In this document: piece by piece, positions 1-36,901 of the stretch
How positions within the stretch are numbered: the stretch's first letter is position 1
How the letters are laid out: each line of letters begins with the position of its first letter
Assembly (NCBI GenBank): GCA_003230635.1
Contig: QIFF01000045.1
Coordinates: 1 to 36,901 of the forward strand
Reading direction: 5' to 3'
Source: a bacterium
Lineage (GTDB): Bacteria; SZUA-182
Length of the DNA stretch: 36,901 bases
Position numbers and translations under genes: made by a program
The notes under the pieces: model-generated
Databases searched by the model: none
Told to the model about the DNA's origin: nothing
What the model saw: the letters and a program-made list of their open reading frames with translations, nothing else

Positions 1-541
1 TGGTGTTTTTGCCCTTGTAGGTATTGCCGGCCTGGTGCAGCTTGACATGTTCCAGATACCGGGGAATCACCTCGGCAACGGTGGGGGAAGGAAGGCTCGT
101 TGTTTTGGGACTCGTTGTTTGCTGCCCGTTCCCGTTATTGGGGTAGCCGAAGACAATCGCTTTTTGCAAGGCGGCCAGGTTTAAATCAAGTCCCTGCTGT
201 TCCTGAAAAAAGTTGGGCAGTATCTCCTTCAGGTCTGCCCGCTGAAAGTTTTGCGGCCCCTTACAGGCCAGGCAGATCAACTCAAACTCCAGGGTATGTT
301 TTAAGAGGGAGATTTGCCACAGCTTGGCCAGGATAAACAAGGGGTCGTTTGAGAAAAGGTTGAGGATGTTTTCCATGCCGGGGGACTCGTCCGGGCCGAG
401 TTGCTTGGCACAGTTGACCAGCACCTGGTTGATGGCCTCACCGGAGCGAATCAGCCAGTGGTTGCTGAGCAATTCCTCTTCTTTTCCGCTCAAGCCGGTC
501 GGGTTCATTTTCTGTTCGGGGGGTAAAGGTTTTTGGCCCAT
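1..541 (-). CDS. Putative tyrosine site-specific recombinase, N-terminal part (runs off the left edge)
   Basis: An open frame starts at ATG 541 and stays open to the window edge (180 codons seen). It has a good Shine-Dalgarno (GAGAAGGGA) just upstream. The first 150 residues are not recognised. From about residue 158 the sequence (VAEVIPRYLEHVKL, then NTYKGK) resembles the start of the SAM-like core-binding domain of phage-type integrases. The catalytic domain would lie outside the window. The long N-terminal extension is unusual for an integrase, so it could also be a different DNA-binding protein. The call rests on one short motif and is tentative. A TTGACA box at 601-606 (minus strand) could be its -35 element, but the -10 is poor. 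Confidence 0.5.
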   Translation of the reverse strand, partial: MGQKPLPPEQKMNPTGLSGKEEELLSNHWLIRSGEAINQVLVNCAKQLGPDESPGMENILNLFSNDPLFILAKLWQISLLKHTLEFELICLACKGPQNFQRADLKEILPNFFQEQQGLDLNLAALQKAIVFGYPNNGNGQQTTSPKTTSLPSPTVAEVIPRYLEHVKLHQAGNTYKGKNT

Positions 542-953
542 TGTTCCCTTCTCTTCTCTACGTTAGGTTCACTTCCAATTCATCCTTAAAGTTCTTATTT
601 TGTCAAGTCCTTTCAAGCGGTTACGGCTTGTTTTTCTTCAGTTTCTTCCGCTTTTCGAGAGAAAGTTCCGCATGCTGCCATGAGTGGGAAATTTCGCCGC
701 TTTCTCGTTAGGAACGCGGGAAGATTTCTTGCGCGTTTCCGGAAGCATTTCCGGGATTATCACTTGTCCGATTAAAAACCGTAGCTGACCAGGGTTCACC
801 GGCTTTTGGTTATATCATAGCAATTTTTTAAAAAGCCCGTAGCGGGAGATGGCGAGGTTTGTCGAGGTTTGTCATGCTTTTTTTTCGAGGGAGATTATTT
901 TTAGCCCGCTTTAAGCGACGTAGTCTTCTTCCGATTTTCAACCTCACCTTATA
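542..953. other. Intergenic region without a convincing gene
   Basis: I see no supported gene between the leftward recombinase-like gene and the rightward TA promoter. It contains a leftward TTGACA box (601-606). It also holds a 10-bp sequence repeated in tandem (853-862 and 863-872, CGAGGTTTGT). Confidence 0.5.
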
Positions 954-982
954 TTGACAAAAGGTTCTTCTCCGGTTAATAT
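954..982 (+). promoter_or_regulatory. Sigma-A promoter of the DUF104/PIN pair
   Basis: TTGACA at 954-959, a 17-bp spacer, and TAATAT at 977-982. The ribosome binding site AAGGAG (991-996) follows almost immediately, so the leader must be very short. Confidence 0.75.
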
Positions 983-1005
983 ACAAGTGAAAGGAGATGT
1001 GTAAA

Positions 1006-1239
1006 ATGTCGCAAACTATTACAGCCATATATGAAGATGGAGTATTCAAACCACTCCAAAAGGTAAATATCAAGCCTCATCAGAAAGCAGAGCTGGTTAT
1101 TTTCCCAGAGGGGAAAATCCTTCCAGAGGATGTTACTAAGCTGATAAAAACTCAGAAGAAAGCCCTCCGAAAATTCTGTGGTATCGGCAGTAGCGGCCTT
1201 TCCGATATAGCGGAAAACCACGATAGCTACTTGTACTAA
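1006..1239 (+). CDS. DUF104 (AF2212-like) family antitoxin
   Basis: A 77-residue protein beginning MSQTITAIYEDGVFKPL. This is the typical opening of DUF104/AF2212-like proteins (a beta strand, then the xYexGvfkPL signature). These small proteins usually sit directly before a PIN toxin and act as the antitoxin. The start at 1006 is preferred over an in-frame ATG at 997 because that one overlaps the ribosome binding site. It is followed 17 bp later by a PIN-domain gene, so the two are most likely cotranscribed from the promoter at 954-982. The C-terminal half (charged, helical) would wrap the toxin. This part is inference. Confidence 0.85.
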   Translation: MSQTITAIYEDGVFKPLQKVNIKPHQKAELVIFPEGKILPEDVTKLIKTQKKALRKFCGIGSSGLSDIAENHDSYLY

Positions 1240-1256
1240 AAGGGATAGAAGTTGCC

Positions 1257-1655
1257 ATGGATTTAATCTTTGTGGATACAAGCGCTTGGTACGCGTATTT
1301 CGACAACTCCGACACCGATCACCCCGCCGCCGCTGAATTCATGAACAACTTACCTTCACCTGTCATCACCAGCAATTACGTAATAGATGAGACTTTGACC
1401 CTCCTCAGGACGCGGATAGGATATTCTTTAGCGGTTACAATCGGCAAACAGTTCTTTGCCGGGCGGCTCGCCCAACTGGTAAGAGTAGCTGAAAAAGATG
1501 AGAAAGCAGCCTTTAAACTTTTTACCCGATATGCTGATAAAACTTTTAGCTTTACCGACTGCACCAGTTTTGTGGTCATGCAAAACTTGGGCATTAAGCA
1601 GGCATTTACCTTTGACAAGCATTTTCAACAAATAGGGTTCAATACATTGCCCTAA
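1257..1655 (+). CDS. PIN-domain ribonuclease toxin (VapC-type)
   Basis: A 132-residue single PIN domain. The four acidic positions expected of VapC RNases are present: D7 (FVDTSAW), E45 (VIDETLTLL), D101 (FTDCTSF) and D120 (TFDKHF). VapC enzymes cleave RNA, often tRNA, using Mg2+ held by these residues. The gene follows the DUF104 antitoxin by 17 bp and has a weak ribosome binding site (GGGATAGAAG), as is common for toxins. It appears intact and complete in length for the family. Confidence 0.9.
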   Translation: MDLIFVDTSAWYAYFDNSDTDHPAAAEFMNNLPSPVITSNYVIDETLTLLRTRIGYSLAVTIGKQFFAGRLAQLVRVAEKDEKAAFKLFTRYADKTFSFTDCTSFVVMQNLGIKQAFTFDKHFQQIGFNTLP

Positions 1656-1679
1656 TTTCCCCAATGGATACTATTGACT

Positions 1680-1850
1680 ATGCTAAAAGTGAAGGGTTTG
1701 TATAACGCTAAGAGTATCCGGTTCCTGAGAAAGGTCGATCCTGGTGAAAAGGTCAAGAAATCTCTCCAGAGCCAACTGGAAACAATGAAGAATGGTTTTG
1801 ACATGGGTGGAATATTGGCTAAATACCGGGAAGAGTTGCATGAGCGATAA
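1680..1850 (+). CDS. Small ORF, probable antitoxin of a decayed PIN pair
   Basis: A 56-residue reading frame starting MLKVKGLYNAKSIRFL and rich in charged residues. It has no obvious ribosome binding site. Its last codons overlap an ATG at 1840, in the ATGAGCGATAA arrangement often seen between antitoxin and toxin genes. The overlapping frame opens like a PIN toxin but stops after 13 codons. I read this as the surviving antitoxin half of a TA pair whose toxin was lost. The protein itself matches no family I can name. Confidence 0.45.
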   Translation: MLKVKGLYNAKSIRFLRKVDPGEKVKKSLQSQLETMKNGFDMGGILAKYREELHER

Positions 1851-1881
1851 GTGTTTTATCGACGCCGTATGCTGCCTATGA
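1840..1881 (+). pseudogene. Remnant of a PIN toxin start
   Basis: The frame reads MSDKCFIDAVCCL and then stops. The first residues match the beginning of many PIN toxins (MxDKyFiDtciW). The rest of the domain (about 120 residues) is absent before the HU-like gene starts at 1946. The evidence is short, and the call depends on the overlap with the upstream small ORF. Confidence 0.4.
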
Positions 1882-1945
1882 TGCCGGTGGGAAAAGCAAG
1901 AAAATTTTTGCCCGATCAGTTCCGACTGAAACCCGGGAGGTATCG

Positions 1946-2221
1946 GTGACCAGAGCAATCTTAAGTGAAAAGGTCAGGAAAGAACACGGTAGTTTATCCA
2001 AACAAGAAGCCAAAAGAGTGGTGGCAACAATTTTTGAGATTATACGTGACAGATTACAAAACGGAGAAAGTGTTCAAATTAAGGGCTTTGGCAAATTTCG
2101 GGTGCGCCAGAAGGGAGCACGGGTGGGACAGAACCTGCAAACTGGCGGCACTGTGGTAATCAATGCCCGTAAAGTAGTGGCCTTCAAGACCAGCCGTGAC
2201 TTGAAAAAACATGTCCGGTAG
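1946..2221 (+). CDS. HU/IHF-family DNA-binding protein
   Basis: A 91-residue protein of normal HU length, with the helical dimer part followed by the signature GFGKFRVRQKGARVGQNLQT, which corresponds to the DNA-binding beta arm of HU/IHF. The GTG start at 1946 is supported by GGGAGG at 1935-1940. It differs from the canonical HU at 31344-31613: the arm lacks the usual RxGRNPqTG spelling (here RVGQNLQTGG), so it is probably an accessory paralogue. Expected role: DNA bending and compaction as a homodimer. It stands alone between TA loci. Confidence 0.9.
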   Translation: MTRAILSEKVRKEHGSLSKQEAKRVVATIFEIIRDRLQNGESVQIKGFGKFRVRQKGARVGQNLQTGGTVVINARKVVAFKTSRDLKKHVR

Positions 2222-2254
2222 AGAGCGTTGTCCCGGCAGCAAATCCATCAAGGC

Positions 2255-2287
2255 TTGACTTCTCTAAATTATAGTCCTATAATTTAG
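2255..2287 (+). promoter_or_regulatory. Strong promoter overlapped by a perfect operator palindrome (AbrB/RelE pair)
   Basis: TTGACT at 2255-2260, a 17-bp spacer, and a perfect TATAAT at 2278-2283. An 11-bp perfect inverted repeat (CTAAATTATAG, 2264-2274, and its complement, 2277-2287, separated by 2 bp) covers the spacer and the -10 box. Binding there would block RNA polymerase. This fits autorepression by the AbrB-type antitoxin encoded at 2337. Confidence 0.8.
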
Positions 2288-2336
2288 TTGTAATTTCCAA
2301 CTTTCTAACTTTATAGACTGTCAAAGAGGTGATACT

Positions 2337-2612
2337 ATGCCATTAGTGAAGGTAAAGGAGAAGTTTCAGGTTACTATTCCTATCCAGATTCGGAAACTTA
2401 TCCATCTGGAAGTAGGTGATATTCTAGAGATGGTGACTCGTGACAACACCATTGTCTTTAAACCTAAAACCATTGTAGACAGGGAGAGTGTGGACGCAGC
2501 TGTTAAAGAGGGTCTTAAGGACTGTCAAGAAGGACGGCTCTACGGCCCTTTTAAAAGTGTTGAAGAATTTAAGGTGGGAGTAGAGAAATTTAAAAAATCG
2601 AGAAAAGTATGA
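2337..2612 (+). CDS. AbrB/SpoVT-type antitoxin
   Basis: 91 residues. The N-terminal 45 residues form a swapped-hairpin AbrB domain (VKVKEKFQVTIPIQIRK, then LEVGDILEM). This is the DNA-binding half of MazE/VapB-like antitoxins. The C-terminal half (about residues 50-91, basic and helical) would bind the toxin. The stop overlaps the toxin start by 4 bp (ATGA), implying translational coupling. A promoter with an overlapping palindrome lies 50 bp upstream, consistent with autoregulation. Confidence 0.88.
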   Translation: MPLVKVKEKFQVTIPIQIRKLIHLEVGDILEMVTRDNTIVFKPKTIVDRESVDAAVKEGLKDCQEGRLYGPFKSVEEFKVGVEKFKKSRKV

Positions 2613-2854
2613 AGACCCACTTTACCGAGAGAGCGATGAATGATTTTGTCGCCCTCCCCCAGAAACTCCAAACCTCCACTAAAAAACAACTAAACTTTCT
2701 TCTTAAAGACCTCCGCTACCCATCCCTGCGAGCCAAAAAATATGATGAGGCCCAAAATATCTGGCAAGCCAGGATTACCCGTGATTACCGGTTCTATTTC
2801 AAAATAGAAGGGGATACCTACATCATTTTAACTATCAAAAAACACCCTAAATGA
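2609..2854 (+). CDS. RelE/ParE-superfamily toxin
   Basis: An 81-residue compact protein with the late RelE-fold strands clearly visible (IWQARITRDYRFYFKIEGD, then YIILTIKKHPK). This resembles ribosome-dependent mRNA interferases of the RelE/ParE superfamily. Conserved basic and aromatic residues (R75-like, Y, K in the last strand) are present, but catalytic assignment from sequence alone is uncertain. It overlaps the AbrB-type antitoxin by 4 bp. ParE-type gyrase poisoning is the alternative activity. Confidence 0.82.
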   Translation: MKTHFTERAMNDFVALPQKLQTSTKKQLNFLLKDLRYPSLRAKKYDEAQNIWQARITRDYRFYFKIEGDTYIILTIKKHPK

Positions 2855-2929
2855 TGCGGTACTGTTAGTGGGTGTAAAAATCGCCTTCCTCCGGAATTCA
2901 AATGTCAGAACATTTGCCGGGTGAAATTA

Positions 2930-3358
2930 ATGTCCGCTAAAAAGAAAAAACCGCCGCCTCGCGGGAAAGGCCTGAACCGTCAGAGCAGGCTCGCTTCCGC
3001 CAAGCGTTGGCTGCTTAAGTTCGAGGGGAAAAATATTGTAAAGGGATACAGAAAACACTACGGAGCGGACTGGCTTTGTGCCGTTAAAGAATTGGAAATG
3101 TTAGGGTTTGAACTCAACCCGGACTATGTGAACAAACTAAAATGTAGTATGGAGAACCAGCGGTTAGAAAAACAAGCTCTCAAACAACGTAGAAAAAGAG
3201 AACAGTTGCAAGAACTTTATAAAGATTCAGACCCCACCTTTGCCTTCATCGCGGGTTACACTTCGTGGGGATTTCCATATGGCGTCACCTGGGAGGAAAT
3301 CGGTGAGGAGCCGCCTGATTTTGATGGGGGTCAAGTTTGGCACCCTTTAAGACCGTGA
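2930..3358 (+). CDS. Conserved hypothetical protein, basic N-terminus
   Basis: 142 residues from ATG 2930 (a GTG at 2921 is also in frame; neither has a strong ribosome binding site). The first 35 residues are very basic (SAKKKKPPPRGKGLNRQSR). A helical section and a KxRRKREQLQEL stretch follow, then a conserved-looking end (FIAGYTSWGFPYGVTWEE). I recognise this layout from uncharacterised Firmicute proteins but know no function. The basic head suggests nucleic-acid contact (inference). The gene ends 12 bp inside the convergent UPF0158 gene. A short hairpin (2899-2916) precedes it. Confidence 0.75.
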   Translation: MSAKKKKPPPRGKGLNRQSRLASAKRWLLKFEGKNIVKGYRKHYGADWLCAVKELEMLGFELNPDYVNKLKCSMENQRLEKQALKQRRKREQLQELYKDSDPTFAFIAGYTSWGFPYGVTWEEIGEEPPDFDGGQVWHPLRP

Positions 3359-3790
3359 ATCACTCAAGAGGTCAATCCCCTCCCCCCTTAGCCAATCAAC
3401 AGCCCATTCCTTTATCAACTCATGCTGGAAGCTGAACCAGCATTCCCGCTCGTCGGGGTATTCACAGAGCACGTCCTTGAAGCGCCGGAAAGCGCCACGG
3501 CCATTAATGGCCACCCAAAGCAGATATTGTAAGTGCTCGTCCTCCACGGTGGGGATAAATCTTTCCATAAAGCGGTAAACCTCATGGGATTCGATGGGGT
3601 CTATTCTGATATAGCGCTCATCACTCCAATAGGGATCGGCCTCCTCCGCGTCAAGCTCATTACCGTCTTCGTCCAGGCCCCAAAATTCCACTACCTCCCC
3701 GCTTTCCGTGTCTAAATAGTAGCTTAAATCTTCACAATTGGTTTCCAGCGCGTCAATCAAACTGTCTATATTTACTTTAAGTTCACGCAT
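3347..3790 (-). CDS. UPF0158 family protein
   Basis: 147 acidic residues fitting the UPF0158 pattern: an N-terminal LIDALE...YYLDTESGEVVE segment, then YIRIDPIESHEVYRFMERFI, and a helical end with GRGAFRRFKDVL. The family is widespread in bacteria and its function is unknown. The ribosome binding site is AGGGGTG just before ATG 3790. Its 3' end overlaps the convergent gene by 12 bp. It is often found in accessory regions. No catalytic motif is evident. Confidence 0.85.
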   Translation of the reverse strand: MRELKVNIDSLIDALETNCEDLSYYLDTESGEVVEFWGLDEDGNELDAEEADPYWSDERYIRIDPIESHEVYRFMERFIPTVEDEHLQYLLWVAINGRGAFRRFKDVLCEYPDERECWFSFQHELIKEWAVDWLRGEGIDLLSDSRS

Positions 3791-3841
3791 ATCAGCACCC
3801 CTTTGCCGATTACTTTTCCATCAGCTTATGGAGAACCGTTT

Positions 3842-4780
3842 CTATATGAGACTTCTTTTTGCAGAATGTAGGTCTTTGTAATATTCCAGCGAGACAAATT
3901 TTTCTTGCGGCAGTTTTTTACCTTCTTCCAAGGTGTTGATCACTGTCCTGTTAACAATTGCCGGCGCATACTCAGGATCTATTTCCAGGGCCGTATCAAG
4001 CGCCGTCAGGGCGTCTGCCTTCCGGCCTAATTGGGCCAGGCAAAGCCCGATATTTCCATAACTTTGCGGATGCCTGTCGTTTATCGCCAAGCATTCCCGA
4101 AATCCGGCCATTGCTTTTTCCCATTTCCCATCTTCCATGTCTGAATATGCTCTTTCAAATTTTTCCTGAGCTTCAAAATATTTTTCCAGGCTAATTTTAT
4201 TTGCTTTCAAAACCAGCTCTTCTATGTTCCTGATAAGATTTTTAGCTTGTTGGACGAGCTCATCCTGAGCGTCGCCCACTTCAACGACCTCTTGGAAAGA
4301 CTTTATGGCGTTTTTAAGGTCAAGTTTACTTTTATAAGCCATTGCCTTGTTGAAATGCGCCTCTACGAAGTAAGGAAATATATCGGTGGCTTTGCTAAAA
4401 AACTTTATGGCTTCATCAAATTGTTCCTCAAAGGCATAAACCACGCCCAGCCCATAATTAACCATGTGGTTTTCGGGGTGTTGTCTTATCAGTTCTTCAA
4501 GAATCACGCGACCTTTTCCAATCCTCCCCTTTTCCACAAATATCAAAGCGTTGTCAACAGCATCTTCAACTTCTTCATTAATTTCTATAATGAAGGGTTT
4601 TTGCTTAAGTTTTTTTGATTTTGACGATTGGTAGTAGGTTACGGCCTGGAAGTATCGGCACCCTTCACACTCGGAATGGCGTAAATTGGCACAACACAAT
4701 GAACAGATAAATTTCCCCTTTATCCTGCATTCTCTTCGGGCCTTGTTTTTAGTGCAGAGTTCGCATCTGCGCTTTTTCAT
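3842..4780 (-). CDS. TPR-repeat protein with N-terminal Cys-rich zinc-knuckle-like region
   Basis: 312 residues. Residues 6-42 contain four CxxC-like pairs (CELC, CRIK..CSLCC, CEGC), suggesting one or two zinc sites. From about residue 70 the protein is built of tetratricopeptide-like helices (VNYGLGVVYAFEEQFDEAI; AHFNKAMAYKSKLDLKNAI; SYGNIGLCLAQLGRKADAL). No signal peptide or membrane segment is seen, so it is cytosolic. It overlaps the upstream RhuM-family gene by 4 bp (ATGA), so the two are made together. The TPRs suggest it scaffolds another protein, plausibly RhuM, but the function is unknown. Confidence 0.8.
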   Translation of the reverse strand: MKKRRCELCTKNKARRECRIKGKFICSLCCANLRHSECEGCRYFQAVTYYQSSKSKKLKQKPFIIEINEEVEDAVDNALIFVEKGRIGKGRVILEELIRQHPENHMVNYGLGVVYAFEEQFDEAIKFFSKATDIFPYFVEAHFNKAMAYKSKLDLKNAIKSFQEVVEVGDAQDELVQQAKNLIRNIEELVLKANKISLEKYFEAQEKFERAYSDMEDGKWEKAMAGFRECLAINDRHPQSYGNIGLCLAQLGRKADALTALDTALEIDPEYAPAIVNRTVINTLEEGKKLPQEKFVSLEYYKDLHSAKRSLI

Positions 4781-5835
4781 TTTTTATATCCAGTGTCTTG
4801 TTGTGATTTTTCAATCTGTTTCACTTCTTTAACCGCCTCCAGAAAATGTTCTTCCACCGGAGAGGGATCATTTAAATGTGCCTGTCTGTATTTCTCGTAT
4901 TCGGCATGAGCCTTTTCCAACGCTTGCTGGTGGCTGATCGTTCCCGCATGGGTTAATATTTCACGGTCACTGATTTTCAAGAATTCGTCCAGTTTGGCAA
5001 TCCAGTTACGCATATACATCGGTTTACGGTTAAGCGCCTGAAGCTCGGCAAATTCCAGATAGATTGTAACAATCCGGTTCAAGGTATCTATCTCTGCCTG
5101 GTTCAGGTAATTCTTGGCAATGCCTGCGTCGCTTTTCCTGGGTTTATCGCTCTGCCAGCAAGTCAGTCCCATGTTGGAATCAGCGGCGTCGGCACGGGAG
5201 TAAATGATTTCCGCCACCGTATGCCCGTGAGCCGCCCAGTGCACTTTATTCTGTACCACCGCAAAGAACTCGCGGGAAACATCGCTGTTCGGGTCATAAT
5301 CAATGCTGGTGGCGTATATATCCAGCACCTTGCGCCAGAACACCTTTTCCGAGGAACGGATATCCCGGATACGGGCCAGCAATTCGTCGAAATAGTTGCC
5401 GCCCCCCGTTTGCTTGAGCCGTTCATCGTCCAGGGTGAAACCTTTAATAATGTATTCCCGCAGCCGTTGCGTAGCCCAGATACGAAACTGGGTACCCCGC
5501 TGGGATTTTACCCGGTAGCCGACCGAAATAATGACATTGAGGTTGTAAAAATCAACTGGCCGTGAAACCTGCCGCTTGCCTTCAGTTTGAACTATCCGGA
5601 ATTTCCGGATAGTTGGCTCAGGCTGCAATTCGCCTTCTTCATAAATGTTTTTTATGTGCTCGTTTATAGTACGCACATCCTTTTGAAACAACTCCGCCAT
5701 CAGCTTTTGACTGAGCCAGACCGTTTCATTCTCCAGCCGCACTTCAATACGAGTCTTGCCGTCCCCGGTTTGATACAGCAAGAACTTGCTATTTGGCGTT
5801 AACTGATTGTTAGATTCGTTCTTGTTTTTATCCAT
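4777..5835 (-). CDS. RhuM-family protein
   Basis: 352 residues matching the RhuM family throughout: ETVWLSQKLMAELFQ (HTH-like), RTINEHIKNIYEEGEL, DFYNLNVIISVGYRVKSQRG, then FRIWATQRLREYIIKGF and NKVHWAAHGHTVAEII. RhuM proteins are found on pathogenicity and defence islands. They have been linked to virulence, but their biochemical role is unclear. The N-terminal part looks like a winged-helix DNA-binding module. Ribosome binding site: AAGGAAAAA before ATG 5835. It is the first gene of a two-gene unit with the TPR protein. Confidence 0.9.
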   Translation of the reverse strand: MDKNKNESNNQLTPNSKFLLYQTGDGKTRIEVRLENETVWLSQKLMAELFQKDVRTINEHIKNIYEEGELQPEPTIRKFRIVQTEGKRQVSRPVDFYNLNVIISVGYRVKSQRGTQFRIWATQRLREYIIKGFTLDDERLKQTGGGNYFDELLARIRDIRSSEKVFWRKVLDIYATSIDYDPNSDVSREFFAVVQNKVHWAAHGHTVAEIIYSRADAADSNMGLTCWQSDKPRKSDAGIAKNYLNQAEIDTLNRIVTIYLEFAELQALNRKPMYMRNWIAKLDEFLKISDREILTHAGTISHQQALEKAHAEYEKYRQAHLNDPSPVEEHFLEAVKEVKQIEKSQQDTGYKK

Positions 5836-6020
5836 TTACGATTTTTCCTTACCCCGTTCTAAATACGATGTGTGCGGTTTTATCCCGACCCTGGTTACGT
5901 GAATCGATATTTTCTCTTAGTTTCGGCAAATCTAAGGGGGAACAAGCAGCCTGAGAAATTATATAAAAAAGCGAAGAAGTTATCAACTAAAGAATTGGCT
6001 ACCAATGTTCTGTTTTAGGG

Positions 6021-6059
6021 AAAAACTACCGTTGGTAGAAGTTGCCCTGTAAAACAGGG
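6021..6059 (-). terminator. Double hairpin terminator after the ligase-AAA gene
   Basis: Read on the minus strand, two hairpins follow the stop at 6082. The first has stem CCCTGT/ACAGGG (6045-6059). The second has stem CTACC/GGTAG with loop AAC (6026-6038), followed by five T residues (6021-6025). The second has the form of a short rho-independent terminator. Confidence 0.6.
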
Positions 6060-6081
6060 AGAGGTGTTGTGGTCAAGGAGC

Positions 6082-9000
6082 TTATCCGTGAGTAGCCAAG
6101 TAAGTAGGGGGAGAGAATAATTTGGTATGTTTTTTGACGTTGTTGATGGCATTTAAGAAATGGCTGGCACAGACTCGTACTGTGTCAGCAGGGATATTTT
6201 GGGCGATAGCTTCTTTGACAGCCAGCAGGCCAGCTTCGTTGGTTAGATGTTCAATCTCGGCGCCGGAGAAGCCGTTAGTGAGCGCTGCCAGTTTGGTTGC
6301 TTGGACATCCCCGGCAACGGGCATTCTGGCTAAGAGCTTTCTAAACAGTGCCACACGGCCTTTCTTGTTCGGCACTCCCATAAAGACCCGGCGGTCTATG
6401 CGTCCCGGGCGCAGAATGGCGGGATCAAGGTAATCGGGAAGGTTGGTGGTAGCAATGATCAGGATACGTCCCCGTTCGGACAATCCGTCCATGAGCACCA
6501 GCAGTTGGGAGACGATTTCCCGCAGATAGGAAGCGTTTGGCTGGCTGCGTGCCCCGGCGACGGCATCGACCTCGTCCATAATAATGACAGATGGGGCGAG
6601 TCCAGCAGCCCGTTGGAAGGTCTCTCGTAACATACGCTCAGAGTCACCCAGCCATTTTGAGAGAAGCTCAGGGCCACTGATGGTTTCGATGTGTGCCCCT
6701 GATTCTCCGGCAACGGCACGGGCCAGCATGGTCTTGCCGTTGCCCGGCGGTCCCCAGAGCAGAATCCCCCGGCCCGGCTTCACCCCCACCTGCTGAAATA
6801 GTTCTGGGTGTAAAAGCGGCAGTTCGGCATAATCACGTACTAATTCCACCGCTTCATCCTGGCCGCAAACATCAGCGTAACGGGTGGGGGGAATATTGCG
6901 GGAACCTGCTTGAGATGTTGACGGAGTGATGAAACCAAACGCCCCTTGCGTATTTTGAATACCTGCTACGGGAAGCACAGAGGGCCAGGTCTTTTGTGCC
7001 TGCTCGGAGTGTGCCTCCAAGGTTATCCCAAACGGCAAGCGGCGAATGTTTTTGGGAAAGACCCAGGCTGGTTTATTGTTCTCGATAAAATAGCCCATCG
7101 TCCAACGGTTGCTTTGGGCGGGGTCGAGTTTTTCAGGCAGGCCCTTGATACGTTCCATCACCCGCTGGTGGTCAAAGAAGGGGCATATTACTAACGGTTC
7201 ATTGAACGGCGTATCAAGTTGATTTAGCAAATTATCTTTATCCAGGCTGACAACTTTACCGTCAAATTTACCCGCCGCATACCAGGCCGGTTCCTCCTGG
7301 GCGATTCCGGGAAAACCGGGTGCGGGCTTGAAGCGGATCTGCTTGCAACACAGGGCAAGCGCTGTACGGCAGCCATCCGCATTTCTCTTTTGCATCCTCC
7401 AGCAGGCGGCGATGTCATTAATGCTGTTTATTACGTCCTGAAAATCGTGATAACCAAGCGGATCGTTATTGACCAGAAACTCCGCTCCCTTCCAGCGCCC
7501 GATAAGGCGGTATAAATTCTCAATGCGGCGAATATTTTCCACCAGGGTGTTTTGCTCAAATGTCAGCATGTAGTGCCGGGGCCGGCCTTTGTCATCACTT
7601 TCCATGGAGAGACCACCGGCATGAGACATGGCTCTGATTCTGCGCACCGCCACCTGAAAGTTTACCGAGGGGGTGCGGGCAAAGGATATTTCCATATCCA
7701 GCCGGAAGTTTTTGCCGGTGCTGCAAGATGTGGGTAAAGACAAGGGTGATAGTCGCTGTTCTGTATCCGACAGTCCTTGCCGGCTCCAGCCGCGGGTGAT
7801 TTTCTCTTCCTGCCAGTTTTCAATCAGAGCGCTGATCTTATCCATGCCGGAAGCTACCCGGACTTGGGTTTTGAGCGGCTCAGACCTGCCCGGGGTAAAA
7901 TCGGTAAAGAAGACAACATAGGGCGGATAGAGCGGGTCAACATTTTCCTTGTTGGTTTTCCAGGCCACAACCTTGCGCACGCACAGCCCGGCAGCAATGT
8001 CTTTGTAAAAGACTTCACGCTTTATAACAGTTGAGCGGGGAAGCTGAATATTCTGAATCGTGCCCGCATCTGCTATGGGAACTAAATCGGTAACCTGGCA
8101 CATACCTGTAGTGTCAGGCCCTACGGTTTTATCCTCCCGAATTCGCCTAAAGACCGCGTTAATTAAACTTACCGCCGGCATGGGTCTGAGGGGCTGCCAG
8201 GCATTTTCTGGATGATATTCCAAAGCCATACGGCGCACCGGTTCGCCGCTGGAACGGACGGCCAGCAAGTCATTGCACTTGGTCTCTACCACAACTTGCG
8301 GTTTTAAAAACTGAAACAAGGCCCCCGAGCGGGCCGCTGCCAGATACGAGGACTGCGCCGCCAGGGGTTGCAGCCTGCGCCACAGATCGTATCGCTCCGC
8401 CTCGCTGAAGCCGGTGTTCACTCGTCCCAGGAGTTGGAAATTTCCATCAGGCCGCTGGAGAGCTAATAACAATTCAGCTATGCCGCCGTTAGTACGACAG
8501 GTCATGCCTACTATCACTGCGTCGATGCTTACTTCCAGCTTTATTTTCAGAATCTGGCAATCCGTAGAGCGGACTACTACCCCCTCATGCCCCTGGCGGG
8601 TGACTAACTGTTCATACGCCCTCAACACCCCGCCTGCATTGAGTGTCTTTTCAAAGGGCACGCTGTGGCAGAGTCTGCCCCCAGCCAGAAGCTTCATGAG
8701 CCGCTGTGCCCGCTCGGCAAAGGGGCGGCGCTGATAATTACTCCCATTCTCCAGCAAATCAAAAGCGGCAAAGTGCAGCCGGGCAATTTCTGCCTTAGCC
8801 CCGCCGCCGAGGGCGGCATGCAGGTCATGCACGCGGGGTCGGGTTGGCTGCCCGTTGGCGTATAATTCGCCAGCCAAAAGCAGATGCCGCTTGCGGAAAA
8901 TGCCGGCAGCCTCCTCAGTAACCGGGACATCGCTGATGATTTTTCCTGAAGGCGACAGCAGCCATGCTCCCCCATCCCCGGCTGATAAAAACCAGGTCTC

Positions 9001-9204
9001 GCCATCTATCTTGGGGGAAACAATGTGCTCTCCCGGTGGTATGACTTTGAGAATATCCTGAGGCGCAACAGTGCGGTATCTTCCCGCCACCTGACTTTTA
9101 TAGATTGCAATGCGTTCGGCCAGTTTCTTGTCAGGGATCGACCCCGGCGGGGATATGCGGCCTGTGCCCAACTGTTTCCAATGTATTTTCTCTTGTGCAA
9201 TCAT
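6082..9204 (-). CDS. Fusion of an ATP-dependent DNA-ligase-type adenylyltransferase with a AAA+ ATPase
   Basis: 1040 residues. Residues 60-270 carry the nucleotidyltransferase motifs of ATP-dependent ligases: motif I K65-I-D-G (adenylated lysine), acidic E113 (LLLAGELY), motif III FAAFDLL (146-152), motif IV HEGVVVR (206-212) and motif V LKIK (219-222). A probable OB domain follows (DAVIVGMT onward). Residues about 350-770 are not recognised. Residues 776-1025 are one Cdc48/FtsH-like AAA+ domain: Walker A GPPGNGKT (818-825), Walker B IIMDEVDA, and arginine fingers RPGRIDR (about 932-938). Such AAA+ rings remodel or unfold proteins. I know of no standard ligase with this fusion. It overlaps the upstream Ku-like gene by 4 bp. 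Inferred role: sealing DNA ends with ATP-driven removal or remodelling of bound proteins. Ligase activity is untested, and RNA ligase is an alternative. Confidence 0.85.
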   Translation of the reverse strand: MIAQEKIHWKQLGTGRISPPGSIPDKKLAERIAIYKSQVAGRYRTVAPQDILKVIPPGEHIVSPKIDGETWFLSAGDGGAWLLSPSGKIISDVPVTEEAAGIFRKRHLLLAGELYANGQPTRPRVHDLHAALGGGAKAEIARLHFAAFDLLENGSNYQRRPFAERAQRLMKLLAGGRLCHSVPFEKTLNAGGVLRAYEQLVTRQGHEGVVVRSTDCQILKIKLEVSIDAVIVGMTCRTNGGIAELLLALQRPDGNFQLLGRVNTGFSEAERYDLWRRLQPLAAQSSYLAAARSGALFQFLKPQVVVETKCNDLLAVRSSGEPVRRMALEYHPENAWQPLRPMPAVSLINAVFRRIREDKTVGPDTTGMCQVTDLVPIADAGTIQNIQLPRSTVIKREVFYKDIAAGLCVRKVVAWKTNKENVDPLYPPYVVFFTDFTPGRSEPLKTQVRVASGMDKISALIENWQEEKITRGWSRQGLSDTEQRLSPLSLPTSCSTGKNFRLDMEISFARTPSVNFQVAVRRIRAMSHAGGLSMESDDKGRPRHYMLTFEQNTLVENIRRIENLYRLIGRWKGAEFLVNNDPLGYHDFQDVINSINDIAACWRMQKRNADGCRTALALCCKQIRFKPAPGFPGIAQEEPAWYAAGKFDGKVVSLDKDNLLNQLDTPFNEPLVICPFFDHQRVMERIKGLPEKLDPAQSNRWTMGYFIENNKPAWVFPKNIRRLPFGITLEAHSEQAQKTWPSVLPVAGIQNTQGAFGFITPSTSQAGSRNIPPTRYADVCGQDEAVELVRDYAELPLLHPELFQQVGVKPGRGILLWGPPGNGKTMLARAVAGESGAHIETISGPELLSKWLGDSERMLRETFQRAAGLAPSVIIMDEVDAVAGARSQPNASYLREIVSQLLVLMDGLSERGRILIIATTNLPDYLDPAILRPGRIDRRVFMGVPNKKGRVALFRKLLARMPVAGDVQATKLAALTNGFSGAEIEHLTNEAGLLAVKEAIAQNIPADTVRVCASHFLNAINNVKKHTKLFSPPTYLATHG

Positions 9205-9902
9205 CCCGGTTGTACCAATTCCAAATGAGATAGATGCAGTATCAAAAGATATTTTTTACCCCTGATACGGCCTTCCAGGAACCCTCGATAAGGCAAACCG
9301 TTACGTTCCAGCAGGAGGGGATATTTTCCCTGCAGTCCAGCCCCTAACAGTACCAGGGAGTCGGAGCGGTCAAGCTCTTTTGCCATGCCAAAGAGAAAAT
9401 CGAAGGTCAGTCCGTCAATGTGGCGGATTTGGTAATTACGGGTAAAGACAAAACGCCGGATTGCCTGCGAGCGCTTGAACATCTTTCCCGTCCAGACCAG
9501 GGGTTTCTCTGTGTCAACATTAGAGGGCGTATTCAGTGGCTGCCTGCGTTCGATTTCTTCACCGTTGGTATCCAGTACCACTTCTATTTCAGAGGCGGCA
9601 TAAAGCACCTGTCCCTGTGAATCCAGCAGCACCCGGTCGGTGGGGCCGGTCTTCCTCCCCGCCGCTTCCAGGTCAATCTCCGGATCGGCCTCCAGCAAGA
9701 CTTGAGCCAGTTCCCGGTCGCTGTTACAGCGGGTGCGCAGATAGTCGTAAGTTTGTGGTAGGGGCGTTTTGATAATCTTAGCCGCCGTTACAGGTCTTCC
9801 GTCATCAGTTTTAAACTGTATGGACGGTGCCGCCTCTTTTGGCTCCATGCGCACCCGTGCACTGCGACCCTTGTTATCGCTCAATCTAATCCATCGTGAC
9901 AT
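9201..9902 (-). CDS. Ku-like protein, larger subunit (divergent)
   Basis: 233 residues, not matching a family at sight. The C-terminal half can be aligned by eye, from memory, with bacterial Ku. FTRNYQIRH takes the place of the DRSYFLEP strand, and GMAKELDRSDSLVLLGAG the place of the LLAKTLAETDRMAIV helix-strand. KYPLLLERNG then GRIRGKKYLLILHL fits the last Ku strands. It is also distantly similar to the 196-residue protein encoded just upstream (TxxGRxxLxxxG..DxxGexxERxQpL region). It is sandwiched between that gene (13 bp gap) and the ligase-AAA gene (4-bp overlap). Expected role if Ku-like: ring-forming DNA-end binding and ligase recruitment. The Ku call is inference. Confidence 0.5.
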   Translation of the reverse strand: MSRWIRLSDNKGRSARVRMEPKEAAPSIQFKTDDGRPVTAAKIIKTPLPQTYDYLRTRCNSDRELAQVLLEADPEIDLEAAGRKTGPTDRVLLDSQGQVLYAASEIEVVLDTNGEEIERRQPLNTPSNVDTEKPLVWTGKMFKRSQAIRRFVFTRNYQIRHIDGLTFDFLFGMAKELDRSDSLVLLGAGLQGKYPLLLERNGLPYRGFLEGRIRGKKYLLILHLSHLELVQPG

Positions 9903-9915
9903 AACCCCGTACCCT

Positions 9916-10506
9916 CTATATCATTCCAAAATCTATATCGTCACCAACATCATAGCCATCTTCACCAATGTCCGGTGGCGAAAGATCAGCCTCCGCCAGC
10001 CCGATGAACCCAAATCCCGTCCGCTCCCCAATTAGCAAATAGCCCGCCTCGTTCCCAAGCAAAAAAACCCGGCGGCCATTATGTTCCGGCAGGCGATAAA
10101 TTGCTCCCTGAGACAACGATTCTTCCAATTCGGCGCAGATAAAAACCGGCTCCAGGGCATAGGCGCGGGTAATGCTGCATTCCAGCACATCGGCAGCCTC
10201 CACTGCCTGAACAACCTCCAGCGTCCTATTGATGTTTGATTCTCCCGGCTTTGCCGTTTCCCCCTCTGGGCTGATAAGCTGACTGCGCTCCACCACATCA
10301 CCCTGCTTATCCAGGTAAAGCATCGCCGAGCCGCCATTGGGGAGAATATGCCTTCCGTCCCGGGTCAGGGCCGCCCGTGAACACTCATGTCCTTGTCCAT
10401 CAACAGGTATCCGCCGTTTTGAGCCGTAAAGTTTTGAGCGGACAATTTTGCTGACCGTAAAGCTCGATCCCTTGCCCTCATAGGAAATCTCAAGTATCCG
10501 CCGCAT
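9916..10506 (-). CDS. Ku-like protein, smaller subunit (divergent)
   Basis: 196 residues with an acidic tail (DGYDVGDDIDFGMI). Compared from memory with mycobacterial Ku, several blocks coincide in order. GSSFTVSKIVRSKLYGS matches GSIAFGLVNVPVKVYSA. LYLDKQGDVVERSQL matches the YESxDGqmVaiTdddi strand region. LEVVQAVEAADVLECSI followed by TRAYALEP matches EVLEFVPAADVDPMMFDRSY-FLEP. The ribosome binding site AGGAGG lies 9 bp before ATG 10506. A close paralogue is at 36161-36754. Functional inference: DNA-end binding, possibly as a heterodimer with the 233-residue protein. No zinc or catalytic motif is seen. Confidence 0.52.
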   Translation of the reverse strand: MRRILEISYEGKGSSFTVSKIVRSKLYGSKRRIPVDGQGHECSRAALTRDGRHILPNGGSAMLYLDKQGDVVERSQLISPEGETAKPGESNINRTLEVVQAVEAADVLECSITRAYALEPVFICAELEESLSQGAIYRLPEHNGRRVFLLGNEAGYLLIGERTGFGFIGLAEADLSPPDIGEDGYDVGDDIDFGMI

Positions 10507-10533
10507 TGGGGGCGACCTCCTGGTTGACTTACC

Positions 10534-10728
10534 TCAGCTACCGACTTCAAATCCCTTAAAAATTCCCTCGGCATATTGCCCGGGATTTTTTTCAATCCAG
10601 GCGGCAGCCTCGGGAAACCCCAACTTCCCGGCCAATTTGATAACCATTGGCCGATGCAACATGTTAGTGAGTCCCGATTTGCGCACCGCGTCAATGCCCA
10701 GGAAAACGTTTTCAGGTATTGGAATCAT
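10534..10728 (-). CDS. DUF5049-like small phage-type protein
   Basis: 64 residues: VFLGIDAVRKSGLTNMLHRP, then MVIKLAGKLGFPEAAAWI and an EKNPGQYAEGIFKGFE end. This order (xxIRxsGxTNMfd..mVqrlA..lGFyE...yIeen...Y..fI..G) is that of DUF5049 proteins, small phage and mobile-element proteins of unknown function. It lies 27 bp upstream of the small Ku-like gene in the same orientation and is probably cotranscribed. The ribosome binding site is weak (AAGAAGA). Confidence 0.65.
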   Translation of the reverse strand: MIPIPENVFLGIDAVRKSGLTNMLHRPMVIKLAGKLGFPEAAAWIEKNPGQYAEGIFKGFEVGS

Positions 10729-10759
10729 AGTAAGTCTTCTTCTTTAAGAGGGGGAATTT

Positions 10760-11026
10760 TCATTGGTTTTCGTTTTCGGAAACATTTTTACAAGCCAATT
10801 GCCCCGCCAACTCCTTGATCATACAAGCAGGACATAGCTGCTTTTTCGCCATTAGCAGCTCTCTACCCAGCTCACTGATATCAACACCGATCTGCACAAG
10901 CACCTCCTCATCTTCCCCCGTCTCCGCCAATAGATCTCTCGCCATGGCGGACAGGCAGACCCCTTCTTTGATAATTCGTATAGCGAGGGTGTTTAAGAAA
11001 TCCCCTAATTCGGTAACATCATTCAT
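10760..11026 (-). CDS. Small helical hypothetical protein, first gene of the ligase-AAA operon
   Basis: 88 residues, predicted mostly helical (FLNTLAIRIIKEGVCLSAM; VQIGVDISELGRELLMAK), ending with a CPAC motif and a charged tail. AAAAGGA precedes ATG 11026. It lies 31 bp upstream of the DUF5049-like gene. I recognise no family. The single CxxC could bind metal only with a partner. Confidence 0.6.
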   Translation of the reverse strand: MNDVTELGDFLNTLAIRIIKEGVCLSAMARDLLAETGEDEEVLVQIGVDISELGRELLMAKKQLCPACMIKELAGQLACKNVSENENQ

Positions 11027-11101
11027 GATATATGAGTCCTTTTCAGAATAGAAATTTAGTCCGACAGGCTTCCATTATTGTGTAGAAATCCTAAAAAGCG
11101 G

Positions 11102-11197
11102 TTAAATTTTGTCCGCCAACAGCAACATAACCGGCATCAACCAAATTCCCAGCATAAAAGCGAGGAATTGGGCGGCCCTTAACATTCTTGGTGACAT
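11102..11197 (-). CDS. Possible 31-residue membrane peptide
   Basis: The frame begins MSPRMLRAAQFLAFML and continues GIWLMPVMLLLADKI, a single hydrophobic helix with basic residues at the start. GAGAGGAAG lies 8-12 bp before the ATG. Its size and profile fit a small membrane protein or a type I-like toxin. Nothing beyond coding potential, ribosome binding site and hydrophobicity supports it. Confidence 0.3.
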   Translation of the reverse strand: MSPRMLRAAQFLAFMLGIWLMPVMLLLADKI

Positions 11198-11237
11198 AGC
11201 AACATCACTTCCTCTCCCATACATTTTTCTCGCCTTT

Positions 11238-11276
11238 CAGAGGATAATTCATTCAAAATCAAGCAATTATCCTCTG
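11238..11276. repeat. 12-bp perfect inverted repeat
   Basis: CAGAGGATAATT at 11238-11249 and its exact complement at 11265-11276, separated by 15 bp. No T tract follows on either strand, so an operator or cruciform is more likely than a terminator. It lies in the 340-bp region between the divergent ligase-AAA and Xre-RES units. That region also has CACTTG/CAAGTG (11295-11316). Confidence 0.6.
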
Positions 11277-11375
11277 TCACTCCAAAGATACCTTCACTTG
11301 GCAAAAACATCAAGTGGAAAGTGATAGTTTAACTATTTAATTTCAAGTGGTTAGGTGTATAAATAGTTTATACTG

Positions 11376-11396
11376 GGGAGAGGCCTTTTCTCTCCC
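11376..11396. repeat. 7-bp perfect hairpin upstream of the Xre-RES pair
   Basis: GGGAGAG (11376-11382) and CTCTCCC (11390-11396) with a 7-base loop. There is no T tract. It could be an operator half-site pair or an RNA hairpin. The function is not evident. Confidence 0.4.
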
Positions 11397-11476
11397 GGTA
11401 AAACTCGATTTTGAAATTCAACCCCTACCTTAGTTTTAAGAGAAAGAAGTTTTTTGCCCAAGTGCCTCTTTTTTAT

Positions 11477-11505
11477 TTGACAAACATGACAATTTTCGCT
11501 AACAT
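11477..11505 (+). promoter_or_regulatory. Promoter of the Xre-RES pair
   Basis: TTGACA at 11477-11482, a 17-bp spacer, and TAACAT at 11500-11505 (4 of 6 matches). AAAGGAG and the antitoxin ATG (11540) follow. Confidence 0.55.
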
Positions 11506-11539
11506 TACGACAGAAGTCATAATACAAAGGAGATTTGAA

Positions 11540-11971
11540 ATGGAACTTGCAACTGTTGAAAAAATTTTGGGGGGACGTAAGACCCTCAGCAAACACCTGG
11601 AAAACGATATGGACCTAATCGAGCTATGCAAGAGCGGGGTGTCTAAAAAAGCTCTTTTAAGTCTTGCCAGCTATTTAAATATTTCGGTGCATCAGCTCAG
11701 TAGCCGGCTTCCTGTAACTGAACGCACGATACAAAGGTATTCATCCGCTACCTGCTTTAAAAAAAGCGTTTCCGAACAAATATTGTACATTGCTAAAGTT
11801 GCGGCTAAGGGGGTTGAAGTCTTTGGAGATAAGGAAAAGTTCCTCTTTTGGCTCAAACTCCCCAACAAAGTACTGGATAATAAAGCGCCGTTTAACTTGT
11901 TAGATACAAAACTGGGAGCAGATATGGTATTAGAAGAACTTGGTCGCATGGAATATGGAATCTTCGCTTAA
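11540..11971 (+). CDS. Xre/MbcA/ParS-type antitoxin of a RES toxin
   Basis: 143 residues from ATG 11540, chosen because AAAGGAG lies 7 bp upstream. A longer in-frame start at 11411 has no such site. The N-terminal half holds a helix-turn-helix (ALLSLASYLNISVHQLSSRL, then TERTIQRYS). The C-terminal part matches the toxin-binding domain of Xre-MbcA-ParS antitoxins (GDKEKFLFWLKLPNKVLD, then NLLDTKLGADMVLEELGR). It shares one base with the start of the RES gene. It should neutralise that toxin and autorepress the promoter at 11477. Confidence 0.9.
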   Translation: MELATVEKILGGRKTLSKHLENDMDLIELCKSGVSKKALLSLASYLNISVHQLSSRLPVTERTIQRYSSATCFKKSVSEQILYIAKVAAKGVEVFGDKEKFLFWLKLPNKVLDNKAPFNLLDTKLGADMVLEELGRMEYGIFA

Positions 11972-12429
11972 TGGAAGTCTATCGCATTGCTAAAGAAAAT
12001 AACATTTATGACCTGTCAGGCGCTGGAGCCAGGAGGTTCGGCGGAAGGTGGAATCTTGAGGGAACAAGTGTTATCTACACTTCGGAAAGCAGAGCGTTGG
12101 CCAGTCTGGAATACCTTGTACATGTACCGATTACACTGACCCCGAGCGGACTTAAGATAGCGGTTGTTCATGTGCCTGATGAAATAAAGCCAAAAGAAGT
12201 CTCTATTTCTGAATTGCCATATAACTGGAGAGATTATCCTGCGCCTCACGGGTTGGCTAAACTGGGCAGCAATTGGGTAAAATCTAAAAAAACACTTTTG
12301 CTTCGGGTGCCTTCGGCTCTTGTCTTAAATGAGTATAATATCCTCATCAATCCTGCACATGAAAATTTTAAACTTATTGAAGTCAGGTCTGCCGAAGACT
12401 TTAAGTATGATAACCGTTTGCTGGAATAA
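11971..12429 (+). CDS. RES-domain toxin (NAD+-degrading type)
   Basis: 152 residues, a full RES domain. The polar residues used by this family are visible: R26 (FGGRWN), Y36 (VIYTSES) and E47 (ASLEYLVH), with the downstream strand [19 protein letters not shown]. Characterised RES toxins (for example MbcT) degrade NAD+, arresting growth. The start codon overlaps the antitoxin stop (TAATG), so the two are translated together. The locus looks intact. Confidence 0.92.
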
Positions 12430-12473
12430 TATTGCGAGCAAATATTACTTGTCGTTAAAAAAACAAGCCACGG

Positions 12474-12716
12474 GGGCAAGCGAATTAGCCGGCTTTTCTG
12501 GAATAAAGCCCGTACAATCGGCTGGCGGATCCACCAGCCGGCGTAGCTGGAGAAGCGAGCGCCCATATTAGGATTGAATTTCTCGATTGCTCTGATTAGC
12601 CCCAGATTGCCCTCCTGAATCAAATCAGCCAGCGGCAAACCACACCACTGGTATTTTTGGGCAATACTTATTACCAGAGCCAGTGTGACGGATAGCTTGA
12701 TGTAATCGGCAAAGAG
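12474..12716 (-). pseudogene. Fragment of a sigma-70 family factor (region 1.2 to 2.4)
   Basis: Translation on the minus strand gives [17 protein letters not shown], then [19 protein letters not shown], then [18 protein letters not shown] and SRLIRLP. This is the core-binding and -10 recognition region of primary-type sigma factors. Regions 3 and 4 are missing. After RLP (about 12474) the frame continues with unrelated sequence, and a stop lies upstream at 12717. It is a stranded fragment, apparently cut where the RES-toxin unit now sits. Confidence 0.8.
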
Positions 12717-12790
12717 TTAGAAGAGGAGAGTATCTGTTAAAAGTTAGACCGTTACACCATGTGTGTAAGGGGAAAAGAGGAGAATGGAGA

Positions 12791-12988
12791 TTGTCTTTTC
12801 AGTTGGTGCAGTATATAGACGATGACGGGGCAGAGCAATACGGATATCGTTTTGTTTGGATTAACCCGGATGAGAGGCAGGCCCGCAGACAAGCGATAAT
12901 CCCGTCCATAGAATGGATAAACGAACTCGTTAACGAGGCTAAGAACCGAGGCTGGGGTGATAGAGAAGGCTGCCAAATTTCCTTTTAA
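12791..12988 (+). CDS. Small conserved-type hypothetical protein
   Basis: About 65 residues from TTG 12791, which has AGAGGAG 8 bp upstream. An in-frame GTG at 12761 is an alternative. The sequence (LVQYIDDDGAEQYGYRFVW, then EWINELVNEAKNRGWG) looks like real coding sequence, of the kind of small phage or plasmid proteins with a DDDG..YGYRFxW core. The function is unknown. Its end overlaps the convergent HTH gene by 4 bp. Confidence 0.55.
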   Translation: MSFQLVQYIDDDGAEQYGYRFVWINPDERQARRQAIIPSIEWINELVNEAKNRGWGDREGCQISF

Positions 12989-13176
12989 CCTGAAGTCAGA
13001 CATCTTTTCTCCAGCCATTTTTGGAGCTTATCCTCAGGTATCCTTACTGTTCCGTAAATCTTATGGTAAGGCATGCCATAGGTCATGTAGCGCTCTACAG
13101 TTCTCGGCGACACCCGCAGAATCCCGGCTACTTCCATTTTGGTATAGAATTTGGTCATACCGATAGTGTTATTCAT
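12985..13176 (-). CDS. Small helix-turn-helix protein (excisionase/HTH_17 type)
   Basis: 63 residues: FYTKMEVAGILRVSPRTVER, then YGMPYHKIYGTVRIPEDKLQ and WLEK. This is the standard MerR-like winged HTH of small excisionase or phage regulator proteins (HTH_17). It overlaps the head-morphogenesis gene by 4 bp, so it is read from the phage late transcript. Possible roles are excisionase or transcriptional regulator. Confidence 0.82.
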   Translation of the reverse strand: MNNTIGMTKFYTKMEVAGILRVSPRTVERYMTYGMPYHKIYGTVRIPEDKLQKWLEKRCLTSG

Positions 13177-14069
13177 TTTTTCTTTGCCGATTCTTCAATT
13201 TGTTGCGGGGTTTTAATCGTGTCTGGTATTGTTGATAAAGAAAAACAACGACATAGCGGGTGCAAAGGCAATGCGGGGAGTTTGTCCAAAGGATACACCT
13301 TCCCATCCAAGGGGGCGCATTCCGGACAGGTGCGTTCGTCTTCCGCCGTCTGCCAGACAGCCTTTTCCACACCAACGGTATGGTAGAATTTAATCTGCCC
13401 CTGATTGTGCGCCCGGATGGTTTCAGTTCGGGCGATCAAGGTCATTCTGGTCTGGGCGGTTTTAAAGACGGTCTTACCCGCCCGACGGAAGGCTTCCTTG
13501 TCTTTAACCACGCTTCCCAAATCCTTGACAATATCCGGAGCGCCCTTGCCGGAGGCGATCCCCATTTGGATTTTCTGATTAATCCCGTCCGCCAGCTCCC
13601 TGCTGACATCCCCGGCCAGTTGGATATTAAAATTAGTCATAAAATCGAGCGCATGGGTATCCACAAGTTGAAAGACGTTGTTAGTCATTCTTTTGATGCC
13701 TTTATTGCTCAAATCCTTGTAAAATGGCAGCTTGCCTTTGACCAGGGCTTCGATGCTGTCGTACATGCCTTGTTTGTAGGTCGTCTTTATTGCTTTGGTT
13801 ATTATCAGGGAGTGATTCTTTTCCAACCCCCCTATAATCTCGCTAACCTGTTTTTGAAGCTGCTTGAGCGCCTTTTGATTTATCTTCTTGCCCCCGGTCA
13901 ACGAACCCAGATTGTCGTAGCGCAAGAGATTTAGTTTGACCTCTCTCTCGGCGGCCTCCAGCACATCAAGCAGGTTGTCGATCTGGGTTTGAGCGTACTT
14001 ATCACGCGCCTTAATCGCTTGTTCGGTGGCTTTTTTGATTAGTTCCGACTGTGTTTTACTTTTTGCCAT
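13173..14069 (-). CDS. Phage minor head protein (Mu F / SPP1 gp7 family)
   Basis: 298 residues from ATG 14069, which is preceded by AAGGGG. A longer frame overlaps the portal gene and is not supported. The N-terminal half is helical. The C-terminal 100 residues carry the Mu F/gp7 signature: TLIARTETIRAHNQGQ, then a zinc-like cluster ERTCPECAPLDGKVY and LHPLCRCF. These proteins enter the procapsid with the portal and help head assembly or DNA delivery. It overlaps the portal gene by 14 bp, as expected of a phage head module. Confidence 0.9.
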   Translation of the reverse strand: MAKSKTQSELIKKATEQAIKARDKYAQTQIDNLLDVLEAAEREVKLNLLRYDNLGSLTGGKKINQKALKQLQKQVSEIIGGLEKNHSLIITKAIKTTYKQGMYDSIEALVKGKLPFYKDLSNKGIKRMTNNVFQLVDTHALDFMTNFNIQLAGDVSRELADGINQKIQMGIASGKGAPDIVKDLGSVVKDKEAFRRAGKTVFKTAQTRMTLIARTETIRAHNQGQIKFYHTVGVEKAVWQTAEDERTCPECAPLDGKVYPLDKLPALPLHPLCRCFSLSTIPDTIKTPQQIEESAKKK

Positions 14070-15483
14070 TTTGATCCCCTTCATTTTCAGCCGGTGAAGC
14101 GGATAATCGCGTAGCGTAAATTTTATTGACATCCTCAATTTCCGCCCGAGCGATATTAGCGCGCTCCTTTTCCTTATCCAGCCCCAGCATCTCCTGAGCC
14201 GTCTCCACCGATATAATCCCGGCATTAACCATATCCACAATGGTCTTGGCGTCCGGGATATCCAGCGGCTTTTTGCGCTCATCCTCCCGCTTGGCGGTTT
14301 CCACTTCCGGCGATAAATCCATTTTCATTTGCAGGGAGTTTTTGGAAATAAGACCCCGGTCATATAATTCCAGCAGCAGCTTTTTGACATCCAGTTCATT
14401 GTTCATATCCAGTTCCGGGAAGATAAAATGGATGCTCTTTTCCTGGTAGCCGTGGATCTCCTGCCAGTCGTTAAAAATCCAGCGCAGGATGGCCTTGGCG
14501 TACTGCCTGATTTCTCTGACCATTATCAGCATCTTGCGGAAAGCGATGCCGGCGGTGGCAAAGTTCGGCCCCTCGGCATTGACTATGGCCCGGCTCATCC
14601 CCAGGGCCACGGCGATGTCTTCCTTTACGGACTGGAGGTCTTTTTGCACACTGAGTACTTCACCCTCAGCGCCGTGAGTGGAAACGTCCACGTAAAAGGG
14701 CACTACCACCCCGGAGCGTAAGTCCATTTTATTGAAAACGCCCCGGACGCTTTCAATCATTTTCTGATCCGGCACCACCAGTTTATGCCCGAACTGGCCG
14801 CCCACTTTAACCAGGCGCAGGGGGGTCGTCCAGCGCTTGGCGATGGCCTGCTGTGCTTTGCGGTAATCCCGTAATAACTCGATACTTTGGAACGCCGGCA
14901 GAATCATGGAGTTCCCCTGGGATGCGAAGGCCGGAGCGCGCAGTTTCAGGTGCAGCAACTGCTCGATCGGTAGTGTTATGCCGTTACCGACCCTTAAACC
15001 GTCATCGGGATATTGCTTGGCTTCCACCAGTTCACCCTGGATATATTTTGCCTTGATGGACAGTGGATTCAGGCACAGCGCCTGCTCAATGTCGTCGCCG
15101 GCTTTGTTGTATCGCTTGTATATAAAGCCTGAGCCTTTTACCATGATCTGGATTAGGGCGTCCGATATTAATTTATGCAGCTTCAAGCGTTCGGCCAGTT
15201 CAATCGCTTCCCACTTCACGTCCTCATCATCGCAGGTGATTTTCAGTTCGTCACTTAGGGAAAGTGTCTTCCAGGAATCAATGATATTGGCTACAATCGG
15301 CTCTTCCGTATAATATTCCCATGCCTTCTTCGCCCGCTCCTCCCAGGTGGCCGGGATGGCTTCCTTGACGTTAAGCTTGCTGAAAGCGCCCGAATCCAGG
15401 GCGGCGACAGTTCCCAACTGCCTGGGGGATATAGCTGTCATCTGAAGGTCGTTTGCCTTTTTGTTTTTGACTTTGTTTTTCAT
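14056..15483 (-). CDS. Phage portal protein
   Basis: 475 residues resembling tailed-phage portals. An alpha/beta N-terminus (WEYYTEEPIVANIIDSW) leads to the central stem region (LLRDYRKAQQAIAKRWTTPL), then a conserved-type ALGMSRAIVNAEGPNFATA segment, and a charged C-terminus. Portals form the dodecameric DNA-entry ring of the capsid. It lies directly upstream of the Mu F-like gene. The large-terminase gene, usually adjacent, is about 1.4 kb further upstream on this strand, separated by an opposite-strand cassette. Confidence 0.88.
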   Translation of the reverse strand: MKNKVKNKKANDLQMTAISPRQLGTVAALDSGAFSKLNVKEAIPATWEERAKKAWEYYTEEPIVANIIDSWKTLSLSDELKITCDDEDVKWEAIELAERLKLHKLISDALIQIMVKGSGFIYKRYNKAGDDIEQALCLNPLSIKAKYIQGELVEAKQYPDDGLRVGNGITLPIEQLLHLKLRAPAFASQGNSMILPAFQSIELLRDYRKAQQAIAKRWTTPLRLVKVGGQFGHKLVVPDQKMIESVRGVFNKMDLRSGVVVPFYVDVSTHGAEGEVLSVQKDLQSVKEDIAVALGMSRAIVNAEGPNFATAGIAFRKMLIMVREIRQYAKAILRWIFNDWQEIHGYQEKSIHFIFPELDMNNELDVKKLLLELYDRGLISKNSLQMKMDLSPEVETAKREDERKKPLDIPDAKTIVDMVNAGIISVETAQEMLGLDKEKERANIARAEIEDVNKIYATRLSASPAENEGDQNGKK

Positions 15484-15553
15484 GTCTCTACCTCAAAAAA
15501 GGGTTAAAGTTAAATTCCCTATGATAACAATCTCTTTAAAATCAACAAATTAC

Positions 15554-15582
15554 TTGATGTTTCCGCATTTGTACGGTAACAT
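15554..15582 (+). promoter_or_regulatory. Possible promoter of the plus-strand cassette
   Basis: TTGATG at 15554-15559, a 17-bp spacer, and TAACAT at 15577-15582, in the 150-bp gap between the divergent portal gene and the cassette. The match to consensus is modest. Confidence 0.4.
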
Positions 15583-15632
15583 TGGAAGTGACAATGAACA
15601 TTTATTAACAACCACTTACAGGAGAAAGCACC

Positions 15633-15923
15633 ATGCAAAAAGGCGATAAGGTCATAATTACCTTTAATCCCCACCACAAGGGCGTCGAGCAAGTCCTTGG
15701 AACCGTGAAAGGCTATAGAGCCGGTGCCGGTGTAGGCGGCTGCGACCTGGTGGATGTAGAGTATGACAATTTTACCGATGGAAAACGCTATACCATGCCC
15801 TTCGGCCGCCACAATTTACTGGAGTCCGGCATCGCCGCCGACTTCCTTAAAATGGCCGAACGCTACGAAGTACTCGCGGCCCACTGTAAATCTATGGCTT
15901 CCAAATTATCGGCTAAGGAGTAA
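15633..15923 (+). CDS. Hypothetical protein, first gene of the plus-strand cassette
   Basis: 96 residues. CAGGAGAAAG lies before ATG 15633. The first 65 residues look like a small beta-barrel (KGDKVIITFNPHHKG; VLGTVKGYRAG; VDVEYDNFTDGKRYTMPFG), reminiscent of SH3/KOW-like folds. The rest is a helix (LKMAERYEVLAAHCKSMA). No family is recognised. It is followed 6 bp later by the next gene and runs against the phage genes on both sides. Confidence 0.6.
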   Translation: MQKGDKVIITFNPHHKGVEQVLGTVKGYRAGAGVGGCDLVDVEYDNFTDGKRYTMPFGRHNLLESGIAADFLKMAERYEVLAAHCKSMASKLSAKE

Positions 15924-15929
15924 GCCCTT

Positions 15930-16157
15930 ATGAGCAGTCTGCATATCCGCAATTTCAATCCCCAACTGCACGCGGCTCTTAAGCTGGTGTGCCTGAAAGA
16001 TAAAAAACCGTTGGAGCGCTTAATCCCGCAAATCATCCGGGACTGGCTACTTCAGCACCACGACGCCTTCCCGGAAATTCCCCGGGAGTGGGTCACGGAC
16101 CCGAGGCTTAACCCTGAGCGGGACAATTCCCCCCAAGGAGGTGATTCTTGTGCCTGA
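15930..16157 (+). CDS. Ribbon-helix-helix-like small protein
   Basis: 75 residues. The first 42 (SLHIRNFNPQLHAALKLVCL, then PLERLIPQIIRDWLLQ) follow the pattern of ribbon-helix-helix proteins of the Arc/FitA type: a short strand, then two helices. The tail is proline-rich and polar. A regulatory or antitoxin-like role is possible, but no toxin gene is adjacent. It overlaps the next gene by 8 bp. Confidence 0.6.
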   Translation: MSSLHIRNFNPQLHAALKLVCLKDKKPLERLIPQIIRDWLLQHHDAFPEIPREWVTDPRLNPERDNSPQGGDSCA

Positions 16158-16404
16158 CATCAGATTTCCCGTTTCAAGAGGGCGAATTGGAACGAAGCCC
16201 CTTTTTAAACAACCAAAAGTGATTGAAGGCCGTTACCATTGTCCAGAATGCGGCGCCAGGCTGGAATACAATCATGTAACCCAGTCCTATCAGTGCCTGG
16301 CTCCCCGGGACCCGCAGTTCAGGCCCTATGGGTCAACCCCTTTTAATCAGCCCGTCTGCGGTTACGATATTCCCCTGAGCAGGGTGTATCCCCGTATCAA
16401 TTAG
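16150..16404 (+). CDS. Zinc-ribbon-like small protein
   Basis: 84 residues from GTG 16150. This start is chosen because AAGGAGG lies 8 bp upstream. Cysteines occur as CPEC, then a single C (YQCLAP) and another (PVCGYD), which could form a zinc ribbon. The function is unknown. It is third in the plus-strand cassette. Confidence 0.55.
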   Translation: MPDIRFPVSRGRIGTKPLFKQPKVIEGRYHCPECGARLEYNHVTQSYQCLAPRDPQFRPYGSTPFNQPVCGYDIPLSRVYPRIN

Positions 16405-16448
16405 GGCACAACAACCATCAACCGGGGCTTTGCCCCAGGGAGGACGCC

Positions 16449-16865
16449 ATGTCTAATCAAGAAACAACTAACCCCGAGGCCAAAACCCTCAAGGAAGTGG
16501 CCGAGGATTACATCGACTCGCTAGTTTTCACCGAAACGAAGGCCAGCACCATCAAGGTATATCTGCGGGCCATCCAACTGGCGGTGGATTACTTTGGCGC
16601 CCAGCGCCCGGTAGATTCCATCACCTTGCCCTTAGTTGGCAAATTTTTTGCTAGCCATAAACTTCACAAGCTTGAAAATGGAAGACCCCGCGCTGAAATC
16701 ACGGTCAAACAAATTAGAAGGGTTTTCAGGCAATGCATGGAATTCGCCCTGGAAAAGGGGTTTATTGCCACGTTACCGGTCCCCAAAGGGGAGTTGGCAC
16801 ACGCCCGGGCTAAAACATCTTGCCAGCAGACTCCTGGACCTGTTGCGGAACCCACTCAAAGCTAA
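16449..16865 (+). CDS. Stand-alone integrase-type SAM-like (core-binding) domain protein
   Basis: 138 residues. AGGGAGG precedes ATG 16449. Residues 14-110 match the N-terminal core-binding domain of tyrosine recombinases (TLKEVAEDYIDSLVF, KASTIKVYLRAIQLAVDYFG, ITVKQIRRVFRQCMEFALEK, then GFIATLPVP). The protein then ends with no catalytic domain and no Arg/His/Tyr motif. Either the recombinase is truncated or it is a regulator that uses the DNA-binding half alone. No catalytic remnant follows in the 60 bp before the convergent terminase gene, so loss was complete if it happened. Confidence 0.75.
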   Translation: MSNQETTNPEAKTLKEVAEDYIDSLVFTETKASTIKVYLRAIQLAVDYFGAQRPVDSITLPLVGKFFASHKLHKLENGRPRAEITVKQIRRVFRQCMEFALEKGFIATLPVPKGELAHARAKTSCQQTPGPVAEPTQS

Positions 16866-16884
16866 TCTCCTCTCACCCGGAGGC

Positions 16885-16909
16885 GGCGGCAAATAAACTT
16901 GTTGCCGCC
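16885..16909. terminator. Hairpin between convergent genes
   Basis: GGCGGCAA (16885-16892) and TTGCCGCC (16902-16909) form an 8-bp GC-rich stem between the stops of the cassette and of the large terminase. There is no long T tract, so it is only a probable bidirectional terminator. Confidence 0.5.
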
Positions 16910-16927
16910 TCTGCCGTTTCCTATCGC

Positions 16928-18463
16928 TCATATAAACACCGGGTCGGTGAGTACCGGTATTACAAATTCAATATTACTTCCCCCCAGCGGGTCTTCTTCA
17001 AAGCGGTTGCGCACCAGCAAGGCGCAGCGCACCGCGTCAATGATGTGGTCGTTTCCTTTTGAATATTGCACCCGCCCGTTGTTCAGCGTGTACGTTTGCG
17101 TGGTGAACTGGGATTCTATTTCCAGGTCTGATAGCGGCAAGACCATTTCTCGTTTTTGCAAGGATTTATTTATCAGGTTGGTCATAAATTCTTTGGTTTG
17201 CTTTTTTACCTCCCTCCCGCTTTCTTCCTGATAGACCAGGGTGCTGCTGCCGAAATCAAAGCCGCGCAATCTGCTCTTTAGGCCAAGGGGCCGGTATTTA
17301 TCCAGGCCGGTCAGTTCATGTACGATGGATACCCCGTTGCCGCCGTTGTCGATTCCCAGTCCCACCGGGTCGTAATAGCGGTCGATCAGGGCCAGGCAGG
17401 CGGCGATGTTGGGATAGGCTACATGCTCCAAATGAATTCTTAAAACCAGGCGCAGCTTGGTGCGCCCGTGTTCTTCCGTTTCTTTGAAAAGCACGATTTC
17501 GGTGGGGTCGTTGGTATAGCCGGTGTCCGCCCCCAGCCAGAAGGTCCCGTCCCGGCGAACCAGGTTCAGCAACATATCCAGCCGCTCTTCCACCTCGTCC
17601 TCGCTTTCGCAGTCCTTCAGTTCATCCCCGGTAACGCATATTTGCCGGTACTCAGGCACATCGTGCTGGCAGAGGATAAAATACTCCAGGTTAAAGGCCC
17701 CGTAACTGGGACGCCCGTGCTCCCCGGCCACCTCATGCTGCCAGCCGGCGCTGTCCGTCCCGCCGTAGAATTCCTTCAACTGGTTTGCCCATTCATCCGT
17801 CCAGCCGGGATTAAGCCAGGAGGGCCAGCGGAACACTTTCCACAAAGAAGACTGGGTTAAGCGATAATAGGTCGTATCCCGCAAACCGTTGGGGGTGGAG
17901 TAAATCCTGAAAATCCCGTCTGCCTTCAAACACTGCCGCAGCGCCTTCCAGGCCTTCTCCGGCAACCAGGCGCCCTCGTCCACCAGCATGTAATCGACAT
18001 GCAGGCTGCGAAAGGCATCCCCGTAAGCTCCGGCCGGGCGGAAGTAAATCACGCTGCCGGTGGTGGTTTCGATCCTGAAATAGGGCTTGCGCACGATTTT
18101 GGGCCGCCCCTGGGCAGTTAAGGCGATACTGGCCTGCAAATCGGGATTGCTCTCGAGCTGAAACTCAATTTCTTCAATAATCGAGTCCAGGTGCCCCTGG
18201 TGCGGGGCGGCGATTAGTACCGTGCCCCCAAATTTTGTAAAGGCGTAATGCAGGGCCAGGGTGGTTAAATTCACCGTCTTGCCGGTATCCCTCCCGTCCA
18301 GGTGGATTATGTTGCGCTCCGGGCACAGTAAATCCTCAATCTGGTGCGGCCAATACTTTCTGGGAGAACCGTCCCTGTTTTGCAGATAGGCTTCCCCCCA
18401 GGTGACCGGATTGTTGAGCTTGTCGACAAGCGCTTCTTTTTCCTTGAAACTCAGATCGTTCAT
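16928..18463 (-). CDS. Phage terminase large subunit
   Basis: 511 residues. The ATPase has Walker A GRDTGKT (57-63) and Walker B YMLVDEGAW with D162-E163. The C-terminal RNase H-like nuclease shows WLGADTGYTNDPTEIV, GLGIDNGGNG and DHIIDAVRCAL, which supply the metal-binding acids. It packages DNA into the procapsid through the portal. The start overlaps the small subunit by 4 bp. All catalytic motifs look intact although the prophage around it is incomplete. Confidence 0.93.
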   Translation of the reverse strand: MNDLSFKEKEALVDKLNNPVTWGEAYLQNRDGSPRKYWPHQIEDLLCPERNIIHLDGRDTGKTVNLTTLALHYAFTKFGGTVLIAAPHQGHLDSIIEEIEFQLESNPDLQASIALTAQGRPKIVRKPYFRIETTTGSVIYFRPAGAYGDAFRSLHVDYMLVDEGAWLPEKAWKALRQCLKADGIFRIYSTPNGLRDTTYYRLTQSSLWKVFRWPSWLNPGWTDEWANQLKEFYGGTDSAGWQHEVAGEHGRPSYGAFNLEYFILCQHDVPEYRQICVTGDELKDCESEDEVEERLDMLLNLVRRDGTFWLGADTGYTNDPTEIVLFKETEEHGRTKLRLVLRIHLEHVAYPNIAACLALIDRYYDPVGLGIDNGGNGVSIVHELTGLDKYRPLGLKSRLRGFDFGSSTLVYQEESGREVKKQTKEFMTNLINKSLQKREMVLPLSDLEIESQFTTQTYTLNNGRVQYSKGNDHIIDAVRCALLVRNRFEEDPLGGSNIEFVIPVLTDPVFI

Positions 18464-19017
18464 GCCGTTTTGTTTCCCTTAGTCACAGGCGCTGATTTTT
18501 TCTTTTTCTGTCTCTTTTGTTTTCTCTCAGCTTTGGCCGCCCTTGTCTCCTCCACCTCTTTTATTAAATTTGCCACCCACTCCGCCGGAGAGATTTTCGA
18601 GCTATCCTTATCCCCTTTGCCGGCGGCGGTTTTCAGTTCCTTGAGCTGGTTTCTGACCAAAGACTCCACCAGGGCAATATCGCTGTTTTTGCCGCACAGC
18701 ACAGCCCGCCTCAGGCGGATGAAAAATATGCAGGCCATCTGACAGGTCATGCGGTCGGCAGAATCGTTCATCTCGAAATCCCCTTGCAGGGCCTGGTAGT
18801 ATTCCTGATATATTTGCCGTTCCTCGTCGTCTTGCAGGTCATTGGAAAATATCCCGTAAGTCATGGCATTCTTGTTTTCCCGGGGAGCCCCGCCGTGGTT
18901 TTTCGGATTGGCCCCGTGCATGCGGCAGACATCGGATCCACTAATAGCCGGATTTTGGCACTGCTTGCCGCTGCGCTTGCTCTTGGCTTTGCATTGGGTG
19001 GCGCTTTGGTTGAGCAT
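18460..19017 (-). CDS. Phage terminase small subunit-like protein
   Basis: 185 residues. The N-terminus has a Cys/His cluster (CKAKSKRSGKQCQNPAI, CRMHG) and then HGGAPRENKNAMTYG, which is typical of small terminase-associated proteins. The helical middle and lysine-rich end (KAERKQKRQKKKKS) suit DNA binding and oligomerisation. It is located directly upstream of, and overlapping, the large terminase. Confidence 0.82.
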   Translation of the reverse strand: MLNQSATQCKAKSKRSGKQCQNPAISGSDVCRMHGANPKNHGGAPRENKNAMTYGIFSNDLQDDEERQIYQEYYQALQGDFEMNDSADRMTCQMACIFFIRLRRAVLCGKNSDIALVESLVRNQLKELKTAAGKGDKDSSKISPAEWVANLIKEVEETRAAKAERKQKRQKKKKSAPVTKGNKTA

Positions 19018-19044
19018 CGTTACATCTCCTTATCGTGAGAGAAT

Positions 19045-19275
19045 TTATTTTGCCTTCCCCTGCTCTCTGTTTGGGAAAGGGGTGTTAGTGTTTTTCTTCT
19101 TTCGATAATTTTTCATATAATCCGGAGTAAGCCTGCGCCAGACTCGGTTATAGGCTTTTTTATAACGCTGGCGGGCGGTGTTTCTGCACTGCGTCCCACA
19201 ATATTTTTGCCGGAGGTGGAACTTGTCAGGGCTGAACTGTTTGCCGCAAACACTACAGGTTGTCACTGTCCTCAT
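19045..19275 (-). CDS. Small zinc-finger phage protein
   Basis: 76 residues from ATG 19275. Two Cys pairs (CSVCGKQFSP and KYCGTQCRNTARQRY) form a probable zinc finger, followed by a basic tail (KNYRKKKNTNT). Such proteins are common beside terminase genes. The start is inferred from the first Met before the finger. The gene overlaps the end of the fragment at 19253-19465. Confidence 0.6.
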   Translation of the reverse strand: MRTVTTCSVCGKQFSPDKFHLRQKYCGTQCRNTARQRYKKAYNRVWRRLTPDYMKNYRKKKNTNTPFPNREQGKAK

Positions 19276-19465
19276 CCCTCTGTGTAAAGTTAAGCGCCTG
19301 CCGCTCGGAGATAAAACCGGGCACCCGGACAAACTTTTCTCTACCTCCATTACAAAAGTAAGGAAACACCAACGCGGAAAAACAACCAGACAATCGGATG
19401 GTTTCTTCACTCAAACCCGACGAGTGTAAATCTTTTAGATAATGTTCCAAAAGGGGCTCATTCAT
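19253..19465 (-). pseudogene. Probable 5' fragment of a phage/plasmid primase-helicase gene
   Basis: A 70-residue frame opening LLEHYLKDLHSSGLSEETIR. This resembles the beginning of DUF3854-type primase proteins (..hl.dL..SGLs.eTi...G..S). The remaining several hundred residues are absent, and after about residue 30 the sequence is not recognisable. GAGGAG lies 14 bp upstream of the ATG. It is likely a remnant. A genuine small protein is the alternative. Confidence 0.45.
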
Positions 19466-19502
19466 ATCAGCAGAAATTACTCCTCAAAATTCGGGCTGGT
19501 CA

Positions 19503-19826
19503 TCAGAAGCCCCCGCTTGGCCAATTCTTACGGGGTTCCCTGCTAAGCTCCGGAAAATGTTTTTCCAGCAAATAAATTGTGCTCAGGTGCGGCCGATAAG
19601 ATTGCTTGAGCAGTTGTTCAATGGTTTCGTTTTCAAAGGTTCCGATCTTGCCAATATGCCTGCGGTAAACCCAATCCAGCATCCGGACTAATTTGAAAAA
19701 CAGATCCTCCTTGTTTTTATGAATACTGATTACCCGCCCCAAAAGAATCACCTCTTCATAGAAAAAGTGGCGAATCGGATTGGCGGGGTTGATAATTGGT
19801 TGTGTTTTCTCCATTGATGAACTCAT
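19503..19826 (-). CDS. Hypothetical phage-region protein
   Basis: 107 residues, predicted helical (FFYEEVILLGRVISIHKNK; LFFKLVRMLDWVYRRHIG; TIYLLEKHFPEL). No family is recognised. It overlaps the upstream gene by 71 bp. Start choices at 19826 and 19814 are equally weak. Confidence 0.5.
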   Translation of the reverse strand: MSSSMEKTQPIINPANPIRHFFYEEVILLGRVISIHKNKEDLFFKLVRMLDWVYRRHIGKIGTFENETIEQLLKQSYRPHLSTIYLLEKHFPELSREPRKNWPSGGF

Positions 19827-19974
19827 TCTTTTTTGTTATTCTTAGTTCCGACCTGGCAGCCTGCAAAATTCTCTCGGTAAACAGGCCGGCTATCAGTTTC
19901 AAGGCGGCGGCCTCGGCTTCTTGAGCCGTGGGGCTTTCCTGGGAGACTATTTCAATTGTTAATTCTTGCTCCAT
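19756..19974 (-). CDS. Hypothetical phage-region protein
   Basis: 72 residues from ATG 19974 (an in-frame ATG at 20034 is the alternative). MEQELTIEIVSQESPTAQEA is followed by an amphipathic helix (AAALKLIAGLFTERILQAA). The function is unknown. If the longer start were right, the inverted repeat at 20002-20054 would fall across its 5' end. Confidence 0.45.
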   Translation of the reverse strand: MEQELTIEIVSQESPTAQEAEAAALKLIAGLFTERILQAARSELRITKKNEFINGENTTNYQPRQSDSPLFL

Positions 19975-20001
19975 ATGATCACTCGGCTGATTTTTCGTTA
20001 C

Positions 20002-20054
20002 CTTGCCGTCCCTATATAGCAGGGAGCGTGCCATGTAGCTTTGAGGACGGCAAG
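20002..20054. repeat. 10-bp perfect inverted repeat with a 33-bp spacer
   Basis: CTTGCCGTCC (20002-20011) and its exact complement GGACGGCAAG (20045-20054). The spacer contains the small palindrome CTATATAG. It lies where the leftward phage genes end and the rightward recombinase unit begins, so it is a candidate operator or recombinase site. There is no T tract. Confidence 0.5.
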
Positions 20055-20120
20055 AATTTGTATAACTTATTGATAAAATATGGAAAGAAAATTTTATGAG
20101 GCTAAACCGGAAAGGATAGA

Positions 20121-20282
20121 TTGACCGCTCAAAAACCTAAAATCCAACTTTTTGAAGCTGATTTGCCGAATTTGGAGCTAATAATCCAAATTTTTGATGC
20201 CAAAGTAATGATTAAAGACAAAAAAACCAAAAATATTGCGCTTGAAGAAGTTGCTTTGGTAATGATTAAAGTCGCAAGATGA
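20121..20282 (+). CDS. Small ORF upstream of the recombinase (53 residues)
   Basis: A TTG start at 20121 after GGAAAGGATAGA. The product (IQLFEADLPNLELIIQIFDA, KTKNIALEEVALVMIKVAR) has balanced, protein-like composition. It ends in a 4-bp ATGA overlap with the next small ORF, which supports both being translated. No family is recognised. Confidence 0.5.
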   Translation: MTAQKPKIQLFEADLPNLELIIQIFDAKVMIKDKKTKNIALEEVALVMIKVAR

Positions 20283-20365
20283 GAAGGCGGGAAATGGACG
20301 AGTTCAGTAATTGCCGGATTATCTTATTGAAAATAAACGCTCAATATGCGGACAAACCAGCTTGA
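20279..20365 (+). CDS. Tiny ORF upstream of the recombinase (28 residues)
   Basis: It opens MRRREMDEFSNCRIILLKIN and ends after a further eight residues. The start overlaps the previous ORF by 4 bp, and GATTAAAG lies upstream inside it. The evidence is the coupled arrangement only. The function is unknown. Confidence 0.35.
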   Translation: MRRREMDEFSNCRIILLKINAQYADKPA

Positions 20366-20447
20366 CTTCCTTCGAAAACAAAGGTATGAGGTTTGTAGTG
20401 AAGGGTGGTAGCGAACCGTATGCTATCCAAGAAGGGAGGTTTTAGCA

Positions 20448-21198
20448 GTGACTAACGTAGTATCATATGCCATGGTATCTTCTGAGGAACAGGCGCTAAA
20501 GGATATGTCTATCCCGGCCCAGCAGAAGGCTATCCGCAAGTATGTGAACTCTGATCCGGAATTCAATCTGCTGGTGGAGTTCAAGGATGAGGGGATATCG
20601 GCCTATGCCCCGGCCGACAAGCGGCCCGGCCTTTGCGAGATGATTAATTTCTGCAAGGCCAAGGACATCCGCTATGTCCTGGTGCATAAGCTGGACTGCT
20701 TCTCCCGTAACCGGGAGGAATCCATTATCTTCAAATTGTTATTGAAAAAACATGGCGTACAGGTCAAGTCCATAACCGAAAATCACGACCCGGAAACCCC
20801 CTCCGGCTTTTTATATGAAGGAATGATTGAGGTCATTAACCAGTTTTATTCCATGAACCTGGCCACAGAGACCATCAAGGGTATGGCCGAGAACGCCTCC
20901 CGGGGATACAAGAACGGCGGAACCACTCCCTATGCTTACTGCTTTAAGAAGATTACCGACACGGCCGGCAGGCAGACCCCATAGCGTACTTGATTTGGGA
21001 AACCCCCAAGAAGTGGAGACGGTAAAAACCATGTTTGACCTGTGCGTCAACAAGAACATGGGCATCCATCAGATTTGCGGCTATCTCAACGAGCGCAACA
21101 TTCCCAACCCGAACGGCAAGCCCTGGAATAAGGGCGGAGTAGGTTATATCCTGAGTCTGACACTCATCAAAAAGTGGGAAAGGATAAAACTATCATAG
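20448..21198 (+). pseudogene. Inactivated large serine recombinase
   Basis: The first frame (20448-20984) is a resolvase/invertase catalytic domain: YAMVSSEEQ, FKDEGISAYAPADKRPGL, HKLDCFSRN and TPSGFLYEGMIEVINQFYS. The second frame (about 20980-21198) continues the recombinase domain (VKTMFDLCVNKNMGIHQICG, NIPNPNGKPWNKGGVGYIL) after a frameshift. The 3' half, with zinc and coiled-coil parts, is missing. Two arginines normally essential around the catalytic serine are also changed: YxRVS reads YAMVS, and LDRFSRN reads LDCFSRN. The gene has GGGAGG upstream but must be non-functional. Confidence 0.88.
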
Positions 21199-21272
21199 AG
21201 TTAGGCTGTTTTGAGGATTGTTTTCAGATAGATATGGTCAGACATCTGAATGGGAAAGTGGGTATCAACCTA

Positions 21273-21452
21273 TCAAGCAGCACGCCGATGTTTAGGTAGT
21301 CGCTTAACCTTGAGCCCAAACTTCCGGATAACCTCCTCAGTACCCCGATGGAAATAATCCAGAAGTTCATGAGTAGTCATTCCCTTTGTTTCTTCATGGA
21401 TTTTTTCCTGAATTTCATGAATTTCCTTCATGGCTTTTGGCTCATCAATCAT
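21273..21452 (-). CDS. Small partner protein of the PIN gene
   Basis: 59 residues starting MIDEPKAMKEIHEIQEKIHE, then ETKGMTTHELLDYFH and a basic end. The KEIHxIrEkiyeETKGmtpeE pattern is, from memory, that of small genes found directly after one PIN subfamily, and it is presumed to be the antitoxin. AGGAGGTG precedes the ATG. The start overlaps the PIN stop by 8 bp. It is the last gene of the long minus-strand operon. Confidence 0.72.
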   Translation of the reverse strand: MIDEPKAMKEIHEIQEKIHEETKGMTTHELLDYFHRGTEEVIRKFGLKVKRLPKHRRAA

Positions 21453-21834
21453 TGTAAATCACCTCCTGGGGTGAAATTATTTCTATTTCTTTATAACCGA
21501 GAAGAAAATTAACGGCCTTAACCTCTCTCCTGGTCTTTAGTTTCACTATATGCTTGAAATTCCAGCTAACTATAGCATCTAAGTTATGCACAGATGCTAC
21601 GGCAATATGCAAAGCATCATCTTTGTATCTTACGGGAATAATTCCCTCCTGGATATATCTTTGTGCCAGCTCCACGCACTCGTCTGTAGTATTAAGAATT
21701 GTCGGATTTAATTCACTTATCAAGTCGCTAAGTTGCGTTGACTTTTCTTTTGAGGCATTAAATACTTCTCTAGTGACTACATCGGATATAAATACATCAT
21801 ACTGGCTTTGCCGCACCTGTTCAATCAGAGTCAA
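21445..21834 (-). CDS. PIN-domain protein, N-terminally truncated
   Basis: 129 residues from a TTG at 21834. It shows PIN features from the second strand onward (VFISDVVTREVFNA, RYKDDALHIAVASV, DAIVSWNFKHIVKLKT). The first strand with the first catalytic Asp is missing. The upstream in-frame sequence (LVYVSGSAPEGREIT) keeps part of the family's early region but not the expected acidic residue. The gene abuts the preceding ORF by a 4-bp overlap. It is possibly inactive as an RNase, and a non-standard upstream start cannot be excluded. Confidence 0.7.
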   Translation of the reverse strand: MTLIEQVRQSQYDVFISDVVTREVFNASKEKSTQLSDLISELNPTILNTTDECVELAQRYIQEGIIPVRYKDDALHIAVASVHNLDAIVSWNFKHIVKLKTRREVKAVNFLLGYKEIEIISPQEVIYND

Positions 21835-22838
21835 AGTAATTTCCCTCCCCTCAGGCGCACTACCTGAGACATATACCAGAAAGTCAGTTCGTATGCCGCC
21901 TGGCTAAGTGCTTCTTGCGACCATGAAAGTGTAATACTCCAAAGATTAGGCTCCAATTTCTTGATTGAAGTTTGCGTGGGAGGGTCAGTGGGTTCAGGAA
22001 ACACCATTGCACGCCCCTGATCTGTCTTCACACTATGCCATTTCCGACTCAGCTTCCACGCCGAAGGGAGTATCATAACACGAATTAAACCGGGGTCGCT
22101 ATCTTTGAATTGGGAAAAGCATATATCATCAGGAGCCCACTCTTTTTCTCCTACCTTGACTCCTCCACCTAATCTGACAATATGCCTGTTAATTTGAGCA
22201 AGAACTTTTTTCCTGGAGAGAGTCATAGACTTGACTTCAACAACCCCATGCATTTTAAGTAGATTTTTCTGATTTTCTTGCTGGGCGGGGATTCGCTCAA
22301 CAATTAATCCGTCGGCACCCTTTGTAAAATTACCCCACTGTGCATTAGCTTCTTTGCTTACCATCCTCTTTTGACGGCGCTCTTGAACCATGTCACCCCA
22401 GTAAAGATTAACACCTGGAGGTAACTCTCCGCTTTGCTGAAGTTTTTGAACAAGGGTAAGACAGGGGGACAGAGCAAGAAGTTCAGATAACTCCCCCTTG
22501 AATCGATTGACCATGTGCGAGTAGATAAATTCAACGCACAAACCGCATTCAGGGTCTGAAAGGATTGTTCTGTCATCACTGATTAATACCTCAGGTTCGT
22601 CGGGATTATGGGGGCCATATTCAATCAAGCGTCGAAACAGCTTGCCTCGTGGGTGTTCTTCGATATCTCGGATTGCGGTGTTTAAGGAATGCTCAAATAT
22701 ATCCCAGACTGTTTTACCCTCAACAAGATGAACAAAAGAACATTGTAAGGCGGAAACTACTGAATCATAAATTGCCGATGCAAGCGGTTGATTACCTATA
22801 ATTGAAGTTATGTTATCATCTATTGATAATCGCTTCAT
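21831..22838 (-). CDS. PD-(D/E)xK nuclease-like protein of the SIR2 operon
   Basis: 335 residues, no named family. A restriction-nuclease-like core can be read: D176 (KGADGLIVER), then the strand HGVVEVKS with E201 and K203, then a helix with Q215 (LAQINRHIVRLGG). This is the D...ExK-helix order of PD-(D/E)xK enzymes. The N-terminal 170 residues include a CxxC (ECGLC) and are unrecognised. AAAGG lies upstream. It probably acts on DNA in the cytoplasm (inference). It overlaps the PIN gene by 4 bp. Confidence 0.55.
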   Translation of the reverse strand: MKRLSIDDNITSIIGNQPLASAIYDSVVSALQCSFVHLVEGKTVWDIFEHSLNTAIRDIEEHPRGKLFRRLIEYGPHNPDEPEVLISDDRTILSDPECGLCVEFIYSHMVNRFKGELSELLALSPCLTLVQKLQQSGELPPGVNLYWGDMVQERRQKRMVSKEANAQWGNFTKGADGLIVERIPAQQENQKNLLKMHGVVEVKSMTLSRKKVLAQINRHIVRLGGGVKVGEKEWAPDDICFSQFKDSDPGLIRVMILPSAWKLSRKWHSVKTDQGRAMVFPEPTDPPTQTSIKKLEPNLWSITLSWSQEALSQAAYELTFWYMSQVVRLRGGKLL

Positions 22839-22866
22839 TCATTCGTTACCTTTCGAAACAGCAAAA

Positions 22867-23430
22867 CTATAAAGCTGTCAATGGCTCATAAATTTTAGTC
22901 TTAATGTCATCTTCTGATTGTATAGCTACTAATGGGAGCGCAAACACCTCTGCCGTTTTTATATATTCTTTTAGCGGAGATTCTTCTGGTGTTACATGGT
23001 GGATAGAGCCATCAATTTTTTTATTCCCATAATCTTCTTCAGACCAGGTACGCCACAGATCCCAATGGTCATCAGTTTTAGGTTTTCCTGTTTTTTCATC
23101 CAAGATATAATTCATTTTTCCTGCAATCAAAATTGGCTCCTCAATCTCTTTGCCCCAATAAGCAACGGTAATTCCCTTTCTAATGCTTGGCTCAATTTTG
23201 TAATCGTAAATGCGAAAACTAGCTTCTACCAACCAGTTTTCCGGCCAACCTAAGTGCGATGTTACTTCCTTTGTTGTTCTATTCCCGTATGTCGGCATCC
23301 AATCCTTTCCCATTAAGCTATCTAATTGTCTCATCAGTTGAGCGGTCTCTTTAAATATCTGTTGAACATATCTGAAGGCCAAGCCCATATTCTTGCCGAT
23401 ACTGCTTCTTTCCGAATCTCTATCGCTCAT
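22867..23430 (-). CDS. Hypothetical protein of the SIR2 operon
   Basis: 187 residues. The N-terminal part is helical (AFRYVQQIFKETAQLMRQLD). The rest is mixed, with many aromatic residues (GWPENWLVEASFRIYDYKI; VAYWGKEIEEPILIAGKMNY). No motif is recognised. A good ribosome binding site (GGAGG) precedes ATG 23430, which overlaps the nuclease-like gene by 4 bp, so its product is made in step with it. It may be its partner or regulator. Confidence 0.6.
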   Translation of the reverse strand: MSDRDSERSSIGKNMGLAFRYVQQIFKETAQLMRQLDSLMGKDWMPTYGNRTTKEVTSHLGWPENWLVEASFRIYDYKIEPSIRKGITVAYWGKEIEEPILIAGKMNYILDEKTGKPKTDDHWDLWRTWSEEDYGNKKIDGSIHHVTPEESPLKEYIKTAEVFALPLVAIQSEDDIKTKIYEPLTAL

Positions 23431-24257
23431 TGCAAGCCTCCGTAGTAAACAGTTGTTTTGTATTTTAGTTCTAGTGTCTTAGGGGGAGGTAAAAACCCTT
23501 TAAAAAAGCGACTACTTTTTACATCCTTGGATTCAAAGAATATGGGAAACTGTAAGAGCAGTTCGGAAGAAAGTTCTGTAGGCAACTCTGAAAATTCTGC
23601 AAATGGAAGAAGGTTTTTAAATTCCAGTAGTCTTTTTATATCTTCATAAATGGCCTTTTTATACGAATCTTGTTCATTAGATAAAAGCAAATCGACCACT
23701 TTGAAGATTTCTTGCCATTTGAGGTGGAAGAATTTGTTTTGAGCCTCTTCTATGCCTTTTGTTCTCAGGATATTTAAGCTTTGCTCAATTTCATATTCAG
23801 CTTCAAACGGGGTGAGATAAATAAACGCCAATATGTCACCTGAAAATCGTTGATGGAAACTTTGTCTTCCTTCAATGCTGCTTAAGGCCAGGTAATACCT
23901 CATGAGTTGGTCTTTTTCTCCCTCACCATGTTTCCCTGAAAAGTATTTAATTTCTATGGGAACAAGAAAAGAACCTAAGTTTCCCTCTAAAGTGATTATC
24001 AGATCTGGTTCTCCATAAATAGATGACCTTGGCCAAAAGTGACATTGGACTTTATCAAAATCGGTTAACTCCACGTTTTGAAGTTTAAGATATGCCTCTA
24101 AACTCTTTTTTTGTTGATAACTAAAAGAAGCATTTAACAGGGGGAATAACCCGTCATTCGGTGACAAATATTTTAGAACCCCAAAAATACAAGATGTCAA
24201 ATAATCTTCATAAGATTTCAATTCTGGAAGTTTACCAGCTAACTCTGCTTCGAACAA
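23427..24257 (-). CDS. PD-(D/E)xK nuclease-superfamily protein
   Basis: 276 residues from TTG 24257, preceded by AGGAGG at 5 bp. The nuclease core is clear: E83-P84-D85 (YGEPDLIITLEG), the strand LVPIEIKYF with E102 and K104, then the KDQLMRYYLAL helix with Q117. This is the order of PD-(D/E)xK enzymes, including several defence nucleases. The remainder is helical. The start lies inside the end of the sigma-54 regulator gene (19-bp overlap), indicating coupled expression. The substrate is unknown. Cleaving foreign or host DNA after signalling is a reasonable hypothesis. Confidence 0.72.
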   Translation of the reverse strand: MFEAELAGKLPELKSYEDYLTSCIFGVLKYLSPNDGLFPLLNASFSYQQKKSLEAYLKLQNVELTDFDKVQCHFWPRSSIYGEPDLIITLEGNLGSFLVPIEIKYFSGKHGEGEKDQLMRYYLALSSIEGRQSFHQRFSGDILAFIYLTPFEAEYEIEQSLNILRTKGIEEAQNKFFHLKWQEIFKVVDLLLSNEQDSYKKAIYEDIKRLLEFKNLLPFAEFSELPTELSSELLLQFPIFFESKDVKSSRFFKGFLPPPKTLELKYKTTVYYGGLQ

Positions 24258-25891
24258 GGTGTCCTCCTGGTATTTGCAACATACTTAGTGCTTCTGCCAT
24301 TTCCCACACTGACTATTAATCCTCTGCTCATCAGTTCCTTGCACCAAGCAACGATGGTTTTTGGAGCTACGTCAAACATCTGGCGAGCCGTTTTGTTGTC
24401 AATGAATCCCTTTTCTCTGATGTGTTCCATTATTTGTTGTTGCTCGGGTGGGAGTTTTTCCTTGTACTCAAGGGGAGTGGAAGTTTTGGCTTCTGGGCTA
24501 TTCCCCTTTGATAGACGAACATCGGAGAGTCTGTACTTATCAATCTTGGCCTTGAGGGTGTTTTCTGAAATGCCGAGTTGGGTTGCAGCTTCTTTCTTGG
24601 TTTTGAAGTTTAACAATGCCCGGCGGATGGCTTCTTTTTCCACGGTTTCCAGATTGAAGTCTCCTGCATTTTCGACCACTTCCGTTACTGATTCTGAAAT
24701 CTTTATGTCAAAATCCTCAGGCTGCAAAGTGTCTGAGTCGGAAAACAACACAGCTCGGTTTACTATAGCTCCCAACTCCCGTACGTTTCCCGGCCAGTAG
24801 CAACATTTAAGTCGGTTCAATGCCCTGCGGCTCAACTGTTTTTCCGGTTTGTCATGTTCACGGCAATAGTTTTTGATAAGATGGGGTGCCAGAAGATCGA
24901 TATCCTCCTGTCGCTCCCGCAGGGGAGGGATGTGGATTCTGATTTGGTTTAGCCGATAGTACAAGTCGCTGCGAAACTTTCCGTCTTCCATCATTTGCTC
25001 CAGATTTCGGTTGGTAGCGGCAATAATTCGCACATTCACCCTTTTTACCTCATTGCCACCCACCCGGCGGAATTCTTTCTCTTCTAAAAAGCGCAGGAGT
25101 TTTACCTGCATCTCCCCGTTAATATCGCCAATCTCATCCAGGAAGACTGTGCCGTTATTGGCAGCTTCAAAGATACCGTTCTTGCGCCTTCCAGCCCCAG
25201 TGAAAGCTCCCTTTTCATAGCCAAATAGTTCGCTGTCTAGTAAGTTGCCAGAAAGGTTGTTACAGTTCACTGGGAAATATGTGGCCTCCCGGCGAGGGCT
25301 AAGATTTACGATTTCCTTGACCACTAGTTCCTTGCCGGTGCCGGTTTCCCCAGTAATCAATACAGTCGCTTCACTGGGAGCCACCTGAGTTATCGTCTTC
25401 TTTATTTTATCCCAAAGCTTACTCTTAGTAATTAACCCATCAAACTCCGGTTTTCCTAGAACTGCATGGCGCAGGATTTTATTTTGCAGGCAGATGTCTT
25501 TTAGCAGTCTTCCCTTCTTTACCAGGGCGTCCAGCCAGGTGCCGAGGTCATCTTTGTCCACAAACTCAACAATACCATATTCCAGCAGCTTGATGGCGGT
25601 TTTACTGGACTGCAGCCCCGAAATGACAACCACCGGCACCAGGGGCAACTTTTCTTTGATGGTTTTGAGCAGCTTTACTCCCAGGGTGCCGCGCTCATCA
25701 ACCTTGCCGCCCTTATTTTCCGGCAGGCACAGGTCAAGGAAGATATAGTCAAAATCTTCCCGCTGCAGGGCCTTCAGCGCTTCCTGGTAGCAAGAGGCGA
25801 TTTTCAGGTTGTAATGCTTCTCAATCTTTTGCCGGATGTATTTCTGATCCCGTTCCTCATCTTCAATTAAAAGGATAGTTTCCCGTTCCAC
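24239..25891 (-). CDS. Sigma-54-dependent response regulator with extra C-terminal winged helix
   Basis: 550 residues. The receiver domain (1-125) has an acidic pocket E10-D11-E12, phospho-acceptor D53 (FLDLCLP), S91 and K113. The AAA+ activator domain has Walker A GETGTGKE (181-188), the sigma-54-contacting GAFTGA (228-233) and Walker B VFLDEIGD. A Fis-type HTH follows (about 415-465), then an additional winged-helix-like domain (about 485-545; IDNKTARQMFDVAPKTIVAW). The GTG start at 25891 follows GAGGTG and lies 2 bp after the SIR2-kinase stop, so the two form a cognate pair. Once phosphorylated it should drive RpoN promoters. I found no convincing -24/-12 site in the window. Confidence 0.93.
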   Translation of the reverse strand: MERETILLIEDEERDQKYIRQKIEKHYNLKIASCYQEALKALQREDFDYIFLDLCLPENKGGKVDERGTLGVKLLKTIKEKLPLVPVVVISGLQSSKTAIKLLEYGIVEFVDKDDLGTWLDALVKKGRLLKDICLQNKILRHAVLGKPEFDGLITKSKLWDKIKKTITQVAPSEATVLITGETGTGKELVVKEIVNLSPRREATYFPVNCNNLSGNLLDSELFGYEKGAFTGAGRRKNGIFEAANNGTVFLDEIGDINGEMQVKLLRFLEEKEFRRVGGNEVKRVNVRIIAATNRNLEQMMEDGKFRSDLYYRLNQIRIHIPPLRERQEDIDLLAPHLIKNYCREHDKPEKQLSRRALNRLKCCYWPGNVRELGAIVNRAVLFSDSDTLQPEDFDIKISESVTEVVENAGDFNLETVEKEAIRRALLNFKTKKEAATQLGISENTLKAKIDKYRLSDVRLSKGNSPEAKTSTPLEYKEKLPPEQQQIMEHIREKGFIDNKTARQMFDVAPKTIVAWCKELMSRGLIVSVGNGRSTKYVANTRRTPCSKQS

Positions 25892-25893
25892 GT

Positions 25894-27789
25894 TTACACC
25901 TCAAAAGCTATCTTAAAACTGGTTCCCTGATCAAGTCGGCTGTCTTCAATGCAAATGCTGCCGCCGCTTTTTATGACAGCCTCTTTGCACAGGGCCAATC
26001 CCAGACCGTCACTGCCCTTGGTGGTATTGCCCGGGTCAAAAACAGATTCCCAACGTTCTTTTTCTATCCCTCGCCCATTATCAATAACCCACACCCCTAT
26101 TGAGTCGTTGTCCCGACAAGTTCTGATAGTAATAAGTTTTTTCTTTTGCCCCGAAGGAAAGCTTTCAACAGCGTTCTGTATCAAATTCAATAATACATAG
26201 CTTATTTCACTCTTATTCAGAAACAGTTCCAGCATGTTTTCTTCACTTTCCAACTCCAGTTTAACCTGTATCCCGTGGTTTTGCAGTATATCTTCTTTGC
26301 TCTCCATGACAGCTTGAATCAAAGAGTTAAGGTTGTGCTGCATTCCTTCCAGGTAATTAAAAACCCTGGTCAAGGTTTTCTTAAGCCCTCGTTTTAGGGG
26401 GATAAGCCGGTTCTTTATTTCCGCGCCGGGAGTATCGGCTTGAAAAAGCGTGGCTATTTTCCGGGCCTGCTCATCAATATCAGAAAAAAATGAAGCCCCC
26501 AAAGATTGGTTGATCAGCCCGCTTACCTGCTGATATTCCCGAAAGAACCTGGTAAATATCAGGTTGGCTTGATTTATCTCCCCTTTCTTAAGTTTCGCAT
26601 CCAGGGTGTCAAACAGATGTTTGTATTTATTGTGCATTAGGATAGAGACGGCCCGGTAAATTTTTCTTAACTCGGCTGCCCTTAATTTTTCCAGCCTTGA
26701 GTGGAATTCTTGTTCCCAAAGCAAGCGTTGCTCCGGGTCGACCAGAGGCAACGGTTTTGCGTTGCCCGCGTCCTGAGGGTTTTTGGCCCGGTTTATTGTG
26801 CCGGCGACATTGACATGGGTATACGCAAAAGGGGATGCTTCCACTGACTTTGTGTTCTCGGCTCTCATGCCTCGTGTTGGTAAAGCGTACTTGTCCGCCA
26901 AAGCGTTAAGCCACTCAGACAAGGTTTCGTGTTTGTTCCGGCTGGGATAAAAGAGAATTTGGGCGCCGTAGACCATTTCCTCCCTTTCCCGCAGCAGGTC
27001 CGCTGCTTGCATCTGCTCATCATCCAGCCCCACCAGGGCAATATGTCTTAGGGGCGACTTTTTGTAATCGCCGCTGATACTGGCGAGAAGTTGTTTTATG
27101 TAGGGCGAATTCAGTTCAAATCCTACGATGATTAATCTCTTTAAAACAAACAGATTATCCAGCAACCTTACAAAAGGGGCATAGTTGTATGCCCTGCGGA
27201 AATCATCCAAAGTAAGAATAATTGATCCGGCGCGGTCATAGCGCCCGTGGGCGTGAAGGATCAGGCGCTTAAATCCGTTTGTGCGAAGAATGTTTCTGAC
27301 TTCCTCCTGATCCCAGAAATAGTAGGAAGTGACCGCCCTCGGATACAGATATGCCCTGGCATTGGTCAATCCGGCATCGTAATTGAGGGTCAAATAGTTC
27401 TGAATTGGCAGCTGAAGCAGGGCCTGCTGAGAGGTGGTAAACGCTTCGCCGGTTTGATCTGAGGTCTTATCGCTAAAAACTTCCTGAAGATATTCGAAAT
27501 AAAGTTTATCGCCGAGTTTGTTGCGCAATTGCTGGGCGGTTTCCAGTGGTGTCTGGACGGCCTCTTTTTGAATAAACCCGGCTTCAGTTTGGTTTAGTTT
27601 TCCGCATTGTTGGGTACGTTCGATAAGCCCTCGCAAAAATTCTTTGCCCAGCGGCCACAACTGGGCCGAAGCCCCGGGGCCTACCAGGGCAATCGCTTCT
27701 CTTGCCTCCAACAGGTTGCCAAGTTCTTCCAGCACCGGGCCATTGTCCGGGACAACCCGAATTTCTTTTTCTATCTCTTTCCAACCCAT
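25894..27789 (-). CDS. SIR2-like domain fused to a histidine-kinase core
   Basis: 631 residues. Residues 30-295 are a SIR2-like domain: GPGAS (37-41), N136 (YLTLNYD) and H181 (LHAHGRYD), the Asn and His used by SIR2 NADases, then IIVGFELNSPYI. A linker follows. Residues about 370-520 are a helical dimerisation region with a candidate phospho-His H485 (GMQHNLNSLIQAV). Residues 525-631 are a HATPase_c domain: N-box NLIQNAVES, G1 DNGRG (570-574), G2 DGLGLAL. There is no membrane segment, so this is a cytosolic sensor. The SIR2 part matches the next upstream gene's SIR2 part residue for residue in numbering. It is followed 2 bp later by a sigma-54 response regulator. The fusion is unusual. Whether SIR2 acts as sensor, effector or both is unknown. 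Confidence 0.9.
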   Translation of the reverse strand: MGWKEIEKEIRVVPDNGPVLEELGNLLEAREAIALVGPGASAQLWPLGKEFLRGLIERTQQCGKLNQTEAGFIQKEAVQTPLETAQQLRNKLGDKLYFEYLQEVFSDKTSDQTGEAFTTSQQALLQLPIQNYLTLNYDAGLTNARAYLYPRAVTSYYFWDQEEVRNILRTNGFKRLILHAHGRYDRAGSIILTLDDFRRAYNYAPFVRLLDNLFVLKRLIIVGFELNSPYIKQLLASISGDYKKSPLRHIALVGLDDEQMQAADLLREREEMVYGAQILFYPSRNKHETLSEWLNALADKYALPTRGMRAENTKSVEASPFAYTHVNVAGTINRAKNPQDAGNAKPLPLVDPEQRLLWEQEFHSRLEKLRAAELRKIYRAVSILMHNKYKHLFDTLDAKLKKGEINQANLIFTRFFREYQQVSGLINQSLGASFFSDIDEQARKIATLFQADTPGAEIKNRLIPLKRGLKKTLTRVFNYLEGMQHNLNSLIQAVMESKEDILQNHGIQVKLELESEENMLELFLNKSEISYVLLNLIQNAVESFPSGQKKKLITIRTCRDNDSIGVWVIDNGRGIEKERWESVFDPGNTTKGSDGLGLALCKEAVIKSGGSICIEDSRLDQGTSFKIAFEV

Positions 27790-27918
27790 AATTGAGACAA
27801 TCCGAAATTTCGTGTCAGCAAGGATATTGACAATGGGAGGGGTTTTTGCCGGCAGAGGTTAATAGGATGGGTAACCCGTTTGAGACAGGGGCAAATCGTT
27901 TGCCGGTCAAGTCGCTTA

Positions 27919-30900
27919 TTATTTCTTCCCGGCTAGTACCTGGTCATCAAATATTTTCAGGGTTTCGGCTTTTATGCCCTGGAATTCTTCCTCACTAACG
28001 GTTAGCAAGCCGCTCCGTTCTGCTTCGGCTTCCCGTAAATACCTCTGAGCCAGTTCCCTCTCGCTGTCGGCGTCATAGGTAAGCAATGAAACCTTGACCT
28101 TATGATGCGAGTAAAGCAGATCCAAGGCAGCTATCTTCGCCCAAATATAGCCGCTGTCCTCGGCGATTTTAAGGGCCTTATGCCCGCTGTCCCCCGCCTT
28201 TTCCAACAACTCGTCATCTCTTTCGCCCTCTTGTTTGAATTTCAATAACAGCAATCTCCCCTGCAAGCACAGAGCGTCCGCCTGCTGCAGGCGAAAACCC
28301 TTATCCTCACAAATAAGAAGCGCTTCCTCCACCCGCCGTAAGCCCTCTTTATAGTCCTTCTTGGCTTCGGCCAACAACCCCCAGACCCATTCCAGGCGGC
28401 TGAGTTCCCTGGGTAATTTGGCGGGGCGCAGGATACGATCTGCCTGAAGGAGTGATTTCTTCGCCTGTGATAACCTATCTATCCCTATTTCATACCAACC
28501 CTGGAGGAGGTGGCATAAGGCAAGAGCGACGTTCCAATGATTTTCTTTGCATTTCTCAATGTTCCAGGCGTTGGCCTCTTCAAACCGCTTCCGGTCATTG
28601 AGCCTAAGAAACACTTCCGCCTGCCGGTTGCCGTCTTCCGCGGATAAGTAATCTGTCGTGAAGGTTAATTTTCGCTCGCATAATACGGCAAGCGCGAAGC
28701 TACGATAGGCAACGGGAGTATCACCCAGCAAATAATCGTAATAACCGTCATTGGCGAATGCGGATATGAAAACTTCATACTGTCCGCTGTTCTTCAACAG
28801 AGCCAGTGCCTGGGATACGGTTTTGCACGCTTGTTCGATATTACCCAGGGCATTTTCGATTTCCGAGATTTTACTCAATATAAACGCCTGAGTCCTCTTT
28901 TTTTGTAATGAGCGGTAAATCTCCAAGGCTTTATATCGCCATTCCCGGGCCTGCACCAGGTTCCCTAAATGGTAGTTATACAAACTTACCGCTGAGATAT
29001 AAGCCGCCAGCATCTGTTTGCCCAAAGCGGCTTCGGTCTTTTTTTGCCGGGCTTCGTCGCCGGCAAAGGCCAGGGAGGCATCCAAACCCTCAACCGGCGC
29101 CGGAATATCCTTGAAAACATTAAACTCGTAACCGCCCGTGGCCAATCTGGTTATATGCAAATCATGGGCGGTTTTAACCTCTCCTTCTTCACAGAGCAGT
29201 TGCACCGCTTCCACCAGGTCCCGCACTTCCTCGATGTTTTGCGGCTTTCTTTCTCCCGGGCGTGTTTGGAGGAAGTCGGCCACCTCGCGTCGTGAACCGC
29301 TTAACTTTAGCCGATTGCGGAAATAGTCGCGGATAACCGGGTGGCAGGTCAGCCCCTCTTTGGTTTCCATTACCAGAGAATCATTCGTTAAAACTTTGAT
29401 CTGCTCCCGGATAGCAACCCCATCCGCTCCGGCCAGGGGAGTGTGTTTCAGAGACTTCATTCTCCCCAGAAGGATTATTAAGTTACTTGTGTCAACCGGC
29501 CTTTTGAAAAGACTGATAATTCCTAATAATTCCTTCTGCCCGTTTTCCAGCTGTCTTTCATAAAAACCGAGCGTGTGCTCCAACTTCTGGCTCAGTTCAT
29601 CTTTGCTGTCCGCTGTTAAAATATGCTCCCCTCCAAAGCGGCCCAGGTCGCCGTCGCAAAATCTCTTGACCGCGGCGGCCAGCACCCTCAAGGCCAGGGG
29701 ATGTCCATATAATTTTTCCACATACTCTGTCAAAAGCGCTTTATCCCCTCGCAGCCCTAATTTTTTCAGGAGGGAGACCCCGCAGCGGGAATTGAGGCGC
29801 AACAGGCTCAGGTGATGAAACAAGGCGCCGCTGTAATGGCTCAACTGGGGAAAGGCAAAGCGGCTGGTAAGGATCATGAGACTTTGGTGTTTATGATGTA
29901 CCCACTGCTGAAGCAGTTGCTGCAAAAGGGGGTCAAGAATCCGGCCGTGAACCAGGCCGCCCGCTTCTTCCTGCAATACCTCCAGCCCGTCCAATACCAC
30001 CAGGATGCGAAATTGTCGGGCGGCTCCAAGTAAGAAGGAAACCAAATGCGGCTCCCGCTTGGCATCGATATAATGAACAATGGGTTCTAAGAAATGGACG
30101 ATTTCCTCCAAAAATTTCCCTACATCCAAATCCTCATAGAAGCTCCAATAAAAGACCGGCATCCGGGCCAGCTCCGATTCTCTCATCCGCTTCAGCCAGC
30201 GTCCTATAAGGGAGGTCTTGCCCTGGCCGCCTATGCCGGTGACGGCAATAATTCGCGTAGCCGGGTCATTACCCCAGCGGTTCAAGGCGGCAAAATCCTC
30301 TTCCCGGCCCTCGAAGATATCATCATCGGTGGGTTCATGAACATATCTGTCCGATAGGGTTTTTGCCGGAGAGGACACCTTGATCGGTTGTATCTCCCCG
30401 GCGCTCATGCTCCCTCTTGTTGAGGCGTATACCAGTGCCAGAGTATTCAACCAGGCCGCCAGGATTTCGTGGTTATTCCGGCTGGGATAGAAGATAATGC
30501 GAGCCCCGTAGAGCATTTCCACTCTTTCCCGGTATAGGGCGGTTAATTCCATCTTCTCTTCATCCAGACCCACAAAGGCGACATGCCGCCGCAGGGAATC
30601 TTTATAATTCCCGCTGATGTTGTCAAAAAGCTGCTTTATATAAGGGTCTCTCCAGTTAAATCCCGCCATAATCAAGTTCTTGAAGTTGAAGAGGTGGTTT
30701 AGCAGTCTGACAAAGGGGGTATAGCTATATGCCTCACGGTAATCATCCAGGGTCAGAATGAGCGAATCCGGGCGGTCATAGCGCCCGTGGGCGTAAAGAA
30801 TCTGTCGTTTAAATCCCTTGTGGTCCAGGATATTCTTGGCTTGCTCCTGGTCCCAGAAATAATAGGAGGCGGTAGCCCTCGGATATAGATGCACCCTGGC

Positions 30901-31329
30901 GTTGGTCAAACCGGCATCGTAGTTGAGGGTCAAGTAATTTTGAATCGGCAGTTGCAACAGGGCCTGCTGGGTGAGGGTAAAGGCATGACCGGTTTGTGGA
31001 GAGATTTTATCGCTGAAAGTTTTATGAACGTATTTATAATAAAGGTTGTCACCGATTTTATTGCGCAACTGCTGGACTGTTTCCAGCGGGGTTTGATGAG
31101 CTTCTTTCTGTAAAAAGCCTGCTTCAGCCGAGTTTAATTTTCCGTATTGCCGGGTATGCTCGATAAATCCTTGCAGAAATTCATCCCACAGCGGCCACAG
31201 CCCTGCCGAAGCCCCGGCCCCCACCAGGGCAATAGCCTCTCCTGTTTCCAGAAGATCACAAAGCGCCCCCAGCGCCGGGCCGTTACCCGGAACAGCCTCG
31301 ATTTCTTGTTGTATCTTTTGCCATATCAT
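27919..31329 (-). CDS. SIR2-STAND-TPR protein (predicted anti-phage NTPase)
   Basis: 1136 residues. SIR2-like domain (30-295): GAGAS (37-41), N136 (LNYD), H181 (YAHGRYD). NB-ARC/STAND NTPase: FEGREEDFAALNRW (about 339), Walker A GIGGQGKT (365-372), Walker B ILVVLDGLE (442-450), TSRF sensor, and GHPLALRVLAA. From about residue 770 come TPR-like helical repeats. SIR2-STAND proteins are known defence proteins: the repeats sense an invader component, the STAND part oligomerises, and the SIR2 part depletes NAD+ to abort infection. The active-site residues are intact. It lies 14 bp after an HU gene. The specific trigger is unknown. Confidence 0.92.
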   Translation of the reverse strand: MIWQKIQQEIEAVPGNGPALGALCDLLETGEAIALVGAGASAGLWPLWDEFLQGFIEHTRQYGKLNSAEAGFLQKEAHQTPLETVQQLRNKIGDNLYYKYVHKTFSDKISPQTGHAFTLTQQALLQLPIQNYLTLNYDAGLTNARVHLYPRATASYYFWDQEQAKNILDHKGFKRQILYAHGRYDRPDSLILTLDDYREAYSYTPFVRLLNHLFNFKNLIMAGFNWRDPYIKQLFDNISGNYKDSLRRHVAFVGLDEEKMELTALYRERVEMLYGARIIFYPSRNNHEILAAWLNTLALVYASTRGSMSAGEIQPIKVSSPAKTLSDRYVHEPTDDDIFEGREEDFAALNRWGNDPATRIIAVTGIGGQGKTSLIGRWLKRMRESELARMPVFYWSFYEDLDVGKFLEEIVHFLEPIVHYIDAKREPHLVSFLLGAARQFRILVVLDGLEVLQEEAGGLVHGRILDPLLQQLLQQWVHHKHQSLMILTSRFAFPQLSHYSGALFHHLSLLRLNSRCGVSLLKKLGLRGDKALLTEYVEKLYGHPLALRVLAAAVKRFCDGDLGRFGGEHILTADSKDELSQKLEHTLGFYERQLENGQKELLGIISLFKRPVDTSNLIILLGRMKSLKHTPLAGADGVAIREQIKVLTNDSLVMETKEGLTCHPVIRDYFRNRLKLSGSRREVADFLQTRPGERKPQNIEEVRDLVEAVQLLCEEGEVKTAHDLHITRLATGGYEFNVFKDIPAPVEGLDASLAFAGDEARQKKTEAALGKQMLAAYISAVSLYNYHLGNLVQAREWRYKALEIYRSLQKKRTQAFILSKISEIENALGNIEQACKTVSQALALLKNSGQYEVFISAFANDGYYDYLLGDTPVAYRSFALAVLCERKLTFTTDYLSAEDGNRQAEVFLRLNDRKRFEEANAWNIEKCKENHWNVALALCHLLQGWYEIGIDRLSQAKKSLLQADRILRPAKLPRELSRLEWVWGLLAEAKKDYKEGLRRVEEALLICEDKGFRLQQADALCLQGRLLLLKFKQEGERDDELLEKAGDSGHKALKIAEDSGYIWAKIAALDLLYSHHKVKVSLLTYDADSERELAQRYLREAEAERSGLLTVSEEEFQGIKAETLKIFDDQVLAGKK

Positions 31330-31343
31330 AGTAGAAGCTATCC

Positions 31344-31613
31344 CTAAACCAGCTCTCTTAGCCCTTTACCGGCCTTAAATTTAACCACATTCTTAGCCGG
31401 GATTTGGATGGTTTTGCCGGTTTGAGGATTACGGCCCGTGCGGGCAGCCCGTTTGGACACCGAGAAGGTACCGAAGGCTACTAAAGTTACGGGGTCACTA
31501 TTCTTCAGGGCCTCACCTATACCTTCCAGCATTGAATTTAGAACCTTTGCGGCGACAGCTTTGCTCAATCCGTTATCCTGAGATATTTTGGCAATCAAAT
31601 CTGCCTTGGTCAT
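31344..31613 (-). CDS. HU-type DNA-binding protein, first gene of the SIR2 operon
   Basis: 89 residues, canonical HU: MTKADLIAKISQDNGLSKAV, then VAFGTFSVSKRAARTGRNPQ and a KNVVKFKAGKGLRELV end. The beta-arm motif RTGRNPQTGK is intact. AAGGAGG lies 7 bp upstream, and a near-consensus promoter lies at 31660-31688. The SIR2-STAND gene begins 14 bp after its stop, with no terminator, so HU heads the operon. Roles: DNA bending and possibly helping the operon's DNA-directed functions (inference). Confidence 0.95.
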   Translation of the reverse strand: MTKADLIAKISQDNGLSKAVAAKVLNSMLEGIGEALKNSDPVTLVAFGTFSVSKRAARTGRNPQTGKTIQIPAKNVVKFKAGKGLRELV

Positions 31614-31659
31614 TTACATCCTCCTTGTCTAATAGGTGAATGGGTTTAGATTATATGAA

Positions 31660-31688
31660 AATATACTGTGTTAACCTTAAGATGTCAA
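31660..31688 (-). promoter_or_regulatory. Sigma-A promoter of the HU-SIR2 operon
   Basis: On the minus strand: TTGACA (31688-31683), a 17-bp spacer, TATATT (31665-31660). It is the only strong promoter I see for the roughly 10-kb operon below it. Confidence 0.8.
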
Positions 31689-31706
31689 TATAATATGGAT
31701 ATTTCC

Positions 31707-31895
31707 TTATAGTTTGTAGCCCTCCCATCTTGAGCTCCCGATTTTTCTGTGTAGGACTGACACCGCCTGGCTTTGACCACGCTTTTCGATATTTTCCCAC
31801 ATCCTTCTCATGAGGGCCAGAGCGCTCCTGTATTCGTGAGGCTGCCAGGCGGCATAAACTTCCCCAGCCGGTAATTGAGAAGGATTACTGTCTTT
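31707..31895 (-). pseudogene. Possible coding remnant, unidentified
   Basis: An open stretch with protein-like composition and no start at its beginning: LPAGEVYAAWQPHEYRSALA, then LMRRMWENIEKRGQSQAV, ending WEGYKL. It runs from a stop near 31895 to TAA 31707. It may be the tail of a lost gene, and the family is not recognised. Its end overlaps the promoter region of the HU gene. Confidence 0.3.
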
Positions 31896-31961
31896 TCAGG
31901 GAGCGCAATCTCTTAATGTTGAAAAGACAGTTGCCCAGAACCCTGCCTACATGAAAAGACA
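31889..31961. repeat. Repeat unit A: three copies of a 10-mer (TGAAAAGACA)
   Basis: The 10-mer occurs inverted at 31889-31898 and direct at 31920-31929 and 31952-31961, so start-to-start spacing is 31-32 bp (about three helical turns). The whole unit of about 85 bp is about 80% identical to unit B at 33689-33760. It lies downstream of the HigA antitoxin gene in a stretch without genes. Confidence 0.75.
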
Positions 31962-31998
31962 CTTGTTTTTTTCTCTCGGCTTAAGAGTAGATCAATCC

Positions 31999-32304
31999 TC
32001 AAATTCTGATAGATACTCTTAGCTGCCCGCCAAGAGCTTTGGCCACCCGGGAAAGCATCTTGAGGGTGTAATTACCGTAATTGGGGTTTTCCAACCGGGC
32101 AATTACCGACTGAGTCGTGCCCACCCGCTTGGCTAAGGCGGCCTGGGTAAGCCCTCGCTTCTCCCGCAGTTCCGCAATCTCCACCGCAATCCTCGTCTTT
32201 TCGTATTCCCCCTCAAACTCCTTGGCCCAGGTCTTGTCCTTGAGCTTTTCATCCAGGTACAGTTTAAAATCGGTATCTTTTGTTTTTGTGCTCACTCTTG
32301 TCAT
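31999..32304 (-). CDS. HigA-type Xre antitoxin
   Basis: 101 residues. The C-terminal half is a HTH_3 domain (IAELREKRGLTQAALAKRVG, then TTQSVIARLENPNYGNYTL). The N-terminal part is charged. AAGGGAG precedes the ATG. It starts 5 bp after the stop of a HigB-like toxin, the usual toxin-first order of higBA. The toxin gene is truncated, so this antitoxin may now be an orphan regulator. Confidence 0.85.
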   Translation of the reverse strand: MTRVSTKTKDTDFKLYLDEKLKDKTWAKEFEGEYEKTRIAVEIAELREKRGLTQAALAKRVGTTQSVIARLENPNYGNYTLKMLSRVAKALGGQLRVSIRI

Positions 32305-32309
32305 TAGCG

Positions 32310-32556
32310 TTACGCTCCCTTCATAAAATCAAGTATTCGCTCTCGGGCGATTTTGATTTCCCCCAGGGGTGTCTTGTTACTTTTCTTTTGAAAAGCGTGC
32401 AGCAAAATAATCCTGCGCCCGGTAGACATAAAATAGAAAATCCGATAGATATTGGACGCATACTCCACCCTCAGTTCCCGCAGCTTTCTCACCCCTTCAA
32501 TATTCCTGGAATAGGGAAAGGGGAGGAACCCCTTCTCCATGAGCAGCTTGATGTAT
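32310..32556 (-). pseudogene. 5'-truncated HigB/RelE-type toxin
   Basis: HigB/Gp49-like features are present from the middle onward: RKLRELRVEYASNIYRIFYF, GRRIILLHAFQKKSNKTPLG, EIKIARERILDFM. The expected first 30 or so residues are missing. The open frame continues to 32690, but that part (upstream of about 32556) is merely the antisense of a AAA+ gene fragment. The toxin is therefore probably inactive or an accidental chimera. It is upstream of the HigA-type antitoxin by 5 bp. Confidence 0.75.
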
Positions 32557-32842
32557 CTCCGCCCGGAGCGTATCGACCGTAAGATATTCATGGGGATGCC
32601 AAACAAAACCGGGCGAGCGGCGTTGTTAGAAAAATGGTTCTCGCATGCCCATCGCCGAAGATGTTTCAGCGGACAAGCTGGCTGCCACAACAGAGGGCCT
32701 TTCCGGAGCCGAAATTGAACACCTCACTAACGAAGCCGGTCTGCTGGCAGTCAAAGAAGCCATTGCCCAAAATATCCCCGCCGAGGCGGTCAAGGTTTCC
32801 AATAAGCATTTCCGGCAGGCACTCAACAACAAAAGGCATTAA
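32557..32842 (+). pseudogene. 3' remnant of a second ligase-AAA gene
   Basis: Translation gives LRPERIDRKIFMGMPNKTGR, then after a 2-base deletion near 32635-32644, MPIAEDVSADKLAATTEGLS, GAEIEHLTNEAGLLAVKEA and IAQNIPAEAVKVSNKHFRQA. These correspond without gaps to the last quarter of the AAA+ domain of the 1040-residue protein (LRPGRIDRRVFMGVPNKKGR; ARMPVAGDVQATKLAAL; GAEIEHLTNEAGLLAVKEA). Everything upstream of the arginine-finger region is gone, and the sequence joins a truncated toxin gene at about 32556. Confidence 0.9.
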
Positions 32843-32845
32843 ATT

Positions 32846-33097
32846 TTAGTGGCTCTTATGTGCGTCTACGTAAGACCTTAAGACAACATTCATGCGTGAT
32901 TGATAGCCCTTCCCCTTGTTCTTAAACCAATTTAACACATCAGCATCTACACGCAAAGAGATTGCCTTCTTGTTTTCAGGCAGTTTCAGTTCCGCCTTGG
33001 CCCAAAAATCCTTCCCCAACTCCGGAATATCAGAAGTGTCAATTTCCGACTCCGGGATGGCAGCTATTTCTTTAAGCCTTTTTTTCGATATAGTCAT
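32846..33097 (-). CDS. brnA: BrnA antitoxin
   Basis: 83 residues with the BrnA pattern: an N-terminal linker (IPESEIDTSDIPEL), FWAKAELKLPENKKAISLRV, then DADVLNWFKNKGKGYQSRMN and VVLRSYVDAH, a ribbon-helix-helix DNA-binding end. It overlaps the BrnT gene by 26 bp. It should bind the paired palindromes in the promoter at 33374-33414 and neutralise BrnT. Confidence 0.93.
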   Translation of the reverse strand: MTISKKRLKEIAAIPESEIDTSDIPELGKDFWAKAELKLPENKKAISLRVDADVLNWFKNKGKGYQSRMNVVLRSYVDAHKSH

Positions 33098-33356
33098 AGT
33101 ATTTTCCCCTCTCTTTAAGCTTCGCTTTTCTGGCAGAAATAATACGGCATTTTTTGTTACGTTCCGTATGCGCTACCACCAGTACCACAGAACCGCCTAA
33201 CTCCCCTATGCTTATCTGCCTTATCTCACCGTAATCATGGCGGTCATCTACCCAGGTAAATACAGGTTTGTCAAATATTTCCTTTGCCTCATTGAAGCTT
33301 ATTTTATGCTTTTTTATATTTGTTGCGTTTTTAGGTTTATCCCAGTCAAATTCCAT
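33072..33356 (-). CDS. brnT: BrnT toxin (ribonuclease)
   Basis: 94 residues: FDWDKPKNATNIKKHKISFN, then EAKEIFDKPVFTW, RHDYGEIRQISIGELGG, VVAHTERNKKCRIISARKAK and RGKYYDY. These are the conserved blocks of BrnT, a RelE-fold RNase that inhibits translation. The residues used for RNA cleavage (His/Lys near the start, R and E in the RISARKA region) are present. It appears intact. Confidence 0.94.
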   Translation of the reverse strand: MEFDWDKPKNATNIKKHKISFNEAKEIFDKPVFTWVDDRHDYGEIRQISIGELGGSVVLVVAHTERNKKCRIISARKAKLKERGKYYDYIEKKA

Positions 33357-33373
33357 AATTTAATTTACACCTT

Positions 33374-33414
33374 GTATATACAATAAGTATATACCTTTTA
33401 AAAAGATGTGTCAA
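33374..33414 (-). promoter_or_regulatory. brnTA promoter with twin palindromic operator
   Basis: On the minus strand: TTGACA (33414-33409), a 17-bp spacer, TATACT (33391-33386). Two copies of the self-complementary GTATATAC (33387-33394 and 33374-33381), 5 bp apart, cover and follow the -10 box. This fits autorepression by BrnA. Confidence 0.8.
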
Positions 33415-34051
33415 GGAAGTTATTTCTCCCGGTCACGGTTATCCTATCAGATTTTAGAGGGAAATAAAAGAACGCAATCTGTGGAGAACAGACAATGCGA
33501 CAAAAACCTCCAACCCGTCCTTTAGACCCAGCCAATTGATAACCTCAAATCTTTCTTACGCATCATTTATTACCTTACAGCGTGTCCCCAGTGTCCCCGG
33601 TAAATAAAAACTATAGCTTAAAAAAACAGGAGCCGGTAACAAAGGGGGTTGTTTGATTTATCCTCGGTTTGTCTTCTCAAAAACCAAATGTCTTTTCATC
33701 AGCCAAATCTCTTGATGCTGAAAAGACATTTGCCCTAAACCCTGCCCAGATGAAAAGACATCTGCTTTGTTTCACTGAGTCCCCATCAAAAATTTTAGCA
33801 CCAACAGGGCTTTTTACAAAGGATGCAGGGTCATATTGATAACATCACTATTTGCAGGATAACTAATTGATATATTGAGCGTATAATCAATATTTACGCC
33901 AAATTACAAGCAACAGCCTTGCAACTTGGAGCGCACAGTCTATAAACCCTCGTAAACCCAAGCGAGACGTGGCTCTACGGCAAATAGATGTCTGATTTCA
34001 AAATTAGTAATCGGAAAAAGTGTGATATGTGGCTTATTTCTTAATTTATAA
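33415..34051. other. Long intergenic stretch containing repeat unit B
   Basis: No supported gene. It contains repeat unit B (33689-33760) and a doubled GTGTCCCC near 33577-33595. AT-rich segments follow (33830-33910). The rest shows nothing I can assign. Confidence 0.5.
33689..33760. repeat. Repeat unit B: three copies of TGAAAAGACA
   Basis: Inverted at 33689-33698, direct at 33719-33728 and 33751-33760. The order and near-identical spacing match unit A, exactly 1,800 bp away (first copies 31889 and 33689). Conserved sequence between the 10-mers (for example TTGCCC, AACCCTGCC) shows that the units share ancestry. Confidence 0.75.
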
Positions 34052-34079
34052 GGCGTTATGCGTTCGGATGAATAACGCC
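34052..34079 (-). terminator. Hairpin downstream of the atypical response regulator
   Basis: A perfect 8-bp stem GGCGTTAT/ATAACGCC with a 12-base loop, 25 bp past the stop at 34104. Read leftward it is followed by TTATAAATTAAG, only weakly T-rich. Confidence 0.5.
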
Positions 34080-34103
34080 GGAGGCCTTTGCGTGAGGGTT
34101 GTT

Positions 34104-35081
34104 TCAAATTTTCGGTTTTTCGGGGCGGGAGACAAAAAGGTCGGGGGAAATTTGGGGGCAGCAGGGCAATAAAGATTGCAATAATCCCGCTCTCATATCC
34201 ATTTTGTGCTCTGTTGCAATATTTTGTGGGGGCGGCGGTTGGGGTTCACCGATGATTTTGATATCCTGTTTTGCCACATCTAATTTGAACCCTACCTTAG
34301 CTTTAGTGACAATCAACTCCCCGGCTTTTTTCTCTCCTAATATCGGTTTAAACGCTTTGATTAACTGAGATTTAACATTGTCAATTTGTCCCTCATAGGG
34401 ACGACGCTCTTCATCCGAGTCCGGGGAGCCAAACAAAGCTTCAAATATTTTTTCCCGCCTTACGAAAGTATGCGGCGAATAAGCCAGTATCACAAGTAGC
34501 CCAAACTGCCTGGGTTGAAGTTCAATTGGTTCTCCTTGGCAAAAAACCAATTTTTGTGAAGCGTCGATTTCCAGAAAATATTGGGAGGAAGTAGTAATCT
34601 CTGGTAAGGGGGGCGGCTGGAGGGAAGGGATTTGAAGCTCTTGTTGTTTGTATTCCTTTACTAACCCAAAATTTCGCTCTTTTAAAACCTGTTCAATCTT
34701 AGTTCCCACAGATTCCTTGGCATATCTGAAGGGAAGAGGGATACACTCGTTTGCCCCGGCTTTTATAAAACGGGCTCCGCTTTCCATATCCCCCCTGCAT
34801 TTACTCATGATAATTACAGGCAAAGCTGCAGTTGAAATGCCCACTCTGCGAATATACTTCAATAAATTTAACCCTGCCCAGGGGTCCGGGGTTAAACGCT
34901 CAAAGATTGGTAAGCAGTGGTCTAACAAAATGTAGTCAAACCGTCCCTTTTGCAATTGTAGATGAGCCTGTGCCTGGGTACTGGCCACTGCAAACCGGTG
35001 TCCTATGGATAAAAGCTTACAGCTAATTCCAACTACTAAGGAGCTATCCCCTTCTATAATCAATGCCCAGTCTGAATACAC
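34104..35081 (-). CDS. Atypical OmpR-type response regulator
   Basis: 325 residues from GTG 35081 (GAGGT 9 bp upstream). A receiver-like domain (1-130) keeps the phospho-acceptor region (YILLDHCLP). The usual DD pair is E10-G-D, and the conserved KPF lysine is replaced (CIPLPFR). A linker rich in proline follows, then an OmpR-type winged helix (about 170-265; GEPIELQPRQFGLLVILAYS, VRREKIFEALFG, ELIVTKAKVGFKL). A proline-rich tail of about 55 residues follows. It may respond without standard phosphorylation. No kinase gene is adjacent, but the SIR2-kinase lies 6 kb away. Confidence 0.82.
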   Translation of the reverse strand: MYSDWALIIEGDSSLVVGISCKLLSIGHRFAVASTQAQAHLQLQKGRFDYILLDHCLPIFERLTPDPWAGLNLLKYIRRVGISTAALPVIIMSKCRGDMESGARFIKAGANECIPLPFRYAKESVGTKIEQVLKERNFGLVKEYKQQELQIPSLQPPPLPEITTSSQYFLEIDASQKLVFCQGEPIELQPRQFGLLVILAYSPHTFVRREKIFEALFGSPDSDEERRPYEGQIDNVKSQLIKAFKPILGEKKAGELIVTKAKVGFKLDVAKQDIKIIGEPQPPPPQNIATEHKMDMRAGLLQSLLPCCPQISPDLFVSRPEKPKI

Positions 35082-35196
35082 TGTAGGCTACCTCAACAAC
35101 CGTTATATTGTTCTTTTAGGCTTTACTGCATGTGCTCGAAATTTGTAATTAGTCTTCAGTAAAAGGGAAAACCAATGAAAAACCAGGTTCGGCGGA

Positions 35197-35643
35197 TTAA
35201 ATAGTTGCTTGTGCACTTTGGGGGGAGTAAAATTTCGCCATCTTGCGAAAGCGGATGAAGTTGATTATTTCGGCTAAATCCTCTTTTTTGTCTTGAGCTT
35301 TTAGAAAATCGGTAAGTTCCTGCAGAAGTGCCTGAATGGAAGGGGTAGACAAGAGGCTAATTATACCGGTTAGTTTTTTAATGTCTTCTTTTTTATCCTG
35401 TACTTTTTCCTTTCGTCCGAACAGATAGTCAATGCTTACTCCAAAATATTCGGCCGCCCTGATCAGCACCTTTTCCCGGGGAATTTTGTTTTTATTCTCC
35501 CAACTCCAGACAGTAGTGGGGTGCACATCCAGATCTTTAGCCACTTTATCCAAAGTGTATTCTCTTCCCATCTGGTAACGTAGTTTTTTAAATCGACTGC
35601 CGAAGCTGTCTTCTTCTGTGAAAATCTTAGTATCAGTAGTCAT
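35197..35643 (-). CDS. Xre-family transcriptional regulator
   Basis: 148 residues from ATG 35643, chosen because GGGAGGTG lies 6 bp upstream. A helix-turn-helix occupies residues 15-70 (FKKLRYQMGREYTLDKVAKD, then DVHPTTVWSWENKNKIPREK and YFGVSIDYLFGRK). The C-terminal part is helical and charged. It is a typical prophage/TA-island repressor. Its own promoter lies at 35692-35721. Targets are unknown, but the AGTCAA/TTGACT pair at 35770-35794 could be an operator. Confidence 0.9.
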   Translation of the reverse strand: MTTDTKIFTEEDSFGSRFKKLRYQMGREYTLDKVAKDLDVHPTTVWSWENKNKIPREKVLIRAAEYFGVSIDYLFGRKEKVQDKKEDIKKLTGIISLLSTPSIQALLQELTDFLKAQDKKEDLAEIINFIRFRKMAKFYSPQSAQATI

Positions 35644-35691
35644 GGGTTTCACCTCCCTGTATTTTGCAGGTAAGTCTGTAAAAGTTATTCC

Positions 35692-35721
35692 ATTGTAAAA
35701 CAGAAAGACTATGCTTGTCAA
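35692..35721 (-). promoter_or_regulatory. Promoter of the Xre regulator
   Basis: On the minus strand: TTGACA (35721-35716), an 18-bp spacer, TACAAT (35697-35692). Start codon and ribosome binding site follow 50 bp later. Confidence 0.7.
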
Positions 35722-35748
35722 GATTTTTTTAAATTTTTATGTCATAAT

Positions 35749-35768
35749 GCCTTATTAAGGCGTTTTTT
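35749..35768 (+). terminator. Rho-independent terminator-like hairpin, plus strand
   Basis: GCCTT-ATT-AAGGC followed by GTTTTTT. No plus-strand gene ends here, so it may stop antisense or stray transcription before the Ku-like locus. Confidence 0.5.
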
Positions 35769-36160
35769 GTTGACTTTTACTGACCGATAGTCAATATTAC
35801 TTGATTATCAATAAAATTTCAAGCCATTTTTTTTACGAGGATTTTCACGGCAATCGGCCTTTCCCCTATTAGCGGAACTAATTGATTTGTATGGGGTAAA
35901 GGTCTTGAGGCAACCGATATATCACCAATTAGATAAGGATATTTATGGGAGAAAGAGACTATTTGTTAGTAACTCACAGATAGGCTTTATTGTTTGTATG
36001 CCGGTTACCTCACCCTTACCCCCTACCGTGATTTGATTTTCTCAAAAAACCTATCTTGAATTTTGTGCCAACTGTCCCGCCGGAACGAACAATGCCGCTT
36101 TGTTCTTGACTTTAAGCCCAAAAGACGCCTTCATGTGTTCTGTATAGGAGGTTCACCCCA
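35769..36160. other. Leader region of the right-hand Ku-like locus
   Basis: No gene is supported. It contains a TTGACT/AGTCAA inverted pair (35770-35775, 35789-35794), and a TTGACT at about 36105 that could be a -35 for the downstream gene without a clear -10. A strong TAGGAGG ribosome binding site lies just before ATG 36161. Confidence 0.45.
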
Positions 36161-36754
36161 ATGCAACGGATATTTGAGATTCTCTATGAGGGCAAGGGAT
36201 CGAGCTTTACGGTCACGAAAATTGCCCGCTCGAAGTTTTACGGCTCAAAACAGCGGATACCGGTAGATGCGCAAGGACATGAGTGTTCGAGGGCATCCTT
36301 GACCCGGGACGGAAGGTACATCCTGCCGGCTGGGGGCGTGGCCATACTTTACTTGGATGACCAGGAAGATGTGGTGGAACGGAATCAGCTTCAGACAATT
36401 GACCCAGATGGAGATGTTATGAAGCCGGGAGAATCAACTCCTGATACAGTGCTGGAACTTGCTCAGGTAGCGGAAGCTACCAATATCTTAGAATGCAGTA
36501 TCGCCCACGTCTATGCCCTGGAGCCGATTTTTATTTCTGCCGGACTTGAGGCGTTGTTGTCTCAGGGGACAATCTATCGCTTGCCGGAGTGTAATGGCCA
36601 CCAGGCTTTCCTGCTTGGAAATGATGTGGGCTACTTCCTGTTGGTTGGGATACTGACTGGCTTTGAATTTGTAGGGCTGGCAGAGGCTGACCTTTCGCCG
36701 CCCGAGCTTGATATTGACGAGGTGGGGAACGAACTGGATTTTACCATGTTGTAA
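36161..36754 (+). CDS. Ku-like protein, smaller subunit, second copy
   Basis: 197 residues, a close paralogue of the protein at 9916-10506 along its whole length (FEILYEGKGSSFTVTKIARS; GHECSRASLTRDGRYILPAG; YLDDQEDVVERNQL; EVGNELDFTML tail). The Ku-type segment is kept (LAQVAEATNILECSIAHVYA then LEP). TAGGAGG precedes the ATG. The following gene is the paralogue of the larger Ku-like subunit, so the locus continues to the right, probably with its own ligase-AAA gene. Ku assignment as for the first copy: inference. Confidence 0.55.
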   Translation: MQRIFEILYEGKGSSFTVTKIARSKFYGSKQRIPVDAQGHECSRASLTRDGRYILPAGGVAILYLDDQEDVVERNQLQTIDPDGDVMKPGESTPDTVLELAQVAEATNILECSIAHVYALEPIFISAGLEALLSQGTIYRLPECNGHQAFLLGNDVGYFLLVGILTGFEFVGLAEADLSPPELDIDEVGNELDFTML

Positions 36755-36767
36755 GGAGACTTAAGAA

Positions 36768-36901
36768 TTGTCCCGCTGGATTAGGTTGAGTGACGGTAAG
36801 GGCCGTAATGCCCGGGTTCGTATGGAGCCTAAAGAGGCAGCACCATCCGTACAGTTTCAGGCCAATGACGGTAGGGTTGTAAGAGCGGCTAAAATTATCA
36901 A
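36768..36901 (+). CDS. Ku-like protein, larger subunit, second copy (cut by the right edge)
   Basis: A TTG start at 36768 with AAGGAG 9 bp upstream. The visible 44 residues (SRWIRLSDGKGRNARVRMEP, KEAAPSVQFQANDGRVVRAA) match the start of the 233-residue protein at 9201-9902 almost residue for residue. It is 13 bp after the preceding gene, the same gap as in the first copy. Confidence 0.85.
   Translation, partial: MSRWIRLSDGKGRNARVRMEPKEAAPSVQFQANDGRVVRAAKII

What the first reader, a model, noticed from the sequence alone, without database searches (positions are those of the whole stretch)
6082..10506. Candidate end-joining machine: two Ku-like proteins plus a DNA ligase fused to a AAA+ ATPase
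Seen: KIDG and the later ligase motifs in the same chain as a complete Cdc48-like AAA+ domain. Two small, mutually related proteins are translationally or closely coupled to it. Established: bacterial Ku (PF02735) recruits a ligase to DNA ends. Inference: the small proteins align by eye with Ku, including the SYxLEP and LxxAxxLxxxD segments, so this may be a Ku heterodimer working with an AAA-ligase. That would differ from the usual Ku-LigD pair.
Basis: partly seen in the sequence, partly recalled or inferred. Interest (0 to 1): 0.93.

Follow-up and report, generated by a model that had tools for sequence, protein, structure and literature searches.

The report
Two-part Ku with ligase-unfoldase fusion
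A three-gene bacterial operon encodes an ATP-dependent DNA ligase fused to a Cdc48-type motor next to two small proteins predicted to fold like Ku, so it likely makes a DNA-break-joining machine that differs from the usual bacterial Ku-LigD pair and that the standard Ku profile does not recognise.

The parts
9916..10506 (-). S1: 196-aa small protein, predicted Ku/SPOC-type beta-barrel with conserved basic KxxRxKLYG segment (20-32) and an acidic C-terminal tail with conserved D192-F193
9201..9902 (-). S2: 233-aa small protein, predicted Ku-like (low-confidence model); stop overlaps start of L by 4 nt
6082..9204 (-). L: 1040-aa ATP-dependent DNA ligase fused to a C-terminal Cdc48-type AAA+ domain
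8557..9066 (-). L residues 47-216: adenylation domain with motifs I (KIDG, K65), III, IIIa, IV
8128..8490 (-). L residues 239-359: OB-fold domain ending in motif VI RIREDK
7780..8043 (-). L residues 388-475: conserved domain found in stand-alone ligases too (VRK..WKTNK...FTD.S..R..PL...GW); no database match
6895..7779 (-). L residues 476-770: domain of the AAA-fused clade, with cysteines C601, C620, C674 identical in 105 of 105 aligned members
6199..6894 (-). L residues 771-1002: Cdc48-type AAA+ domain (GPPGNGKT from 818, MDEVD from 876, RPGR from 932) with lid
36161..36754 (+). second copy of S1 (197 aa; 66-68% identical to S1)
36768..36901 (+). start of a second S2 copy (TTG start), cut by the window end
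   Evidence: sequence read directly
32557..32839 (+). degenerate remnant of another L copy: AAA C-terminal part in two frames (62% and 72% identity)

Best explanation
This operon encodes a DNA ligase fused to a Cdc48-type AAA+ motor with two small proteins predicted to have Ku-like barrels, and it likely works as a bacterial end-joining machine in which S1 and S2 would pair into a clamp on broken DNA ends and hand them to the ligase. Shown by our calls: the three-gene cassette, its order, the ligase and AAA motifs, and that the fused proteins form one clade. Predicted: the Ku-type fold of S1 (good match) and of S2 (weak model). Inferred: S1-S2 heterodimer ring on DNA ends; recruitment of the ligase, perhaps by the acidic tail of S1; sealing by ATP-dependent ligation. 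Inferred for the fused form only: since a closed Ku ring is trapped once the ends are sealed, the Cdc48-type motor in the ligase chain would pull the ring apart and release it, the role of p97 on Ku80 in animal cells (PMC5577460, passages). In the commoner unfused form another factor, or a ring that opens by itself, would have to do this.
Confidence: 0.7

Rival explanations
1. An anti-phage or mobile-element conflict module: the AAA-ligase and its two partners act on invading DNA (for example on linear phage ends) rather than in housekeeping repair.
For: The window carries SIR2_2-NACHT and SIR2_2-HATPase genes, RhuM, a Xre/RES pair and a resolvase; L001 has a type I restriction system beside the operon; L003 has Fic and amidoligase genes. 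One serine-recombinase cluster is shared by exactly three of 48 loci, all with the fused form: window, L001, L003. The window has further partial copies, and equal contig lengths suggest contigs with two L genes. Operon G+C 54% against 47% for the window. PADLOC IetA matches the AAA part.
Against: The IetA match covers the AAA domain only and no IetS-type protease was found among the five window proteins scanned. Stand-alone cassettes share no neighbours, and 118 neighbours give a mixed Pfam list, of which the first 25 of 122 families were shown. No S2 match in 72,556 plasmids or 50,697 phages, none for L in IMG/VR. No nuclease or toxin domain recognised in the cassette.
Confidence: 0.14
2. 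An RNA or nucleotidyl-transfer system: L is a nucleotidyltransferase that repairs RNA or adenylates another target, and S1/S2 are SPOC-like adaptor barrels.
Confidence: 0.08
3. Real end-joining cassette, but the AAA part remodels other obstacles (nucleoid proteins, polymerase) or is a regulatory ATPase, not a Ku extractor.
For: One AAA domain plus a clade-specific middle domain with invariant cysteines of unknown role; most cassettes examined do without it.
Against: Cdc48/p97 is the known family for pulling Ku off sealed DNA (PMC5577460, passages), and a pore-loop pattern with an aromatic residue is found in 84 of 106.
Confidence: 0.35
4. S1 and S2 are not Ku relatives at all; the similarity is a shared common barrel topology produced by weak models.
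For: Low pLDDT, no PF02735 match, no Foldseek match for S2, profile scores near those of block-shuffled controls.
Against: Two separately modelled families point to Ku: S1 in Foldseek and the second look, S2 in the second look only; both stand in conserved order before a DNA ligase.
Confidence: 0.15

Closest known systems
Bacterial Ku (PF02735) with LigD, e.g. B. subtilis and mycobacterial NHEJ
   Same: Ku-type barrel predicted for S1 (best PDB match) and weakly for S2; dedicated ATP-dependent ligase encoded beside it
   Different: Two different proteins in one operon instead of a homodimer; no PF02735 match; no helical C-terminal arm; ligase has no polymerase or phosphoesterase domain by Pfam, and in this clade carries a AAA+ motor
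Eukaryotic Ku70/80 with ligase IV and p97/VCP
   Same: Two unlike Ku-type proteins, a ligase, and a Cdc48-family motor; p97 removes trapped Ku80 from sealed DNA (PMC5577460, passages)
   Different: No vWA or SAP domains found by Pfam; removal there depends on ubiquitin, which was not looked for here; the motor is covalently part of the ligase chain
Heterodimeric or multiple Ku in Sinorhizobium and Streptomyces (recalled; PMC5124664 seen as a listing with the start of its abstract)
   Same: More than one Ku in a bacterium
   Different: Those are ordinary Ku paralogues (recalled); here two sequence-divergent proteins stand next to each other and to their ligase
Archaeal/eukaryotic-type ATP-dependent DNA ligases
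   Same: Closest solved relatives of the ligase part (E 1.8e-20), motif VI RIREDK
   Different: The N-terminal DNA-binding part of those ligases lies outside the match; extra C-terminal domain (388-475) and AAA+ fusion
SPOC domains (PHF3, SHARP, FPA)
IetAS anti-phage system
   Same: IetA profile matches the AAA domain of L
   Different: No IetS found among five window proteins; the IetA match covers only the AAA part

Membership tests
Ku (PF02735) | Matches the curated Ku profile | tested here: not met
   0 of 91 S2 and 0 of 46 S1 members match PF02735 at E <= 1
Ku (PF02735) | Ku beta-barrel core fold, S1 | tested here: met
Ku (PF02735) | Ku beta-barrel core fold, S2 | tested here: inconclusive
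Ku (PF02735) | Helical arm after the barrel (recalled feature) | tested here: not met
   S1 and S2 end soon after the last predicted strand, S1 with an acidic tail of about 30 residues; based on low-confidence models and length
Ku (PF02735) | Dimer ring that threads on DNA ends | not testable with these tools
   No complex prediction or assay available
ATP-dependent DNA ligase | Motifs I, III, IIIa, IV, V, VI with catalytic lysine | tested here: met
   106 of 106 fused and 37-38 of 38 stand-alone proteins for 13 key residues
ATP-dependent DNA ligase | Adenylation domain plus OB-fold domain | tested here: met
   PF01068 (30.3 bits, cut-off 26.2) and PF04679 (46.2, cut-off 27.5) in L
ATP-dependent DNA ligase | Ligation activity | not testable with these tools
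   needs assay
LigD | Polymerase and phosphoesterase domains with the ligase | tested here: not met
   Pfam finds ligase and AAA-type domains only; TIGR02779 68 bits against a cut-off of 228
Cdc48/p97 | AAA ATPase core with Walker A, Walker B, arginine finger | tested here: met
   105, 106 and 104 of 106 by sequence pattern; CDC48 profile E 2e-73 over one domain
Cdc48/p97 | Tandem AAA domains and Cdc48 N domain | tested here: not met
   One AAA stretch and no Cdc48 N-domain row in Pfam; CDC48 score 248 against a cut-off of 803
IetAS | IetA ATPase with IetS protease | tested here: not met
   Only the AAA part matches IetA; no IetS among the five window proteins scanned

The most novel reading that the evidence does not exclude
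A self-clearing end-joining machine: a bacterial two-subunit Ku-type ring, too divergent for Ku searches, works with a ligase that carries its own Cdc48-type motor, so one polypeptide both seals the break and extracts the Ku ring trapped on the sealed DNA.
Probability: 0.35. Interest if true: 0.93.

Novelty: new variant of a known kind. Interest (0 to 1): 0.85.

Why it matters
Surveys of bacterial NHEJ rest on Ku profiles (for example PMC7719229, passages: a Ku HMM at E < 1e-4 over 5,973 genomes). PF02735 does not see S1 or S2, and I expect similar profiles to miss them. In the phylum of G002 the cassette is as common in our sample (36 of 282 genomes) as classical Ku (37 of 282), so a sizeable share of bacterial end joining may have been overlooked. 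It would also give bacteria a two-subunit Ku like Ku70/80, and the fused form makes an open question testable: how a closed Ku ring leaves sealed DNA in bacteria, where the ubiquitin tagging used in animal cells is not expected.

Tried and rejected
Sequence-only proof of Ku homology was tried and failed: profile searches of the PDB with S1 and S2 alignments gave no Ku chain; hhalign and HMMER benchmarks gave only weak signals, partly at the level of shuffled controls. A first hhalign run used Ku reading frames taken from the wrong strand for part of the set; it was discarded and redone, with 38 of 39 Ku loci kept (L113 too short) and 91 of 93 S1 rows kept. The weak CsgG match of 14 of 46 S1 members was not pursued; no CsgG entry is among the 50 Foldseek rows shown. 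The domain at L 388-475 looked like a WGR domain by eye, but neither Pfam nor the PDB supports this, so it is not claimed. Recurring partners (polymerase, nuclease, separate AAA gene) were sought by clustering neighbours and none recurs in more than 4 of 48 loci; of 120 listed neighbours 118 were scanned with Pfam (two left out for the size limit) and only the first 25 of 122 families were shown, so single cases are not excluded. Plasmids, phages and viral contigs: no match. Loci L005-L009 (26-28% identity) were dropped as other ligases. One S2-positive genome of 48 (G781) was not fetched with flanks. Alignment A5 uses 36 of 41 listed genome S1 sequences, A6 39 of 40 S2, A7 24 of 31 L; the rest I left out as longer or doubtful reading frames. 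The tree holds 43 of the 106 fused database proteins, three fused loci and 38 stand-alone ones. First AAA patterns gave Walker A 99 and arginine finger 17 of 106; I then widened them (105 and 104). L091 has lost the catalytic lysine and was kept in the counts as the exception.

Full report
Observation. The three genes lie on the minus strand in the order S1 (9916-10506), S2 (9201-9902), L (6082-9204); S1 and S2 are 13 nt apart and S2 overlaps L by 4 nt. L holds an adenylation domain, an OB-fold domain and a C-terminal AAA domain with lid, each over the Pfam cut-off. The AAA part scores as Cdc48/proteasomal-ATPase type (CDC48 profile E 2.2e-73, one domain). S2 matches nothing in Pfam, NCBIfam or PADLOC at E <= 1; S1 only DUF3107 at 0.09.

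Conservation. Database searches gave 667 S2 relatives at E <= 10 (120 listed), 46 of S1 and 140 of L (120 listed). Where a source gives a name, S1 and S2 relatives are hypothetical proteins and L relatives mostly AAA ATPases. Names include Planctomycetota, Armatimonadota, Deltaproteobacteria and Candidatus Schekmanbacteria. In whole genomes the S2 profile hit 1 of 291, 6 of 392, 36 of 282 and 5 of 195 genomes in the phyla of four seed genomes: 48 of 1160. The tool does not name the phyla; the seeds are titled Armatimonadetes, Planctomycetota and two Deltaproteobacteria.

Cassette. I examined 47 of these 48 genomes with flanking DNA, plus the window. S2 and an L-family gene are adjacent in 47 of 47; S1 is found in 45 of 47 (missed in L074 and L092; L092 is also short in S2 and L). 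In a few loci the drawn order looks altered because an open frame starts upstream of the likely start (L028, L061, L069, L094). Outside the cassette no protein cluster recurs in more than 4 of 48 loci; 118 scanned neighbours give a mixed Pfam list (first 25 of 122 families shown). S1-S2 gaps are 8-16 nt in 19 of 35 measurable loci and S2-L overlaps are exactly 4 nt in 18 of 35. One database protein reads as a shortened S1 joined to S2 (P0041). The three genes thus form a self-contained, closely coupled unit.

Two forms of L. In 31 of the 47 genomes L is an open frame of 455-535 residues: ligase plus a conserved domain of about 90 residues (388-475 in the window), without AAA. Three of the 47 are fused (L001, L003, L061); the others are longer open frames with upstream extensions, or fragments. 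A tree of 84 ligase cores (43 of 106 fused database proteins, three fused loci, 38 stand-alone) puts all 46 fused rows in one clade with support 100/100. The root is a midpoint, so 'fusion is derived' is inferred from its nested position. The fused clade adds a middle domain (476-770) with three cysteines invariant in 105 aligned members.

Ligase part. The core profile finds archaeal DNA ligases at 1.8e-20, human ligase I at about 1e-10 and a LigD ligase domain at 2.5e-9. K65, D67, G68, E113, F148, D149, E207, G208, K220, K222, R356, D358 and K359 are identical in 106 of 106 fused proteins and each in 37 or 38 of 38 stand-alone ones; R354 varies. L091 is the stand-alone protein without the KxDG lysine. 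Motif VI (FRRIREDK) follows the archaeal/eukaryotic ligase pattern.

Sequence-level Ku tests. Profile-profile alignment of S1 with 38 Ku sequences is colinear over 179 columns (score 19.9), pairs F16, I21 and K25-L26-Y27 of S1 with the Ku motif SFGLVxIPVKLY, and pairs S1 LD...VYxLEP with Ku IDP...YYLxP. Controls: 0 of 40 reversed-rotated, 5 of 60 12-column-shuffled and 21 of 60 25-column-shuffled Ku profiles reach that score; for S2-Ku (15.9) 0, 18 and 36; for the S2 core with Ku (15.5) 0, 20 and 27; for S1-S2 (27.4) 0, 0 and 20; for S1 with the S2 core (27.3) 0, 5 and 16. The 40 reversed decoys score almost alike, so they count for little more than one. Single-sequence scoring shows small shifts only, and reversed Ku sequences outscore S1 and S2 on the Ku profile. 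By sequence alone Ku membership is not shown. S1 has a conserved basic stretch (R23 in 44 of 45; K or R at 20, 25, 30 and 32 in 38-41 of 45) and conserved D192 and F193 in its tail (44 and 42 of 45); a stricter acidic-tail pattern fits 28 of 45.

Relation to classical Ku. In the phylum of G002, 37 of 282 sampled genomes have PF02735 Ku and 36 of 282 have the cassette; two (G834, G862) have both. The expected overlap is 4.7, P(<=2) = 0.11, so avoidance is not shown, but the cassette does not depend on classical Ku. In the phylum of G001, 9 of 59 sampled genomes have Ku. No Ku match was found in the seed genomes G001-G004.

Mechanism. The most economical reading is end joining: S1 and S2 as a divergent two-subunit Ku clamp and L as its ligase. 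In animal cells a Ku ring is interlocked with DNA after sealing and p97/Cdc48 extracts ubiquitin-tagged Ku80 (PMC5577460, passages; the primary paper, van den Boom 2016, seen only in its reference list). A Cdc48-type motor covalently joined to a Ku-linked ligase fits that task: Walker A in 105, DExD in 106 and RPGRxD in 104 of 106 proteins, aromatic pore loop in 84 of 106 (patterns searched over the whole chain). This step is inference. The unfused majority shows the motor is dispensable for the core reaction, if that reaction is end joining.

Context. Three of the four fused loci seen with neighbours (window, L001, L003; not L061) share a serine-recombinase cluster found in no other locus of the 48. 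The window also has SIR2-type, RhuM and Xre/RES genes, L001 a type I restriction system, L003 amidoligase and Fic genes. The window holds a second S1 copy and S2 start at 36161-36901 and an AAA remnant at 32557-32839. A defence-related use of the same chemistry cannot be excluded.

Literature. Searches of the held library showed no description of a two-gene Ku-like pair with a dedicated ligase or of a ligase-AAA fusion; only open-licence papers are held and titles, counts and abstract starts were seen. Read as passages: PMC11936186 (bacterial Ku complexes 'mostly homodimers'), PMC12784961, PMC7719229, PMC12784962, PMC5577460; the others were seen as search listings only.

Verdict. A real, recurring cassette without a family model in the libraries searched; Ku-like for S1 with good, for S2 with moderate to weak structural support; function and motor role untested.

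Noticed in passing
window 36161-36901 (+): A second, inverted copy of the operon start: S1 copy (66-68% identity) and the first 134 bases of an S2 copy with TTG start, cut by the window end.
   Followed up: partly
window 32557-32839 (+): Frameshifted remnant of the AAA C-terminal part of a further L copy.
   Followed up: partly
window, L001 12564-14600, L003 544-1926: One serine-recombinase (resolvase) cluster is present near three of four AAA-fused operons and in none of the other 44 loci compared.
   Followed up: no
window 25894-31329 (-): Two adjacent SIR2_2-domain proteins (one with HATPase, one with weak NACHT and TPR matches; 68% identical over a 300-nt stretch), beside a sigma-54 activator at 24239-25891; look like defence or signalling genes.
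   Followed up: no
window 4777-5835 (-) and 11411-12429 (+): RhuM-family protein directly downstream of L, and a Xre/RES toxin-antitoxin pair upstream of S1.
   Followed up: no
L003 6909-8638: Amidoligase_2 and glutamine amidotransferase genes directly upstream of the Armatimonadetes S1-S2-L operon.
   Followed up: no
L residues 476-770 (window 6895-7779): Fused-clade middle domain with invariant C601, C620, C674 and invariant tryptophans 571, 641, 714; no Pfam domain; could bind zinc or recognise the motor's substrate.
   Followed up: partly
L091 (G762): Stand-alone cassette whose ligase has lost the motif I lysine while S1 and S2 remain.
   Followed up: no
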